Shown one piece after another: positions 1-64,000 of a stretch of DNA of 64,000 nucleotides (the stretch's first letter is position 1; the number at the start of each line of letters is the position of its first letter). The notes below the pieces were generated by a model. The model saw only the letters and a program-made list of their open reading frames with translations. It made no database searches and had not been told where the DNA came from. The DNA is taken from assembly GCF_002952215.1 (NCBI RefSeq), contig NZ_CP022600.1, forward strand, positions 1,054,001 to 1,118,000. The letters are read 5' to 3'. Position numbers and translations under genes: made by a program. The stretch is from Porphyrobacter sp. HT-58-2 (GTDB lineage Bacteria; Pseudomonadota; Alphaproteobacteria; Sphingomonadales; Sphingomonadaceae).

Positions 1-2
1 CT

Positions 3-1376
3 GATCAGCGTGTCCCCGCCAGTGCCCGCGCGGCTTTCGATAGCTGGAACGTGGCGCTTCGCGCTGTCGCGCCGCTGACTGACGAGGTCGAAGTGCAGGC
101 CCGTGTCGCGGCCTTCCGCGACAATCGCACGCTGCGTTTCGAAGGCGCGGATTCCTTCAGCCAGGGCGAGGAAGCCTCGATCCGCTTCGTCGGGCGCGGG
201 GCGTGGCAGTTCGATGCGCTGGCCTATGTGCAGGCCCGCGATTTCGGGAATGTCGTGATTTCCTCGACCCGGTTCACCCCGACCCTCGATCAGCGCCGCA
301 CGCCCTCGACCGGGATCGGCGGCAAGTTCGAACTGCGCCCGCCGCTGCTCGAAGGCCACGACATCCGCATCGGCGCCGATTACCGCCGCGCCGAGGGGGA
401 GCTTCAGGAAGAAGCGATCAGCGCTTTCACCGGGGCGATCACCGAACGCCGCCGCGCAGGCGGGGCGACCGAGAACCTCGGCATCTTCCTTGAGGACGAC
501 TGGCAGATCGGCCCGCTGACCCTCAATGGCGGATTGCGGGCCGACCGCACCAGCATCACCGATGGCTTTTTCCGCGCGGTCACCGCCAACGGCCTGCCGG
601 TGAACACGATCGCAGCGGCTGACCGTTCGGACTGGTCGCTGAGCTGGCGGGCGGGCGCGCTGTTCTATGCCACACGGCGGCTCGATATCCGTGCAGCGGC
701 CTATACCGGGCTGCGCTTGCCGACTCTCAATGAGCTGTACCGTCCCTTCGTGGTCTTTCCGGTGGTGACGCAGGCCAACGCCGATCTCGTCAATGAGCGG
801 CTGGAGGGCTTCGAGATCGGGTTCGACTGGCAACCGGTCAATGAACTGGTGTTTTCGGTCACGGCCTTCGACAACAAGGTGGAAAACGCCATCGCCAATG
901 TCACCATTGGCCCCAATCTGCGGCGCCGCGAAAATCTGCCCGCGATTGCAGCGCAGGGAATCGAGGCGAGCGTGGCGGCGAAGGTCGGACGCGTCAGCTT
1001 TGAAGGCGCGATTGCCTGGACCGATGCCGAAGTGCGGGGCGAGGGCGCCTCGCTCAATCTTGACGGCAATCGTCCGGCGCAGACACCGGAGTTTGCCGCG
1101 ACGATGACGCTGGGCTGGGAGCCTGCCCCCGGCTGGCGGGTGGCCGGCACCTTGCGCCATGTCTCGACCCAGTTCGAAGATGATCGCGAGACCGACCGGC
1201 TGGCTCCGGCCACCACCCTCGACGCCTTTGTCGCCGCGCCGCTCTATGGCCCGCTTTCACTGATCCTGCGCGGCGAAAACCTCACGGATGAGGCGATCAT
1301 CACCCGCAATCAGGGCGGGTCGATCGATCTGGGCGTGCCGCGCACCGTCTGGCTGGGTGTGCGCTACGGTTTCTAG
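3..1376 (+). CDS. TonB-dependent receptor, C-terminal part (5' end outside window)
   Basis: The reading frame is open from the first complete codon of the window, so the plug domain and signal peptide lie upstream and are not visible. The 457 visible codons read as the C-terminal half of an outer-membrane beta-barrel of the TonB-dependent receptor family. They show alternating amphipathic strands, a LRLPTLNELYRPF strand, a GENLTDE motif near the end, and the terminal aromatic signature ending in Gly-Phe that outer-membrane beta-barrel assembly recognises. Its stop codon overlaps the stop of the converging amidohydrolase gene in a shared CTAG. The substrate cannot be read from this part. Family call is firm, substrate unknown. 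Confidence 0.85.
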   Translation, partial: DQRVPASARAAFDSWNVALRAVAPLTDEVEVQARVAAFRDNRTLRFEGADSFSQGEEASIRFVGRGAWQFDALAYVQARDFGNVVISSTRFTPTLDQRRTPSTGIGGKFELRPPLLEGHDIRIGADYRRAEGELQEEAISAFTGAITERRRAGGATENLGIFLEDDWQIGPLTLNGGLRADRTSITDGFFRAVTANGLPVNTIAAADRSDWSLSWRAGALFYATRRLDIRAAAYTGLRLPTLNELYRPFVVFPVVTQANADLVNERLEGFEIGFDWQPVNELVFSVTAFDNKVENAIANVTIGPNLRRRENLPAIAAQGIEASVAAKVGRVSFEGAIAWTDAEVRGEGASLNLDGNRPAQTPEFAATMTLGWEPAPGWRVAGTLRHVSTQFEDDRETDRLAPATTLDAFVAAPLYGPLSLILRGENLTDEAIITRNQGGSIDLGVPRTVWLGVRYGF

Positions 1377-3094
1377 GCGGCCGCCCGGTAGCCTGCGCCG
1401 CGCACCAACTGGCCGGGCCGTGCGCCGGTTGCCTCGTCGAAGCGGCGGATCATTGCGCCCGCCACGAAGGTCGCCTCATAGCCGGTGGCGCGCTGGTGCA
1501 ACCGGCGTCCGCCTGCGGGCAGATCGCGCACGACTTCGGGCAGGTGGAGCGTCAGGCCGTCGAGATCGATCACGTTGCAATCGGCCCGGCCGCCCACCTT
1601 CAGTGTCCCGCGGTCATCAAGGCCCACGGCCCGCGCAGCCTTCTGGCCCAGCATATGCACTGCTTCGGCGAGGCCCAGTTGCAGCGACCCGTCGCCCTTG
1701 ACGAACTGGGTCAGCAGATAGGTCGAATAGCTCGCATCGCAGATTGCCCCGTAATGCGCCCCGCCATCGCCGAGGCCGGGGACGCAATGCGGGTGGCGGA
1801 GCATTTCGTGCGCGCTTTCGAGCGATGCGTTTTCGTAGTTGCCGAGCGCGGCGAGGAACAGCCCGCGCCCCTCGGTTTCCAGCAGCCGGTCATAGGCAAC
1901 TTCCTGCGGCGTGCAGCCGCGTGCGGCGGCTTGCCCTGCCATGCTCATGTGCGCTGGCGGGGCATAATCGGGCGGGTTGTCCAATGGGAACAGCCAGCGC
2001 CAGTTGCGCGCCAGCTCGTTGAAGGGGTGGCCGGGGGTGAAGTCCTCGGACAAAAGCGCCGCGCGCATCGCCGGGTCGCGCATCGCTGCAACCTGCTCTG
2101 GGATCGAAAGGTGGGCGATTTTCTGCCAGCTCGGACACAGCACGAAGGGATGCACCGTCAGTTCCAGCCCCGCGATCAGTCCGATCGGGCGCGGCATCAC
2201 CTGTGCGTTGGCGACCCCGCCGCCCGCATTGGTGCGTTCCAGCATCTCCAGCACGCGCCGCCAGCGTGGCGGGCCGTCATTGCCCGAGGCAAGCGTGAAG
2301 GTCGCCGGGCGCCCGCTCGCGGCGATCACCCGCTCGATCACCGGATATTCCTTGTCCCACCCGACAAAGGCATCCAGCACCACCTGAAACGTCCCCGCGC
2401 CCGCATCGGCCATGCCGCGGGTGATCGCTTCCAGCTCGGCGATGTCGGTATCGAAGGTCGGGATCGCATTGCCATCGGCGGTCTTGTGGATACTGAGCCG
2501 CGATGTCGCAAAGCCGATCGCGCCGGCGCGCATCGCCTCGGCGGTGAGGCGGCGCATCAGGGCAAGATCATCCTCCGTGGCGACCTCACGCGCGGCGCCG
2601 CGCTCGCCCATCGCATAGACCCGCAGCGGCGAGTGCGGCAGGTAGGCGGCGACATCAATGTCGCGCTTTCCGGCGGCGACCGTGTCGAGATATTCGGGGA
2701 AGGTTTCCCAATCCCACGGCAGGCCTTCGGTCATTACCACATCGGGGATGTCCTCCACCCCTTCCATGACGTTGATGAGCATGGCGTGATCCTCGCGGCG
2801 GCAGGGGGCAAAGCCGACCCCGCAATTGCCCATCACCGCCGTCGTCACCCCGTGCGAGGAGGAGGGGGAAAGCTCCTCCGCCCAGATGCATTGCCCGTCA
2901 TAGTGGGTATGCACGTCGATGAAGCCAGGGGTGACGACTTTGCCCCTGGCGTCGATCTCCTCAGCCCCGCGCCCGCTGACCTGCCCGATGGCGGCGATCC
3001 TTCCGGCTGCAATGGCGACATCGCCTTCGATCAGATCGCCGCCCGTGCCGTCGGCAATCGTTCCGCCCCGGATCACCCAGTCATAATCGGCCAT
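1373..3094 (-). CDS. N-acyl-D-amino-acid deacylase-like amidohydrolase
   Basis: 573 residues of the metal-dependent amidohydrolase superfamily, D-aminoacylase/dihydroorotase-like branch. Family members hydrolyse the amide bond of N-acyl-D-amino acids or related cyclic amides. Visible metal-site motifs are GFIDVHTHYDG with His62 and His64, and the C-terminal GDGGAHYG stretch with its Asp. The N-terminus shows the usual small beta-sandwich (MADYDWVIRGGTIADGTG). An upstream in-frame start would add 19 residues that do not fit the family. I chose the ATG at 3094 because it has a GGGAGA ribosome site just before it and begins the conserved domain. It stands alone, divergent to bciA. The exact substrate is uncertain, because many proteins of this type carry the D-aminoacylase label by homology only. 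Confidence 0.8.
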   Translation of the reverse strand: MADYDWVIRGGTIADGTGGDLIEGDVAIAAGRIAAIGQVSGRGAEEIDARGKVVTPGFIDVHTHYDGQCIWAEELSPSSSHGVTTAVMGNCGVGFAPCRREDHAMLINVMEGVEDIPDVVMTEGLPWDWETFPEYLDTVAAGKRDIDVAAYLPHSPLRVYAMGERGAAREVATEDDLALMRRLTAEAMRAGAIGFATSRLSIHKTADGNAIPTFDTDIAELEAITRGMADAGAGTFQVVLDAFVGWDKEYPVIERVIAASGRPATFTLASGNDGPPRWRRVLEMLERTNAGGGVANAQVMPRPIGLIAGLELTVHPFVLCPSWQKIAHLSIPEQVAAMRDPAMRAALLSEDFTPGHPFNELARNWRWLFPLDNPPDYAPPAHMSMAGQAAARGCTPQEVAYDRLLETEGRGLFLAALGNYENASLESAHEMLRHPHCVPGLGDGGAHYGAICDASYSTYLLTQFVKGDGSLQLGLAEAVHMLGQKAARAVGLDDRGTLKVGGRADCNVIDLDGLTLHLPEVVRDLPAGGRRLHQRATGYEATFVAGAMIRRFDEATGARPGQLVRGAGYRAAA

Positions 3095-3193
3095 GCTGTC
3101 TCCCGTCGTCTCGCGCTCCGGATGATGCGCGAGGATGGGGGGCGGCAGCAACTGCCACTTTTACCTCACCGACCGCGGGGTTAGGATAGAGGC

Positions 3194-4093
3194 ATGACCC
3201 AAGCCCCGAACCCTCTGCCCCGCCGCGTTGCCCTTGCCGGGGCGAGCGGGACTATCGGGCAGGCGGTCGCGGCGCGGCTGGCGGCCGATGGCCATGCCGT
3301 GACGGCGCTGGGCCGTGCCGAGCTGGCAGACCCGGCTGCGCTGATCGCGGCGCTGCGGCAGACGCAGGCCGAGGTCGTCATCTCCTGCATCGCCTCACGC
3401 AGCGGCGCGCCAAGAGATGCGCGGGCCGTCGATTACGAGGCCAATTCCCGGCTCCTTGCAGCAGCGCTTGAGGCGGGCGCGGGCCAGTTCATCCTGCTTT
3501 CGGCGATCTGCGTGCAGAAGCCCCTGCTGGCCTTCCAGCACGCCAAGCTGGCCTTCGAGGCGGAGCTCGCCGCGAGCGGCATTACGTATGCCATCATCCG
3601 CCCCACCGCCTTCTTCAAGTCCTTGTCCGGGCAGGTAAAAAGAGTGCAGGCGGGCAAGCCCTTCCTGATTTTCGGTGACGGCGAACTGACCCGCTGCAAG
3701 CCGATCAGCGACGCTGATCTGGCGCGCTTCATCGTCTCGGCAATCGACAATCCCGACATGGCCGGGACAATCCTCCCCATTGGCGGCCCCGGCCCGGCGA
3801 TTTCGCTGCGCGAGCAGGGGGAGATGCTGTTCCGGGTCGCGGGCAGAGAGCCGAAATTCAAGTCGGTCTCGCCGAAGATCTTCACGCTTGCTGAGCGCAT
3901 TCTGAACCTTGGCGCGCCTTTTTCCGGATGGTTTGCGGAGAAGGCCGAGTACGCCCGGATCGCACGCTATTACGCGGCTGAATCGATGCTGGTGCTTGAT
4001 CCGGCAACCGGTACCTACTGCGCCGACCTCACCCCCGAATTCGGCGTAGAAACGCTGGAATCGCATTATCGGCGGTTGCTAGAAGGGGGCTGA
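3194..4093 (+). CDS. bciA: divinyl (proto)chlorophyllide a 8-vinyl-reductase, BciA type
   Basis: 299 residues, an atypical short-chain NAD(P)H-binding protein of the NmrA/BciA group. The Rossmann motif GASGTIG is at residues 16-22. The stretch from RPTAFFKSLSGQVKRV through GKPFLIFGDGELT, CKPISD, LPIGGPG and QGEMLFRVAGREPKFK to RYYAAESMLVL matches BciA as I remember it, better than a generic epimerase. BciA reduces the C8 vinyl group of divinyl chlorophyllide with NADPH during bacteriochlorophyll synthesis. No other photosynthesis gene is visible here; I recall bciA lying outside the photosynthesis cluster in some aerobic anoxygenic phototrophs. The main alternative is an uncharacterised NAD(P)H-binding oxidoreductase. 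Confidence 0.72.
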   Translation: MTQAPNPLPRRVALAGASGTIGQAVAARLAADGHAVTALGRAELADPAALIAALRQTQAEVVISCIASRSGAPRDARAVDYEANSRLLAAALEAGAGQFILLSAICVQKPLLAFQHAKLAFEAELAASGITYAIIRPTAFFKSLSGQVKRVQAGKPFLIFGDGELTRCKPISDADLARFIVSAIDNPDMAGTILPIGGPGPAISLREQGEMLFRVAGREPKFKSVSPKIFTLAERILNLGAPFSGWFAEKAEYARIARYYAAESMLVLDPATGTYCADLTPEFGVETLESHYRRLLEGG

Positions 4094-4121
4094 GAGGGGT
4101 CTAAGCGGGGTCTGGACCGGG

Positions 4122-6023
4122 CTAACGCGGGGCAAGATGCCAGCTGGCAGGGGGCAAAGTGGCACCTAAATGCGGCACAAAAACGCTTTGTGACGAATAA
4201 TTAAAAGTAAAAACAAGGCTTTGCGTGCGGCGTACCCGTATTCCTTCAGGCAAATCGAGCAATTCCACACCGGCCTCGACCGCCATGCGCTCGACCAGCA
4301 GGGCCAGCAGCGCGCGGTCGGGCCAGATCCCGCAATAGCGAACGCCGTCCTTGTAGGAAACGACCGCCCGGCCTGCCGCGTCGGTCAATTCGGGAACGAG
4401 ATCGCCCGCCAGATCCTCGCGCCAGCGGGTGACGGCAAAGCCATCCGCGCTGCCGGCCACCCCGTCGCGCAAGCTCTCGACGCGGGTGACGGTCACGCCG
4501 GTCAGCGCGCGCAAGGCCCCCGGCGCAAGGCCATCGGGGATCGAGAAACTCTGCGTCTTGCTCCCCGATCGCGGGCCGATGAGCACCGGACATTCGAGCG
4601 CCGCGAGTTTGTCCACAAACCCCTCCGGCACGATCGGCAGGGTCGGGATCAGCACCATGCGGTATCCTGACAGGTCGGCTTCGGGCGATACAATATCGAC
4701 GTCGAGCCCGCGCGCACGCAGCGCCGAATAGGTCTCGAACACCAGCTCCAGGTAGCGGAAGCTCTGTCCCTGCGGCTGGATGCCGACCACCCATGCCGCC
4801 TCATAGGAGAACACCAGCGCTGCCGGAGCCTTCGCGCACACCTGCGGGCCGATGTCCGCCAGCACCTCCGCCGCCGCGCGCACCTCTGCCGCCGCCTCGG
4901 CCTCGCTGCTGTCGGGACGCAAGAGCCCTGCGTGCATCTGCTCCTGCGCGAACGGCGCCTGCCGCCAGCGGAAATAGCTCGTCAGTTCCGCCCCGTGGGC
5001 GCAGGCCTCCAGCGTCCACAGCGCCACCATCCCCGGCAGCGGCGCGGGGTTGAAGCGCGCCCAGTTCACCGGCCCGGGCTGCTGCTCCATCACGCCCCAG
5101 CGCCTGCCTGAACACCCGCGATAGAGATCGTGATGGAAGGCGGCGATATCGGGATGGCCCTGCCGGAAATAGGCGCGCTTTTCCTCCGATGAGAACCAGA
5201 ACTGTTCGAGGAACCCCAGCGGATAGGAATCCCACGTCGCCACGTCGATATCGCGCCCGACATCATGGTGATCGAACTCGGTGAAGAAGCCCATGAAGTT
5301 GTGCGTGATATCGACGCCGGGCGAGAGCCTGCGCAGGATATCGACCTGTTCGCGGTTGAAGCTTGCCACCTGATCCGAGGCGAAGCGGCGATAGTCAAGC
5401 CAGTGCGCGGGGTTCGCCTCGGTGACGGTCAGGTGCGGGGGATCGACCTCGTCGAAGCTGCGGTATTCCATGCTCCAGAACACGTTGCCCCACGCCGCGT
5501 TCAGCGCATCCGGCGTGCCATAACGCGCCGCCAGCCATTCGCGGAAGGCGGCAGCGGCGGCGGCGGAGAAGCTCAGCACCGTGTCATGGCAGCCATATTC
5601 ATTGTCGGTCTGCCACATGGCGAGGGCCGGGTGCTGGCCGTAGCGTTCGGCGAGTGCGGTGACGATCCTGCGGCACTCGTCGCGGTAGCCTTCGTGGCTG
5701 AAGCAGTAATGCCGCCGCGATCCGAAACCCCTCGGGCGGCCCTGTTCGTCGATGGCGACCATGTCGGGCATCCGGTCGACCAGCCACTTGGGCGGGGTCG
5801 CGGTCGGCGTGCCGAGAATGACCTTCAGCCCCGCCGCCGCCAGCGTGTCGATGGCGCGGTCGAGCCAGTCCCAGTCGTAATGGCCGGGTTCGGGTTCAAG
5901 GCGGCTCCACGCGAATTCGCCGATCCTCACGAGGTTCAGGCCCATGGCGGCCATACGCCGCGCGTCCTCGGCCCACATTTTCTCGGGCCAGTGTTCGGGA
6001 TAGTAGCAGCAGCCGAGTTTCAT
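4122..6023 (-). CDS. GH42 beta-galactosidase
   Basis: 633 residues, close to normal for glycoside hydrolase family 42, which releases terminal beta-D-galactose with retention of configuration. The N-terminus CCYYPEHWPE opens the TIM barrel. The acid/base Glu lies in the WQTDNEYGC motif and the nucleophile Glu probably in GVMEQQPG. The trimerisation-type and beta-sandwich domains follow. The ATG at 6023 overlaps the TGA of the upstream GH36 gene (ATGA), which fixes this start against longer in-frame alternatives and implies translational coupling. No signal peptide is visible, so it is probably cytoplasmic and acts on imported galactosides. Together with the GH36 enzyme, symporter, galT and galK it feeds the Leloir pathway. 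Confidence 0.9.
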   Translation of the reverse strand: MKLGCCYYPEHWPEKMWAEDARRMAAMGLNLVRIGEFAWSRLEPEPGHYDWDWLDRAIDTLAAAGLKVILGTPTATPPKWLVDRMPDMVAIDEQGRPRGFGSRRHYCFSHEGYRDECRRIVTALAERYGQHPALAMWQTDNEYGCHDTVLSFSAAAAAAFREWLAARYGTPDALNAAWGNVFWSMEYRSFDEVDPPHLTVTEANPAHWLDYRRFASDQVASFNREQVDILRRLSPGVDITHNFMGFFTEFDHHDVGRDIDVATWDSYPLGFLEQFWFSSEEKRAYFRQGHPDIAAFHHDLYRGCSGRRWGVMEQQPGPVNWARFNPAPLPGMVALWTLEACAHGAELTSYFRWRQAPFAQEQMHAGLLRPDSSEAEAAAEVRAAAEVLADIGPQVCAKAPAALVFSYEAAWVVGIQPQGQSFRYLELVFETYSALRARGLDVDIVSPEADLSGYRMVLIPTLPIVPEGFVDKLAALECPVLIGPRSGSKTQSFSIPDGLAPGALRALTGVTVTRVESLRDGVAGSADGFAVTRWREDLAGDLVPELTDAAGRAVVSYKDGVRYCGIWPDRALLALLVERMAVEAGVELLDLPEGIRVRRTQSLVFTFNYSSQSVFVPHLGATLPPASWHLAPR

Positions 6024-8128
6024 TCGGGCAGTCTTTCCAATGCGATAAGCCACGCTGTTTCGGGGTGGGTGAGGGGCAGGGCAAGGCCATGGCCTATCAG
6101 TGCCGCCCCGGAAAGAGTTATCCCGGTGCGCCATTGATCGGGATTTGCGAGGTAGTGCCGGGCCTTGCGCGGCCATGGCTCGGGCAGGGTGACGCGGTAG
6201 CGAGCCTCAGGTTCAAGCCCGGCGAGGCGCAGCGGGGCGGCATCGAACACCGGCGAAAAGGCTGTCTGTGCGGCGAGGGCAAGGGCCTTGCCCTCGTGCG
6301 TCACCATCAAGCCGGTGACGTTCGGATCGGGGTGGGCGAGGCGGTGCAGTTCGCCTGCGTGCAGCACGCCGCACCACGCCTTGTAAAGCGCGATATGCGC
6401 CGCGAGGGTTGCGCGCTCCTGCTCACTCATGCGCGCAGGGTCTGCCTCCACCCCCATGTGCCCAAACATCGCGACCTTGGCGCGGAAGTCCATTGCCAGC
6501 CGCCTGCCGGTGATCGGATTGGGCGAGGGGCCGACATGGCTGCCGAGCACTTCGAGGGGGAGGAATTGCGACCATGCAGGGATAATGCGCAAGCGTTCGA
6601 TGGCGTCATTGTTGTCGGAGGGCCAGACGCGCTGGCAGCGCTTGAGGACGCCGAAATCGATCCGTCCCCCGCCGCTCGAACAGCTTTCGATCTCGACTTG
6701 CGGGTGCGCGGCGCGAAGGCGGTCGAGGAGGGCGTAGAACCCTTGCGCCTGGCCGGGGGCGGTGGGGAAAAGATCGCGGTTGTGGTCCCACTTGAGGTAG
6801 GTGATGGGGTATTCGCGCAGCAGCGCGTCGAGCCGTGCGAACAGGTAATCGCGCACCTCGGGCAGGGCGAGGTTGAGCGCCAGTTGCCCGCGCATGGTGG
6901 GGCGCGCACGGCCCTCGGCATGCAGGCACCAGTCGGGATGCGCGCGATAAAGGTCGCTGTCGGGGGAGACCATCTCCGGCTCCACCCACAGGCCGAAATC
7001 CATGCCGAGTTCGTGGACGCGGGTGATCAGAGGGCCGAGGCCGTTCGGGAACACGTCGGGCGATACCGTCCAGTCGCCAAGGCTGCTCTGGTCGTTGCGC
7101 CTCCCCCCGAACCAGCCATCGTCGAGGACGAAGCGTTCGATGCCTAGGGTTGCGCCATCTTCGGCGAGTGCGATCAGCGCGGGTTCGCTGAGGTCGAAGC
7201 CCAGAGCTTCCCATGAATTGAGATGCACCTTGCGTGGCCCCCAGTGCGCGCGGGCGGGGAGGATCTCAGCGCGCAGATAGGCGTGGAACGCCTGTGCCAG
7301 CGCCGAGCGGGTGGGGGCGAGGGCGAACACGGCTTCGGCCCCGACAAGGTCGGTGCTCGCCAGCAGAGTGACCCCGGCAGCGCCCCCGCTTATCGCCATC
7401 TGCAATATGGCGCGGCCATCGCCTTGCCCTTGGGTGTCGCACTCGATCTGGGTGGCGTAATCGCCGCTCCAGGCCAAATGCGCGCCCAGCACTTCGCCCG
7501 TCGTCGGGTCATCCAGCAGCAGCCAGTTGCCGCCGCCAAAGCCCGGCTTGCCGACGCCTGAGCGGGACGCATAGCCATCAGGCGTGATTGCGCGTGGTGT
7601 CTCGCGCATCTCACCTGCCCAGCGGCCCGCATAGGTCGTCATCGCGGTGAAGCGCGCCGGGATCGGCAGCACCAGTGCCGGGTGATCGGCAAGGGTGAAG
7701 TCGCGTGGTCCGTGATTGCTGATGTCGCACCTGACCGTTACGACATCGCCCGAACGGATGCGCCACCACATATCGACATAAAGGCCAAGCGTTGTTTCGT
7801 GCCATGCGATCCAGAGTTCGCGCTCGCTGACATCCCATTTACTGACGCGGAAATCCGAGGCGACTTCGCCCGCCTGCGGTTGGGCATGATCGACAAGGCG
7901 CACCGCCGGCGTCCCGCTCCACCCTGCCTTGCGTTCGGGCAGCAGGCCGGGGACGGGCGGCACATCGGGCTGGCTTTCGTGCCGCCCGCGTGCTCTGGCC
8001 GCCGCCAGCGCAGCAAGGTCTTCGCCTTCGGGCAAGAGCGCGCCAAGATAGATGCAGTCAGCCGCCCCGCCTATCTCCAGCGCAAACACAAGCGTCAGCG
8101 CCTTCCCATCCAGCCGCAAAAGCTCCAT
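6020..8128 (-). CDS. GH36 alpha-galactosidase
   Basis: 702 residues of glycoside hydrolase family 36, which cleaves alpha-1,6-galactosides such as melibiose and raffinose. The catalytic nucleophile Asp is in YLKWDHNR and the acid/base Asp in WPSDNNDA. LDDGWFGGR and ESCSSGGGRIDFG are further GH36 landmarks. The ATG at 8128 opens MELLRLDGKAL, has a GGGGAG ribosome site, and is preferred over an upstream in-frame start. No export signal is seen. It is first in a two-gene leftward unit with the GH42 enzyme and divergent from the sugar symporter, so both kinds of galactoside can enter the same pathway. Confidence 0.9.
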   Translation of the reverse strand: MELLRLDGKALTLVFALEIGGAADCIYLGALLPEGEDLAALAAARARGRHESQPDVPPVPGLLPERKAGWSGTPAVRLVDHAQPQAGEVASDFRVSKWDVSERELWIAWHETTLGLYVDMWWRIRSGDVVTVRCDISNHGPRDFTLADHPALVLPIPARFTAMTTYAGRWAGEMRETPRAITPDGYASRSGVGKPGFGGGNWLLLDDPTTGEVLGAHLAWSGDYATQIECDTQGQGDGRAILQMAISGGAAGVTLLASTDLVGAEAVFALAPTRSALAQAFHAYLRAEILPARAHWGPRKVHLNSWEALGFDLSEPALIALAEDGATLGIERFVLDDGWFGGRRNDQSSLGDWTVSPDVFPNGLGPLITRVHELGMDFGLWVEPEMVSPDSDLYRAHPDWCLHAEGRARPTMRGQLALNLALPEVRDYLFARLDALLREYPITYLKWDHNRDLFPTAPGQAQGFYALLDRLRAAHPQVEIESCSSGGGRIDFGVLKRCQRVWPSDNNDAIERLRIIPAWSQFLPLEVLGSHVGPSPNPITGRRLAMDFRAKVAMFGHMGVEADPARMSEQERATLAAHIALYKAWCGVLHAGELHRLAHPDPNVTGLMVTHEGKALALAAQTAFSPVFDAAPLRLAGLEPEARYRVTLPEPWPRKARHYLANPDQWRTGITLSGAALIGHGLALPLTHPETAWLIALERLPE

Positions 8129-8174
8129 GACCAATTTTCTCCCCAAGCACATCGCCGCGATCGGCAATCAGCAC

Positions 8175-8192
8175 TTGCCTGCTATCCGGCAA
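8175..8192. promoter_or_regulatory. candidate operator palindrome in the gal divergent promoter
   Basis: An inverted repeat TTGCC-N8-GGCAA lies in the 102 bp gap between the divergently transcribed GH36 gene and the symporter gene. Its position, roughly 40 bp from each start, suits an operator controlling both arms. No regulator gene is adjacent, so the binding protein is unknown. A five-base arm can arise by chance in GC-rich DNA. Confidence 0.3.
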
Positions 8193-8230
8193 TGCGCTGT
8201 AATCGCCTCTCAGGCGAGAGGAAATGCGCA

Positions 8231-9703
8231 ATGTTCGATACCATGCCAGTGGCGAATCTGGTCCAGATCGCAGTGTGTATTGGCCTGACCACTGCTGTGG
8301 CGCTGGCCACCTGGCTGACGATTCGTCGTGACAAGCATGATGGCTCGCGCCGCGACGTCTACCTTGCCGGGGGCAAGCTGTCGTGGCTGTTTGTGGCGGG
8401 ATCGATCACGCTGACCAATCTCTCCACCGATCAGCTGGTGGGGATGAACGGCAACCAGATGCTGCTCTTGGCATGGTGGGAGATTGCGGGCTTTGTGGGC
8501 CTGATGATCCTCGCCTTCGTGTTCGTGCCGATCTACTACCGCAACAATTGCACCACCGTGACCGAGCTGCTCGAACAACGCTATGGCGGGCGCAGCATCC
8601 GCACGCTGATTGCGGGGCTGTTTCTGGCAGGCAATGTGCTGATCTACCTGCCGGCGGCGCTCTATTCAGGCAGTCTGTTCATGCAATCGCTGTTCGGCGA
8701 GGACGTGTCACTGCTGGCATTTGCCACAATCCTTGCGGTGATTTCGGCGGGCTACACGATCTTCGGTGGATTGCGCGCGGTGGCGGTGATGGACACATGG
8801 TCGGGGATCGGCATCCTCGGTCTTGCCATGCTCATCGTGGTGCTGGGGCTGGCGGCGGTCGACTGGGACATCGTCACCGGCGTTCCGGCCGAGCGCATCA
8901 CCATGCTGGGCGGCCCGGACAGCCCGATCCCCTGGCCCACGCTGCTGACGGGGATGATCTTCATCCAGATCTTCTACTGGTCGACCAATCAGAACCTGAC
9001 TCAGAAGGCGATGGCCGCGCCCTCGGTTCGCGAGGCGCAGAAAGGCGTGATGGTAGCTGCGATCATCCGCATCCTGATTGTCCCGCCGATCGTGGTCATC
9101 CCCGGCATTATCGCCTTCAAGCTGTTCGGCGTGGTCGGCGACAAGGCCTACGGGATGCTGGTCGCCGAAATCCTCCCGCCGTGGCTGTCAGGTGCCTTCG
9201 CGGCCATGGTTGCGGCGGCTGTCATCACCACCTTCAGCGCGGTGCTGAATTCCTCGGTCGCGCTCTATGCGGTCGATTTCCATGAGCAGTTCATCGGCGA
9301 GGTCAAGAACCACTGGACGCTGTCTGCCGGGGTTTCCAGCCTGCTGACCCTCACCGCGATCCTGCTGGTGCCGATGTATGCCAGCGCCACCAGCATCATC
9401 AATCTGCTCCAGCAATTGAACGGCCTTCTGTCCATGCCGATCCTCAGCGCCTTCATCGCCGGTCTGCTGTTTCGCGGGGTGCAGGCCCCGGCGGCGATTG
9501 CCGGGGTGGTGTGGGGTGTGGCGCTGTATGGCCTGTTCACCTTCCACCTTGCGCCTGCCGGGATCATCACGCTGCATTACATCCATTTCATGGTGGTAAC
9601 GCTGGTTTCGAGCGTGGCGGCAGCGCTGGCCTTCAACCGCTTTGCGCTGGGCGGACGAGCGGTTTTTGCCCCGACCTCGGCCTTTCGCGGAGCAGCAGCA
9701 TGA
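8231..9703 (+). CDS. Na+/sugar symporter, SSS (SLC5) family, probably galactose uptake
   Basis: 490 residues with about 13 hydrophobic segments and the N-terminal SSS landmarks [27 protein letters not shown] and an [16 protein letters not shown] stretch. Members import a sugar or other solute together with Na+ across the inner membrane. The ATG at 8231 begins a short periplasmic tail followed by the first membrane helix. An AGAGGAA ribosome site lies about 10 bases upstream. Its stop overlaps the galT start (ATGA). Position at the head of a symporter-galT-galK unit and divergent from two galactosidases points to galactose or a galactoside as substrate. That assignment is from context. Confidence 0.85.
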
Positions 9704-10740
9704 GCATCGACCTCGCCCGCCCGCACCGGCGTTTCAATCCGCTCACCGGCGGGTGGGTGCAGGTCTCCCCGCAGCGCATGGGGCGGCCCTGGCAGGGCGA
9801 GACGAGCGCGCCCGATCCGCTGCCGCCTGCCTATGACCCGGCCTGCTACCTTTGCCCCGGCAATGCCCGTGTCGGGGGCGAGGCGAACCCGGCTTATGAG
9901 GGCGTCTACGTCTTTCCCAACGACTTCCCGGCGCTTGCCGACGAGGCGGGCGAGGGCGGTTCCGATGATCCGCTGTTCCGGGCCGAGGCCTCTGCGGGCG
10001 TGTGCCGGGTGATCTGTTTCTCGCCCGATCACGGCAAGTCGCTCCCCTTGCTGACGCCTGCACAACTGCGCAGCGTGGTCGATTGCTGGGCCGATCAGAC
10101 CGCCGAACTGGGCCAACGCTTCGCCAGCGTTCAGGTGTTCGAAAACAAGGGCGCGATGATGGGATGCTCCAACCCGCATCCTCACGGGCAGGTCTGGGCG
10201 ACCACGCACTGGCCGCAGGAAGTGGCGACCGAAGACCACCACCAGCGCGCTTACATGGCCGAGCATGGCGGCGCTCTGTTGCTCGACGTGGCAGAGCGCG
10301 AAGCGGCGAGCGGCGAGCGCGTGGTCGAGATCAATGATGATTGGCTCGCCACCGTCCCCTTCTGGGCGGCCTGGCCGTTCGAGATCCTCCTGTTGCCGCG
10401 CTTTCCTGTCCAGCGCCTGCCGCAACTGACGGGGGCGCAGCGCGACAGCCTTGCGGCGATCCTCAAGGCGTTGACCACCCGTTATGACAACCTGTTCGAG
10501 ACCAGCTTTCCCTATTCGATGGGCTGGCATCAGGCGCCCTTCGGCTCGAACGTCGCAATGCCCGATATCGACCACTGGCAGCTCCACGCCCATTTCTACC
10601 CGCCGCTGCTGCGCTCGGCGAGCGTACGCAAGTTCATGGTCGGCTACGAGATGCTGGCCGAACCGCAGCGCGACCTTACTCCCGAACGTGCGGCGCAGAT
10701 GTTGCGTGCTGTCAGCGGGATGGTGCATTACGCAGGCTGA
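9700..10740 (+). CDS. galT: galactose-1-phosphate uridylyltransferase
   Basis: 346 residues, typical length. The enzyme exchanges UDP-glucose and galactose-1-phosphate to give UDP-galactose and glucose-1-phosphate (Leloir pathway). The metal-binding cysteines Cys49 and Cys52 are visible in ACYLCPGN. The nucleophilic His lies in the HPHGQ motif near residue 160, and the second metal-site region in the C-terminal QLHAHFYPP. The start overlaps the symporter stop by four bases, and galK follows after 15 bases. Confidence 0.95.
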
Positions 10741-10755
10741 TGGGGGGATAACAGC

Positions 10756-11940
10756 ATGGACCGCCGCGACCGATTGATCGCCCGCGCCCGGCAGGGCTAC
10801 CGGCTGGCCTACGGGGCCGAGCCGACGCGTTTCTTTGCTGCGCCGGGGCGGGTCAACCTGATCGGCGAACATGTCGATTACAATGATGGCTATGTCCTGC
10901 CTTGCGCGATCGACCGCGAGACGATCGTGGCGCTTGGCCCGGCTGATCGCGAGGCCAAGGTTCCGCGTTTCGAAGCGGTCGCGCTCGACATGGGCGACAT
11001 GGCGAGCGCGCGCGACGCTTTCGACCTGATCGGTCCGATCCTGCCGGGGGAGAATGCCTGGCAGAACCATGTGCGCGGGGTGGTGCAGGCGCTGGCGCGC
11101 TATGGCCATCGCATCAGGCCAGCGCGGATCGCGATTGCCGGGGATGTGCCGATCGGGGCGGGGCTGTCCTCCTCGGCTGCCTTCGGCGTGGCGGTGGCGC
11201 TGGCCGTGTCCGAATATTCCGGCCTTGGCCTTGCGCCCGACAGGCTCGCCAAGGTGGCGCAGATTGCCGAGAATGATTTTGTCGGTTGCGCCTGCGGGAT
11301 CATGGACCAGATGGCCTCGGCCGCCAGCGTGGCGGGCCATGCCCTGCTGCTCGATTGCCGCAGTCTGGAGACCATGCCGATCCCGATCCACGCCGGTCTC
11401 GCGATTACCGTGATCGACACCGGCATCCGCCGCAATCTCACCGAAAGCGCCTTCAACCAGCGCCGCGCCGAATGCGAGGCGGCGGCGGCGCATTTCGGAC
11501 TGAAAGCCTTGCGCGATTGCGACAGTACCCGCCTGCTGCTGGCCGAGCCGGACCTTGATCCGGTGCTGTTCCGCCGTGCTCGCCACGTGGTGACCGAGAT
11601 GGACCGGATCGAGCCGGTCGGGGTCGCACTGGCGCGGGGAGACACGGGCGTGCTGGCCGCGCTGATGGGTGAGGCGCATCGGTCGCTGTCGGAGGATTTC
11701 GAGGTCTCGCTCCCCCCCATAGACCGGCTGGCGGAATTGGTCGCGGATGCGCTGGGCGATGCAGGCGGCGTACGTCTGACCGGAGCGGGGTTCGGCGGCT
11801 GTCTTGTCGCTGTAAGCCGGCACGATGCGGTGTCGGTAATCGACGATGCCATCGGCCGCTACAACCGTGATGCCGATCTGCCCGCGCGTGCCGAACAGTT
11901 CCGCCCGGTCGACGGGGCTGCGCCAGTCGTGCTGGCCTGA
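10756..11940 (+). CDS. galK: galactokinase
   Basis: 394 residues of the GHMP kinase family, which phosphorylates galactose at C1 using ATP. The galactose-binding signature APGRVNLIGEHVDYNDGY is near residue 32, the phosphate-binding GAGLSSSAA loop near residue 133, and the third GHMP motif GVRLTGAGFGG close to the C-terminus. It ends the symporter-galT-galK unit. No galE is in the window, so the UDP-galactose 4-epimerase must be elsewhere. Confidence 0.95.
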   Translation: MDRRDRLIARARQGYRLAYGAEPTRFFAAPGRVNLIGEHVDYNDGYVLPCAIDRETIVALGPADREAKVPRFEAVALDMGDMASARDAFDLIGPILPGENAWQNHVRGVVQALARYGHRIRPARIAIAGDVPIGAGLSSSAAFGVAVALAVSEYSGLGLAPDRLAKVAQIAENDFVGCACGIMDQMASAASVAGHALLLDCRSLETMPIPIHAGLAITVIDTGIRRNLTESAFNQRRAECEAAAAHFGLKALRDCDSTRLLLAEPDLDPVLFRRARHVVTEMDRIEPVGVALARGDTGVLAALMGEAHRSLSEDFEVSLPPIDRLAELVADALGDAGGVRLTGAGFGGCLVAVSRHDAVSVIDDAIGRYNRDADLPARAEQFRPVDGAAPVVLA

Positions 11941-11986
11941 GCCTTTTGTGGGTTCGCAAGCACTTCCCTGCAAGGGTGATTTACAG

Positions 11987-12006
11987 ATATAAAAATATCT
12001 TTATAT
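11987..12006. promoter_or_regulatory. AT-rich palindromic operator before the ArsR-methyltransferase gene
   Basis: A perfect inverted repeat, ATATAAA-N6-TTTATAT, stands out in GC-rich surroundings and ends 11 bases before the regulator's ATG. A second nested palindrome, GATAT-AAAA-ATATC, overlaps its left half. ArsR-family dimers bind such AT-rich inverted repeats. The simplest reading is autoregulation of the arsR-metF-metH operon, with the site overlapping the promoter or ribosome-binding region. Confidence 0.65.
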
Positions 12007-12017
12007 GATCCCGCGCT

Positions 12018-13010
12018 ATGGTGATCGAGGACATCTTCAAGGCACTGGGCGATCCGACCCGCCTGCGAATCGCCCGGCTGCTGTCGGCGATGGAACTGGC
12101 CGTGGGCGAACTGGCGCAGGTCTTGGGGCAGAGCCAGCCACGCGTGTCGCGCCATGTCGGCATATTGTGCGATGCGGGTCTTGCCGAACGTCGCCGCGAA
12201 GGCAGCTGGGTGTTCCTGCGTCAGAGCGAGCCCGAAGGCGCGTCCGCAGCCCTGATCGAGGCGGTGCAGGCCTTGCTTGCCACCGCCGAGGCGACCGAGC
12301 CTGACTTTGCCGCGCTTTGCGAATCCGACCGGCGGAAACTCGCTGCGATCCGCGAAGCGCGCGAGATGGCGGCGGAAACCTATTTCGCCCGTCACGCCGG
12401 GGAGTGGGACGAGCTGCGCGCGCTGCACAGTGCCGATGCCGAGGTGGAACGGCGTCTCGCCGAGGCACTGGCCGATGCCCCGCTTGGGGCGCTGCTGGAC
12501 ATCGGCACCGGGACGGGCCGCATGGCCGAGCTTTTCGCCGAAACGGCCGAACGTGTCGTGGCGCTCGACAAGAACCTTGAAATGCTGCGGGTGGCGCGGG
12601 CCAAGCTGCAACACCTGCCGGCTGCACGGATTGAACTGGTGCAGGGCGATTTCGCTGACCTGCCCTTCGCCGATGCCGCATTCGATACGGTGCTGCTGCA
12701 TCAGGTGCTGCATTTTGCTCCCGACCCCGCCCCCGCTCTGGCTGAGGCCGCGCGGGTGCTGCGTCCCGGTGGGCGCATTGCCATCGTCGATTTCGCGAGC
12801 CACGATCACGAGGAACTGCGCACCCGTCACCAGCATGCGCGGCTTGGCTTCTCCGACCGCCAGATGGCCGAATTGCTCCGCGCGGCAGGCTTCGCTGCCA
12901 GCCCGCCGGCCGCGCTCGAAGGCGGGACGCTGGTGGTCAAGATCTGGACAGCCAAGCGCCGCGCCGCCCCCGCTTCTCCCAAATCCCCCGCTCTGGAAAC
13001 CGCCCGATGA
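12018..13010 (+). CDS. ArsR-family regulator fused to SAM-dependent methyltransferase domain
   Basis: 330 residues. Residues about 1-90 form an ArsR winged helix (EDIFKALGDPTRLRIARLL, then SQPRVSRHVGIL). Residues about 140-320 form a class I methyltransferase fold with the SAM-binding DIGTGTGRM motif and a QGDFADLPF acidic loop. The ArsR part lacks the metal-binding cysteine pair typical of arsenic sensors, so the methyltransferase-like domain probably senses SAM or S-adenosylhomocysteine. Its stop overlaps the metF start (ATGA), and metF and metH follow. This fits the ArsR-type methionine-cycle regulators (SahR/SamR) described by comparative genomics in Proteobacteria. Whether the domain is catalytic is unknown. 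Confidence 0.85.
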   Translation: MVIEDIFKALGDPTRLRIARLLSAMELAVGELAQVLGQSQPRVSRHVGILCDAGLAERRREGSWVFLRQSEPEGASAALIEAVQALLATAEATEPDFAALCESDRRKLAAIREAREMAAETYFARHAGEWDELRALHSADAEVERRLAEALADAPLGALLDIGTGTGRMAELFAETAERVVALDKNLEMLRVARAKLQHLPAARIELVQGDFADLPFADAAFDTVLLHQVLHFAPDPAPALAEAARVLRPGGRIAIVDFASHDHEELRTRHQHARLGFSDRQMAELLRAAGFAASPPAALEGGTLVVKIWTAKRRAAPASPKSPALETAR

Positions 13011-13936
13011 CCCCGACGCTGGATCAACTCCACGAATATCGCACCGCCACCGATACGCCGCTGTTCTCCGGCCTGCCCGGCGATGTCGCGGTGAGTTTCG
13101 AATTCTTCCCGCCCAAGAGCGAGAAGATGGAGGCGCAATTGTGGGACGCGGTGACGCAGCTGAAGCCGCTTGGCCCCAGCTTCGTCTCGGTAACCTACGG
13201 CGCGGGCGGTTCGACCCGCGAGCGCACCCATGCCACGGTCGCGCGGATCATCGCCGAAGGCAAACTTCCGGCTGCCGCGCACCTGACCTGCGTCGCGGCG
13301 AGCAAGGCGGAAATCCGCGAGGTTGCTGAACATTACTGGGAAGCGGGCGTGCGCCACATTGTCGCCCTGCGCGGTGACGCGGGCGAACCTGGCGCACCCT
13401 TCACGCCGCACCCCGAAGGCTATGCCAGCGCGGCGGAGCTGGTCGCGGGCCTCAAGGCCATCGCTCCATTCGAGATTTCGGTCGCCGCCTATCCCGAAAC
13501 CCACCCCGACGCGGCCTCCCCCGCAGCCGATATCGACAACTTGAAGCGCAAGCTCGATGCCGGCGCCACCCGCGCGATCAGCCAGTTCTTCTTCTCGGCC
13601 GAAACCTTCTTCCGTTTCCGCGATGCCTGCGCCGCCGCCGGGATCGATGCGCCGATCCTTCCCGGCATCCTGCCGGTAACCAACGTCGCACAGGCGCGCA
13701 AGTTCGCTGCGGCCTGCGGTGCGGCAATCCCGGCTTGGATGGACGGCTTGTTCGAAGGCCTCGATGAAAAGCCCGCCGCCCGCCAGCTGGTCGCCGCCAC
13801 GGTCGCTGCCGAACTTTGCCGCAGGCTCTATGCAGGGGGCGTGCGCGACTTCCACTTCTACACCCTGAACCGCCCCGAGCTCGCCTATGCCATCTGCCAC
13901 TTGCTCGGGAAGCGCCCCACTGGAGAAGCCGCATGA
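13007..13936 (+). CDS. metF: methylenetetrahydrofolate reductase
   Basis: 309 residues, a flavin TIM-barrel enzyme that reduces 5,10-methylene-THF to 5-methyl-THF, the methyl donor for methionine synthase. Conserved stretches include VSFEFFPPKSE at the N-terminus, SVTYGAGGSTRERT, HIVALRGDAG, and the C-terminal GVRDFHFYTLNRPELA. Both ends overlap neighbours by four bases (ATGA), so it sits in one coupled operon between the regulator and the first metH piece. Confidence 0.95.
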   Translation: MTPTLDQLHEYRTATDTPLFSGLPGDVAVSFEFFPPKSEKMEAQLWDAVTQLKPLGPSFVSVTYGAGGSTRERTHATVARIIAEGKLPAAAHLTCVAASKAEIREVAEHYWEAGVRHIVALRGDAGEPGAPFTPHPEGYASAAELVAGLKAIAPFEISVAAYPETHPDAASPAADIDNLKRKLDAGATRAISQFFFSAETFFRFRDACAAAGIDAPILPGILPVTNVAQARKFAAACGAAIPAWMDGLFEGLDEKPAARQLVAATVAAELCRRLYAGGVRDFHFYTLNRPELAYAICHLLGKRPTGEAA

Positions 13937-14991
13937 GCGCCCGCGAACGTCTGACCGCCGCTGCGAAGGACCGCGTGCTGATCTTCGACGGCGCCTTCGG
14001 CACGCAGATCCAGCTGAGGAAGCTCTCGGAAGAGGATTACGCCGGCGATCTCGGCCTGCCCGCCGACCAGAAGGGCAACAACGATATCCTCGCGCTCACC
14101 CGTCCCGATGTGCTGAGCGACATCACCCGCGCCTATTTCGAGGCGGGATCGGACATCGTCTCGACCAACACCTTCTCCGCCAACCGCATCAGCCAGGCCG
14201 ACTACGCCGCCGAGGGTCTGGTGCGTGAGATCAATGTCGCGAGCGGCAAGCTCGCCCGCGCGCTGGCGGAGGAATTCGAGGCGAAGGACGCCAAAAACGG
14301 TATCAGGCGCCCCCGTTTTGTCGCGGGCGCGATTGGCCCGACCAACAAGACGCTGTCCCTCAGCCCCGACGTCGAAGACCCCGGCTTCCGCGAGATTGAT
14401 TTCGATTACCTCGTCGACGTCTATCTCGAACAGGCCCGCGCACTGGTGGAAGGGGGCGTGGACTTCATCCTGATCGAGACGGTGTTCGATACGCTCAACG
14501 CCAAGGCCGGGATCATGGCGGTCAAGCAGCTGGAGCGGGAATTGGGGCACGAAGTTCCGGTGATGATCTCGATGACGCTGACCGATCTGTCGGGCCGCAA
14601 CCTGTCGGGCCACACGGTCGAGGCGTTCTGGTATGCGGTGCGCCACGCCAAGCCGCTGACCATCGGCCTCAATTGCAGCTTCGGCGCGGAGCAGCTGCGC
14701 CCGCATGTGAAGGTGCTCTCCCAGATCGCCGACACGCTGCTGATGATCTACCCCAATGCCGGGCTGCCCAACGAACTGGGCGAATATGACGAAATGCCGG
14801 ACACCACCGCCGGGCTGGTGAAGGACTGGGCCGATCACGGGCAGGTGAACATCCTCGGCGGGTGCTGCGGGTCTTCGCCCGCCCATATCGCCGCGATTGC
14901 CAAGGCCGTGGCGAATTCCGAGCCGCGCAAGGTGCCTTCGCCTGAGCCGGCGATGAAACTGGCCGGGCTTGAGGCCTTTATCGCCGCCTAG
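13933..14991 (+). CDS. metH: methionine synthase, homocysteine-binding half (split MetH)
   Basis: 352 residues equal to the N-terminal homocysteine S-methyltransferase domain of cobalamin-dependent MetH. The barrel opens with ILIFDGAFGTQ-like VLIFDGAFGTQIQ. The zinc site is visible as the Cys in GLNCSFGAEQ and the Cys pair in NILGGCCGSS. The folate, cobalamin and activation domains are in the next gene, so the enzyme is made as two polypeptides. The split is clean, with no frameshift. The start overlaps metF by four bases. Confidence 0.93.
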   Translation: MSARERLTAAAKDRVLIFDGAFGTQIQLRKLSEEDYAGDLGLPADQKGNNDILALTRPDVLSDITRAYFEAGSDIVSTNTFSANRISQADYAAEGLVREINVASGKLARALAEEFEAKDAKNGIRRPRFVAGAIGPTNKTLSLSPDVEDPGFREIDFDYLVDVYLEQARALVEGGVDFILIETVFDTLNAKAGIMAVKQLERELGHEVPVMISMTLTDLSGRNLSGHTVEAFWYAVRHAKPLTIGLNCSFGAEQLRPHVKVLSQIADTLLMIYPNAGLPNELGEYDEMPDTTAGLVKDWADHGQVNILGGCCGSSPAHIAAIAKAVANSEPRKVPSPEPAMKLAGLEAFIAA

Positions 14992-15002
14992 AACACCCCT
15001 CC

Positions 15003-15067
15003 CCGTTCGTGTCGAGCGAAGTCAAGACACCAGCGCGGGGCCTCTCGACTACGCTCGAGGCGAACGG
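15003..15067. repeat. palindromic intergenic repeat, family A, copy 1
   Basis: An imperfect inverted repeat of about 65 bp. The left arm (15003-15030) begins CCGTTCGTGTCGAGCGAAGT and the right arm (15042-15067) ends CGCTCGAGGCGAACGG. The arms pair over roughly 21 of 26 positions with a short GC-rich loop. It fills most of the gap between the two metH genes. A second copy lies at 49281-49345. The form matches the REP-like palindromes scattered in sphingomonad genomes. Confidence 0.75.
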
Positions 15068-15085
15068 AAATAGAGAACGAAAATC

Positions 15086-17713
<2,628 letters not shown>

Positions 17714-17744
17714 CGCAGGCGCAGGCGCGGCGATGATGGGGGCC

Positions 17745-18947
17745 ATGATCCGCCGTCTCTTCGCCGCTCTCGCCCTTGTCGCCGCTCCGCTCGCCGCTCG
17801 GGACGCCCCGCCGCCTGCGAGCGTGGTCGTGGCTTTCGACCGCGAGAGCATCACCCCGCTGATCGTCGAAGGGCTGGCGAACAAGGACACGGGCCGCGCC
17901 GTCGAAGCCAATGATCCGGTGCGGATTGCCTCGATCTCTAAGCTCATCATGGCGCTCACCGCGCTGCGGCTGATGGACGAGGGAAAGGTCGATCTGGATC
18001 GCGATGTGTCGGACTATCTCGGCTGGACACTGCGCTCGCCCTACCACCCGGACGCGCCAGTTACGCTGACGCACTTGTTGACGCATCGCGCGGGGCTGTC
18101 GGACGCGGGCGGCTATTTCATCCCGCTGGGCGACAGCCTTGAAGCCAAGCTGGCCGACCCTGCTGCGTGGCGCGAGGTCGGCAAGCCGGGCAAGGCGGCG
18201 TTCGAATATGCCAACCTCGGCTCCCCCTTGGTGGCGACCGCGCTGGAGGCGGCAAGCGGCGAGCGGTATGATCGCCTCGTGGAACGGCTGGTGTTCGCGC
18301 CACTGGGCGTCAAGGCCTGCCTCAACTGGATCGGCTGCGATGCCGATATGCAGGCGCGCGCCGTGACGCTCTACCGCCACACCGGCGAAGTCGCCGCCGA
18401 TGCGCCCGAGCGCCTGCCGCCCGCCTGCACGATTCCGGTCGCAGAGGGCGTGCCTTGCGATCTCGACGCCTATGTCCCCGGCACCAATGCCTCGATCTTC
18501 TCGCCACAGGGGGGCGTGAGGATCGGGATGGTGGATCTTGCCAGGATCGGACAGGCGCTGTTCGATACGCACGGGACGGAGCACTTCCTTTCGGCGAAGA
18601 CCCAGACCCTGTTGCTCGAGACGATGGTCTCCGCGGCCAACGAGACGCCGCCGTTCGGTGCCGCGGCAGGCTTCTGCGGCTATGCTCTGGCAACCTACGT
18701 GCTGGTCGATGCTGCGCCCTGTCAGGACGATCTGTTCATGGACGGGGTCGAACGTTTCGGCCACGGCGGCGAGGCCTATGGCCTGCGGTCAGGCCTGTGG
18801 ATCGCATTCGGCGAGGGCACCAGCTTCGCCTATTTCACCACCGCCGTTCCCCCGCCGACGGGCGAGGTTGAAACCGCCGCATCCGACCCGCGCGAATCGG
18901 CGCTGGTGGCGCGCGCGCTGGCGATCGTGGCCGAGGCCGACGACTAG
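17745..18947 (+). CDS. secreted serine hydrolase, class C beta-lactamase-like
   Basis: 400 residues from the ATG at 17745, which opens a signal peptide (MIRRLFAALALVAAPLAAR). Longer in-frame starts would place it behind a non-hydrophobic tail. The S-x-x-K motif is SISK with Ser63 and Lys66. The Tyr-x-Asn motif is YAN in FEYANLGSP, and a C-terminal FGHGG replaces the KTG box. The family covers beta-lactamases, D-Ala-D-Ala peptidases and esterases, and sequence alone does not decide between them. It is probably periplasmic. It follows metH by 31 bases and precedes the permease gene by 3. Confidence 0.8.
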   Translation: MIRRLFAALALVAAPLAARDAPPPASVVVAFDRESITPLIVEGLANKDTGRAVEANDPVRIASISKLIMALTALRLMDEGKVDLDRDVSDYLGWTLRSPYHPDAPVTLTHLLTHRAGLSDAGGYFIPLGDSLEAKLADPAAWREVGKPGKAAFEYANLGSPLVATALEAASGERYDRLVERLVFAPLGVKACLNWIGCDADMQARAVTLYRHTGEVAADAPERLPPACTIPVAEGVPCDLDAYVPGTNASIFSPQGGVRIGMVDLARIGQALFDTHGTEHFLSAKTQTLLLETMVSAANETPPFGAAAGFCGYALATYVLVDAAPCQDDLFMDGVERFGHGGEAYGLRSGLWIAFGEGTSFAYFTTAVPPPTGEVETAASDPRESALVARALAIVAEADD

Positions 18948-18950
18948 GCC

Positions 18951-19898
18951 ATGACCGCCATTGCCGAGCCCCGTCCCGGCACCACCCTGCCGCCCCACCG
19001 GATCGTCTGGGTCGGCGGACTGATGCTGCTTGCGCTCTATGCGGCGCTATGGGCGCTCGTGCCAGCCGATCCGGCGCTGCTGGCGAAGCTGTGGTTTCTC
19101 CCCGGCGTCGGGGTAATCGGCGCGATCATCGCCAACACCTCGGGGACGGGTGGGGGCGTGGTGTTCGTGCCGGTGTTCAACGCCCTGCGTGAGTTGGGGG
19201 TGATGAACCTCTCGCCGCTCGCCGTGGTCGGCGTGTCGATGGGCATCCAGAGCTTCGGCATGACGATGGGGAGCCTGCGCTGGACCGACCGGCTGCTGCA
19301 CCAGCCTGAGCCCGGCCCGCTGGAAGCGCAGGTGCGGCTCAGGGACTTTGCCACCGTGGTGCTCGCCGTGCTGGCGCTCTCGCTCCCGGCGATGCTGGCG
19401 ACCCAGCGCCTGACCGCCTTCGATCAGCAGGATGTGCTCTATGCCTACAAGGGCTTTTCGATCCTGCTCGGCACTGCGCTGATCGTGGCGACCTGGACCT
19501 TCAACGCCGCCCGGCCCGAACGCACGCAGCTGGCGCGCATCGACCTTGCCGTGCTGCTCGCGCTGGCGATCCCCGGGGGCGCGATCACCGCGCTGTTCTC
19601 GGTCGGGATGGGGGAACTGGTCGCGCTCTACCTGTTCATCCGTCACTACCCCGTGCTGCTATGCACCGGGGCGGCCTGCGTGATTTCGGCCGTCAGCTGC
19701 CTTGTGGGCGTGGTGTGGCATATCGGCGCGGGCACGGTGCAGTGGGAGGTGGTGCTGCTCGCCGCGCCCGCGGCGGTGCTGGGGGGATTTCTCGCCCGGC
19801 CGGTGGCGCTGTGGCTGGGGGCGAAACGATTGAAGACGCTCGACGGCAGCTGGATCGTGCTCTCGGCGCTCTATTTGCTGTGGCTGAACACGCGCTAG
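18951..19898 (+). CDS. TauE/SafE-type membrane permease
   Basis: 315 residues with about 8 hydrophobic helices. The duplicated half-repeat typical of the TauE/SafE (sulfite exporter) family is visible: GVIGAIIANTSGTGGGVVFVPVF early, and GGAITALFSVGMGELVALYLFIRHY in the second half. Members are thought to move sulfonates, sulfite or other organic anions across the inner membrane. It follows the serine hydrolase gene after three bases, so the two are probably cotranscribed. Substrate unknown. Confidence 0.8.
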   Translation: MTAIAEPRPGTTLPPHRIVWVGGLMLLALYAALWALVPADPALLAKLWFLPGVGVIGAIIANTSGTGGGVVFVPVFNALRELGVMNLSPLAVVGVSMGIQSFGMTMGSLRWTDRLLHQPEPGPLEAQVRLRDFATVVLAVLALSLPAMLATQRLTAFDQQDVLYAYKGFSILLGTALIVATWTFNAARPERTQLARIDLAVLLALAIPGGAITALFSVGMGELVALYLFIRHYPVLLCTGAACVISAVSCLVGVVWHIGAGTVQWEVVLLAAPAAVLGGFLARPVALWLGAKRLKTLDGSWIVLSALYLLWLNTR

Positions 19899-19978
19899 GG
19901 CATTTCGCCCGATTGACGCGGTGCAGCAATATGGGCAGGGCGGGGGCGTCTTCTGCGCGTGAAGTGATTCTCGTGCGG

Positions 19979-20182
19979 GCAGACGAGCGGGAGAGCCCGA
20001 TGCCTTCGCAAGAAGGCAAAGGCGCCGAAGGAGCAACCGCCCCGGAAACTCTCAGGCCACCGGACCGCTCGGCTGCATGACACTCTGGAAAGCGCCTCCG
20101 GCTTCGTGCTGGCGGCCACCGAAGGGGAGGCTGGCCGCCTGCGGCTCGCCGAAGCTCTCAGGTCACCCGACAGAGGGGGCAG
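19979..20182 (+). ncRNA. tandem glycine riboswitch (gcvT motif, two aptamers)
   Basis: Two consecutive glycine-aptamer cores lie in the 5' leader of gcvT. Aptamer 1 (about 19979-20080) has GAGCGGGAGAGCCCG, GCCGAAGGAGCAA and GGAAACTCTCAGGCCACCGG. Aptamer 2 (about 20081-20182) has ACACTCTGGAAAG, ACCGAAGGGGAGGC and GAAGCTCTCAGGTCACCCG, ending in GACAGAG. Glycine binding normally turns on expression of the glycine cleavage genes downstream. The remaining 58 bases to the start codon would hold the expression platform. Confidence 0.93.
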
Positions 20183-20240
20183 TTTTGCGGCGGCGCGCCT
20201 GCGTCGTCGGACTGCCGTATTCTGTTCCGGAAGGCCCTTG

Positions 20241-21374
20241 ATGAGCGACCACGACACTGAAGACACCGTCGAAGACCTGCCGCTCGACGCGCTGCCGCTT
20301 GATGCCTGGCACCGGGCGCGAGGCGCGCGGATGGTGCCGTTTGCGGGCTACGAGATGCCGATCCAGTATGAGGGGATCGTCGCTGAGCATACCTGGACGC
20401 GCGAGAACGCGGGCCTGTTCGATGTGTCGCACATGGGGCAGCTGCTGCTGTCCGGCGCTGATCTCGATGCCGCTGTGGAAGCCGTGCTGCCGATCGACCT
20501 TTCGACGCTGAAATCCGGCGCGCAGCGTTACTCGCTGCTGCTGGATGAGGACGGCGGCGTGCTGGACGACCTGATGGTGTCACGGCTGGATGACGGCTCG
20601 CTCTATCTCGTGGTCAACGGTGCGACCAAGTGGGACGATATCGGCACGCTGCGTGAAGCGCTGCCTGATGACATCACTCTCAATCACCTCGACGAGCACG
20701 CGTTGCTGGCGCTGCAAGGCCCGAAGGCAGCCGAAGCGCTCGCGCGCCATGTGCCGGACGTTGCGGCGCTGACCTTCATGAAATTCGGCCAGTTCACGCT
20801 TGCAGGCCATCCGGTGCAGATCGCCCGGGCGGGCTATACCGGCGAGGACGGGTTCGAAATCTCGCTCCCCGCCGAGGCCGCTGCCGAGATTGCCGATCTG
20901 CTGTGCGCCGAGCCGGAAGTGAAGCCCATTGGCCTTGGCGCACGCGATTCGCTCAGGCTGGAGGCGGGACTGCCGCTCTACGGCCATGACCTCTCCCCCG
21001 AAACCAGCCCCATCGAGGCAGGACTGGTCTTCGGCATCAACAAGCGCCGCCGCACGGAAGGCGGCTTCCCCGGTGCGACACGCATCAACCGCGAGATTGT
21101 GGAGGGAACGCAGCGCAAGTGGGTCGGCCTCAAGCTGGAAGGCCGCCTCCCGGCGCGCGAGGGTGCTGAGGTGTTCAGCGGCTCCGAGAAGATCGGCACC
21201 GTCACCAGCGGCGGCTTCTCGCCCACCCTGCAGGCGCCCATCGCCATGGCCTATGTCGCTTCGCAATACGCCGCCGTTGGCACCCAGATCGAGGTGGAAG
21301 TGCGGGGCAAGCGCCTCGCCGCCACCGTGAGCCCCACGCCTTTCGTACCCCACCGCTATTTCCGAGGGAGCTGA
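20241..21374 (+). CDS. gcvT: glycine cleavage system T protein (aminomethyltransferase)
   Basis: 377 residues. It transfers the methylene carbon of the aminomethyl-lipoyl H protein to tetrahydrofolate, releasing ammonia. Landmarks are MVPFAGYEMPIQYEG, ENAGLFDVSHMGQ, GYTGEDGFEI and the GARDSLRLEAGLPLYGHD folate-site stretch. The ATG at 20241 has a GGAAGG ribosome site. Upstream in-frame codons lie inside the riboswitch and are rejected. The N-terminus carries about 25 extra acidic residues (DTEDTVEDLPLDALPLD) before the conserved domain. First gene of the gcv operon. Confidence 0.95.
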   Translation: MSDHDTEDTVEDLPLDALPLDAWHRARGARMVPFAGYEMPIQYEGIVAEHTWTRENAGLFDVSHMGQLLLSGADLDAAVEAVLPIDLSTLKSGAQRYSLLLDEDGGVLDDLMVSRLDDGSLYLVVNGATKWDDIGTLREALPDDITLNHLDEHALLALQGPKAAEALARHVPDVAALTFMKFGQFTLAGHPVQIARAGYTGEDGFEISLPAEAAAEIADLLCAEPEVKPIGLGARDSLRLEAGLPLYGHDLSPETSPIEAGLVFGINKRRRTEGGFPGATRINREIVEGTQRKWVGLKLEGRLPAREGAEVFSGSEKIGTVTSGGFSPTLQAPIAMAYVASQYAAVGTQIEVEVRGKRLAATVSPTPFVPHRYFRGS

Positions 21375-21377
21375 ACC

Positions 21378-21746
21378 ATGCGCTATTTCACCGATGAACA
21401 TGAATGGATCGACGTTGCGGGCGATATCGCGACGGTCGGGATCACCGATTACGCGCAGGGCCAGCTCGGCGACATCGTATTTGTCGAACTGCCCGCCGTC
21501 GGCACCGCCGTGCAGAAAGGCAAGGACGCCGCCGTGGTCGAGAGCGTCAAGGCTGCCTCCGACGTCTATGCGCCGATCGACGGCGAAGTGACCGAGACCA
21601 ACGGTGCGCTGGAAGAAGACCCCGCGCTGGTCAACACCGCGCCCGAGGGTGAGGGCTGGTTCTTCAAGATGACCATCGCCGATGCCGCCCAGCTCGAAGG
21701 GCTGATGGACGAGACCGCCTACAAGGACTTCGTCGCCTCGCTCTGA
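21378..21746 (+). CDS. gcvH: glycine cleavage system H protein
   Basis: 122 residues, the lipoyl carrier that shuttles the aminomethyl group between P, T and L proteins. The lipoylated lysine is Lys58 in [14 protein letters not shown]. The N-terminal FTDEHEWI and C-terminal [10 protein letters not shown] are family hallmarks. It begins three bases after gcvT. Confidence 0.96.
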
Positions 21747-21791
21747 TCCGCCAGGCTCCTCTTTCCTCTCCAATCCTCAGGGTGAAACCCG

Positions 21792-23177
21792 ATGCGCTAC
21801 CTTCCTCTCACTGACACCGACCGGCAGGCGATGCTGGCGAAAATCGGCGCTTCGAACATCGACGATCTGTTCGTCGACGTGCCCGAAGTCGCCCGCCTGA
21901 ACGGCCCAATCCACGGGTTGCCGATGCATGCGAGCGAGATGGCGGTGGAACGCCACATGAAGGCACTCGCGGCGAAGAACCTCGTGGCGGGCGAAGTGCC
22001 GTTCTTCCTCGGCGCGGGGGCTTACCGGCATCATGTCCCCGCCAGCGTTGACACCATCATCCAGCGCGGCGAGTTCCTGACCGCCTACACGCCCTATCAG
22101 CCGGAAATCGCGCAGGGCACCTTGCAGGTGCTGTTCGAGTTCCAGACGCAGGTCGCGCGGCTTTATGGCTGCGCGGTGGCGAACGCCTCGCTCTATGACG
22201 GCTCGACCGCGTGCTGGGAGGCCGTCGCCATGGCCACCCGCGTCACCCGCCGCAAGCGCGCCGTGCTGTCGGGCGCGCTGCATCCCCACTATGCGCAGGT
22301 GGTGAAGACCATGGCGCATTTCACCGGCGACACCATCGCCGACGCGCTCCCGGCGATCACCGCCGAGCCGGATCTTGACGGGTTGATTGCCCGCATTGAC
22401 GACGAGACCGCCTGCGTCGTGGTGCAATATCCCGACATTCTGGGCCGCATCAGCGACCTGACCCCGGTCGCCGAAGCCGCCCATGCCAAGGGCGCGCTGC
22501 TGGTGGTGGTGAACACCGAACCCGTGGCACTGGGCGCGATCAAATCGCCCGGCGAGATGGGCGCGGATATCGTGGTGGGCGAGGGCCAGTCACTGGGCGT
22601 CGGCCTGCAATTCGGCGGGCCTTACCTCGGCCTGTTCGCCGTGCGCGATCCCAAGCATGTGCGCCAGATGCCCGGCCGGCTGTGCGGCGAGACCACGGAC
22701 GCGGAGGGCAAGCGCGGCTTCGTGCTGACGCTCTCGACCCGCGAACAGCACATCCGCCGTGAAAAGGCGACCAGCAACATCTGCACCAATTCCGGCCTGT
22801 GCGCACTGGCCTTCACCGTCCACATGACCCTGCTGGGCGAAAAGGGCCTGCGCCAACTGGCGGCGGAAAACCACCGTTTGGCCTGCCTTGCGGCGGATCG
22901 TCTGGCCAAGGTGCCGGGCGTCGAAGTGCTCAACAATGCCTTCTTCAACGAATTCACCCTCATGCTCGGCGGCAAGCCTGCGCGCCAGATCGTGCGCGAT
23001 CTGGCCGACCGCGGCGTGCTTGGCGGGGTGTCGCTCGGGCGGCTTTATCCGGGGGTCGAGGCGCTGGAGCACGCGCTGCTCGTCGCCGTAACCGAGACCA
23101 CCACTGAAGAAGACATCGAGCGCCTCGCGCAGGAGCTGGAAGCCAGCATAGCCACCTCTATTCAGGAGACCGTGTGA
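21792..23177 (+). CDS. gcvPA: glycine dehydrogenase (decarboxylating) subunit 1
   Basis: 461 residues, the non-PLP-binding half of the two-subunit P protein. It shows [55 protein letters not shown] and [21 protein letters not shown]. With GcvPB it decarboxylates glycine and loads the aminomethyl group on GcvH. It overlaps gcvPB at TGATG. Confidence 0.95.
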
Positions 23178-24733
23178 TGAACGCCCCCAACAAGAGCGGC
23201 TGGAAGCCGGAGATGACGTTGGCTGAGGACGGTTTCCATGGCGGGCCGGCGACCACCACCGGCAACCGCGCGCTGATGCTGGAAGAGCCGCTGCTGTTCG
23301 AAATCGGCCGCGCCGATGTGACCGGTGTGGATCTGCCCCCGGTCGATCCCGCCGCCCCGACCCGTCTCGGCGGCCTCGCCCGCAGCGAAGCCATCGGCCT
23401 CGTCGGTCTGACCGAGCCGGAGACTGTGCGCCATTACACGCGCCTCAGCCGCCAGAATTACGGGATTGATCTCGGCTTCTTCCCGCTCGGCAGTTGCACG
23501 ATGAAGCACAACCCGCGCCTCAACGAGAAGATGGCGCGGCTGCCCGGCTTTGCCGACATCCACCCGCTTGCGCCCCAGAACGCGGTGCAGGGCGCGCTTG
23601 AGGTGATCCACCAGCTCGGTGAATGGCTCTGCACGCTCACCGGCATGCCTGCCGTCGCCATGAGCCCCAAGGCCGGCGCGCATGGCGAATTGTGCGGCAT
23701 CCTCGCGATCCGCGCCGCCCACGAGGCCCGCGGTGACGCGCGCGAAGTGGTGCTGGTGCCGGAAAGTGCCCACGGCACCAACCCCGCCACCGCCGCCTTC
23801 GCCAATTACCGGGTCGAGGATATCCCCGCGACGCCCGAAGGCCGGGTCGATGTGGCGGCGCTGAAGGCGCGGCTTGGGCCCGATGTGGCGGCGGTGATGA
23901 TCACCAACCCCAACACCTGCGGGTTGTTCGAAAAGGACTTCCGCGAAATCGCCGATGCGGTCCACGCCGCGGGCGGATACGTCTATTGCGACGGGGCCAA
24001 CTTCAACGCCATCGTCGGCAAGGTGCGCCCCGGCGACCTTGGCGTCGATGCCATGCACATCAACCTCCACAAGACCTTCTCCACCCCGCACGGCGGCGGC
24101 GGGCCGGGTTCTGGGCCGGTGGTGCTGTCCGAAGCCCTCGCGCCCTTCGCCCCGCTGCCCTTTGTGCGTCGCGACGGCGACGGTACATTCTACCTTGTCG
24201 AGGAAGAAAACCGCGAGGAACGGGGCCCAAGCTTTGGCCGCATGACCGCCTTCCACGGCCAGATGGGGATGTTCACCCGCGCGCTGACCTACATGCTCAG
24301 CCACGGTGCGGACGGGCTGAAGCAGGTGGCCGAGGATGCGGTGCTCAACGCCAATTACATCCTGCGCTCGATGGAAGACATCCTCCACGCGCCCTTCGCC
24401 GCCAGCGGCCCGTGCATGCATGAGGCGCTGTTCGGTGACAAGGACTTCACCAATGGCCTGTCCACGCTGGACGTCGCCAAGGGCCTGATCGACGAGGGCT
24501 ATCACCCGATGACGGTGTACTTCCCGCTGGTGGTTCACGGCGCGATGCTGGTCGAACCGACCGAGACGGAAAGCAAGGCGGCGATCGACCAGTTCATCAC
24601 CGCCTTCCGCGCCGTGGCGACCCGCGCGCTGGCGGGCGACGAAGGCCTCAAGCAGGCGCCCTATTACGCACCGCGGCGGCGGCTCGATGAAACCGCAGCG
24701 GCGCGAAAGCCCAAGCTTGCTTACGAGGGGTGA
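23177..24733 (+). CDS. gcvPB: glycine dehydrogenase (decarboxylating) subunit 2
   Basis: 518 residues, the PLP-binding half of the P protein. The Schiff-base lysine is about Lys299 in INLHKTFSTPHGGGGPG. Other landmarks are FPLGSCTMKHNPR, SPKAGAHGELCG and TNPNTCGLFE. I chose the ATG at 23177, which shares one base with the gcvPA stop and has an AGGAG site 9 bases upstream, over the GTG one codon earlier. Last gene of the gcv operon. The L protein is not encoded here, as is usual. Confidence 0.95.
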   Translation: MNAPNKSGWKPEMTLAEDGFHGGPATTTGNRALMLEEPLLFEIGRADVTGVDLPPVDPAAPTRLGGLARSEAIGLVGLTEPETVRHYTRLSRQNYGIDLGFFPLGSCTMKHNPRLNEKMARLPGFADIHPLAPQNAVQGALEVIHQLGEWLCTLTGMPAVAMSPKAGAHGELCGILAIRAAHEARGDAREVVLVPESAHGTNPATAAFANYRVEDIPATPEGRVDVAALKARLGPDVAAVMITNPNTCGLFEKDFREIADAVHAAGGYVYCDGANFNAIVGKVRPGDLGVDAMHINLHKTFSTPHGGGGPGSGPVVLSEALAPFAPLPFVRRDGDGTFYLVEEENREERGPSFGRMTAFHGQMGMFTRALTYMLSHGADGLKQVAEDAVLNANYILRSMEDILHAPFAASGPCMHEALFGDKDFTNGLSTLDVAKGLIDEGYHPMTVYFPLVVHGAMLVEPTETESKAAIDQFITAFRAVATRALAGDEGLKQAPYYAPRRRLDETAAARKPKLAYEG

Positions 24734-24741
24734 GCTGCCTT

Positions 24742-24845
24742 TCCCCTCCCCTTGGCGAGGGGTTGGGGTGGGGGGCGAAGGCGAAGCCGACGGCTCCACG
24801 CCAGCGGCCTCGCCCCACCCCCGGCCCCTCCCTGAAGGGAGGGGA
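24742..24845. repeat. large palindromic repeat between convergent genes, possible two-way terminator
   Basis: About 104 bp filling the gap between gcvPB and the converging flippase gene. It has nested symmetry. The left end has CCCCTCCCC-TTGGC-GAGGGG followed by TTGGGGTGGGG. The right end has CCCCACCCCC followed by CCCCTCCCTGAAGGGAGGGG. The outer arms pair and each end also folds on itself. Such elements occur as dispersed intergenic repeats in alphaproteobacteria and may stop transcription from both sides. Confidence 0.7.
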
Positions 24846-24847
24846 GA

Positions 24848-26164
24848 CTAGCGTTCAGGAGAGGCGGGCCGCGTGTCTGCCCCTTCGTCTTTCGTGTCAT
24901 CAACCACGACTATGCGGAACTGCTTGAGATTCATGATCGCAAGATAGAAGCCGACCACCGCCAATACGCTTGATCCGAGCACGGCAAAGCCTGCGCCCTG
25001 CGCGCCCTTCCAGTCGATCGCCATCTCCAGCATCAGAAGCGCAAGGATTGTCGGGAACAGGCGGACGAGGAAGGCGACGTGCGCCTTGCCCGCCGAAATA
25101 AGCAGGCTCTCAAGGCTCGCGCCCACCAGCTCCACCGCTCCTGCAATGCTCAGGATGATCATCGCCCAATAGAAGCCGGTGAATTCCTCTCCCGCAATCA
25201 GCGCAAGTCCTTCGCGGCCGAACAGGATCGCAGTGATCACCGCCGTCACCCCGGCCATTGCTGCGATGTTGGCCATGCGCCGCGCCATCTCCACCGCACC
25301 GTCGCGAGATTGCACCAGTTCGGGCAGGATCGCCTTTGAGATCGTCTGCGCCAGCGCGATCAGCGCGACGCCCAACTGGTTGGCGATGCGGAAACCGCCC
25401 GCCAGATAGGCCCCGCCGAAGGTACCGACCAGCAGGATCATCACCTGCTTGCCCGCCACCGCAAGGCTGCCCGACATGTTGGTGGACAGCACGAATTTCC
25501 ACGCATCCTTGTGGCGGGAGGGAATGGCGCGCAGGCTGATCGACGTAAGGCTGACCGGCTGGACGCGCGCGGCGACCACCCACAGGGCAAAGGCCGTGGC
25601 CACTTCCGATGCAGCAAAAGCAAGGATGAAGCCGGTCACATCGGGCATGAACAGCCACGCCAGAACCGCACCGCTCGCCCGGATCACCGGCTGCACAGCC
25701 TCGGCCCCGGTCGCCTTGCCATATTCCGAATGGAGCCGCAGCATCCCTGTCGGGGTGGTGCGGATCGTTACCAGCGAAATGACGCAATACCAGAAGGTCA
25801 GCCACAAGAGGTCGGGCGGCACATCCAGCCACAGATGGGCCGTCAGCACCAGCACTGCCGAGGCAAGCGTACCGACCGCCATCGAGAGGAAGTCCAGCGC
25901 CACCGCAAACCCGGTCGCCTCGCGCGCGCGCTCGATATCGACGCCGGGCCTGTCGGGATCGGCGCCCCAGCGCACGATGAACTGCCAGGTCTGAAAGCTG
26001 GAAAAGCCGGTGATCGCCTGTCCCAGGGCAATGATCAATGCAAAGTGGCCAAAGCCATCCGTGCCGAGCGTGCGGGCGGCAATGGCCAGGTAGACAAGGC
26101 TCAGCACCGCGTTGAATCCGCGCCCACCGAGCAGCCAGCCCATATTGGCAAAGACCCGCTTCAT
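24848..26164 (-). CDS. polysaccharide flippase-like membrane protein (Wzx/MATE type)
   Basis: 438 residues with about 12 hydrophobic helices. The N-terminus (MKRVFANMGWLLGGRGFNAVLSLVYLAIAARTLGTDGFGHFALI) is typical of oligosaccharide-repeat flippases (Polysacc_synt family). These move lipid-linked sugar units across the inner membrane during O-antigen, capsule or exopolysaccharide synthesis. No glycosyltransferase or polymerase gene is adjacent, so it is an orphan in this window and its substrate is unknown. Confidence 0.8.
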   Translation of the reverse strand: MKRVFANMGWLLGGRGFNAVLSLVYLAIAARTLGTDGFGHFALIIALGQAITGFSSFQTWQFIVRWGADPDRPGVDIERAREATGFAVALDFLSMAVGTLASAVLVLTAHLWLDVPPDLLWLTFWYCVISLVTIRTTPTGMLRLHSEYGKATGAEAVQPVIRASGAVLAWLFMPDVTGFILAFAASEVATAFALWVVAARVQPVSLTSISLRAIPSRHKDAWKFVLSTNMSGSLAVAGKQVMILLVGTFGGAYLAGGFRIANQLGVALIALAQTISKAILPELVQSRDGAVEMARRMANIAAMAGVTAVITAILFGREGLALIAGEEFTGFYWAMIILSIAGAVELVGASLESLLISAGKAHVAFLVRLFPTILALLMLEMAIDWKGAQGAGFAVLGSSVLAVVGFYLAIMNLKQFRIVVVDDTKDEGADTRPASPER

Positions 26165-26274
26165 GCGTGTGTCAGCTCAGGATGCCGGCCGGAAGACATT
26201 TACCATAGGGCGCTGGCCTTAGCCGCAAAGCGCAGGCCTAGCCAAGCCGCGATAGCGCAGGAAATGCAACAAAT

Positions 26275-26299
26275 GCGGCAGGGCGCATGACCCTGCCGC
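26275..26299 (-). terminator. hairpin downstream of mmsA
   Basis: A perfect 9-bp inverted repeat, GCGGCAGGG-N7-CCCTGCCGC, begins 16 bases after the mmsA stop on the minus strand. It is followed on that strand by ATTTGTTG, a weak U-rich tail. The position and stem strength suggest a factor-independent terminator. Confidence 0.6.
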
Positions 26300-26314
26300 C
26301 TGAAGCGCGCTGTC

Positions 26315-27818
26315 TCACCCCATCGTCGGAATGACAAAGGCGTTGCTGCCGTCTCCGCCGCCGTCGGGCCAGCGCTGGGTGATCTTCTTGTTTTTGGTCC
26401 AGAACCTGAGGCCCTCGACACCATACTGGTCGATGTCGCCAAAGCCCGAACGCTTCCATCCGCCGAAGGAGTGATAGGCGACCGGCACCGGGATCGGCAC
26501 GTTGATCCCGACCATCCCGACATTCACCCGCGCGGCGAATTCGCGCGCGGCGTGGCCGTTGCGGGTGAAGATCGCGACACCGTTGCCATACTGGTGTTCG
26601 GAGGGCAGGCGCACCGCTTCCTCGAAGTCCTTCGCGCGCACGATCTGGAGCACGGGGCCGAAGATTTCCTCCTGATAGGATTTCATCTGCGGGGTGACAT
26701 GGTCGATCAGCGTCGGGCCGACGAAGAAGCCTTTCTCGTGGCCCTGCAAGGTGAAGCCTCTGCCGTCGACGACGATCTCCGCGCCCTCTTCCTCTGCGGT
26801 GCTGATCCACTGTTCGATCCGCGCCTTGTGCTCGGGTGACGACCGGGCCGTAATCCGCGTCGGGATCGTTCGAGACGCCGATGCGCAGGGCGGCGATCGA
26901 CTTCAGGAGCTTCTCCTTGAGCCGCTCGGCGGTGTCCTCGCCCACCGGCACCACCACCGGCAGCGCCATGCACCGCTCCCCCGCCGAGCCGAAGGCCGCG
27001 CCGGTGAGGTCGTTGACGACCTGATCGAGATCGGCATCGGGCAGCACGATCCCGTGGTTCTTCGCGCCCCCGAAGGCCTGCACGCGCTTGTTGTTGGCCG
27101 AGCCGCGCGCGTAGATGTATTGCGCGATGTCGGAGGAACCGACGAAGCTGATCGCGGCGATATCGGGGTGGTCGATGATCGCGTCGACCATTTCCTTGTC
27201 GCCGTGGACCACCTGCAACAGGCCTTCGGGCGCGCCCGCTTCGAGAAACAGCTCTGCCAGCCGCACCGGCACGGAGGGGTCGCGCTCGGAGGGTTTGAGG
27301 ATGAAGGCATTGCCCGCCGCGCAGGCCATGCCGAACATCCACATGGGGATCATCGCCGGGAAGTTGAACGGGGTGATGCCTGCCCCGATGCCGAGCGGCT
27401 GGCGCATCGAATAGACGTCGATCCCCGGCCCTGCGCCGTGGGTGTATTCGCCCTTCATGATCTGCGGCAGGCCGCAGGCATACTCGATCACTTCCAGCCC
27501 GCGCTGCACGTCGCCGCGCGCGTCGGGCACTGTCTTGCCGTGTTCGCTGGAGAGCATCTCGGCCAGCGATTGCATGTTGGCTTCGACCAGTTCCTTGAAG
27601 GCGAACATCACCCGCGCCCGGCGCTGCGGGTTGGTCGCGGCCCAAGCGGGCTGGACGCGTTTGGCCGTCTCCACCGCGCGGGCGAGCAGGGCTGCATCGC
27701 CGAGCGCAACTTCGGCCTGCACTTCGCCGGTCGAGGGGTTCCAGATGGCGTGCTTGCGGGTGGCGGTGGGGGTCTCGCCGACAATAAAGTGGTCGATCTG
27801 ACGCAGGGCCTGAGTCAT
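26315..27818 (-). pseudogene. mmsA: methylmalonate-semialdehyde dehydrogenase, frameshifted
   Basis: Two overlapping frames together encode one full MmsA, which oxidises (methyl)malonate semialdehyde to propionyl-CoA or acetyl-CoA in valine and inositol breakdown. The 5' part runs from the ATG at 27818 through PFNFPAMIPMW, KPSERDPSVP and the catalytic-Cys region GERCMALP to ADYGPVVT. The 3' part resumes in another frame with EHKARIEQW and runs through GFFVGPTLIDHV and GGWKRSGFGD to the stop at 26315. The shift lies near 26834. Family alignment suggests two bases are missing there. With them restored the protein would be about 501 residues, the normal length. No other damage is seen, so this is either a recent mutation or a sequence error. 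Confidence 0.8.
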
Positions 27819-27962
27819 TGGGGGGTGTGTCTCCTGTCTCTGCCGCCCCAATGCCCCCCAAGCGGGGGTTTCGCAAGCCTTGCGGCTCCCCTCAAAAGTG
27901 CTGGCATAGGTGGGCGCGGCAGGGCAGGTTGCGCGGTGAACGAAACAGAAAAGGGTAGGCCA

Positions 27963-28889
27963 ATGGGCAAGGCATGGCAGATGGTTGCGGCGCTGGCCGC
28001 GGCATGGAGCGCGGGCGGCGCGCTGGCGCAGGATAATTCGGCACTGTTCGTCGAGGGCAGTCTCGAACTGGCGGCCACCGGCTACACCTTCACCGAAGGC
28101 CCGGCGTGGGACGGGGCGCGGATCATCTTCAGCGACATTCCGGGCAATGCGGTCCACGTGCTGAGCCCCGGGGAGGGCGCGGCGCAGGTGCTCTACGCGC
28201 CCAGCATGAACGCCAACGGCCATACCTTCGACTTGCAAGGCCGCCTCATCAACGCCGAGCACGGCAGCGGAGCGATCACCCGCTGGACGCCGGAAGGCGG
28301 ACGGCAGGTTGTCGTCGCAGCCTATGAGGGCAAGCGCCTCAACAGCCCGAACGATGTTGTGGTGCGTAGTGACGGGCTGATCCTGTTCACCGATCCGCCC
28401 TATGGCCTTGGCCAGCGCGAGAGCGAGGTGGGCTTCTCAGGCGTCTTCGCCTTCGACGAGGCTTCGAGCAAGGTGGTGCTGATCGACGACGCGCTCAGCC
28501 GCCCCAACGGCCTCGCGCTCTCGCCCGACGAGCAGGTGCTCTATGTCGGCGATACCGCGACACAGACCGTCTGGGCCTATGATCTGGCCGCCGACGGCAC
28601 GGCTTCGGGCAAACGGCTGGTGGTCGATGTGACCGATGACAGCACGCCGGGGCGGGTCGATGGGGTGCGGGTCGATACTGCGGGGCGCGTGTGGTTCACT
28701 TGCCCCGGCGGGATCTGCGTGGTCGATCCGGAGAACGGCGCGGTGGTGGCGCGGCTCGCCACGCCCAAACGCGCGACCAACCTTGCGTGGGGTGGGGCTG
28801 ACCTGTCCCAGCTTTACATCACTGCGCTGACCGACGTGTACCGGGTCAAGACGCGTGCGACGGGTGTGGGATCGTCGAGCCGCCAGTAA
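27963..28889 (+). CDS. exported SMP-30/gluconolactonase-like lactonase
   Basis: 308 residues with a signal peptide (WQMVAALAAAWSAGGALAQ) and the six-bladed SMP-30 propeller. Landmarks are FTEGPAWDG with the metal-site Glu, NSPNDVVV with the metal Asn, and LSRPNGLALSPDEQVLYVGD. Members hydrolyse sugar lactones such as gluconolactone, but related enzymes act on other lactones. Probably periplasmic. It is divergent from mmsA across 144 bp and has no obvious pathway partner. Start chosen at 27963 because it opens the signal peptide. Confidence 0.85.
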   Translation: MGKAWQMVAALAAAWSAGGALAQDNSALFVEGSLELAATGYTFTEGPAWDGARIIFSDIPGNAVHVLSPGEGAAQVLYAPSMNANGHTFDLQGRLINAEHGSGAITRWTPEGGRQVVVAAYEGKRLNSPNDVVVRSDGLILFTDPPYGLGQRESEVGFSGVFAFDEASSKVVLIDDALSRPNGLALSPDEQVLYVGDTATQTVWAYDLAADGTASGKRLVVDVTDDSTPGRVDGVRVDTAGRVWFTCPGGICVVDPENGAVVARLATPKRATNLAWGGADLSQLYITALTDVYRVKTRATGVGSSSRQ

Positions 28890-28892
28890 CTC

Positions 28893-28910
28893 CCCTCCCG
28901 CAAGGGAGGG
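28893..28910. terminator. bidirectional terminator hairpin
   Basis: CCCTCCC-GCAA-GGGAGGG, a 7-bp perfect stem capped by a stable GCAA tetraloop, lies between the converging lactonase and M24 peptidase genes. It is symmetrical enough to act on both strands. No strong T-run follows. Confidence 0.6.
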
Positions 28911-28915
28911 TATCA

Positions 28916-30268
28916 TCAATCCGATGCGATCAGCGTGATCTCCGTCTGCCGCCCGTCGATATAGCGCACGCTCTCGCCGTCGAAGAAGGCGTCCTCCTCG
29001 GTTCGGAAATCCACCTTCTGGCCGCCCCATTCGGGTACCTCGGCATAGGACGTCAGTTCGATTGACCACGCCGTGTTCGCCCGGATCGGCCCGCTCCCGC
29101 GAGGGTCAGCCTTCTGGTTGTCCCAGAAGCCGATGGCTGGTCCTGCGCCATGACCATGGTGGCCGATGGGGTGGGTGTAGATCGACGGATCGAGCCCTGC
29201 CGCGATGCTGTCCGCCCGTGCGATGGCGAGCGCTTCATTGCCGGATCGCCCGACCTTGAAGGCGCGGGTCAGGAAATCCTGCACCTTGTTCGAATTGGCC
29301 AGCCCCTGCCGCAGCCCCGCAGGCGCCTCTGTCTCGCCGGGCTTCAGCACATAGGCAAGGTGCTGGGTATCGGTGTTGAGGCGCAGATAGGTGATCCCGA
29401 AATCGGTCCACAGCAGGTCGCCCGGCTGGATCACCTCCTCGCCCTCCAGCATGCCCTTCACCCCCTGCCGTTGGATCGCCACGGAAGGGTGGAACCACGG
29501 CGTCAAGCCCAGCGCCATCAGCCGGTCGCGATACCACCATTGCACTTGGCTTGCCGTGGTGACGCCGGGGGTGATGACCTTCCTTGAGAACGCCTCGCCA
29601 ATCACCGCATGGGCGATGCGCACGACGGTGGGGTAGAGCTCCATCTCGGCAGGCGTGCGGGTTTCGAGCCAGCGGATCGCCAGCCCCTCGCCGCTCACCA
29701 CGCGCTCGTGCAGGGCGGGGGGCAGGGCGGACATGAACCTGTCGTACTGGCTCAGCGTCATGCCGTCGGCGAACTGGTAGAGGTCTGACGAATTGATCGC
29801 GATTTTCGCCGGGTTTCTGGCCGCGATGATGTCGGCCACCGCCTGCCACTGGTCAGGCTGTTCATCCGGGTTCCAGGCGGGCGCGAACAGCCCGCCTAGG
29901 CCGTAGCGGCTGACCGTCAGCCGCTCGATGGGCTTGCCCTCGCCGGGGTCATGGAAGATCAGGATCGTCCGCCGCCGCGCGTGCATGTTCTCGGCATCGA
30001 GCATGGTGGCGACCACCGGCTCTTCGAAATATTCGCGCGCCACCAGCAGCCACAGGTCGATCCCCTCCTCGCGCATGATCTGCGGAATGAGAGTGTCGAG
30101 CCGCTCGGCAAGGATGCGGTTTTCGAGCGCCGCGCGCTCGCGTGGGGCAAGGATCGCCGGAAGGGCGGGGGCGGCGACCTCGGTGTCGCTCAGGGGCAGG
30201 GGAGCATCCGCCAGCGCCGGGCTTGCCGCCAGCGCCGCAGCCAGAATGATGCAATGCCGTCCGATCAT
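28916..30268 (-). CDS. exported M24-family metallopeptidase (Xaa-Pro aminopeptidase-like)
   Basis: 450 residues with a signal peptide (MIGRHCIILAAALAASPALA). The C-terminal pita-bread domain shows candidate metal ligands: Asp in LLWTDFGITYLRLNTDTQH, His in HPIGHHGHGAG, and Glu residues in IELTSYAEVPEWGGQ. The N-terminal creatinase-like domain (about 45-250) precedes it. Members remove N-terminal residues before proline or act on related amides. Probably periplasmic. It lies 56 bases downstream of the citryl-CoA-lyase-like gene on the same strand and might be cotranscribed with it. Confidence 0.82.
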   Translation of the reverse strand: MIGRHCIILAAALAASPALADAPLPLSDTEVAAPALPAILAPRERAALENRILAERLDTLIPQIMREEGIDLWLLVAREYFEEPVVATMLDAENMHARRRTILIFHDPGEGKPIERLTVSRYGLGGLFAPAWNPDEQPDQWQAVADIIAARNPAKIAINSSDLYQFADGMTLSQYDRFMSALPPALHERVVSGEGLAIRWLETRTPAEMELYPTVVRIAHAVIGEAFSRKVITPGVTTASQVQWWYRDRLMALGLTPWFHPSVAIQRQGVKGMLEGEEVIQPGDLLWTDFGITYLRLNTDTQHLAYVLKPGETEAPAGLRQGLANSNKVQDFLTRAFKVGRSGNEALAIARADSIAAGLDPSIYTHPIGHHGHGAGPAIGFWDNQKADPRGSGPIRANTAWSIELTSYAEVPEWGGQKVDFRTEEDAFFDGESVRYIDGRQTEITLIASD

Positions 30269-30324
30269 GCCCTACCCCCTGTCCGATGCTGCCGACAGTG
30301 GCGCAGCAGACGGGCGGGATCAAG

Positions 30325-31107
30325 CTACTCCGATCCGTCGTCGAACCCGATGCGCTCGGCCGCGGCGCCGCTCATGATGAAGCCGATCGGGCGCTCGGTT
30401 TCTTCCTGAAGATGCGCGATCAGGCTGGCGGTGCGGGCGAGGAGCGAGATGCCCTTCAGCGCCGCCAGCGGGAACCCGGCGTCGAGCATCACCGCAGGGA
30501 TCGCGCCGTTGACGTTGATCGGCAGGCTACGCCCGATGGCTTCGGGCAACACGGCTTCAATGGTGCGCAGCATGGCGATGTGGGGGCCTTCCATGCCGTG
30601 CTCCTTGGCGAGCGCCAGCAGGCGGTGGGCGCGGGGGTCGCCGCCGGAGTGCTGGGGATGGCCGAAGCCGGGGATTGCCTTCTTCTCGGCCCGCAAGGCC
30701 TTGATCGCGGCGATGGCGGTGGCGGCGGGATCAGCGCCCTCGCTGTCAGCGACCACCTGCGCGTAGAACCTGCCCGCCACTTCCGCGCTGCCCAGCACCA
30801 CGCTCCCGCAGCCCAGCAGTCCTGCCGCAACCGCGCCGTGGAAGGCTTCGGGCGCGGCGGCATAGGTCATGCGGGTAGCGACGACGCTCGGCACCAGCCC
30901 GTGTTCGGCGATCGCGCACAGCACTGCGTCGGCCAGCGCCTTTTGCGGGGGAGACGGCTTGGTTCCAGTTACCAGAAGCCAGAAATAGCTAGTAAAATCG
31001 ACATGGCCGATCACCTCGGAACACAGGTCGAGCCCTCGCACGGTGATGCTGGTCGCATCGGAAGTGCAGATCGAGGTGACGGCGTTGTCCTGCTTGCCGA
31101 TGCGCAT
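30325..31107 (-). CDS. citryl-CoA lyase / short citrate-synthase-family enzyme
   Basis: 260 residues, about 100-150 shorter than true citrate synthase, matching the citryl-CoA-lyase-like branch. Family active-site stretches are recognisable: EAFHGAVAAGLLG, GFGHPQHSGGDPRAHRL, and NVNGAIPAVMLDAGF. The chemistry would be cleavage or formation of a citryl-CoA-type thioester, giving acetyl-CoA plus an oxo-acid. The ATG at 31107 has an AAGGA site, and upstream in-frame codons run through the operator and are rejected. Divergent from a class III CoA-transferase that could make its CoA-ester substrate. The natural substrate, such as citramalyl-CoA or another citrate analogue, is unknown. Confidence 0.75.
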   Translation of the reverse strand: MRIGKQDNAVTSICTSDATSITVRGLDLCSEVIGHVDFTSYFWLLVTGTKPSPPQKALADAVLCAIAEHGLVPSVVATRMTYAAAPEAFHGAVAAGLLGCGSVVLGSAEVAGRFYAQVVADSEGADPAATAIAAIKALRAEKKAIPGFGHPQHSGGDPRAHRLLALAKEHGMEGPHIAMLRTIEAVLPEAIGRSLPINVNGAIPAVMLDAGFPLAALKGISLLARTASLIAHLQEETERPIGFIMSGAAAERIGFDDGSE

Positions 31108-31118
31108 GGAAAGTCCTT

Positions 31119-31150
31119 TTCGATATTCGAAGTTGATTTCGTTATGCGAA
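31119..31150. promoter_or_regulatory. tandem IclR-type operator, copy 1
   Basis: Two palindromes of form TTCG-N5-CGAA (31119-31131 and 31138-31150) are separated by six bases, GTTGAT, giving a 19-bp centre-to-centre spacing. They sit in the 91-bp gap between the citryl-CoA-lyase-like gene and the CoA-transferase-iclR pair. The same architecture recurs at 33307-33338. Published PcaR/PcaU-group IclR sites have similar TTCG-N5-CG cores, so the neighbouring IclR protein is the likely ligand. Confidence 0.75.
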
Positions 31151-31198
31151 GAATATAGTGTCTCATCTCCAACAAGGCAAGCAGATGGGATGTTCAGG

Positions 31199-32359
31199 AT
31201 GACCGCTCGGCCCCTAGCAGGCGTTACCGTGCTCGAAATGGGCACGTTCATCACCGGCCCCGCTGCCGGGATGCTGCTCGCCGACATGGGCGCGGATGTC
31301 ATCAAGGTGGAGCAACCCGGCACGGGCGATCCGTTCCGCAGCTTCAAGGGTGAACTCTACTCGCCCCACTTCCAGACCTACAACCGCAACAAGCGTTCCA
31401 TCACAATCGACCCCAAGAAGGAAAGCGATCTTTTGGTGCTCGATCGGCTGGTCGAGGATGCGGACGTATTCATCCAGAACTTCCGCCCCGGCGTCGCGGA
31501 CCGACTGAAGGTCGACGCGAAGCGCCTTCAGGGCATCAACCCGCGGCTGGTCTATGCCTCGATTTCTGGCTTCGGCAGCGAAGGCCCGGAACGCGATCGC
31601 CCCGCCTTCGACACCGTCGCACAGGCAGCATCCGGCTTCCTCCGCCTGCTGGTCAACCCCGAACACCCCCGCGTTGTCGGCCCTGCCATCGCCGATGCCA
31701 TGACGGGTTTCTACACTGCGCTGGGCATTCTTGCGGCGCTCAATGAACGCCACACCACGGGCAGGGGACGGGTGGTCGAAACCTCGATGTTCGAGGCCAT
31801 GTGCCACTTCAACCTCGACGATTTCACCCACCTGCTCTCCGCCGATCAGGTCATGGGGCCTTACAGCCGCCCGCACGTCTCGCAGAGCTATGTCTTCCAG
31901 TGTTCGGACGGTAAGTGGCTCGCGCTCCACATGTCCTCCCCGCCCAAGTTCTGGGAGAATCTCGCCACCGCGGTCGGCCAGTCCGACATGCTCAGCCTGC
32001 CCGCCTTTGAAAGCCGCGAGGCGCGGATTGCGCATTACGAGGATGTGGTCGCCTTCCTCGCCCCGATCTTCGCGCAGAAAACCCGCGCGGAATGGACCGA
32101 GACCCTGACCCGCCTCGAAGTGCCCAATTCGCCCGTCTATGACACGACCGAGGTGCTGGCGACCGAACAGGCGAGGGTGCTGGGCATCGAAGTCACCGAC
32201 CCGGACGGCCCCAAGGGAGAATTCCGCACCATCCGTTTCCCCCTGTCCTTCGATGGCGAACGGATGGACAGTGTTACCGCGCCGCCCCTATTGGGGGCAG
32301 ACGATGCGGCGATCCGCCGCTCCATCGAAAGGCCGGTGCATGGGATCCGCAGGGGCTGA
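31199..32359 (+). CDS. class III CoA-transferase (CaiB/BaiF family)
   Basis: 386 residues. The N-terminal GVTVLEMGTFITGPAAGMLLADMGADVIKVE and RNKRSITIDPK are diagnostic, and the catalytic Asp probably lies in AIADAMTGFYTALG. The enzyme moves CoA from a donor such as succinyl-CoA to an organic acid. The ATG at 31199 starts the conserved domain, and an in-frame ATG three codons earlier is possible. The gene overlaps iclR by 20 bases, so the pair is cotranscribed. Context with the divergent lyase suggests an activate-then-cleave sequence: acid to CoA ester to acetyl-CoA plus an oxo-acid. Confidence 0.88.
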   Translation: MTARPLAGVTVLEMGTFITGPAAGMLLADMGADVIKVEQPGTGDPFRSFKGELYSPHFQTYNRNKRSITIDPKKESDLLVLDRLVEDADVFIQNFRPGVADRLKVDAKRLQGINPRLVYASISGFGSEGPERDRPAFDTVAQAASGFLRLLVNPEHPRVVGPAIADAMTGFYTALGILAALNERHTTGRGRVVETSMFEAMCHFNLDDFTHLLSADQVMGPYSRPHVSQSYVFQCSDGKWLALHMSSPPKFWENLATAVGQSDMLSLPAFESREARIAHYEDVVAFLAPIFAQKTRAEWTETLTRLEVPNSPVYDTTEVLATEQARVLGIEVTDPDGPKGEFRTIRFPLSFDGERMDSVTAPPLLGADDAAIRRSIERPVHGIRRG

Positions 32360-33155
32360 AATCGCGAGCAAAGACCCGGAGTTCCTCTCGACGCTGGAGC
32401 GGGGCCTGCGTGTCCTGAAGGCGTTTGACGAGGATCACCCGGAAATGACCTTGTCAGAGGTCGCCGCCAAGACCGGGCTGCCCCCGGCTGTGGCGCGCCG
32501 CTGCCTGATCACGCTGGTGGAGCTGGGCTATGTCGGCCAGCACGAACGCAAGTTCCTGCTGCGCCCGGCGGTGCTGACGATCGGTTCGGCCTTCCTCGCC
32601 TCGATGCAGATCGAACAGGTGGTGCTGCCCCCCTTGCAGGCGCTGCGCGATCAGACCGGGGACAGTGCCAGCCTCGCCGTGCTTTCCGGCGCGGAGATTC
32701 TCTATGTCGCTCATGTCTCGACCGATCGGCGCTTCCGGGTGGCGGCGGGCGTCGGCACGCGGTTCCCGTTCCACGCGACGTCGCTGGGCAAGGCGCTGGC
32801 GGCGAATCTGCCCGAGGGCGAGCGTGCCGAATTGCTGGCACACGCTCCCTTCCAGCGGTTTACCGAGCGCACGGTCACCGATCTTGCGGCGATGACCGAG
32901 CGGCTCAATCTCATCGCCTCGCGCGGGTACGATTCGGCGCTGGACGAGCTGGATTACGGGATCGTTTCAGTGGCGGTGCCGATTTTCGGGCGCGGCGGAC
33001 GGGTGATCGCCAGCATCAACTGCTCCACTTCGACCACCCGTATTTCGCAGGACGAACTGGTGCGCACCCGGCTGCCTTTGCTGCGCAATGCGGCGGGCGA
33101 GATCGAGGCGTCACTCAAGCGCTGGCCCGCGCTCGAAGCCAGCTTGCAGCCCTGA
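32340..33155 (+). CDS. IclR-family transcriptional regulator, PcaR/PcaU-like
   Basis: 271 residues. The winged helix-turn-helix is at about residues 14-80 (FLSTLERGLRVLKAFDEDHPEMTLSEVAAKTGLPPAVARRCL in sense, broken by normal loops). It is followed by the IclR effector domain with GTRFPFHATSLGKALAANL and ELDYGIVSVAVPIFGRGGRV. Best resemblance is to regulators of protocatechuate/beta-ketoadipate and other aromatic-acid pathways. It starts inside the CoA-transferase gene (20-base overlap). Two identical tandem TTCG-N5-CGAA operators flank it, upstream of its own operon and upstream of the TonB receptor gene, so it probably controls both units. Confidence 0.9.
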   Translation: MGSAGAEIASKDPEFLSTLERGLRVLKAFDEDHPEMTLSEVAAKTGLPPAVARRCLITLVELGYVGQHERKFLLRPAVLTIGSAFLASMQIEQVVLPPLQALRDQTGDSASLAVLSGAEILYVAHVSTDRRFRVAAGVGTRFPFHATSLGKALAANLPEGERAELLAHAPFQRFTERTVTDLAAMTERLNLIASRGYDSALDELDYGIVSVAVPIFGRGGRVIASINCSTSTTRISQDELVRTRLPLLRNAAGEIEASLKRWPALEASLQP

Positions 33156-33306
33156 AATTGCCTGAAAATGGCCGCGCAAGGCCCGGCCTAAGGCCCCTCT
33201 GAGCCCGTTCTGGCGGGTGCAAGGCCCGATCTGGAGCGGGCAACGGCACCCCTGCGCCAGTGTGAAAATCCGGCCTGGCGTGGCTGCTTTGCCACATTTC
33301 AGACTT

Positions 33307-33338
33307 TTCGCATATCGAAGTTGACTTCGCATTGCGAA
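33307..33338 (+). promoter_or_regulatory. tandem IclR-type operator, copy 2
   Basis: TTCG-N5-CGAA at 33307-33319 and again at 33326-33338, separated by GTTGAC. The spacing equals copy 1 exactly, and even the spacer differs by one base only. It lies 72 bases upstream of the TonB-receptor ATG, inside the 254-bp gap after iclR. I see no further gene in that gap. Confidence 0.75.
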
Positions 33339-33409
33339 TTTCCTAACCCGCCAATCGGGAGGGATCGCCAAGAAAGCGACGCGTCTGCGCGCGCACAGGG
33401 GAGAGAGTT

Positions 33410-35641
33410 ATGAAGTTTTCGGGCATGAGCCGCACGGCCAAGGGGCAACTGGGCCGCAAGCTCGTCAGCAGCGCCGCAATCGCGGCAGCCACCATCGCCG
33501 CAGCACCGCTTGCCGCGCAGGAGGCTCCGGCCGAACCGGCCGCCGAAGATCAGGGCATTGTCGTTACCGGCCTGCGCCGCAGCGAGACCCTTCAGGATAC
33601 CCCGGCGGCGATCACCGCCTTCGATTCGCAGGCGATCAGCAATGCCGGGATCGAGCGTCCGGCGGACTTCATCGCGCTGACCCCCAACGTCAACCTCGTC
33701 GAGACGCAGAACGCGGGCAATGCCTTTGTCATCATTCGCGGCATCACCCAGAACCGCAACTCCGAACCCAGCGTCGCCGTGATCGTCGACGGCGTGCAGC
33801 AGGTGAACCCGGCGCAGTTCAACCAGGAACTGTTCGACATCGAACAGATCGAAGTGCTCAAAGGCCCGCAGGGCGGCCTTTACGGACGCAACGCCATTGG
33901 CGGCGCGATCATCATCACCAGCAAGGCCCCGACCGATGAATTCGCCGGCAACATCACCGCGGGCGTCGACAATGGCTTTGGTTACTACCTGCGCGGCGGG
34001 ATCAGCGGGCCGATTGCCGAGAACGTCAAGTTCCGCATCGCCGGTTCGTGGTATGACACCAACGGGTTCATCGACAACACCTTCCTCAATGAAAAGGCCG
34101 ATCCGGTCGAGGACTTCTCCCTGCGCGGCAATCTGCTGATCGAGGCGAGCGACCAGCTGACCTTCGACCTGCGCGCCAGCGTCAACCAGCTGCGCACACA
34201 GGGCCTGTATTACAACATCGTGGGTGACGTGAACGACATCGCCGATGTCGTCGTCAACAACCCCGGCCAGAACGACCGCGACATCTACAACGTCGCCCTG
34301 AAGGTCGAATATGCCGGCGACAATGCCGTGCTGACCTCGATCTCGTCGTATGACACGCTCAAGGAAGTGCTCACCGGCGACGCCTTCGACTTCAAGCCGA
34401 TCCCGGAAAGCTTCTTCTTCAACCTGTTCGAATTCCTGTTCGGTCCCGGCAACGGCTTCGACCTCAATCAGAGCCAGTATCTCAACGTCAAGGCGTTCAG
34501 TCAGGAAGTGCGCCTTGCCTCGCCCGAAGATGGCCGTCCGTTCAACTGGATGGTCGGCGGCTATCTGGTCGATACCACCCGCTTCATTTCGACCGGCAAC
34601 ATGATCGACACCGGCAACGGAGTGTTCCCGGTGTTCCGCAGCCCCTCGACCAATCCGCTCAACCCGCAGTTCAGCTTCCTGTCCGACGGGCAGGAGAACT
34701 TCGCCTGGGCGCTGTTTGCCAATGCCGGTTACGAAATTTCGCCGGAACTGCGCGTCGATGCGTCGCTGCGCTATGACCGTGACCGTCGCCGCCAGACCAC
34801 GCTGACCCCGCAGGGTTTCCTGCCTAACGTGCCGGGCGTGCCGCAGGCGCAGAGCGGCGAGGTGCGCACCGCGGTGTTCGACGATTGGCAGCCCAAGATC
34901 ACGCTGACCTATGAACCGAGCCCCGATGTCACGCTTTATGGTGGCTATTCGCGCGGCTTCCGTTCGGGCGGCTTCAACCAGACCGGCGTCGGTGCCGAGG
35001 CCGTCAATAATGGTATCGTCGGCGTGGGCGACATCTTCCGTGCGGAAACTGCCGATACCTTCGAAGTGGGTGCCAAGGCCCAGATTGGCCCGGTGCGTCT
35101 GGGGGCGGCGGCCTATACCACCAAGTCGGAGAACTCCTATTTCTTCGTCTTCCTCGCGCAGTCCTCGACCCAGAACCTCGGCAACATCCCCGAGACCCGG
35201 ATCAACGGCTTCGAACTGGAGGCGAGCGCGGAAATCCTGCCCGATTTCGACATCAATGCCGCGATCGGCGTGACCGACAGCGAGATCAAGGCCTTCCCGG
35301 ATGCATCCGTGATCGGCAATGAAGCCCCGCAGATCTCGCGCTATACCATGAACCTGGGCGCACAATATGCCGGGCCGATTTCGGACACGCTCGATGGCCT
35401 GCTGCGGATTGATTACCGCCGCATTGGCCGCACCTGGTGGGAGCCGTTCAACACCACCTCGCGCGATCCGGTTGATCTGGTCGATGCGCGGGCGGGCGTG
35501 ACCTTCGATAACGGGGTGACAATCACCGCCTTCGCGCAGAACCTGTTCAACGAGATCTACAATGCCGAATTCTCGCCGGGCGGCTTCGTGTTCCGCGCCC
35601 GTCCGCGGCGTTACGGGTTCGAAGTCGGGTTCAAGTTCTAA
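33410..35641 (+). CDS. TonB-dependent receptor of the IclR-linked module
   Basis: 743 residues, full length for the shorter receptors. A signal peptide ends near residue 36 (APLAAQ), followed by a TonB-box-like GIVVTGLRR. The plug carries ETQNAGNAFVIIRGITQNRNSEPSVAVIVDGV and EVLKGPQGGLYGRNAIGGAI. The barrel ends in GFEVGFKF with a terminal Phe. It imports a ligand across the outer membrane using TonB energy. Absence of an adjacent iron or B12 gene and its catabolic neighbours suggest an organic substrate, as is common in sphingomonads. It is first in a tightly packed five-gene unit controlled by operator copy 2. Confidence 0.93.
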   Translation: MKFSGMSRTAKGQLGRKLVSSAAIAAATIAAAPLAAQEAPAEPAAEDQGIVVTGLRRSETLQDTPAAITAFDSQAISNAGIERPADFIALTPNVNLVETQNAGNAFVIIRGITQNRNSEPSVAVIVDGVQQVNPAQFNQELFDIEQIEVLKGPQGGLYGRNAIGGAIIITSKAPTDEFAGNITAGVDNGFGYYLRGGISGPIAENVKFRIAGSWYDTNGFIDNTFLNEKADPVEDFSLRGNLLIEASDQLTFDLRASVNQLRTQGLYYNIVGDVNDIADVVVNNPGQNDRDIYNVALKVEYAGDNAVLTSISSYDTLKEVLTGDAFDFKPIPESFFFNLFEFLFGPGNGFDLNQSQYLNVKAFSQEVRLASPEDGRPFNWMVGGYLVDTTRFISTGNMIDTGNGVFPVFRSPSTNPLNPQFSFLSDGQENFAWALFANAGYEISPELRVDASLRYDRDRRRQTTLTPQGFLPNVPGVPQAQSGEVRTAVFDDWQPKITLTYEPSPDVTLYGGYSRGFRSGGFNQTGVGAEAVNNGIVGVGDIFRAETADTFEVGAKAQIGPVRLGAAAYTTKSENSYFFVFLAQSSTQNLGNIPETRINGFELEASAEILPDFDINAAIGVTDSEIKAFPDASVIGNEAPQISRYTMNLGAQYAGPISDTLDGLLRIDYRRIGRTWWEPFNTTSRDPVDLVDARAGVTFDNGVTITAFAQNLFNEIYNAEFSPGGFVFRARPRRYGFEVGFKF

Positions 35642-35656
35642 CGAAAGGCTCAGGCG

Positions 35657-36259
35657 ATGACCAAAGTGCTGGTGCTCTACTATTCGAGCTATGGCCATAT
35701 CGAGGCGATGGCTGCTGCGGTTGCCGAAGGCGCTGCCAGCGTCCCCGGCACCGAGGTCGTCGTCAAGCGCGTTCCCGAACTGGTGCCTGAAGAGGTCGCC
35801 AAGGGTGCGGGGATCAAGCTCGATCAGGCGGCCCCCCTTGCCGACCCGAACGAGCTTGCCGATTATGACGCGATCATCTTCGGCACCCCCACCCGCTTCG
35901 GCAACATGGCAGCGCAGATGCGCAACTTCCTCGACCAGACCGGCGGGCTTTGGTTCGCCAAGGCGCTGGTCGGCAAGGTGGGGAGCGTGTTCGTTTCCAC
36001 CGCCAGCCAGCACGGCGGGCAGGAGACGACCATCACCTCGTTCCACACCACCTTGCTGCATCATGGCATGGTGATCGTCGGCCTGCCCTACACCTTCGAG
36101 GGCAATAGCGAGATGGGCGAGATCAGCGGCGGCACCCCCTATGGCGCCTCGACGCTGGCGGGCAATGACGGTAGCCGCATGCCGAGCGACAACGAACTCG
36201 CCGGCGCGCGTTTCCAAGGGGCGCACGTCGCGAAGATCGCTGCCAAGCTGGCTGCCTGA
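35657..36259 (+). CDS. wrbA: NAD(P)H:quinone oxidoreductase, WrbA family
   Basis: 200 residues, flavodoxin fold. The FMN phosphate loop is [11 protein letters not shown] at the N-terminus. Other FMN-site stretches are [25 protein letters not shown] (broken across two loops) and [10 protein letters not shown]. It reduces quinones by two electrons, avoiding semiquinone radicals. It sits 15 bases after the TonB receptor gene and before a VOC protein, which fits a role on a quinone or hydroquinone intermediate of the pathway. A general oxidative-stress role is the alternative. Confidence 0.92.
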
Positions 36260-36288
36260 CAATCCAAGGGACTGACGGAGAGAGCACG

Positions 36289-36834
36289 ATGACGAAGATT
36301 CTGGCCAACCGCCTCCACCACACCGCCTATGTGACCAAGGACCTTGAGGCCACCCGCGCCTTCTACGAGGACGTGCTCGGCTTCCCGCTGATGGCGACCT
36401 ATTGCGAGAAGGACGAGCTGTTCGGCAAGGAGCGCACCTATTGCCACGTGTTCTTCGAACTGGCCGATGGCAGCGCGCTCGCCTTCTTCCAGTTTGCCGA
36501 CCCTGAAGATCAGGCCGAATTCGGCCCCGACATTCCCTCCAGCCCCTTCATCCACATTGCGCTGCACGTGGACAAGGACGGGCAGGACGAGCTCGCCCGC
36601 CGCATCGCCGCGGCCGGGATCACCGAGCCGCAGACCTATGTGCTGGAGCATGGCTACTGCAAATCGCTTTATGTGACGGATCCCAACGGGATGATCCTCG
36701 AATTCACCCATGATGATCCGCGCGCCGAGCCGCTGGACGCCGAGCGCCGCGCCAGCGCGCACGCCGAACTTAAGCGCTGGCTGGCCGGGGATCATCACAA
36801 CAACAACCCCTTCCGCGCCGAAGAAGCGGCGTGA
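36289..36834 (+). CDS. VOC-superfamily (glyoxalase/dioxygenase-fold) protein
   Basis: 181 residues with two beta-alpha-beta-beta-beta modules. Possible metal ligands are His in LHHTAYVTKDLEATRAFY, His in PFIHIALHVDKD and Glu in GMILEFTHDD. The superfamily includes ring-cleaving extradiol dioxygenases, glyoxalase I, epimerases and dehalogenases, and the sequence alone does not choose. A long C-terminal helix (AERRASAHAELKRW) is added. It lies between wrbA and an alpha/beta hydrolase, an order that resembles aromatic ring cleavage, but that is inference. Confidence 0.8.
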   Translation: MTKILANRLHHTAYVTKDLEATRAFYEDVLGFPLMATYCEKDELFGKERTYCHVFFELADGSALAFFQFADPEDQAEFGPDIPSSPFIHIALHVDKDGQDELARRIAAAGITEPQTYVLEHGYCKSLYVTDPNGMILEFTHDDPRAEPLDAERRASAHAELKRWLAGDHHNNNPFRAEEAA

Positions 36835-37685
36835 GGCACGGGGGGACGCGCCTGCACATGCTTGCCGCGCGCGTCCCTTCTCCGGTCGATCTGTCCTATG
36901 GCGAGGTCGTCGTTGCGGACGGCACGCTACCCATCGCCATGGCGGGCGCCATAGATTCTGGGGGCGCGCCGCTGATCCTGCTCCATGGCTGGAGCCTCGA
37001 TCACCGCATGTGGGCGCCCCAGCTTGAGGGGCTGGCGGAGGACTTTTTCTGCGTTGCGCCCGACCGGCGCGGCTGTGGCCAGGCCACCGCCCCCGCTGAT
37101 TTGGCGCGCGAGGCCGAGGACGTGATCGCCATCGCCGATTTCCTCGGTTTCGAGCGGTTCGCGCTGGTCGGCCTGTCGCGCGGGGCGACGGTCGCGCTCG
37201 ATGTGGCGCGGCGTTACGGCGCGCGGCTGACCGGGCTGGTGGTATCCGGCGCACCGCTCCCGGCGCTGGTCCCGCGCGAGGAAGTGATCGATCTTGAACA
37301 TTTCCGTGCGCTGGCCGAGGCGGGCGATCTGGAGCGCCTGCGCGCGGAATGGTCGCGTCATCCGCTGATGCAGACCCGTTCCCCCGCCGCCCGCGGGTTG
37401 ATGTTCGACATCCTTGCCGATTACGATGCGCGCGATCTGATCACGCCGGGTGAGGCTCCGGGCCTCCCGCGTGAGGCCCTGGCGATGCTGGCGGTGCCGG
37501 TGCTGGCGATGACGGGCGCGCATGACACGCCCTGGCGGCGCGATTGCGCGCGGGCGCTCGCGGCAGTCGCCCCGCGCGCGCGTCATCTTGAAATCGCCGA
37601 TGCGGGCCACCTCGCCAATGCCGACAACCCGGCCGCGTTCAACGCTGCCATCACGCAATTTCTTCAACCAAGGGCCAACGCATGA
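36831..37685 (+). CDS. alpha/beta hydrolase
   Basis: 284 residues from a GTG that overlaps the previous stop (GTGA). An ATG nine codons later is an alternative. The oxyanion-hole motif is LLHGWSLDHRMW. The nucleophile elbow is GLSRGATVA with Ser, and the catalytic His is in ADAGHLANADNP. The family covers C-C bond hydrolases, esterases and lactonases. It is cotranscribed with the VOC protein and the MetE-like gene (four-base overlap with the latter). Confidence 0.85.
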   Translation: MRHGGTRLHMLAARVPSPVDLSYGEVVVADGTLPIAMAGAIDSGGAPLILLHGWSLDHRMWAPQLEGLAEDFFCVAPDRRGCGQATAPADLAREAEDVIAIADFLGFERFALVGLSRGATVALDVARRYGARLTGLVVSGAPLPALVPREEVIDLEHFRALAEAGDLERLRAEWSRHPLMQTRSPAARGLMFDILADYDARDLITPGEAPGLPREALAMLAVPVLAMTGAHDTPWRRDCARALAAVAPRARHLEIADAGHLANADNPAAFNAAITQFLQPRANA

Positions 37686-38803
37686 CCACCCGCTTTGCCA
37701 CCACCCATGTCGGCAGCCTGCCGCGCCCTGAGGCCCTGCTCGACCTTGTGTTCAAGCGCGAAGGCGGTGAGGCGGTGTTGGAGGCCGATTTCGCCGCGGC
37801 GGTGGAAGAGGCCACGGCCTATGTCATCCGTCGCCAGATCGAGGCGGGCATCTCCATCGTCAACGACGGTGAGCAGTCCAAGCCCAGCTACGCCACTTAT
37901 ATCAAGCACCGCCTGTCGGGCTTCGGGGGCGAGGCGGGGCAGTATGAATTTGCCGACCTCGAAGCCTTCCCGGGCGCCAAGGCGCAGGTGTTCGGCAACA
38001 AGGGCCGCGCCAAGCGTTCTGCCCCCGCCTGCACCGCACCGATCACCGTGATCGACATGGACGCCCCGCGTATCGACGCAGAACGCCTCGTCCGGCTGGC
38101 GAATGGCCACGCCACCTTCATGTCGGCAGCGTCCCCCGGCGTGACCGCGCTGTTCTTCCCCAACCAGTATTACGCCAGTGACGAGGAATATGTCTTCGCC
38201 CTCGCCGAAGGGCTGCGCCACGAATACGAAACCATCGCGGCCGCCGGGATCACCTTGCAGGTCGACTGCCCCGATCTCGCGATGGGCCGCCATGTGCAGT
38301 TTACCCACCTCTCCACTGAGGAGTTCCGCAAGCGCATCGGCATGAACATCGCCGCGCTGAACCATGCGCTGCAGAACATTCCGGCAGAGCAGCTGCGAAT
38401 GCACCTGTGCTGGGGCAATTATCCCGGCCCGCACCACTGTGACGTGGCGCTTGATGAAATCGCGGACATCGTCTGGAGCGCCAAACCCCAGACCGTGCTG
38501 CTGGAAGGCGCGAACCCGCGCCACGCGCATGAATTCGCTTTCTTCGAGCGAAACCCCTTGCCCGACGACAAGATCCTGTGCCCCGGCATGGTCGAGCCGC
38601 AGTCGCCCTATATCGAGCACCCCGAGCTGATCGCCCAGCGCATCGGCCGCTATGCCGATCTGCTGGGAGCCGAGCGCGTGATGGCAGGCGTCGATTGCGG
38701 CTTTTCGGTCCACGCGGGCAGCAATGCGCTCGATCCCGAAATCGTCTGGGCCAAGCTCGCCGCGCTCGCCGAAGGAGCCGAGATCGCGGGCAAGCGCTAC
38801 TGA
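37682..38803 (+). CDS. MetE C-terminal-like (COG0620) methyl/alkyl-transferase family protein
   Basis: 373 residues resembling the catalytic half of cobalamin-independent methionine synthase and epoxyalkane:CoM transferase. It has TTHVGSLPRPEALLD at the start, SIVNDGEQSKPSYATY, HLCWGNYPGPHH and AGVDCGFSVHAG, the last with a possible zinc-ligand cysteine. Zinc-thiolate chemistry on a thiol substrate is typical of the family. It is too short and too divergent to be MetE, and the genome already has MetH. Placement at the end of a catabolic unit suggests methyl transfer from the substrate, or thiol conjugation. Function unknown. Confidence 0.75.
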   Translation: MTTRFATTHVGSLPRPEALLDLVFKREGGEAVLEADFAAAVEEATAYVIRRQIEAGISIVNDGEQSKPSYATYIKHRLSGFGGEAGQYEFADLEAFPGAKAQVFGNKGRAKRSAPACTAPITVIDMDAPRIDAERLVRLANGHATFMSAASPGVTALFFPNQYYASDEEYVFALAEGLRHEYETIAAAGITLQVDCPDLAMGRHVQFTHLSTEEFRKRIGMNIAALNHALQNIPAEQLRMHLCWGNYPGPHHCDVALDEIADIVWSAKPQTVLLEGANPRHAHEFAFFERNPLPDDKILCPGMVEPQSPYIEHPELIAQRIGRYADLLGAERVMAGVDCGFSVHAGSNALDPEIVWAKLAALAEGAEIAGKRY

Positions 38804-38863
38804 CGGGACAGGTGCCATCTTGACCGAACGCGCCGCTTGAGGCAGTGGCACGCTCCTGCCCGG

Positions 38864-38937
38864 GCGGGTGTAGCTCAATGGTAGAGCAGAAGCTTCCCAA
38901 GCTTACGACGAGGGTTCGATTCCCTTCACCCGCTCCA
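38864..38937 (+). tRNA. tRNA-Gly (CCC anticodon)
   Basis: A 74-base cloverleaf with encoded CCA. The acceptor stem GCGGGTG pairs with CACCCGC, the D-arm is GCTC-AATGGTA-GAGC, the anticodon loop is TTCCCAA, and the T-arm carries GGTTCGATTCC. The anticodon stem has one mismatch at its outermost pair (G-A). It stands between the MetE-like gene and the converging fadD3. Confidence 0.95.
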
Positions 38938-38977
38938 GCCCTTAGCTATTGTCGTGCGGGTTTCCGCGCCGCCAGCG

Positions 38978-40513
38978 TCAATCGCGCGCCAGATCGATCT
39001 TGGATACCTTGCCAGCGGCATTGCGCGGCAGATCATCGACGAAGGCGATGTGGCGCGGCACCTTGTAGTTGGCCATGTTCTCTCGCGCCCAGCCGAGCAA
39101 CTCGCCCGCCTCGGCTTGCGCGCCGGGGCGCAGGACGACGAAGGCCTTGCCGACCTCGCCCATGCGTTCGTCCCGCACGCCGATCACCGCCGCCATGCCG
39201 ATCGCGGGATGCGCCGCGAGCAGCTTTTCGACCTCGGCAGGATAGACGTTGAACCCGCCCGAGATGAACATGTCCTTCTTGCGGTCGGTGATGCGCACAT
39301 AGCCGTTCGCGTCCATCGTCCCGACATCGCCGGTGTTGAGCCAGCCGTCGGCGTCGATTGCCTCGGCGGTGGCGGCAGGATCGTCGAGATAGCCCTGCAT
39401 CACCCCGATCCCGCGCACCCAGATTTCGCCGGTCTCCCCGCGCGGCAGTTCCCGCCCGTCCTCGTCCGCGATGATCACTTCGTTGCCCGGGATCGCCGCG
39501 CCGCAGGTGCCCGCGATCAGCTCCACCGGATCGCCGGGGCGGCACGAGGTGATGTTGACGCATTCGGTCATGCCATAGGCGGTAATGATGTCGCGCATGC
39601 CGAGCTCGGTGCGGATGCGCTCGACCAGTACCGGGGGCACTGTCGCCGCCCCGGTGGTGCCGCCCCTCAGCGAGGAGGTGTCGAACGGCGCGCGCTCCCG
39701 CTCGGCCAGCAGCATCTGGAAGATCGTCGGCGGGCCGGGGAGGAAGGCGATGCGTTCCTGCGCAATCAGGCGCGCAGCCTCGGCGGTATCGAACTGCGGC
39801 ATCGGCACCATCACCGCGCCCGCGATCAGGCAGGCGACCCAACCGACCTTCATCCCGAAGCTGTGAAAGAACGGATTGGCGATGAGATAACGCTCGCCTT
39901 TCGCAAGACCAGTATTGCCGATCCACACCCCGACCTGCGGGATGATCCGTCCATGGGTCATCAGCACGCCCTTGGGCTGGCCGGTGGTGCCGCTGGTGAA
40001 CATGATGTCGGACAGGTCATCGGCGGTGAGGCCCGCAAGGCTGGCGTCGATGCGCGCGTCGCCTGCGCCCTTGCCGGTGGCGAGGAAGGCGTCCCAGTCG
40101 CGGTCCATCAGGATCGTCTCGGCCAGATCGGGCAGCGCCTCGTCGGCCAGCAGCGCCGGATAGTCGATGCCGAGGAAGTCGGTCACCGCGAACAACATCC
40201 GCGCATGAGTGCGGCGCAGGATATCACCCGCCTCCCGCCCTTTGAGGCGGGTGTTGAGCGGCACGATCGCTGCCCCGCAGGCCTGCGCGGCGACGGCGGC
40301 GATCACCCATTCGCGGCGGTTGGGCGCCCAGATCGCGATCCGGTCGCCGCGGGTCACGCCGCGTTCAAGCAGCGCTGAGGCTGTGCGGCGGCATTCGTCC
40401 CATAGCTCGGCAAAGGTAAAGCGCGTGTTCCCCTCGATCAGCGCGAGTTCATTGCCCCAGCGCCGCGCGGCAGCCGCGGCGGCGTGCGGGATCGTGGCGG
40501 GCAAGGCGCTCAT
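38978..40513 (-). CDS. fadD3: acyl-CoA synthetase, FadD3-like (HIP-CoA ligase)
   Basis: 511 residues of the ANL superfamily. The ATP loop is MFTSGTTGQPKG near residue 172, followed by AYGMTEC, WLNTGDVG, the hinge DRKKDMFISGG and the catalytic Lys502 in NAAGKVSK. In steroid degraders FadD3 activates the bicyclic propanoate HIP left after A/B-ring cleavage. The assignment rests on membership of a cluster containing ipdF, echA20, ipdAB, ipdC and fadA6. It is the last gene of the 17-gene leftward unit and overlaps the isomerase gene by four bases. Confidence 0.8.
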   Translation of the reverse strand: MSALPATIPHAAAAAARRWGNELALIEGNTRFTFAELWDECRRTASALLERGVTRGDRIAIWAPNRREWVIAAVAAQACGAAIVPLNTRLKGREAGDILRRTHARMLFAVTDFLGIDYPALLADEALPDLAETILMDRDWDAFLATGKGAGDARIDASLAGLTADDLSDIMFTSGTTGQPKGVLMTHGRIIPQVGVWIGNTGLAKGERYLIANPFFHSFGMKVGWVACLIAGAVMVPMPQFDTAEAARLIAQERIAFLPGPPTIFQMLLAERERAPFDTSSLRGGTTGAATVPPVLVERIRTELGMRDIITAYGMTECVNITSCRPGDPVELIAGTCGAAIPGNEVIIADEDGRELPRGETGEIWVRGIGVMQGYLDDPAATAEAIDADGWLNTGDVGTMDANGYVRITDRKKDMFISGGFNVYPAEVEKLLAAHPAIGMAAVIGVRDERMGEVGKAFVVLRPGAQAEAGELLGWARENMANYKVPRHIAFVDDLPRNAAGKVSKIDLARD

Positions 40514-40884
40514 GCCGCCCCCATGTTGGCAGGGCCGAAATAGGCCTTCATTCCTGCGACCTTGCCTTCGGCATCAAAGGCGAAGACATCGATCACGTCG
40601 ATCCGGGTATCGGCGCCGTCCCAATGCAGATCGACATGGAAGGCAAAGGCGGCATGACCGGCGGCGCAGCGCACAGGCCCGTCGAGTGTCAGGCGCGCGC
40701 CCGCGGCGATCCCGACCGCGAAGAATTCGCGCAGAGCCGCCTGGCCGACGCGGGGCGGGGTGCCGACCGGGTCCTCGACCATCGCGTCCTCGGCGAACAC
40801 CGCGCAGACTCCGTCGAGATCGCCGCGATTATAGCTGGCTACATAGGCCTCTACGGCCGCCACCATCCGGTCAGTGTCCAGCAT
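40510..40884 (-). CDS. ksi: steroid delta5-3-ketosteroid isomerase
   Basis: 124 residues, the length of Comamonas testosteroni KSI (125). The catalytic set aligns at the same numbers: Tyr14 in EAYVASYN, Asp38 in MVEDPVG, and Asp99 in DVIDVF. The surrounding YNRGDLDGVCAVFAEDA and MKAYFGPANM are also close. The enzyme moves the double bond of 3-oxo-delta5-steroids into conjugation at delta4, an early step for sterols and pregnenolone-type compounds. Its presence in the middle of the ring-degradation operon is strong support for steroids as the substrate class. It overlaps fadD3 by four bases. Confidence 0.92.
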   Translation of the reverse strand: MLDTDRMVAAVEAYVASYNRGDLDGVCAVFAEDAMVEDPVGTPPRVGQAALREFFAVGIAAGARLTLDGPVRCAAGHAAFAFHVDLHWDGADTRIDVIDVFAFDAEGKVAGMKAYFGPANMGAA

Positions 40885-40886
40885 TC

Positions 40887-41348
40887 TCAGGCCTCCGGGT
40901 AATAGCGGCTGATGGTGTCGACCACGCAGGCGGGCTTGTCCGCGCCCTCTATCTCGACCGTGACCCGCACCACCGATTGCACCGCGCCCTTCACTTCCTC
41001 GACGCCGACGATCTCGCCCCGACCGCGGATGCGTGCGCCCACGCGCACCGGATTGAGGAAGCGCAGCCGGTCCGCGCCGACATTCACCGCATGGGTGAAG
41101 CCGCGCACTTCAATGAGTTGCGGCAGGAAGTGGTTGACGAGGCTCATGGTCAGATAGCCATGCGCGATGGTGCCGCCGAAGGGGCCGGTCTTGGCGCGTT
41201 CGACATCGACGTGGATCCACTGGCGATCCTCGGTCACTTCGGCAAAGCCGTCGACCCGCGCCTGATCGATGGCGAGCCATTCGGTCGGGCCAAGCTGTGT
41301 CCCTTCGGCACCGATGAGATTGCGCGGGCTTTCAAACAGTGTGGGCAT
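40887..41348 (-). CDS. MaoC-like enoyl-CoA hydratase
   Basis: 153 residues, single hot-dog fold. The hydratase motif is recognisable in FAEVTEDRQWIHVD with Asp and His, and in GTIAHGYLTMSLVNHF. R-specific hydratases of this family add water to enoyl-CoA esters. The ATG at 41348 starts the conserved MPTLFES sequence and lies two bases after the ipdF stop. It probably hydrates an enoyl intermediate during HIP side-chain or ring oxidation. Confidence 0.82.
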   Translation of the reverse strand: MPTLFESPRNLIGAEGTQLGPTEWLAIDQARVDGFAEVTEDRQWIHVDVERAKTGPFGGTIAHGYLTMSLVNHFLPQLIEVRGFTHAVNVGADRLRFLNPVRVGARIRGRGEIVGVEEVKGAVQSVVRVTVEIEGADKPACVVDTISRYYPEA

Positions 41349-41350
41349 CT

Positions 41351-42133
41351 TCAGGCCCTCTGGCTCGACACGGACAGCACCTCGCCGGTCATGTAGCTGG
41401 CGAGGTCGGAGGCGAGGAAGATCATCGCATTGGCGACTTCCCACACCTCGGCCGGGCGGCCGAAAGCCTCGCGCGCGGCGAGATCGGCGAGCAGTTCGTC
41501 GCTCGTCACTTTCGCCAGAAACGCGTGCATCGCGATCGACGGCGCGACGGCATTGATCCGCACGCTATGTTCGGCGGCTTCGAGCGCGGAGCAACGGGTG
41601 AAGGCCATCACTCCGGCCTTGGCGGCGGCATAATGCGCCTGTCCCTTCTGCGCGCGCCAGCCGAGCACAGAGGCATTGTTCACGATTGCGCCGGTCTGGC
41701 GGGCCTGCATCGGAGGGAGGAAAGCGCGGGTCATGCGCATCACGCTGGTGAGCGTCACGTCGAGCACGCGGTGCCATTGTTCGTCGGTCATTTCCGTGAC
41801 CGACACCTCGCCGCCGAGGCCCGCATTGTTGATCAGCACATCGACATGGCCGAGCCCCGCCAGCGCCGCATCGCGCAAAGCATCGACATCCTCCTGCCGG
41901 GTGACGTCGCACAGGCAGGTGAGCGGCCGCTCGCACCCGACTTCGGCCGCGATCCGGTCGGCCGCTTCGCCCAGACGGCGCTCGTGGAAGTCCGAGACCA
42001 GCACCCGCGCGCCTTCCTCTGCGGCGCGCTTGGCGACGGCAAAGCCAATGCCCGTTCCGGCGGCGGCGGTCACCACCACCGTCTTGCCCTTGAGAAGATC
42101 ACGCGGCGGCGGATAGGCGGGTGTCAGGCTCAT
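41351..42133 (-). CDS. ipdF: short-chain dehydrogenase, IpdF-like (HIP-CoA pathway)
   Basis: 260 residues, classical SDR. The cofactor motif appears as TAAAGTGIGFAVAKR, an unusual TAAAGTGIG that I recall from Rv3559c (IpdF). The active site Ser is in NNASVLGWRAQ and Tyr-x3-Lys in HYAAAKAGV. The C-terminal INAVAPSIAMH and GEVLSVSSQ also match. IpdF interconverts a hydroxyl and ketone on the HIP-CoA ring system. It overlaps the next acyl-CoA dehydrogenase gene by four bases, the same ipdF-fadE30 adjacency seen in mycobacteria. Confidence 0.82.
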   Translation of the reverse strand: MSLTPAYPPPRDLLKGKTVVVTAAAGTGIGFAVAKRAAEEGARVLVSDFHERRLGEAADRIAAEVGCERPLTCLCDVTRQEDVDALRDAALAGLGHVDVLINNAGLGGEVSVTEMTDEQWHRVLDVTLTSVMRMTRAFLPPMQARQTGAIVNNASVLGWRAQKGQAHYAAAKAGVMAFTRCSALEAAEHSVRINAVAPSIAMHAFLAKVTSDELLADLAAREAFGRPAEVWEVANAMIFLASDLASYMTGEVLSVSSQRA

Positions 42134-43308
42134 GCGTCCCCCCTCGGTTCGCGGGGCAGGCCGAGACCCCGTTCGGCGATCAGGTTGCGCTGGATCTGGT
42201 TGGTCCCGCCATAGATCGTGTCGGCCCGCGAATAGAGGAACAGGTTGGGCAGCATCGGCCATTCGTAGCCGTCATGATCCGTAACCTCGCCCGCCTGCCC
42301 GAGCACCTCCATCGCCAGCTCTCCGAGGCTGCGGCGCCAGCTTGCCCACTGGATCTTGTAGGTCAGCGCCGCGCCATCGACGCTCGCGTGATCGGTGTTC
42401 GAGAGCATCCTGAGCGCGCCGTAACGCATCAGGCGCAGGCCGATTTCTGCCTTGGCGATGCGCTGGCGGATCAGCGGATCCTTCGCCGCGCCGTTTTCCT
42501 TGGAGGCGGCGATAATCGCATCGAGTTCGTTTCTGAACGCCATCTGCTGGCCCAGCGTCGAAACCCCGCGCTCGAAGCTCAGCAGCGTCATCGCCACCCG
42601 CCAGCCATCGCCGACCGCGCCGATCAGGCTGTCCGCCGGGCAACGCGCGCCGTCGAAGAAGGTCTCGTTGAATTCCGCATCGCCGTTGATCTGGCGGATC
42701 GGGCGGATTTCGATGCCGGGCTGATCCAGTTCCATCATCAGGAAGGTAAGGCCCTTCGGCCCCTTTGATCCCTCCTCGGACCGGGTGACGACAAAGATCC
42801 AGTCCGAGATATGCGCAAGGCTGGTCCAGATCTTCTGGCCGTCGACGATCCACTCGCCGTTCTCGAGCCGCGCCTTGGTGCGCACGCTGGCGAGGTCGGA
42901 ACCGGCGTTGGGCTCGGAAAAGCCCTGACAGAAGATCGTCTTACCCGAAGCGATATCAGGCAGGAAGCGGCGCTTCTGTTCGTCGGTGCCGAGCGCCAGC
43001 AGCGTCGGCCCGGCAAGTTCGATACCGATATGGTTGACCCGCCCCGGCACGCCCGCGCGGGCATATTCCTCGGCAAAGATCACCTGCTGGGCAAGGGTCG
43101 CATCGCGCCCGCCCCATTCCTTGGGCCAGCCGATACAGCCCCAGCCATGCGCGCCGAGATGCTGTTCCCATTCCTTGCGCCGCTCGGCCTTTTCGGTGAG
43201 CGTGGTGATGCCTCTGATGTCGGCGAATTCGCCCGCCATCTGCGTATTGAGCCATTCGGCACATTCAGCGCGGAACTCCTCCTCCGCAGGCGTAAATCCC
43301 AGTTTCAT
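42130..43308 (-). CDS. fadE30: acyl-CoA dehydrogenase, FadE30-like large subunit
   Basis: 392 residues with the full acyl-CoA dehydrogenase fold. It shows WPKEWGGRDATLAQQ, CQGFSEPNAGSDLASV, GQKIWTSLAHISDWIFVV and the C-terminal FAD-site stretch IYGGTNQIQRNLIAERGLGLP. It closely resembles FadE30, which desaturates the propanoate side chain of HIP-CoA. It overlaps a shorter paralogue (43305-44363) by four bases. Such long and short pairs form alpha2beta2 heterotetramers in steroid degraders. Confidence 0.8.
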   Translation of the reverse strand: MKLGFTPAEEEFRAECAEWLNTQMAGEFADIRGITTLTEKAERRKEWEQHLGAHGWGCIGWPKEWGGRDATLAQQVIFAEEYARAGVPGRVNHIGIELAGPTLLALGTDEQKRRFLPDIASGKTIFCQGFSEPNAGSDLASVRTKARLENGEWIVDGQKIWTSLAHISDWIFVVTRSEEGSKGPKGLTFLMMELDQPGIEIRPIRQINGDAEFNETFFDGARCPADSLIGAVGDGWRVAMTLLSFERGVSTLGQQMAFRNELDAIIAASKENGAAKDPLIRQRIAKAEIGLRLMRYGALRMLSNTDHASVDGAALTYKIQWASWRRSLGELAMEVLGQAGEVTDHDGYEWPMLPNLFLYSRADTIYGGTNQIQRNLIAERGLGLPREPRGDA

Positions 43309-44363
43309 GCCGTCTCTCCGAGCACCATCGCGGCGATCTGCTCGCGGTGCCAGTCGTTCTTGCCCAGCAGCGTCTGCAGCGCGCGGGCGCGCTTGAAGAA
43401 CAGGTGGGCGTCGTGTTCCCAGGTGAAGCCGATGCCGCCGTGCAGCTGGATCATGTCCCCGGCGCAGCGAAAGGCGGTGTCGGCGCAGAAGCTCTTGGCG
43501 GCGTGGAGTGCGAGGGCAGCTTCCTCTGATCCCTCGTCCACCGCGCAGGCAGCCCAGTAGACCGCCGAGCGGGCCTGCTCGATTTCGACCATCATGTCCG
43601 CGAGGCGGTGCTTGTAGGCCTGAAACGATCCGATCGCGCGGCCGAACTGCACGCGGTCGCGGGCATAGGCGACAGTGCGATCGAGCGCGGCCTGCGCGAG
43701 GCCAAGGCCATCGGCAGCCAGCGTGACGAGGCCAGCCTCGGTCGCAGCCTTGGCGGCTGCGTGCGGGTCGGCGAGGGGTTCGCCTTCGGCTCCGGCCAGC
43801 TCGACACGCGCAAAGGGACGGGTTTGGTCCATGGTGGTTTGGGCGGTGATGCTCACGCCCGGCGCATCGGCGCGCACCAGCCAGCTGCCGCCCGCCCCGC
43901 TGACCAGCAGCAGCCCGGCGGCGCTGCCATGAGCAACAAAGGCGCTGGAGCCGGTCAGGCTGTCGCCCTCTGCCACCAGATCATCGGCTTCGACATGGGC
44001 GGCGATGGTCTCGCCCGAGAGCAGGGCGGGGAGCCACTCGCTACGCTGCGCCTCGCTCCCTCCTGCGGCAATCGCCTGCGCCACCAGTGCCAGCGAGCCG
44101 AGCATCGGCAGCGCGGCGACCTGCGCGCCCGCCGCCTCGGCGATGATCGCCAGTTCGACAAGGCCCAGCCCCGCGCCGCCCGCCGCTTCGGGAATGCCGA
44201 TGCCCGACAGGCCAAGCTCCTGACAGAAGGCCTGCCACAGGGCATGGTCGATCCCGTCCGTCGCCATCGCCGCGCGGGTGCGTTCGGAGGTGGCATTCTC
44301 GGCGAAGAAGGTCTGCGCCGTCTCCGCGATCATGCGTTGTTCGTCGGTGAACACGAAATCCAT
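43305..44363 (-). CDS. acyl-CoA dehydrogenase, short partner subunit
   Basis: 352 residues, acyl-CoA dehydrogenase-like with the N-terminal helical domain (MDFVFTDEQRMIAETAQTFF) and C-terminal QLHGGIGFTWEHDAHLFFKRA. It lacks the usual IYGGTNEIQ segment. The Glu-containing and substrate sites are therefore probably shared with the adjacent large subunit, as in the steroid-type alpha2beta2 enzymes. Co-translation with the FadE30-like gene supports one heteromeric enzyme. Confidence 0.8.
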   Translation of the reverse strand: MDFVFTDEQRMIAETAQTFFAENATSERTRAAMATDGIDHALWQAFCQELGLSGIGIPEAAGGAGLGLVELAIIAEAAGAQVAALPMLGSLALVAQAIAAGGSEAQRSEWLPALLSGETIAAHVEADDLVAEGDSLTGSSAFVAHGSAAGLLLVSGAGGSWLVRADAPGVSITAQTTMDQTRPFARVELAGAEGEPLADPHAAAKAATEAGLVTLAADGLGLAQAALDRTVAYARDRVQFGRAIGSFQAYKHRLADMMVEIEQARSAVYWAACAVDEGSEEAALALHAAKSFCADTAFRCAGDMIQLHGGIGFTWEHDAHLFFKRARALQTLLGKNDWHREQIAAMVLGETA

Positions 44364-44366
44364 GGC

Positions 44367-45269
44367 TCAGCTACCCCACACTTTGCGCGGCGGGGTACGC
44401 GCGGCGAGCAGCCGCTCCACCGCTGCGCCCACTTCCTCCGGCTGCCAGCGCGCGCTCTTGTCCACGACGGGGCCTTCGCGCCAGCCGTCCTCGATCATGA
44501 TCTTGCCGCCTTCCAGTTCGAACACGCAGCCGGTGACATCGCGGCTCTCCGCGCTGCCGAGCCACACCACGGCAGGCGCGATATTGGCCGGGTCCATCAC
44601 GTCGAAGTCCGCGCCTTGCGTCGCCATCTTGTCGGCAAAGGCCTGCTCGGTCATGCGCGTGCGTGCCGAAGGGGCGAGGGCATTGGCGGTGATCCCGTAG
44701 CGGCCCAGTTCCGCCGCCTGTACCAGCGTCAGCGATGCGATGCCGCCCTTGGCGGTCGAATAGGCGGCCTGCGCAATCGAGCCCTGAAGCCCTGCGCCGC
44801 TGGTGGTGTTGATGATCCGCGCGCCTGGATCGCGCCCGTCCTTCTGCTTGGCGCGCCAGTAGTTCACGGCATGGCGACTGATGCAGAAATGCCCGCGCAG
44901 GTGGACGTGCATGGTCGCATCCCATTCCTCGATCGTGGCCGACACAAACATCCGGTCGCGCACGATCCCGGCGTTGTTGACCACCACGTGCAGGTCACCA
45001 AAGGCGGCGATCGCAGCTTCGACGATCCGGCCGGCAGCGTCCCAGTCGGTCACGTCCTCGTAATTGGCGATCGCCTTGCCGCTGGCAGCGATGATTTCGG
45101 CCACCACTTCGTCGGCGGCGCTAGTGTCGCGCCCCTCGCCGCCCAATGAGGTGCCGATGTCGTTGACGACAACATTGGCACCCTCGGCGGCAAACGCGAG
45201 CGCATAGGCCCGCCCCAGTCCGCGCGCTGCGCCGGTGATGATGACGGTTCTTCCGTCGCAGATACCCAT
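44367..45269 (-). CDS. short-chain dehydrogenase, hydroxyacyl-CoA dehydrogenase type
   Basis: 300 residues. The cofactor loop is ITGAARGLGRAYALAFAAEGA and NDIGTSLGGEG is the extended loop of MFE2/HSD17B4-type dehydrogenases. The active site Ser lies in NTTSGAGLQGS and the Tyr in AAYSTAKGGIA. It resembles SDRs found beside ipdAB in actinobacteria and probably oxidises a hydroxyacyl-CoA to ketoacyl-CoA before thiolysis by FadA6. I chose the ATG at 45269, with an AAGG site 8 bases upstream, over a GTG two codons earlier that would overlap the thiolase stop. Confidence 0.8.
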   Translation of the reverse strand: MGICDGRTVIITGAARGLGRAYALAFAAEGANVVVNDIGTSLGGEGRDTSAADEVVAEIIAASGKAIANYEDVTDWDAAGRIVEAAIAAFGDLHVVVNNAGIVRDRMFVSATIEEWDATMHVHLRGHFCISRHAVNYWRAKQKDGRDPGARIINTTSGAGLQGSIAQAAYSTAKGGIASLTLVQAAELGRYGITANALAPSARTRMTEQAFADKMATQGADFDVMDPANIAPAVVWLGSAESRDVTGCVFELEGGKIMIEDGWREGPVVDKSARWQPEEVGAAVERLLAARTPPRKVWGS

Positions 45270-45271
45270 TG

Positions 45272-46423
45272 TCACAGCCTTTCGATGATCGTCACGTTGG
45301 CCTGCCCGCCGCCTTCACACATGGTCTGGAGGCCATAGCGCCCGCCGGTGTCCTCCAGCGCGTGAAGCAGCGTCGTCATCAGCCGCGCGCCGGTGCCGCC
45401 GAGCGGGTGGCCGAGCGCGATCGCCCCGCCCCGCAGGTTGACCCTGTCGTGCGGAATGCCGAGCTCCTTCATCCACGCCAGCGGCACGGAGGCGAAGGCT
45501 TCGTTGCATTCGAACAGGTCGATATCCTCCACCCGCATCCCGGCCTTGGCGAGGGCGTGCCGGGTCGCGGGGATCGGCGCGGTGAGCATCCACACCGGAT
45601 CATCGGCACGCACCGAAAGGTGGTGGATGCGCGCGCGCGGTTTGAGACCGTGCTCCTTCACCGCGCGCTCGCTGGCGATCAGCAGCGCGGCCGAACCGTC
45701 GCAGTTCTGGCTGGCGACCCCGGCAGTGATGGTGCCTTTGCCGCCGACTGGATTGAGTGCGGCGAGCCCTTCCAGCGTGGTGCCGGGGCGGATCGTTTCA
45801 TCCTGCTCCAGCCCTTCGAGCGGCGCGATCTCGCGGGCGAAGGCGCCGCCGGTTGTGGCGGCATGGGCGCGCGCGTGCGAAGCGACGGCGAATTCTTCCA
45901 TATCCTCGCGGGAAATGCCCCACTTGTCGGCGATCATCTGGGCCGACGCGATCTGGTTCAAGAGCCCGTCGCCATAGCGTGCGACCCAGCCGGGCGAGGT
46001 GTTGAAGGGGTTGTCGAAGCCATAGGGCTGCCCCGCATACATCGCCGCCGAAATGGGGATGGCGTTCATCGCCTGACTTCCGCCCGCCACGACAAGGTCC
46101 TGCGTCCCGCTCATCACGCCCTGGGCAGCAAAGTGGACCGCCTGCTGGCTCGATCCGCACTGCCGGTCAACCGTGGTGCCGGGCACGTGCTGGGGGAGCC
46201 CCGCGACGAGCCATGCAGTGCGTCCGATATCGCCGGCTTGCGGCCCGATGGTATCGCAGCACCCCCACACGCAATCATCGACCGCGCCGGGATCGATGCT
46301 GTTGCGGTCAAACAGGGCGCGCAAGGGGTGCGCGGCGAGATCGGCCGGGTGCAGCGCGGCGAGCGAGCCCTTCTTGCGGCCCATCGGGCTGCGCACGGCG
46401 TCGATGATGTAAGCTTCAGGCAA
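45272..46423 (-). CDS. fadA6: acetyl-CoA acetyltransferase (thiolase), FadA6-like
   Basis: 383 residues, thiolase fold. The acyl-accepting Cys89 is in VDRQCGSSQQ, His339 in ALGHPLGGTGAR and Cys369 in TMCEGGGQA. In HIP degradation FadA6 performs the last thiolytic cleavage after ring opening by EchA20 and IpdAB. It overlaps the short acyl-CoA dehydrogenase gene (46416-47348) by eight bases. Confidence 0.87.
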   Translation of the reverse strand: MPEAYIIDAVRSPMGRKKGSLAALHPADLAAHPLRALFDRNSIDPGAVDDCVWGCCDTIGPQAGDIGRTAWLVAGLPQHVPGTTVDRQCGSSQQAVHFAAQGVMSGTQDLVVAGGSQAMNAIPISAAMYAGQPYGFDNPFNTSPGWVARYGDGLLNQIASAQMIADKWGISREDMEEFAVASHARAHAATTGGAFAREIAPLEGLEQDETIRPGTTLEGLAALNPVGGKGTITAGVASQNCDGSAALLIASERAVKEHGLKPRARIHHLSVRADDPVWMLTAPIPATRHALAKAGMRVEDIDLFECNEAFASVPLAWMKELGIPHDRVNLRGGAIALGHPLGGTGARLMTTLLHALEDTGGRYGLQTMCEGGGQANVTIIERL

Positions 46424-47348
46424 AGGTGTTCTCCGGTCCGATGGGATGCGCAGCCCCGATCACGGCAGTATCGATGCGGGCGAGGTGGGAGGCGCGGCTG
46501 CCCCATGCACCGCCGAGCGCCCAGGCGCGCTTCATCCAGAAATGCAGATCGACTTCGTAGGTGTAGCCCATCGCGCCGTGGACCTGGATTGCGCTTTCGG
46601 CGGCGAGATAGGCGGCATCGGTGGCGACCACCTTCGCATGGCTGACGTGGAGCGAGGCGCTGGCCGCGCGGTCATCGAGCGCCTGCGCCGCGCGCCAAAG
46701 CACCGGCCGCGCAAATTCGAGCGCCACGGCGACATCGGCGAGCTTGTGCTTGATCGCCTGAAACGCGCCCACCGGCTGGCCGAACTGGGTGCGGATCTTG
46801 GCGTATTCGACCGCCTGATCGAGCATCGCCTCGGCCAACCCGACGAGCTGCGCAGCGCTCATCAATGCCCCGAGATCGAGCAGCAGTGGATCATCGCTCG
46901 GTGCTTCGTGCAGCGCGGCAAGGCGGCGCAAGGGATCGATGCTGGCGAGCGGCTCGCCCTCGCCGTCCGCCACCCAGCCGTTGATCCCATGAGCGGCGAG
47001 GGGGCGGTGTTCGCCCGCCACGACAGCGGCAAGATCGCCCGTCTGCCCTTGCGCGATCAGCCAGGGGGTGGCGACAAAGGCGCTTTCCACCAGCGGCTCG
47101 GCGAGGCACACGCGGCCACATTCGCGCGCAATCAGTGCGGCGTCGAGCAGGCCCATGCCAAGCCCGCCATGGGCCTCGGGCACCAGCAGGCCGGTGAGGC
47201 CCATCTCGACCAGCCCCTGCCAGAGCGCGGGATCGCGGTTCGGCCCGGCGTCGAGGCGGCGCAGCACTTCCGGCCCATGGGTGCCCGCGAGATAATCGCG
47301 CACAGCCTCGGCCAGTTCGAGCCGTTCGGGAGCAATCAGCATATCCAT
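46416..47348 (-). CDS. acyl-CoA dehydrogenase, short partner subunit
   Basis: 310 residues, shorter than a standard acyl-CoA dehydrogenase (about 380). It retains the C-terminal helical bundle (AVEYAKIRTQFGQPVGAFQAIKHKLAD and IQVHGAMGYTYEVDLHFWMKRAW, each within the family pattern) but lacks the nucleotide-site NEIQRN segment. It shares one base with the gene of the large subunit (TGATG). The two probably form one heteromeric FadE, of the FadE31-33 group of steroid degraders. Confidence 0.8.
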   Translation of the reverse strand: MDMLIAPERLELAEAVRDYLAGTHGPEVLRRLDAGPNRDPALWQGLVEMGLTGLLVPEAHGGLGMGLLDAALIARECGRVCLAEPLVESAFVATPWLIAQGQTGDLAAVVAGEHRPLAAHGINGWVADGEGEPLASIDPLRRLAALHEAPSDDPLLLDLGALMSAAQLVGLAEAMLDQAVEYAKIRTQFGQPVGAFQAIKHKLADVAVALEFARPVLWRAAQALDDRAASASLHVSHAKVVATDAAYLAAESAIQVHGAMGYTYEVDLHFWMKRAWALGGAWGSRASHLARIDTAVIGAAHPIGPENTFA

Positions 47349-48511
47349 CAGCCCGCTCCCACCCGCGGCAGGCCGAGCAGGCGCTCGGCGGTGATGTTGC
47401 GCTGGATCTCATTCGATCCGGCGTAGATCGGGCCGGAGAGCGAGAACATGTAGCCCTCCAGCCATTCGTTGATCGAACCATCGGCCAGCGCACGCAGCTC
47501 TGCCGCCGCGCCGAGCAATTGCATCGCGGTGCGGTGCATCGCGCGGTCGAGTTCGGACCAGAAGATCTTGTTGAGGCTCGCTTCCGCCCCGATCTTGCCG
47601 CCCGCCATGATCTTCGCGGCGACGGCATAGGTGTTGTAGGCATAGGCCTGCGCGTCCATCCACGCCCGCATCACCGCCTCGCGCGCGGAGGGCGCGGCGG
47701 CAGCCTCGTGCTGGCGGAACAGTTCGACCAGCCGGCGCGCGGCGGCCTGAAACCGCCCCGGCGAGCGCAGCATCAGCCCGCGCTCGAAACCGGCGGTGGC
47801 CATGGCGACGCTCCAGCCCTCCCCTTCGCCCGCCAACCGGTTGTCCACCGGCACGCGCACATCGTCGAAGAACAATTCGGCAAAGCCGGGATGGCCGTGG
47901 AGCTGGCGGATCGGGCGGCGGGTGATGCCCGGCGTATCGAGATCGAACAGGATGAAGGACAGACCCTTGTGGCGCTGGCTGCCCTCCTCGGTGCGGAACA
48001 GGCCGAAGCCCCAGTCGGCAAAGCTCGCGCGGCTCGACCAGGTCTTCTGGCCATTGATCACGTAGTGATCGCCGTCGCGGTAGGCGGTGGTCTTGATCGC
48101 CGCCATGTCACTACCCGCGCCGGGCTCGGACCAGGCCTGCGCCCAGATCACCTCGCCCGCCGCCATGGGGGTGAGGAAGCGGGCCTTCTGCTCGGGGGTG
48201 CCATATTCCATGATGGTGGGGCCGAGCAGGAAGATGCCGTTCTGATTGACCCTGAGCGGCGCGCCCGCGCCCCAGTATTCTTCCTCGAAGATCAGCCATT
48301 CGATGAGGTCGAGCCCGCGCCCGCCATAGGTCTCGGGCCAGGTCACCATGCCCCAGTTGCCGCTGGCGAGCTGGCGTTCCCAGCCGACATGCTGGTGATA
48401 GCCTTCCTCGCATTCGAGCGTGAGCAGCGGCGCGGGCGGCACGTTGGCCGCAAGCCATTCGCGCACCTCGGCGCGGAAGGCCTGCTGTTGTTCGGTGTAA
48501 GCAAGCTGCAT
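47348..48511 (-). CDS. acyl-CoA dehydrogenase, large subunit (FadE31/32-like)
   Basis: 387 residues. It shows WPETYGGRGLDLIEWLIFEEEY, AQAWSEPGAGSDMAAIKT, GQKTWSSRASFADWGFGL and YAGSNEIQRNITAERLLGLPR. This is the second large acyl-CoA dehydrogenase of the operon. In steroid pathways such enzymes desaturate CoA esters produced after the B, C or D ring opens. Assignment to FadE31 or FadE32 cannot be made by eye. The start is two bases after the echA20 stop. Confidence 0.82.
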   Translation of the reverse strand: MQLAYTEQQQAFRAEVREWLAANVPPAPLLTLECEEGYHQHVGWERQLASGNWGMVTWPETYGGRGLDLIEWLIFEEEYWGAGAPLRVNQNGIFLLGPTIMEYGTPEQKARFLTPMAAGEVIWAQAWSEPGAGSDMAAIKTTAYRDGDHYVINGQKTWSSRASFADWGFGLFRTEEGSQRHKGLSFILFDLDTPGITRRPIRQLHGHPGFAELFFDDVRVPVDNRLAGEGEGWSVAMATAGFERGLMLRSPGRFQAAARRLVELFRQHEAAAAPSAREAVMRAWMDAQAYAYNTYAVAAKIMAGGKIGAEASLNKIFWSELDRAMHRTAMQLLGAAAELRALADGSINEWLEGYMFSLSGPIYAGSNEIQRNITAERLLGLPRVGAG

Positions 48512-48513
48512 GG

Positions 48514-49269
48514 TCAGAACTCGGCGGCCTTGCCGGTTGCGACAAAGGCATCGCGCGCCTTCTGGCTGTCTTCGTGCATGTACATTTCGAGCGTGAAGCC
48601 CTGCTCCCAGCGATAGCCGCGATCGACATCGCGCGGTTCGAGGCCGTTCAGCGCCTCCTTGGCGATCACCAGCGCCTTGCGGCTCTTGCTGGCGATGACG
48701 GCGCAGAAGGCGCGGGCTTCGGCTTCCAGAGCGGCGCGCGGTACGACCTTCTCGACCGCGCCGAGGCGGTAGGCTTCCTCGGCCGGGATATTGCCGCCGG
48801 TGAAGAAGGCCGCGCGCACCTTGTGCAGCGGCAGCATGCGCGAGAGGTGGCTGGCCCCGCCCATCGCCCCGCGATCGACTTCGGGCAGGCTGAAGAAGGC
48901 ATCATCGGCGGCAATGATCGTGTCCGACGCGCCGCAGATCCCGATCCCGCCGCCGATCACGAACTTGTGCACGGCGGAGACCACCGGCACTTCGGCCTCG
49001 CGGATCGCCTTGAAGGTGAGGTAATTGCCGCGATTGAGGAGCGTGATGCGTTCGGGGTGCGCCTGCATCTCCTTGATGTCCACCCCGCCGCAGAAGCCGC
49101 GCGATTCCGCTGCGGCGCGGATGAGGACGCAATTGACCTCCGGATTGCGCGCGGCGGCGGTGATCATGTCGGGGATCGACAGCCAAGTGGCGCTATCGAA
49201 AGCGTTGACGGGCGGCACGTCGAAGACGATTTCGGCGATGCGGTTCTGGATGGTGGTGGTGATCGGCAT
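48514..49269 (-). CDS. echA20: EchA20-like crotonase (steroid D-ring hydrolase)
   Basis: 251 residues of the crotonase family. It shows MPITTT at the start, FCGGVDIKEMQAHPE, VIGGGIGICGASDTII, FSLPEVDRGAMGGASHLSR and YRWEQGFTLE, matching Mycobacterium EchA20 in pattern along the whole length. EchA20 hydrolytically opens ring D of the HIP-derived diketone CoA ester, the step before IpdAB opens ring C. The ATG at 49269 begins the homology. Codons upstream in frame lie in the palindromic repeat and are rejected. Confidence 0.87.
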   Translation of the reverse strand: MPITTTIQNRIAEIVFDVPPVNAFDSATWLSIPDMITAAARNPEVNCVLIRAAAESRGFCGGVDIKEMQAHPERITLLNRGNYLTFKAIREAEVPVVSAVHKFVIGGGIGICGASDTIIAADDAFFSLPEVDRGAMGGASHLSRMLPLHKVRAAFFTGGNIPAEEAYRLGAVEKVVPRAALEAEARAFCAVIASKSRKALVIAKEALNGLEPRDVDRGYRWEQGFTLEMYMHEDSQKARDAFVATGKAAEF

Positions 49270-49273
49270 GGAT

Positions 49274-50408
49274 TTACCCTCCGTTCGCTTCGAGCGCAGT
49301 CGAGAAGCCGGGCGCAGGTGTCTCGACTGCGCTCGACACGAACGGCTCCGGGGAAAGCGCGGCGATCCGCGCCCGCGCTTCGGTTTCGATTCTGGCGAGC
49401 AGGTCGGCGCAGGACGGCAGATCATCGAGCCGGCCCGCGACCTGCCCCGAGGCCATCAGCCCGCCGATGGCATCGCCTTCGACCACGGCCTTTTGCAGCA
49501 GCGTCGGCGCGGCGGCCGCAAGCATGGCTTCGGGTAGCGACATTTCGCCGTGGCTGGTCATGCGCGCGCGCGGCAGCGAGAAGTTCGCCCCAGCTGGCAC
49601 CGGTGGCCCGCTTCATGGCGAAGGCGGCCAGCAATCCGCGCCGCCAGCGCGCCAGTGCGCCGCCCGCCTCGATCCTCTCGAGCATCGGGTTGCGGATCAT
49701 CCGCTGCGGGATGCCGTCGATCTTGCTGGTGACGATGATATCCTGCGTCCCCGCGCGGGCATAGGCGGCCTTGACCGCGTCGGGCACCGGGCTGTCGCTG
49801 GTCATCATGAAGCGGCTGCCCATTGCAATCCCGGCCGCGCCATAGGCCAGCGCCGCCGCAAGCCCGCGGCCGTCGGCAAAGCCGCCCGCGGCCGCGACCG
49901 GCACGCTCACGGCATCGAGCACTTGCGGCAGCAGCACCGTGGTGGCGACCGAACCGGTATGCCCGCCGCCCTCGCCGCCTTGCACGGTGATCGCCTCGCA
50001 CCCGAGGCTCACCATCTTCTGCGCGTGCTTCAATGCGCCCACGGTGGGGATGCACACGATCCCGGCCTCGCGGAAGCGCGCGATCATCGAGGCATCCGGC
50101 CCGCGCCCGAAGCTGACCGCGCGCACGCATTCCGCATTGGCGATGATGATTTCGACGATCTCGCGCGCGCCGGGCTGGAAGCTATGGAAATTGACCCCGA
50201 AGCGGTGTGGCGTGTGGCGGCTGGTTTCGGCAATCGCTTCCGCCAGTTCGGCAGGCTGCATCACTGCGCCTGCCAGAAACCCGAAAGCCCCCGCATTGCT
50301 GCTCGCTGCCACCAGCCGCGGCGTTGCGATCCAGCCCATCGCGGTCTGGATCACCGGCAGGCGGCTACCCAGAAGGGCGGTCAGCGGGGTGGCGAGCACA
50401 TCGGCCAT
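49274..50408 (-). pseudogene. ipdC: IpdC-like nitronate monooxygenase-family protein, frameshifted
   Basis: About 378 codons of the FMN-dependent nitronate monooxygenase fold. The first frame, from the ATG at 50408, gives PVIQTAMGWIATPRLVAA, TVQGGEGGGHTGSV, AAGGFADGRGLAAALAYGA and MKRATGASWGELLAAARA, then turns to nonsense. The correct sequence resumes in another frame as MTSHGEMSLPEAMLAAAAP and runs to a TAA at 49274. The shift lies in an alternating GC tract near 49562-49575, consistent with loss of two bases (or gain of one). IpdC is needed for HIP-CoA ring oxidation in mycobacteria. The last 23 codons are contributed by a palindromic repeat. Recent mutation, slippage, or a sequencing error are all possible. 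Confidence 0.8.
49281..49345. repeat. palindromic repeat, family A, copy 2, inside the ipdC 3' end
   Basis: The left arm (49281-49307) starts CCGTTCGCTTCGAGCGCAGT and the right arm (49318-49345) ends TGCGCTCGACACGAACGG. The two arms pair almost fully around a loop of about 10 bases. It shares the CCGTTCG..TCGAGCG arm with copy 1 at 15003-15067. Here it is translated, giving the ipdC tail PFVSSAVETPAPGFSTALE. Confidence 0.75.
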
Positions 50409-50410
50409 GG

Positions 50411-51313
50411 TCAGCCCTTGTCAGCCTCGCGCGCCTTGTTCTTCTCGGCCATCGACTTGCCACTGAACCCGGCGATGTAGTCGCCCGAGACGAGCTGGTT
50501 GTTGGCGTGGGCGAAGTGGTGGTAGCCGAAGCTCGCGTCGATCCCGGCTTCCTTGCCAGCCAGCGTCTCCATGTGATTGACCGCCTGCTTGGCGAGTTGC
50601 AGCGCAAGGCGCGGCTGTTCGGCAATGCGCGCGGCGACGCGGGCGACCTCGGCTTCCAGATCGGCGCGCGGCACGACCCGGTTGACCATGCCCATCTGGT
50701 AGGCGCGCTCGGCGCTCATGCGTTCGCCGAGGAACAGGAATTCCTTGGCGATGCGCGGGTTCAGTTCATGCGCGTGGGCAAAATATTCGACGCCGGGGAA
50801 GCCCATCTGCAACACCGGGTCCTGGAAAAAGGCATCGTCACTGGCGATGATCAGATCGCACACCCAGGCGAGCATCAGCCCGCCCGCGATGCAGGCACCG
50901 TGAACCTGCGCGATGGTCGGCTTGGGCAGGGCGCGCCACCGCTTGCACATGCCGAGATAGACTTCCTGCTCGCGGATATAGGCCTTCTCCGCGCCGCCCT
51001 TGTTGGCGTGATCGTACCACATCAGCCGGCGATCGAAGCTCGAATGGAAGTCGCGCCCGGGGCTGCCGATGTCATGTCCGGCGGTGAAGTGCTTGGCATC
51101 CGACTTGAGGATGATGACCTTGACCTCGTCGTCATCGACCGCACGCTTGAAGGCGTCGTCGAGCGCATAGGTCATCTGGCTGTTCTGGACGTTGTGGAAC
51201 TGCGGCCGGTTGAGCGTGATCCGCGCGATACCGTCAGCCGCGTGGTAGAGCACCGGCTCGTCAGTCTCGTAGACCGGCGGCTGATCAACCTTGGGAACGA
51301 TGGCGTCGCTCAT
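50411..51313 (-). CDS. enoyl-CoA hydratase/isomerase family protein
   Basis: 300 residues of the crotonase family with an N-terminal extension of about 25 residues (MSDAIVPKVDQPPVYETDEP). The CoA and oxyanion motifs are LKSDAKHFTAGHDIG and HGACIAGGLMLAWVCDLIIAS. The usual catalytic Glu region reads DPVLQMGFPGVEYF. It is distinct from EchA20 and likely hydrates or isomerises a ring-derived enoyl-CoA. It overlaps ipdB by four bases and precedes ipdC by two. Confidence 0.82.
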   Translation of the reverse strand: MSDAIVPKVDQPPVYETDEPVLYHAADGIARITLNRPQFHNVQNSQMTYALDDAFKRAVDDDEVKVIILKSDAKHFTAGHDIGSPGRDFHSSFDRRLMWYDHANKGGAEKAYIREQEVYLGMCKRWRALPKPTIAQVHGACIAGGLMLAWVCDLIIASDDAFFQDPVLQMGFPGVEYFAHAHELNPRIAKEFLFLGERMSAERAYQMGMVNRVVPRADLEAEVARVAARIAEQPRLALQLAKQAVNHMETLAGKEAGIDASFGYHHFAHANNQLVSGDYIAGFSGKSMAEKNKAREADKG

Positions 51314-52098
51314 GATGCGCTCCTGATGGCAGGTGGGTTGTCGGCCAGCACGCTGTGGCGGATGCCATGCGGATCGAGCCGCGCGATGATGGCGAGCTGT
51401 TCTTCGGTCGGCAGCGCGGTCTCGCCCGCCACTGCGTCGATCAGCGGGAAGCCGGTAGCCGCCTCGACGTCGGCAAAGGTCACGCCGGGGTGCAGCGAGA
51501 TGACCCGCACCGCGTGGTCTGGCCCGCCGAAATCCATAACGCACAGGTTGGTGACGATGCGCTTCAGGTCGATGGCGGAGTAGTTGCCGCCCGCGATCCG
51601 CCGCGCGGGGTTGTAGCCCGGCGAGGACACCCGATCGACTTCGCCTGCCACGAACACTCGCGGTCCATGGGCGGGGATGAACATCGAATTGGCGTGATAG
51701 ATGCCGTTGCCGGGGAAACCGCGCGCGCCGAGCATCTGGGTTTTCGGCTGGGCATGGGTGCCGCCCAGCGCCGAAAGGTTGGTCTGGCCGAAGCGGTCGA
51801 CCTGCGTTGGCGTCACCATCGCGTGCCGCCGCCCGCTCCACACCGCACTGTCGAAGAAGCGGCTGAAGGGCAGGTAACCCGCGGCCTTCCGGTCGTCATA
51901 GGCGCGCGGGCCGATCGGCACGGGCTGTTCGACAAGGAAGGCCTCGCCGTCGGTCATCATCAGGCCGGGTGAATGGGTCAACTTGGCAAGCCCCACGCCG
52001 AGGCGCGGGATCGGGCCGATACCGGTGCCGACCAACTCGCGGTCCGTGCGGAAGGCCTCCGCCACAGCCGCGATGCACAGTTCCGCGAGAGTCGCCAT
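51310..52098 (-). CDS. ipdB: IpdB, CoA-transferase-fold beta subunit (ring C hydrolase)
   Basis: 262 residues, class I CoA-transferase beta-subunit fold. It shows MATLAELCIAAVAEAFR, GIGPIPRLGVGLAKLTHSP, TPTQVDRFGQTNLSALGG and the C-terminal SLHPGVTFADVEAATGFPL. The canonical transferase Glu of the SENG motif is not apparent. That agrees with IpdAB being a retro-Claisen-type hydrolase of the CoA ester COCHEA-CoA rather than a transferase. It is fused translationally to ipdA by TGATG. Confidence 0.87.
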   Translation of the reverse strand: MATLAELCIAAVAEAFRTDRELVGTGIGPIPRLGVGLAKLTHSPGLMMTDGEAFLVEQPVPIGPRAYDDRKAAGYLPFSRFFDSAVWSGRRHAMVTPTQVDRFGQTNLSALGGTHAQPKTQMLGARGFPGNGIYHANSMFIPAHGPRVFVAGEVDRVSSPGYNPARRIAGGNYSAIDLKRIVTNLCVMDFGGPDHAVRVISLHPGVTFADVEAATGFPLIDAVAGETALPTEEQLAIIARLDPHGIRHSVLADNPPAIRSAS

Positions 52099-52982
52099 CA
52101 GAACACCGGCAGGGGGAGCGCCCCGACCGCCTCCATACCGCCGACCGAAGCGAGATAGTCCGCCTCGCTCGCGCCCACGAATTGCGCCGCCACACTGGCC
52201 CAGTCGCCCGGGTCCTTCGCGGCCGCCGCGTATTTCTTGAACCAGCCCATATCCCAGCCGTAGTCAGGCGGGAGCGAGGTCGGATGCGCCCCGCCCTTCG
52301 CCTCGGTCACGCCGGTGACGAAGCAGCGTTCGAACAGGTTGGCGCGGACATCGTCCGGAAAGGCATCTTCCATCGCCGGGACGAGTTCCTCGCACGAGAC
52401 GAAGCACTGGTCCGCCGCCTTGGCGAACCATTCGTCGTAATAGGTGTCCGGGCCGAGCGCCTGGACATTGCCGCGATGGTCGCAACGCTGGACGTGGATC
52501 AGCGCGGCATCGAGCTTCAGGGCGGGCATCGCCACCATCACCTCGCCATCGTCATAGGGCGACTGCACGGTCTTCAGCCCGCCGAGTTCGACAAGATCGG
52601 TGCCGAGCCCGACGCGGGTGGGCAGGAAAGGGAGCTGGAAGGCGGCGGCCTTGAGGCCCCACTGGAACATCCCTTCGTCGAGTTCGAGCACCTCGATCGC
52701 GCCGGCCTCACGGGCCTTGCGGAACCACGGTTCGAGCGGGATCGCGTCAAGCGAGACGAAGGCGAAGACCAGCTTCTTCACCTTGCCCGCCGCGCACAGC
52801 ATGCCGACATCGGGGCCGCCATAGGAAACGATTGTGAGGTCTTTGAGATCCGAGCGCAGGATTTCGCGCACCAGCGCCATCGGCTTGCGGCGCGGACCCC
52901 AACCGCCGATGCCGAGCGTCATGCCGCTTTCAAGTCGGCCGACGATCTCGGCGGAGCTCATCCGTTTGTCGAGCGTACTCAT
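52098..52982 (-). CDS. ipdA: IpdA, CoA-transferase-fold alpha subunit (ring C hydrolase)
   Basis: 294 residues. The glycine-rich CoA loop is TLGIGGWGPRRKPMALVRE. A candidate catalytic glutamate is Glu103 in LELDEGMFQWG, matching in context the essential Glu of mycobacterial IpdA. The C-terminus YGWDMGWFKKYAAAAKDPGDW is typical of the group. With IpdB it opens the last carbocyclic ring of the steroid nucleus. The ATG at 52982 overlaps the hsaC stop (ATGA), which rules out the longer in-frame start. Confidence 0.88.
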   Translation of the reverse strand: MSTLDKRMSSAEIVGRLESGMTLGIGGWGPRRKPMALVREILRSDLKDLTIVSYGGPDVGMLCAAGKVKKLVFAFVSLDAIPLEPWFRKAREAGAIEVLELDEGMFQWGLKAAAFQLPFLPTRVGLGTDLVELGGLKTVQSPYDDGEVMVAMPALKLDAALIHVQRCDHRGNVQALGPDTYYDEWFAKAADQCFVSCEELVPAMEDAFPDDVRANLFERCFVTGVTEAKGGAHPTSLPPDYGWDMGWFKKYAAAAKDPGDWASVAAQFVGASEADYLASVGGMEAVGALPLPVF

Positions 52983-53908
52983 TCGGCTGCCTCGGCCTTC
53001 TGCGCCTCGGCCATCGCCTTCTGCCAGGCCCATTCGTGGCCCCAGATGCTGATGCCAATATGCTTGGTCACTTCCCAGCTCGCCGGATCGATCACCAGAC
53101 TGTCGCAGCCGATTTCGAGATCGAAGCCGCCCGGGGTCTGGACGTAGAAGCCGACGGTCTCGTCATTGAAATGCTGACCGAGGCTGGCGCTTTCGGGATA
53201 GCCCATCGCCTTCATCCGGTCATAGGCTTTGCCCACTTCCACCAGGCTGGGATATTCCAGCATGACATGAACCGCGCCCGACGGCGGCACTGGCCCTTCG
53301 CCGAAAGCGATCGAGTGATGGCGGCCATTGTCGGCATGGAGAAAGGCGAAGTGCATCGCCGGGGCGTCGGGGCCCATGAGGTGAAAGGCCGGCATATCGG
53401 TTTCACGGAAGCCGATCACGTCGCGGTGAAAAGCCAGCGTCGCCGGAAAATCGGGCGCGGAAAAGACCGCGTGGCCCATCCCCATTGCGCCGGTGATGAA
53501 GTGGGAAATGCCGAGCGGCGAGACGAATGGTTCATCCGTGCGGCTGTCGCCGCAGTAGAATTCAAGGCCATTGCCCGCCGGATCGCTGGTGGCAAACCCT
53601 GCCTCGACCCCGCGCAGCGCTGCCGCCTCGGGGGTGAAGCGCTCGACCGGGCGACCGGCCGCGGCAATCCGGGCCGCGAGATCATCCAGCGCGGCATCGT
53701 CGGCCACTTCATAGGCGGCAGCCTTGAACCATTCGCGGTTCGATTTCTCGATTCGGAACCGGAACGGCCTGTCGTCGATGCGGAACTGCATCGCGCCGTC
53801 GGCAGCGTCAGGCGCACGCATGACACCCGCCAACTGGGTTAGAAACCTGTCCCACCGCTCTGGCTGGGCCGTTTCGATAATGACATAGCCAAGCGCCTTG
53901 ACGCCCAT
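52979..53908 (-). CDS. hsaC: HsaC-like extradiol dioxygenase (3,4-DHSA 4,5-cleavage)
   Basis: 309 residues, two-domain type I extradiol dioxygenase. The iron triad is His146 (MGMGHAVFSAPD), His214 (GAVHVMLEY) and Glu265 (GFDLEIGCD), and His197/198 in GRHHSIAF give the second-shell site. The enzyme cleaves the catecholic A ring of 3,4-DHSA. The ATG at 53908 has an AGAGG site. Its location at the head of the leftward unit, back to back with hsaA on the other strand, joins the two halves of the seco pathway. Confidence 0.9.
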   Translation of the reverse strand: MGVKALGYVIIETAQPERWDRFLTQLAGVMRAPDAADGAMQFRIDDRPFRFRIEKSNREWFKAAAYEVADDAALDDLAARIAAAGRPVERFTPEAAALRGVEAGFATSDPAGNGLEFYCGDSRTDEPFVSPLGISHFITGAMGMGHAVFSAPDFPATLAFHRDVIGFRETDMPAFHLMGPDAPAMHFAFLHADNGRHHSIAFGEGPVPPSGAVHVMLEYPSLVEVGKAYDRMKAMGYPESASLGQHFNDETVGFYVQTPGGFDLEIGCDSLVIDPASWEVTKHIGISIWGHEWAWQKAMAEAQKAEAAE

Positions 53909-53913
53909 GGCCT

Positions 53914-54681
53914 CTACTCCCCTTTCACGAGGTCGAGGAAGTACGGACGTTCTCCCCCGCCATCGACATTGATCCGAGCTCCGCTCACCCATCCGGCGAG
54001 GGGCGAGCACAGCCACAGCACTGCCCCGGCGATGTCTTCGCCCGTCCCCATCCGTTGAAGCGGCATCGAGCGGCCTACTGCGGCCTGCGCTGCGGCATCG
54101 CCATAGGTCGCCTCGGCAGTTTCAGTTGCCATCAGCCCGGCGATGATCGCGTTGACGCGGATACCCTGAGGTCCCCACTCCTGCGCGAGGCTCTGGGTGA
54201 GATTGAGCAGCCCCGCCTTGGCTGCGCCATAGGCTGCCGTGCCGGGCGACGGGCGGATCGCCGACACGCTGGCGATGTTGACGATACTGCCGCTCCCCGC
54301 CTGCGCCATGTGCGCATGCGCGGCCTGCGAGAGATAGAGGGGTGCCATCAGATTGAGCCGGATGATCGCTTCGGAAAAGCGCGGGCTCGCTTCGGCAGCG
54401 ACGACGGCGGGCGATCCGCCGGCATTGTTGACCAGGATGTCGATCCGTCCGGCCTCCGCCACGATTGCGTCCACCAGCGCGCGCACCGCCTCGGGATCGC
54501 GCACATCGACAGGGCGGAAGACGATTCCGTCCATCGCTTCGGTAGGGGCATTGCGGGCGCAGACGAAGACGCGCGCACCGGCATCGGCCAATGCCAGTGC
54601 GACCGCACGGCCCAGCCCCTTGGTCCCGCCGGTCACCAGCGCGACCTGCCCCATAAGATCAATTGTCGGCGTCTTGGCCAA
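53914..54681 (-). CDS. short-chain dehydrogenase, first gene of the leftward steroid operon
   Basis: 255 residues if it starts at the TTG at 54681, chosen for its GGGAG site 8 bases upstream and because an ATG 30 codons earlier adds a tail unlike any SDR. An internal ATG at LMGQVALV is another option. It has TGGTKGLGRAVALAL, NNAGGSP, NIASVSAIRPSPG and AYGAAKAGLLN with the Tyr-x3-Lys pair, and ends VDGGGERPYFLDLVKGE. It may be a hydroxysteroid dehydrogenase by context. The position acted on is unknown. Confidence 0.82.
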   Translation of the reverse strand: MAKTPTIDLMGQVALVTGGTKGLGRAVALALADAGARVFVCARNAPTEAMDGIVFRPVDVRDPEAVRALVDAIVAEAGRIDILVNNAGGSPAVVAAEASPRFSEAIIRLNLMAPLYLSQAAHAHMAQAGSGSIVNIASVSAIRPSPGTAAYGAAKAGLLNLTQSLAQEWGPQGIRVNAIIAGLMATETAEATYGDAAAQAAVGRSMPLQRMGTGEDIAGAVLWLCSPLAGWVSGARINVDGGGERPYFLDLVKGE

Positions 54682-54753
54682 GCTGGCCGCTCCCTTCCCT
54701 GCCCATTTTTCTGAATCGCGGCATGCGACTGCTGTTAAAACGTCAATATCGGA

Positions 54754-54800
54754 AGCCAAATGGCTTTTCAATTGACGATTTGCGTATCAAACGATAAAAA
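54754..54800. promoter_or_regulatory. divergent promoter region of the steroid cluster
   Basis: The 188-bp gap between the leftward SDR start and hsaA is the only sizeable spacer in the cluster and is AT-rich in its middle. It contains TTGACG at 54772, about 17 bases before TAAAAA, a plausible rightward promoter. A TTTG-N5-CAAA palindrome at 54779-54791 lies between these boxes and could be an operator. AAGCC-N4-GGCTT at 54753-54766 is a second small inverted repeat. No binding protein is identifiable from this sequence. Confidence 0.4.
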
Positions 54801-54869
54801 ATTTTACGAGACCAATGTCGAGGGCTGAGTCGGTCAAGCCGACCAGCTTCGCAAGAGAGGAGCCGGTCG

Positions 54870-56084
54870 ATGGGCGTTGCTGTGAAGCGTATGGATGTCG
54901 AAGGGGTTGTGCCGAGCGCGGAGGAGCTGCTGGAACGGGCGCGCGCCATGGTTCCGGTGCTTAAGGCGCGTGCGAAGGCGTGCACCGCTGCCCGCAACGT
55001 GCCGGCTGAAACCATCGCCGAAATGAAGGAGGCGGGCTTCTTCCGGATTCTCCAGCCCGCCCGTTTTGGCGGGTACGAGATGCACCCCAATGCCTTCTTC
55101 GAAGTGCAGAAGGTGCTGGCCGAAGGCTGCATGTCGACCGGCTGGATGTATGGCGTACTTGGCTGCCACCCCTATGAAATGGCCCTGTTCCATGAACAGG
55201 CGCAGATCGAAGTGTGGGGCGAGGATCCCGACATGCTGGTGTGCTCGACCTACCAGCCGGTCGGCAAGGTCACCCACGTTGAAGGCGGTTTCCGGCTGTC
55301 GGGTCGCTGGGGCTTTTCGACCGGGTCGGTGCATTCCGGCTGGATTCTGCTGGGGGCGTTCTGTCCGCCCAAGGACGACGGCACGCCAGCCGAAATGCGC
55401 ACCTTCCTGCTCCCGCGCAGCGATTTCGAAATCGACGAGAACGCGTGGCACACCTTTGGTCTTCAGGGGACCGGCAGTCACGACATCATCGTCGATGACG
55501 CATTTGTGCCAGATTACCGCACCCACCGTTCGATCGACGGCTTCCTGTGCAAGAACCCCGGGCAGGAGGTGAACACCGGCCCGCTGTATCGCCTGCCCTG
55601 GGCGCAGGTCTTCACCCGTTCGGTCTCGACCGCGGCTTTCGGCGGGGCGCAGGCGGCGATCAATGCGGCGATGGCGATCATGCAGGATCGGGTTTCGACC
55701 AATACCGGCAAGGCTTCCAAGCAGGATCCGATCCTGCACGCGGCGCTGGCGCGGGCGATCGCCGAGAAGCAGGAAATGGAAACAACCCTGCGTCTGACCT
55801 TCGATGATCTGATGGGCTATGCCGAGCGGGGCGAGGATATCCCGATGGAAAAGCGGGCATTCTTTACCTACCAGTCGAGCACGGTCGTACGCAGGCTTGC
55901 GCGCCTGATCGACGATGTAGTGCAATTGTTCGGCGGACGGGCAATCTACATGACCAGCGAAATCATCCAGCCGTGGCTCGATCTCCACGCGGGCCGCGCC
56001 CACGTGGCCAATGATCCGGCCAACCGCACCGGCGACGCGATCGGCACGATGCTGGGCGAGGCTCCGCTCAACCCGTTCCTGTAA
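54870..56084 (+). CDS. hsaA: HsaA-like flavin-dependent monooxygenase (3-HSA hydroxylase)
   Basis: 404 residues, acyl-CoA-dehydrogenase fold used as an oxygenase (class D flavoprotein monooxygenase). It shows MKEAGFFRILQPARFGGYE, CMSTGWMYGVLGCHPYEMA, GRWGFSTGSVHSGWILLGAF and the C-terminal FGGRAIYMTSEIIQPWLDLHAGRAH. It hydroxylates the phenolic A ring of 3-HSA to the catechol 3,4-DHSA, using reduced flavin from HsaB. It is the first gene of the rightward unit. The start has a GAGAGGAG ribosome site. Confidence 0.9.
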   Translation: MGVAVKRMDVEGVVPSAEELLERARAMVPVLKARAKACTAARNVPAETIAEMKEAGFFRILQPARFGGYEMHPNAFFEVQKVLAEGCMSTGWMYGVLGCHPYEMALFHEQAQIEVWGEDPDMLVCSTYQPVGKVTHVEGGFRLSGRWGFSTGSVHSGWILLGAFCPPKDDGTPAEMRTFLLPRSDFEIDENAWHTFGLQGTGSHDIIVDDAFVPDYRTHRSIDGFLCKNPGQEVNTGPLYRLPWAQVFTRSVSTAAFGGAQAAINAAMAIMQDRVSTNTGKASKQDPILHAALARAIAEKQEMETTLRLTFDDLMGYAERGEDIPMEKRAFFTYQSSTVVRRLARLIDDVVQLFGGRAIYMTSEIIQPWLDLHAGRAHVANDPANRTGDAIGTMLGEAPLNPFL

Positions 56085-56095
56085 GGAGCCTCGCG

Positions 56096-56923
56096 ATGGG
56101 AGGGCTGAGCGAGGCGACCTACAAGGTCGCGGGCGGATATGACATCCATCTGAAGGAGGCAGGCTCCGGTCCCGTCGTCGTGTTCCTGCACGGCAGCGGG
56201 CCGGGCGCTTCGGGCGCGTCCAATTTCCGCGACAACTGGCAGGCCTTCGTCGATGCCGGTTTCCGCGTGATCCTGCCCGATCTGATCGGTTACGGTGCCT
56301 CGTCCAAGCCCGAAGGCATCGACTACACGCTCCAGCTGTTCGCCGACACCGTGTTCGAGGCGCTTGAGGCGCACGGGATCACGCAGGCAAGCCTTGTCGG
56401 CAATTCGCTGGGCGGCGGTATCGCCTTGCAGATCGCGCTCGATCACCCCGGCTTCGTGCGCAGCTTCGTGCTGATGGCGCCGGGCTGCATCGAGGATCAG
56501 CCGGAATACTTCAAGATGCCCGGCATTGCCCGGATGGTCTCGAATTTCGGGGGGGCGGACTTCAACCTAGAGGAACAGCGCCGACTGGTGCGCAATCTCG
56601 TCCACCCCGATTTCGCCGACCGTATTGCCGATGCGCTGGTGCAGGAACGCTTCGCCGTCGCGCGGACCCAGCCCAAAGACGTGCTGGTGCGGATGCGCAC
56701 GCCCAACCTTGCGCCCCGGCTTGGCGAACTGCCCCAGCCGATGCTGGTCATGTGGGGCCTGCAGGACGATTTCTGCCCCGAAAGCGGCGCGCGGCATTTC
56801 CTTGCAGCGGGCTGCAATGTGCGCTGCATGACCTTCAATCACGTCGGCCACTGGGTGCAGGTCGAACGTGCCGCCGAATTCAATGCCCATGCCATCGCCT
56901 TCCTGAAGGGCGCCGACGCATGA
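56096..56923 (+). CDS. hsaD: HsaD-like meta-cleavage product hydrolase (4,9-DSHA)
   Basis: 275 residues, alpha/beta hydrolase of the MCP group. The oxyanion loop is HGSGPGASGASNF. The nucleophile is Ser104 in GNSLGGG, and the catalytic His252 lies in NHVGHWVQVE. It cleaves the C-C bond of the HsaC product, giving HIP-type acid and the C5 dienoate that HsaE uses. It overlaps hsaB by four bases. Confidence 0.92.
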   Translation: MGGLSEATYKVAGGYDIHLKEAGSGPVVVFLHGSGPGASGASNFRDNWQAFVDAGFRVILPDLIGYGASSKPEGIDYTLQLFADTVFEALEAHGITQASLVGNSLGGGIALQIALDHPGFVRSFVLMAPGCIEDQPEYFKMPGIARMVSNFGGADFNLEEQRRLVRNLVHPDFADRIADALVQERFAVARTQPKDVLVRMRTPNLAPRLGELPQPMLVMWGLQDDFCPESGARHFLAAGCNVRCMTFNHVGHWVQVERAAEFNAHAIAFLKGADA

Positions 56924-57414
56924 CGGAGGGCTATCCGCTGATCCCGGAGGATCTGCCCGATACCTTCAAGGCGGCGATGCGGCGGCTGGCGGCCTCGGTT
57001 TCGATTGTCGTGGCCAAGGGCGATGAAGGCCCGGTCGGCATGGCGGCGACCTCGATCACCTCGCTCACCGTGGATCCGCCCGCGGTGCTGGTCTGCGTCA
57101 ACCGCATGACGAGCCTGCACGCGCTGCTGGTCCCCACCGCGCCGCTTTCGGTCAACCTGCTCGCCCGCCACCACCGCGAGGTCTCGCAGGCCTTCGGCGG
57201 CGGCACCCCGCGTGAGGAGCGGTTCAAGGTCGGCGACTGGCAGGAGGCGGCGAACGGGTTGCCGATGCTCGCCGATGCGCAGGCCAACCTCGAATGCGTG
57301 ATCGACGCGATGCTCGCCTACGGCACCCACTCGATTGTCATTGCGCGGGTCATTCGCGCACGGGTGAGCGACACCGTCGCCCCGCTGATCTATCAGGACG
57401 GAGGCTACCTGTGA
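56920..57414 (+). CDS. hsaB: HsaB-like flavin reductase
   Basis: 164 residues of the NADH:flavin reductase (HpaC-like) family. It shows FKAAMRRLAASVSIV, VGMAATSITSLTVDPPAVLVC (split by the flavin loop), and SVNLLARHH. It supplies reduced flavin to HsaA. The ATG overlaps the hsaD stop (ATGA), and its own stop overlaps a GTG start of hsaE (GTGA). Confidence 0.9.
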   Translation: MTEGYPLIPEDLPDTFKAAMRRLAASVSIVVAKGDEGPVGMAATSITSLTVDPPAVLVCVNRMTSLHALLVPTAPLSVNLLARHHREVSQAFGGGTPREERFKVGDWQEAANGLPMLADAQANLECVIDAMLAYGTHSIVIARVIRARVSDTVAPLIYQDGGYL

Positions 57415-58196
57415 GCCGTGACGATGTCGCCGCGCTGCACGGCAGCCAGCTCTATCAGGCGTTGCGCGACGGGCGCACACTGGCGCCGCTGATCGCCCGC
57501 GATCCGGCGCTGACCATCGACGATGCCTATGCCATAAGTCTCGACTTCCTCGCCCGGCGGCGGGCCGATGGCGAGCGGGTGATCGGCAAGAAGATCGGCG
57601 TTACCAGCAAGGCTGTGCAGGACATGCTCGGCGTGCACCAGCCCGACTTCGGCTTCCTGACCGATGCGATGCATGTCACCGGCGATATCGACATTGCCGC
57701 GCACCGTCTGATCCAGCCGCGCGCCGAGGCGGAGATTGCCTTCATCCTCGCCGAGCCGCTGCGGGGGCTCGGCGTCACCGCCGAACAGGTAATCGCCGCC
57801 ACAGCTGCCATCGCGCCGTGTTTCGAGATCGTCGACAGCCGCATCACCGACTGGAAAATCGGCATCGTCGATACGGTCGCCGACAATGCCAGCTGCGGTG
57901 TCTTCGTGCTGGGCGAGGCCCGCGCCGATCCGCGCGCGCATGATCTGCCGAAGCTCCACGTCACGGTCACCAAGAACGGCGCGCCCCTTTCGGAAGGCTA
58001 TGGCGCGGCGGTGCAGGGCGACCCGGCGCAGGCGGTGGCATGGCTCGCGAACACGCTCGGGGCCTACGGGGTCACGCTGGAGGCAGGGGACATCATCCTC
58101 TCTGGTTCGCTCGTCCCGCTCGAACCGGCGGTGGCGGGGGACGTTTTCGCAATGGAACTGCACGGCGTGGGCGGCTGCACCGCCCGCTTCGTTTGA
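57411..58196 (+). CDS. hsaE: HsaE-like 2-hydroxypenta-dienoate hydratase
   Basis: 261 residues, 2-keto-4-pentenoate hydratase family. It shows GKKIGVTSKAVQDMLGVHQPDFG, QPRAEAEIAFIL with the metal-binding Glu pair, and SGSLVPLEPAVAGDVF. It hydrates the C6 dienoate released by HsaD into the HsaF substrate. The GTG at 57411 has a strong GGAGG site and overlaps the hsaB stop by four bases, so the longer upstream frame is rejected. Confidence 0.92.
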   Translation: MSRDDVAALHGSQLYQALRDGRTLAPLIARDPALTIDDAYAISLDFLARRRADGERVIGKKIGVTSKAVQDMLGVHQPDFGFLTDAMHVTGDIDIAAHRLIQPRAEAEIAFILAEPLRGLGVTAEQVIAATAAIAPCFEIVDSRITDWKIGIVDTVADNASCGVFVLGEARADPRAHDLPKLHVTVTKNGAPLSEGYGAAVQGDPAQAVAWLANTLGAYGVTLEAGDIILSGSLVPLEPAVAGDVFAMELHGVGGCTARFV

Positions 58197-58205
58197 GGAA
58201 TGAAT

Positions 58206-59132
58206 ATGGGCAAAGTGAAGGCCGCGATCATCGGTTCGGGCAATATCGGCACCGATCTGATGATGAAGATGATCAAATATCCGCAGAACATGGAGCTTGC
58301 CGCGGTGGTCGGCATCGACCCGGCGAGCGAAGGCCTGGCGATGGCGCGGCAGCATGGAATCGCCACCACGCATAAGGGGATCGAGGGACTGAAGGCACTC
58401 GATTGCTACAAGGATATCCGCATCGCCTTCGACGCGACCAGCGCCTATGCCCACAAGGTGCATGATGCGGCCTTGCGCGCCGATGGCATCCGCGTGGTCG
58501 ATCTGACGCCTGCCGCGATCGGCCCCTTCACCGTGCCTCCTGTCAACATGGAGGCGCACCTCGATGCGCCCAACGTCAACATGGTGACCTGCGGCGGGCA
58601 GGCTACAATCCCGATGGTCGCCGCGGTCAGCCAGGTGGCCAAGGTGCACTATGCCGAGATCGTCGCCTCGGTCTCCTCGCGTTCGGCCGGGCCGGGTACG
58701 CGCGCCAATATCGACGAATTCACCCGCACCACCGCCCGCGCCATCGAGGCGGTGGGCGGCGCGACGCGGGGCAAGGCGATCATCATACTTAACCCCGCCG
58801 AGCCGCCGATGATCATGCGCGACACCGTCTTCACCCTTTCCGAAGGTGCGGATGAGGACGCGATCCGCGCTTCGGTGGAGGCGATGGTGGCAAAGGTGCA
58901 GGCCTATGTTCCGGGCTATCGCCTGAAGCAGCAGGTGCAGTTCGAACGCTATGGCGACAATAACCCGCTCAAGATCCCCGGAATGGGCGAGTTCACCGGC
59001 ATTAAAACCATGATCCTGCTCGAGGTCGAAGGCGCAGGCGATTACCTGCCGAGCTATTCGGGCAATCTCGACATCATGACCGCGGCGGCCAAGGCCACCG
59101 GCGAGCTGATTGCTGAAAGGGTTGCGGCATGA
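58206..59132 (+). CDS. hsaG: HsaG-like acylating aldehyde dehydrogenase
   Basis: 308 residues. The NAD motif GSGNIG is at residues 10-15 and the catalytic Cys129 in [11 protein letters not shown]. The C-terminus has LKQQVQFE and [16 protein letters not shown]. It converts the aldehyde made by HsaF (propanal in the steroid pathway) to the acyl-CoA. The ATG at 58206 has GAGG 7 bases upstream, which excludes an ATG two codons earlier. It overlaps hsaF by four bases, and the pair channels the aldehyde. Confidence 0.94.
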
Positions 59133-60175
59133 ACGTCCAGTTCGACGTCGAGCGCGGCGACAAGCTCTATATCCAGGACGTGACCCTGCGCGACGGGATG
59201 CACGCGATCCGTCACATGTACGGGGTTGATCACGTGCGCGCCATCGCCGCTGCACTTGATGCTGCTGGCGTCGACGCGATCGAGGTCGCGCATGGCGACG
59301 GGCTTTCGGGCATGAGCTTCAACTACGGCTTCGGCGCGCATACCGACTGGGAATGGCTCGAAGCCGTGGCCGAGGTGCTGACCCGCTCGGTGCTGACCAC
59401 GCTGATCCTGCCGGGCGTCGGCACGGTCGAGGAACTGCGCCGCGCCTATGACATCGGCGTGCGTTCGGTGAGGGTGGCGACCCATTGCACCGAGGCGGAC
59501 GTGTCGAAGCAGCATATCGGCATCGCCCGCGATTTGGGCATGGATGTCTCGGGCTTCCTGATGATGAGCCACATGATCGATCCCGATGCGCTGGCCCAGC
59601 AGGCCGCGCTGATGGAGAGCTACGGCGCGCAGTGCGTCTATGTCACCGACAGCGGCGGCACGCTCGACATGGACGGGGTGCGCGCGCGGCTCGAAGCCTA
59701 TGACCGGGTGCTCAGGCCCGAAACCCAGCGCGGGATGCACGCGCACCACAATCTCGGCCTCGGCGTCGCCAATTCGATTGTTGCGGCGCAATTCGGCGCG
59801 GTGCGGATCGATGCCAGCCTTGCGGGCATGGGCGCAGGGGCGGGCAATGCCCCGCTCGAAGTGTTCATCGCCGCCGCCGACCGCAAGGGCTGGAATCACG
59901 GCTGCGACGTCATGGCGCTGATGGATGCCGCCGAAGACCTCGTGCGCCCGCTGCAGGATCGTCCCGTTCGGGTCGATCGCGAGACGCTGAGCCTCGGCTA
60001 TGCCGGGGTCTATTCTTCCTTCCTGCGCCATGCCGAGAAGGCCGCGGCGGATTACGGGCTCGATACCCGCGCGATCCTCGTCGAACTCGGCCGCCGCAAG
60101 ATGGTCGGCGGGCAGGAGGACATGATCGTCGACGTCGCGCTCGACATGCTCAAGGCGCAAGGCGCGCATGGCTGA
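59129..60175 (+). CDS. hsaF: HsaF-like 4-hydroxy-2-oxoacid aldolase
   Basis: 348 residues, DRE-TIM aldolase. The Mn2+/substrate motif is [13 protein letters not shown] with Arg21, Asp22 and the catalytic His25, and the metal histidines are in [11 protein letters not shown]. It splits 4-hydroxy-2-oxohexanoate to pyruvate and propanal, which goes to HsaG. It overlaps the flavoprotein gene by eight bases. Confidence 0.94.
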
Positions 60176-61628
60176 GGTCTCGCTCCACCGCCCTTATCCG
60201 GCGAGCGCGGTCGAGCGGTGGGATTACGAAACCGATGTGGCGGTGATCGGCTTCGGCGCGACGGGAGCCTGCGCGGCGATCGAAGCCGCCGATGCGGGCG
60301 CAAAGGTGATGCTGTTCGAGCGCAATTCGGGCAGCGGCGGGGCCTCGGGCCTGTCGGGCGGCGAGATCTATGTTGGCGGAGGAGGGGGGACTGACGCCCA
60401 ACGCGCTGCGGGGTTCGACGACAGCACCGAGGACTTCATCGCCTATCTCAAGGCGGCGGGCGGGCCTTGTGTGAACGAAGCCAAGTGCGAACGCTACGGG
60501 CGCGAGGCGCTGGCGCATTACGACTGGCTCAAGGCGCAGGGCGTGCCCTATCGCGGCAACTACCTGCCGGGAAAGCACATCGAGCCGATGGACGATTCCA
60601 CCCTGATCTGGTCAGGCAGCGAGGCGGCCGCGCCGTTCTGCGACATCGCCAGGCCCGCTCCGCGCGGCCACACCATCCGCCATATGGGCTGGGGCGGGGG
60701 GCGGCCGCTGGTCGATGTGCTGGAAGCCAGCGCGAGGGCCAGTGGCGTCGAAGTGGTGGTCGATGCCCGCGCGCTCGCGCTCATCGCAGAGGGCGGGCGC
60801 ATCTGCGGCGTGGTGGTGCGGATCAACAACCAGACCCGTTTCGTGCGCGCTGACAAGGGGGTGGTTCTCGCCACCGGGGGCTTCGTGTTCAACGAGGAAA
60901 TGCGTCGCAAATACTGCCCCGAGACCTTCAAGCTCGGTGATCCGATCGGCGACAAGGATGATGGCACCGGCATCCTGCTCGGTATCGGCGCGGGCGGCGA
61001 GGCGATCCACATGGAGCAGTTCTTCACCACCTGCCCCTGGACCATGCCCGAGAGCCACGCCCACGGCGTGTTCGTCAACATCCACGGCCAGCGCTTCATC
61101 AACGAGGATTGCTACCATGGCCGGGTGAGCCGCTGCGCGGTCGACCAGCCGGGGGGCAAGGTCTACCTGCTGCTCGACAATGCGCATTTCAGCCAGCCGC
61201 CGGACTTTGCGCGTATCACCATCGCCGGGACGGGCGAGACGTGGGAGGAGGTGGAGGCTGAACTGGGCATGATGGCGGGGACGCTGTCGGCCACGATGGG
61301 GTTCTACAACACCCATGCCCGCGAGGGGCGCGATCCGCTATTTGACAAGCGCACGCCGATCCTGACTCCGCTCGACCAAGGCCCGTTCGTCGCGCTCGAA
61401 CTGGATTTCCAGGCGAGCTATTTCAGCTTCTTCACGCTGGGGGGGCTCAACACTTCGGCGAATGGCGAGGTGCTCGGCCGCGACGGTGCGCCGGTCCCCG
61501 GCCTGTTCGCCGCTGGACGCTGCACCTCGGGCCTGCCGGCCTGGGGGCATGGCTATTCCTCAGGGCTGAGCCTTGCCGATGCGACCTTCTTCGGGCGGCA
61601 GGCGGGCAAGGCGGCAGCGGGTGGCTGA
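60168..61628 (+). CDS. 3-ketosteroid dehydrogenase-like flavoprotein
   Basis: 486 residues of the fumarate-reductase/KstD flavoprotein family. The FAD motif is [22 protein letters not shown] with [18 protein letters not shown] behind it, and the C-terminal FAD loop is [22 protein letters not shown]. Delta1-KstDs are usually 510-560 residues, while delta4-(5-alpha) dehydrogenases are about 490. The length and the GGEIYVGGG stretch, in place of the IWxPxN seen in delta1 enzymes as I recall them, favour a delta4-(5-alpha)-type enzyme. Position in the steroid operon supports a 3-ketosteroid substrate. Which bond it desaturates is inference. Confidence 0.78.
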
Positions 61629-62076
61629 CAGCAACGCCGGCCGCTTGCAGGCTCTCGAGGATCGCGAGGCGATCCGCAATCTCATCGCATCCTACGGCCC
61701 GCTCGCCGACAGCGGGGATGGTGAAGGGGTGGCAATGTTGTGGACCGAAGAAGGTGTCTATGCCGTTGATGGCTTTCCCGAAGCGCGCGGCCATGCCGCG
61801 ATTGCAGGGCTGATCACCGGGGCGGTGCATCAGGCGCTGATGGCGCGCGGCTGCGCTCACGTGCTTGGCGCGCCGGTGATCGACCTCGACGGCGATCGGG
61901 CGACGGCGCTGTGCCATTCGGTCGTGCTGGCCAAGACTGACGAGCGCTGGGAGGCGGTGCGCGTGGCCGCCAACCGCTGGGAGCTGGCGCGCACGCCCGC
62001 AGGCTGGCGGGTGACACGGCGTGACAATGCCCTGCTCGACGGGCGGGGGGCGGCGCGGGCGCTGCTGGCGCGCTAG
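61621..62076 (+). CDS. SnoaL-like (NTF2-fold) protein, rightward unit
   Basis: 151 residues from a GTG that overlaps the flavoprotein stop by eight bases. It shows LEDREAIRNLIASYGPLADSGDGEGVAMLW, the usual SnoaL start, and VYAVDGFPEARGHAAIAGLI. The fold hosts isomerases, dehydratases and hydrolases. In bile-acid-degrading sphingomonads, SnoaL-type proteins act as hydroxysteroid dehydratases, so that is a candidate role. It ends the rightward unit, and its stop shares CTAG with the converging SDR gene. Confidence 0.75.
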   Translation: MADSNAGRLQALEDREAIRNLIASYGPLADSGDGEGVAMLWTEEGVYAVDGFPEARGHAAIAGLITGAVHQALMARGCAHVLGAPVIDLDGDRATALCHSVVLAKTDERWEAVRVAANRWELARTPAGWRVTRRDNALLDGRGAARALLAR

Positions 62077-62813
62077 CTCACCAGTTGGCCGCCATCCACC
62101 ACCAGCACGCTGCCGGTGGCCTTGCGCGCCTGCTCCGAAGCCAGAAAGGCGACCGCTTCGGCAATGTCCTTGGGCGCGCAGCTTCCGTCGACAAGCTTGG
62201 GCATTCCGCGCCGGATCATGTCCCAGTCAAGGTCGCCTGAAGGTGGTGTCTGCCGGGTCATCGGCGTATCGACGTGGCCCGGACACACCGCATTCACGCG
62301 CACGCCGCGCGCGGCATATTCAGCGGCAAGCGCGGTGGTCATGCCCACCACGGCGTGTTTCGACGCGCAATAGCCGGCGGTATAGATCATGCCCCGCAAC
62401 CCCGAGGTCGAGCCGATGTTGACGATATTGCCCCGGCTCTTGAGGAGATACGGCAGCGCCGCCTTGCAGATCACGAAGACAGAGGTGGTGTTGATCCGCA
62501 GCAGGCGCTCGAAATCGGCGACGGCGAAATCCTCGGTCGGCCCCCACTTGAGCATTCCGGCGACGTTGCAGACCACGTCGAGCCCTTCGCGCGCGGCGGC
62601 ATCGACAAGCGCCCGACAGGAGGCATGATCCTCGGCGTCGTAAACGACCGGCGTTGCCGTATCGCCGATCATCGCAGCGGCTTCGGCAAGCCCCGCCGCA
62701 TTGATGTCGCCGATGGTGACGCGCGCGCCCTCGCGGGCAAACAGGATTGCAATCGCCCGTCCGATCCCCGAAGCGGCACCGGTAACGAGCACGTTCTTGC
62801 CTGCAAATCGCAT
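62073..62813 (-). CDS. short-chain dehydrogenase, receptor-linked unit
   Basis: 246 residues from the ATG at 62813 (GGAA 6-8 bases upstream). A TTG seven codons earlier is possible. It shows LVTGAASGIGRAIAILF, a nonstandard CNVAGM in place of NNAG, NIGSTSGLRGM, GYCASKHAVVG and VCPGHVDTPM. The Cys-Asn for Asn-Asn change is unusual but leaves the catalytic Ser, Tyr and Lys in place. It is probably a hydroxysteroid or related dehydrogenase. It lies downstream of a SnoaL protein and a TonB receptor on the same strand. Confidence 0.82.
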   Translation of the reverse strand: MRFAGKNVLVTGAASGIGRAIAILFAREGARVTIGDINAAGLAEAAAMIGDTATPVVYDAEDHASCRALVDAAAREGLDVVCNVAGMLKWGPTEDFAVADFERLLRINTTSVFVICKAALPYLLKSRGNIVNIGSTSGLRGMIYTAGYCASKHAVVGMTTALAAEYAARGVRVNAVCPGHVDTPMTRQTPPSGDLDWDMIRRGMPKLVDGSCAPKDIAEAVAFLASEQARKATGSVLVVDGGQLVS

Positions 62814-62826
62814 GTTTCCGGTTATC

Positions 62827-63330
62827 CTAGCCAAATGTGGCGGGCGCTTCGCCCATGCTGCTGACTGTGGCCGATCCGCGCTCGTCGACGGAATGGATCA
62901 GGCACGAAAGACGCCGCGAGCGGGTCTTTGCGATCCACCAGCGCCCGCTCTGCTTCACGTAGATATCATCATACTCGACCCCCATCAGCGTGAGCGTGCG
63001 ATTGGCGAGGTTGATCGAGTGAAACAGCAGCGACCATTGCCCGCTCGCGCGTTCGTCGGTCTCAAAGGTGATGATCCCGTTCGCGCCATGATGGATGTCG
63101 AACACGCCCGGCGCGCAGCCCATTTCGCGATAGACTGCGACGAAGGCGTTGCGCCCTTCGAACGGCGGAAAACCATCATAGGCGATCACCGCGCCCTCGG
63201 GCAGCAGGGCATCGCGCACTGCCTCGACGTCCTTCGTGTCGCAGGCGCGCAGGTAGCGGGCCTTGAGGTCGCGAATGGCGCGGTCGTCCTCCAGCCGCGC
63301 CAGCCGCTGCTCCAGCACCGCAAGCTCCAT
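62827..63330 (-). CDS. SnoaL-like (NTF2-fold) protein, receptor-linked unit
   Basis: 167 residues. The N-terminus MELAVLEQRLARLEDDRAIRDLKARYLRACD is a SnoaL_4-type helix with Tyr and Asp, followed by FDIHHGANGII and YVKQSGRWWIAKTRSRR. It is distinct from the 61621-62076 protein. Dehydratase or isomerase activity on steroid intermediates is possible. The start shares one base with the stop of the TonB receptor gene (TGATG). Confidence 0.75.
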   Translation of the reverse strand: MELAVLEQRLARLEDDRAIRDLKARYLRACDTKDVEAVRDALLPEGAVIAYDGFPPFEGRNAFVAVYREMGCAPGVFDIHHGANGIITFETDERASGQWSLLFHSINLANRTLTLMGVEYDDIYVKQSGRWWIAKTRSRRLSCLIHSVDERGSATVSSMGEAPATFG

Positions 63331-64000
63331 CAGAAACGAGCGCCCAGTGTCACGCCGAAGGTGCGCGGATCGGGGAAGTAGCCCAGCAGGATGCCGCCGA
63401 AGCCCGGGCCGAAGTCGATGAAGTTCGACGGCGCGTCTTCCTTGGTCAGGTTGCGCACGAACACCGAGAGATCGGCCTCGATCCCGCCGAGCGGGAATTC
63501 CGCCAGCGTGGCCCGCAAATTGACGATCGTGCGCCCGGGCGATTGGCTCGATCCCGCGACCTGATCCGAGGCCGTCGGCCCGGTCAGGGCATAGGGGAAG
63601 GTGAAGTATTTCGAGGAATAGTTGAGGTCGGCATAGATGTTGAACCGTCCCCAGTCGCCTTCTGCCACTTTCCAGTCGGTACCGATCGAGGCGGTGGTGC
63701 GCGGCGCATGCGGGAAGGCGCGATTGTTCGACACGTCCACCCCGCCGTCGATGAAGCGCTTGTATTCCGGATCGAGCAGCGCCAGCGAGGCGTTGATCGT
63801 CAGGGCATCGACGGGGCGCAGCACGGTTTCGATCTCAAGCCCCTGAATACGCGCGGCAGCGGCGTTCTGGATCACCGACGCGGCCCCGGTGGTGGCGGTG
63901 AAGACCGACAGCTGCATATCCGTGCTGTCGTTGCGGAAGGCCGCAAGGTTGATGATCAGCCGGTCATCGAGGAAGCGGCTCTTGATGCCGAATTCGTAGC
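63330..64000 (-). CDS. TonB-dependent receptor, C-terminal part (5' end outside window)
   Basis: The frame is open to the window end, giving 222 visible codons of a barrel C-terminus. They include YEFGIKSRF, FVRNLTKEDAPSNFIDFGPGF, and a terminal TFGVTLGARF with the final Phe. The neighbouring SnoaL and SDR genes, which may act on steroids, make uptake of a steroid or bile salt a reasonable guess. Only the barrel end is visible, so substrate cannot be judged. Confidence 0.88.
   Translation of the reverse strand, partial: YEFGIKSRFLDDRLIINLAAFRNDSTDMQLSVFTATTGAASVIQNAAAARIQGLEIETVLRPVDALTINASLALLDPEYKRFIDGGVDVSNNRAFPHAPRTTASIGTDWKVAEGDWGRFNIYADLNYSSKYFTFPYALTGPTASDQVAGSSQSPGRTIVNLRATLAEFPLGGIEADLSVFVRNLTKEDAPSNFIDFGPGFGGILLGYFPDPRTFGVTLGARF

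Follow-up and report, generated by a model that had tools for sequence, protein, structure and literature searches.

What compound, if any, is degraded by the genes at positions 30325 to 38803 of the window, the 64,000-nucleotide stretch of Porphyrobacter sp. HT-58-2 DNA analyzed here? The initial annotation proposed a catabolic module with an uptake receptor, a quinone reductase, a VOC protein, a hydrolase, a MetE-like protein, a CoA-transferase, and a citryl-CoA lyase. Pfam and NCBIfam profile scores confirm an eight-gene set, with every named gene in its place and its identity borne out (Table 1). A gene for an IclR regulator, absent from the title of that annotation, also lies within its span.

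Table 1. Coordinates of the gene set, its operators, and its right-hand boundary
Feature	Position	Strand	Evidence
LYASE, citryl-CoA-lyase-like, citrate-synthase fold, 260 aa	30325..31107	-	NF004868 309 bits; best PDB 6hxp 118 bits
Operator 1, TTCG-N5-CGAA-N6-TTCG-N5-CGAA, divergent LYASE/COAT promoter	31119..31150	.	exact match; 31/31 intergenic pieces
COAT, class III (CaiB/Frc family) CoA-transferase	31199..32359	+	PF02515 350 bits
IclR-family regulator, PcaR/PcaU/PobR type	32340..33155	+	PF01614, PF09339; TIGR02431 256 bits, cut-off 285
Operator 2, identical double palindrome, 5' of TonB operon	33307..33338	.	31/31 intergenic pieces
TonB-dependent outer-membrane receptor	33410..35641	+	PF00593, PF07715
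WrbA NAD(P)H:quinone oxidoreductase	35657..36259	+	NF002999, TIGR01755 over cut-offs
VOC, single-domain ring-cleaving dioxygenase candidate	36289..36834	+	PF00903 51.7 bits; best PDB 9u42
HYD, alpha/beta hydrolase, candidate methyl esterase	36831..37685	+	PF00561 73.7 bits
METE, one-domain MetE-like zinc-thiolate methyltransferase candidate	37682..38803	+	PF01717 42.9 bits; four invariant zinc-ligand residues
tRNA-Gly(CCC), right-hand boundary, outside pathway	38864..38937	+	

WrbA scores at equivalog level (350 bits against a cut-off of 141 for NF002999, and 331 against 132.5 for TIGR01755), which supports the quinone step predicted for it. COAT exceeds the PF02515 cut-off for a class III CoA-transferase domain, and its catalytic Asp is presumably present, judging from formyl-CoA transferase; by comparison with homologues, its start is most likely the ATG at 31199. 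The IclR protein, scored on an over-long ORF, falls below the TIGR02431 cut-off and thus outside PcaR/PcaU/PobR membership as defined by that profile. HYD begins at a GTG overlapping the VOC stop (the gene caller favored 36858), and its residues S107, D223, and H251 are invariant in 10 sequences.

The genes are co-conserved in related genomes, as expected for a module of the kind initially proposed. METE, VOC, and LYASE are present in an identical 19 of 149 family genomes, where METE is full length with at least 63% identity, VOC matches at 329 bits or higher, and LYASE at 453 bits or higher; the associated figure of 2e-24 takes no account of genome relatedness. The next-closest METE group in these genomes is at 49% identity. 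One genome beyond the shared 19 (G008) has LYASE as well, at 421 bits, and another (G091), with METE fragments only, was left out of the count. Among 80 fetched loci (L051 to L130), the top-ranked 80 from a set of 579 relatives and therefore weighted to close relatives, 50 have a called METE and at least 19 kb of sequence; VOC accompanies it in 44, COAT in 43, LYASE in 42, and all three in 40. These counts were made on L051 to L130 alone, since part of L031 to L050 represents the same genomes. Because gene calling relied on codon bias and overlooked genes where base composition differed, L210, L212, L214, L127, and L129 were re-called. Together, the locus counts and the 149-genome profile lead us to reject chance clustering of the module genes. 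Mutual exclusion of HYD and METE2 was considered and fails, with HYD alone in 16 of the L051 to L130 loci, METE2 alone in 8, both in 7, and neither in 9.

Are the two operons regulated together? A 32-bp double palindrome is common to both, and it is present in all 31 LYASE-COAT and all 31 IclR-TonB intergenic pieces examined. The match is exact in the source DNA, where 0.02 occurrences are expected at two or fewer mismatches. Among the full loci of L051 to L130, 27 of the 28 that have IclR contain the exact operator, versus 3 of the 22 that lack IclR; it is absent from all 58 background loci (1066 kb). It is also found in L112, L129, and L210, is exact on Niveispirillum and Aminobacter plasmids, and precedes METE where METE is a separate unit (L041, with two mismatches, and L100, with one). 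Common regulation of both operons is thus well supported at the sequence level, with the IclR protein the probable binder of the double palindrome. The initial annotation had allowed for the two operons answering different signals; as far as sequence can speak to this, the shared operator argues for a single signal. The conserved operator also provides a simple handle for testing the whole regulon.

The ring-cleavage role proposed for VOC is strengthened by its closest relatives. Its residues H11, H89, and E138 are invariant in 13 sequences, forming a 2-His-1-Glu pattern common to many VOC proteins, and its nearest solved chain by sequence is 9u42, a one-domain homogentisate 1,2-dioxygenase (7e-18 versus 2e-6 for the next), which also ranks first by Foldseek (1.4e-11 versus 5e-8). 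Other ring-cleaving dioxygenases occupy the place of VOC in relatives. A dioxygenase role is therefore well supported, and VOC probably has this activity itself.

LYASE has the citrate-synthase C-terminal fold and a size within the 260 to 270 aa typical of citryl-CoA lyases, and it exceeds the NF004868 citryl-CoA lyase subfamily cut-off (309 versus 193 bits; its ORF, extending to 31347, is over-long, and homologues begin at 31107). Nonetheless, it is not an ordinary citryl-CoA lyase, because the catalytic Asp of citrate synthase is replaced by Asn (Asn200, at the position of the Asp in the NVDG motif). Asn occupies this position in 120 of 120 near homologues among those listed, all of which also retain H150, the His of the GxGH motif, and in the 50 of 50 lyases called in L051 to L130 apart from L112, which has Ser. 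Since L112 combines Ser with a VOC gene, Asn does not strictly accompany VOC. Elsewhere, many COAT-LYASE homologues, and some METE homologues, keep company with ring-cleavage genes. In 46 LYASE loci outside L051 to L130, a BLAST search against seven reference dioxygenases, with open frames re-read, and which other ring cleavers would escape, recovered a dioxygenase gene in 3 of 3 loci with Asn, 15 of 18 with Ser, 3 of 12 with Thr, 0 of 1 with Ala, and 0 of 12 with Asp; a rule that every Asp-less lyase adjoins a dioxygenase thus holds in only 21 of 34. The intradiol enzyme in L211 is nearest to hydroxyquinol 1,2-dioxygenase (1tmx, 261 bits), and the lyase of that locus shares 85% identity with proteins from Variovorax plasmids; the L215 dioxygenase is nearest to PcpA (4huz, 248 bits). 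Class labels for L210 to L252 are our assignments. COAT-LYASE pairs also accompany LigAB (three plasmids and L214) and LeuCD genes (L210, L251, and C. necator N-1 pBB2). Dioxygenases of the hydroxyquinol and hydroquinone types yield maleylacetate-type beta-keto acids. Given this company and the missing Asp, the citrate or citramalate analogue first suggested as the CoA substrate is unsupported, although we leave room for a citrate-like substrate in the LigAB-linked variants, which may act on 3-O-methylgallate-type substrates.

METE is a one-domain protein of 373 aa that passes the PF01717 gathering threshold of 21 bits and has neither the family score (best NCBIfam match 86.8 bits, against a cut-off of 406) nor the two-domain architecture of MetE. 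Its residues H241, C243, E275, and C339, which we take to be zinc ligands by analogy with those of MetE, do not vary across 14 METE sequences, and METE2 has them too. Two loci, L119 and L125, place a homologue near a PcpA-like gene (246 and 380 bits, respectively), and L125 also has a maleylacetate-reductase-like gene. A plain methionine-synthase role is rejected on the basis of these low scores and the company of DesA- and PcpA-like genes.

Gene identity, co-conservation, the shared operator, the ring-cleavage neighbors of many COAT-LYASE and some METE homologues, the METE zinc ligands, and the loss of the lyase Asp were computed directly; we infer the substrate, the order of steps, the METE donor and acceptor, and the LYASE reaction. 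We somewhat favor a reading in which a single IclR regulon serves uptake and degradation of a hydroquinone-type aromatic, most likely methoxylated and lignin derived, and methoxylated hydroquinones, the type of compound initially suggested, appear most plausible as the class of substrate. The TonB receptor would take up methoxyhydroquinone or 2,6-dimethoxyhydroquinone, along with the corresponding quinones, and WrbA would hold the substrate in the reduced state. VOC would open the ring beside the phenol hydroxyl to give a maleylacetate-type beta-keto acid, with a cut next to the methoxy group yielding a methyl ester. HYD, the zinc MetE-like METE, or both could remove the methyl group, either by hydrolysis to methanol or by transfer to homocysteine or folate. 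COAT would then form a CoA thioester, and LYASE would split the beta-keto CoA ester to acetyl-CoA and a C4 diacid. More tentatively, and with rather less confidence than even odds, the module may exemplify a bacterial lower pathway, so far undescribed, that handles the cleavage products of hydroquinone- and hydroxyquinol-type rings. In such a pathway, an Asp-less enzyme of the citrate-synthase fold would work with a CoA-transferase (or ligase) to break beta-keto CoA esters into a C4 diacid and acetyl-CoA. Its ring cleavers (one-domain VOC, PcpA-like, intradiol, or LigAB) would be swappable, as would its finishers: maleate-type products would go to a hydratase of the LeuCD type, whereas methoxylated products would lose their methyl group to a zinc enzyme of the MetE fold, a new post-cleavage O-demethylase.

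Could the substrate instead lack a methoxy group? Under this explanation, which we consider unlikely, an alkyl- or unsubstituted hydroquinone is degraded, and METE and METE2 are methionine synthases or methyl recyclers for C1 balance rather than pathway enzymes. It would account for L210, where LYASE, COAT, IclR, TonB, WrbA, VOC, and HYD occur with a LeuCD pair and no METE, and for L262, L263, and L267, which have no METE within the fetched stretch; it sits poorly with the identical genome distribution of METE and VOC, the operator preceding METE where it is its own unit, and the distance of METE from the methionine-synthase cut-offs.

It is also improbable, although not extremely so, that the COAT and LYASE substrate is a tertiary alcohol resembling citrate or citramalate, for instance one derived from the extradiol product of gallate or protocatechuate, and that it undergoes retro-aldol cleavage. 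The LYASE profile score and the LigAB-linked COAT-LYASE pairs agree with such chemistry, whereas the uniform Asn of the near homologues does not: Asp is kept only in more distant lyases (12 of the 46 loci), none with a ring-cleavage gene recognized by the reference set. Moreover, no citryl-CoA synthetase is seen in the gene cluster, and the ring cleaver of the module is VOC, not LigAB. We give little credence to VOC being a glyoxalase-like isomerase or thiol transferase in a cluster that detoxifies quinones or electrophiles instead of feeding carbon metabolism. WrbA and a thiolate transferase would suit quinone defense, and glyoxalase I and the fosfomycin thiol transferases share the VOC fold, lying about 1.4 to 2.5 Z units below 9u42 among the matches listed, with the uncharacterized VOC protein 2rk0 tied with 9u42; but 9u42 is clearly first by both sequence and Foldseek, dioxygenases replace VOC in relatives, and detoxification needs neither a CoA-transferase nor an acyl-CoA lyase.

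How does the favored methoxyhydroquinone pathway compare with known systems? We found no description of this gene cluster in the open-licence papers searched. Methoxyhydroquinones and methoxyquinones are expected lignin oxidation products, and we found little on their bacterial breakdown. If correct, the proposal provides a genetic handle on this process in Erythrobacteraceae and Sphingomonadaceae, an example of a citrate-synthase-fold enzyme recruited for retro-Claisen chemistry, and a function for some members of a large MetE-like family whose current annotation is methionine synthase. Fungal homogentisate dioxygenases have a fold other than VOC. The closest parallel is the vanillate/methoxyhydroquinone pathway of Aspergillus niger (VhyA, MhdA, a reductase, and OmeA), in which, according to the available portion of its description, the 1,2-dioxygenase MhdA opens methoxyhydroquinone to a maleylacetate-type methyl ester, with OmeA the inferred esterase that removes the ester (PMC8336404). 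That portion describes a fungal route in which MhdA, at 55 kDa, is homologous to the homogentisate dioxygenases of fungi and carbon passes via a reductase to 3-oxoadipate rather than via a CoA-transferase and a citrate-synthase-fold lyase, and it mentions no MetE-like protein (PMC8336404). An excerpt of a review on A. niger gives syringyl routes in Aspergilli as unknown.

Among enzymes of other pathways, LYASE resembles citryl-CoA lyase (Ccl, 6hxp) and the ATP-citrate lyase module in fold, length, and the conserved His, and differs in having Asn for Asp, in its aromatic catabolic context, and in its cluster lacking a visible citryl-CoA synthetase. METE likewise shares the catalytic-domain fold and four zinc ligands of cobalamin-independent methionine synthase, but is single-domain, far under the family cut-offs, and inside an aromatic catabolic regulon. 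The PcpA and LinE hydroquinone 1,2-dioxygenase pathways have similar ring cleavage, and PcpA-like genes lie near METE and LYASE homologues in other lineages; these proteins are 317 to 361 aa, versus 181 aa for VOC, and the LinE/PcpA pathways employ a maleylacetate reductase, for which the source genome has no match. LigM and DesA, the tetrahydrofolate-dependent O-demethylases of sphingomonads, similarly handle the C1 unit of methoxy groups, but are GcvT-fold enzymes working ahead of ring cleavage; the source genome has no NF047885 match, and its sole GCV_T match is GcvT at positions 20298-21026 of the window. Part of the METE sister clade (43 to 49% identity) does lie in such clusters, with a DesA/LigM-like gene in 7 of 16 loci, one of them scoring as DesA (843 bits, over a cut-off of 800) with FolD, MTHFR, and PurU alongside.

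The genes for LYASE (a citryl-CoA-lyase-like protein), COAT (a class III CoA-transferase), an IclR regulator, a TonB receptor, the WrbA quinone oxidoreductase, VOC (a single-domain ring-cleaving dioxygenase candidate), an alpha/beta hydrolase, and METE (a one-domain MetE-like protein) form a single module in the 3.28-Mb, one-contig genome. The gene set recognized in the initial annotation is correct, and two large overlapping open reading frames are over-extended, given the start of LYASE and the most likely start of COAT.

Features of the module and its surroundings in the window
Feature	Position	Strand	Remarks
One-carbon genes	15086-24733		5' of module; include B12-dependent methionine synthase, beta-lactamase-fold protein, GcvT, GcvP-type gene
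Glycine riboswitch	19978-20077		within one-carbon genes
144-aa ORF	26315-26749		matches aldehyde dehydrogenase profile only in last quarter (343-460 of 461); possibly truncated gene
SMP-30-like and M24 peptidase genes	27963-30268
Module, two units	30325-38803		domain/family scores, coding calls
Unit 1		LYASE -, COAT-IclR +	divergent pair
LYASE start	31107	-
Operator copy	31119-31150		exact match
COAT start	31199	+	most likely
Operator copy	33307-33338		exact match
Unit 2		+	operon: TonB receptor-WrbA-VOC-hydrolase-MetE-like
tRNA-Gly(CCC)	38864		3' of module
AMP-ligase, SnoaL, SDR, acyl-CoA dehydrogenase, then others	38978-54654	-	long run past tRNA; apparently a separate catabolic cluster

Co-conservation in relatives, on which the initial proposal of a module depended, was borne out. 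Of 149 genomes from the family to which the window's genome belongs, exactly the same 19 carry METE relatives (at least 63% identity over the full length; the next group is at 49%) and VOC (at least 329 bits), and LYASE (at least 453 bits) is present in these and also, at 421 bits, in G008; other VOCs in the order-level sample reach 149 bits at most. In genome G091, METE persists only as fragments at two places, a decayed copy. The module's VOC is present in 4 of 11 listed genomes of the genus (G000, the window's own, G535, G544, and G585), and the module is therefore patchily held there. Its genes stay together across neighborhoods, with shuffled order. METE was called (≥55%) in 78 of the 80 loci from the best 80 of 579 relatives, and in the 50 of these loci that are at least 19 kb we found VOC (44), COAT (43), LYASE (42), all three together (40), TonB (30), IclR (28), hydrolase (26), WrbA (25), and METE2, a second MetE-like gene (20; 343 aa, with 265 bits to NF006589, under its cut-off of 392). 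LYASE-COAT-VOC-METE are the minimal sets. In one metagenome-assembled genome (MAG; L078, 9727-10993), a fragment of LYASE lies directly against one of METE, as though the central part of the module were missing through loss or misassembly.

The LYASE/COAT-IclR unit and the TonB operon look like one regulon, judging from their promoter regions, which share TTCG-N5-CGAA-N6-TTCG-N5-CGAA; when at most two mismatches are allowed, the 64 kb contain this pattern twice, versus 0.02 expected. In intergenic pieces from 33 sources (the window and 32 loci), the half-site pair is present in 31/31 LYASE-COAT and 31/31 IclR-TonB pieces (at most one mismatch per half), spaced by 19 bp in 62 cases and 20 bp in three. 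Among the full loci in the best 80 of 579, the exact operator is present in 27 of the 28 that have an IclR gene and in 3 of the 22 that lack one; it also occurs on a Niveispirillum plasmid and Aminobacter sp. MSH1 pUSP2, and in none of 58 background loci (1066 kb scanned). Two MAGs of Gammaproteobacteria (L112 and L129) and a genome probably of another class (L210) carry the operator too, and it precedes METE in loci that have METE as a unit of its own: with two mismatches in L041, and with one in L100, where a weak MTHFR match adjoins. We infer that the IclR protein binds this double palindrome, and the predicted shared operator, like VOC's predicted dioxygenase assignment, is a firm gain of the analysis.

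LYASE aligns with the citryl-CoA lyase 6hxp, with the NVDG-motif Asp replaced by Asn. Of the 51 lyases called in the best 80 of 579 loci, 50 show the same replacement (the exception, L112, has Ser), as do 120/120 near homologues among the matches listed. The outline of the initial interpretation stands, but its CoA substrate, a citrate or citramalate analogue, is probably wrong. Because a hydrated beta-keto CoA ester resembles citryl-CoA at the scissile carbon, this site would lend itself naturally to a retro-Claisen cleavage that yields acetyl-CoA plus an acid, presumably a C4 diacid. In Aspergillus niger (PMC8336404), MhdA converts methoxyhydroquinone to 4-hydroxy-6-methoxy-6-oxohexa-2,4-dienoic acid, a maleylacetate-type methyl ester, and OmeA is a presumed esterase because omeA deletion causes 4-oxo-monomethyl adipate build-up. 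VOC and the hydrolase could perform the same opening and ester removal; alternatively, with 2,6-dimethoxyhydroquinone, the hydrolase could take the ester and METE the remaining enol ether, finally giving oxaloacetate and acetyl-CoA. The METE and LYASE chemistries are the novel, testable parts of this predicted pathway.

We slightly favor an IclR regulon for uptake and breakdown of a hydroquinone-type, most likely methoxylated, aromatic; taken alone, methoxylation is an evenly balanced call and 2,6-dimethoxyhydroquinone an unlikely substrate. More tentatively, a CoA-transferase or ligase and an Asp-less LYASE may cut beta-keto CoA esters, with swappable ring cleavers and finishing enzymes (a LeuCD-type hydratase or a MetE-fold zinc enzyme). 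The LeuC-LeuD family includes maleate and citraconate hydratases. Same-strand runs read LYASE-WrbA-LeuC-LeuD, lacking METE, in L210 and dioxygenase-LYASE-FAD hydroxylase-COAT-x-LeuC-LeuD in L251, and on Cupriavidus necator N-1 pBB2 a few genes separate LeuC-LeuD from a LYASE. LeuC-LeuD genes of COAT-LYASE loci also exceed ordinary leucine-pathway cut-offs, and these neighbors, which could be ordinary leucine genes, are therefore a lead rather than proof. This, a fourth METE-less module (L267), and 13 of 34 Asp-less lyases lacking an adjoining dioxygenase gene (BLAST with seven reference dioxygenases; LYASE loci outside the best 80) slightly lowered our confidence in both readings. No maleylacetate-reductase-like match was found in 16 of 24 genomes searched, including the window's.

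Several loci have recurrent neighbors. The SMP-30-like and M24 peptidase genes recur beside LYASE in several Erythrobacter/Porphyrobacter-type loci and were not seen there in loci of other lineages; a piece 95% identical to the 144-aa ORF adjoins the module in L261. A GMC oxidoreductase and P450 block recurs on one flank of the core module in L033, L036, L089, and similar Erythrobacteraceae-type loci. The L267 module, on a Niveispirillum cyanobacteriorum plasmid, lies beside LigAB genes 73 to 77% identical to those of L145. Aminobacter plasmid pUSP2 (L270), typed as conjugative, carries METE2 (67%), LYASE, a CoA-transferase, and LigAB close to IS5 and IS110 transposases.
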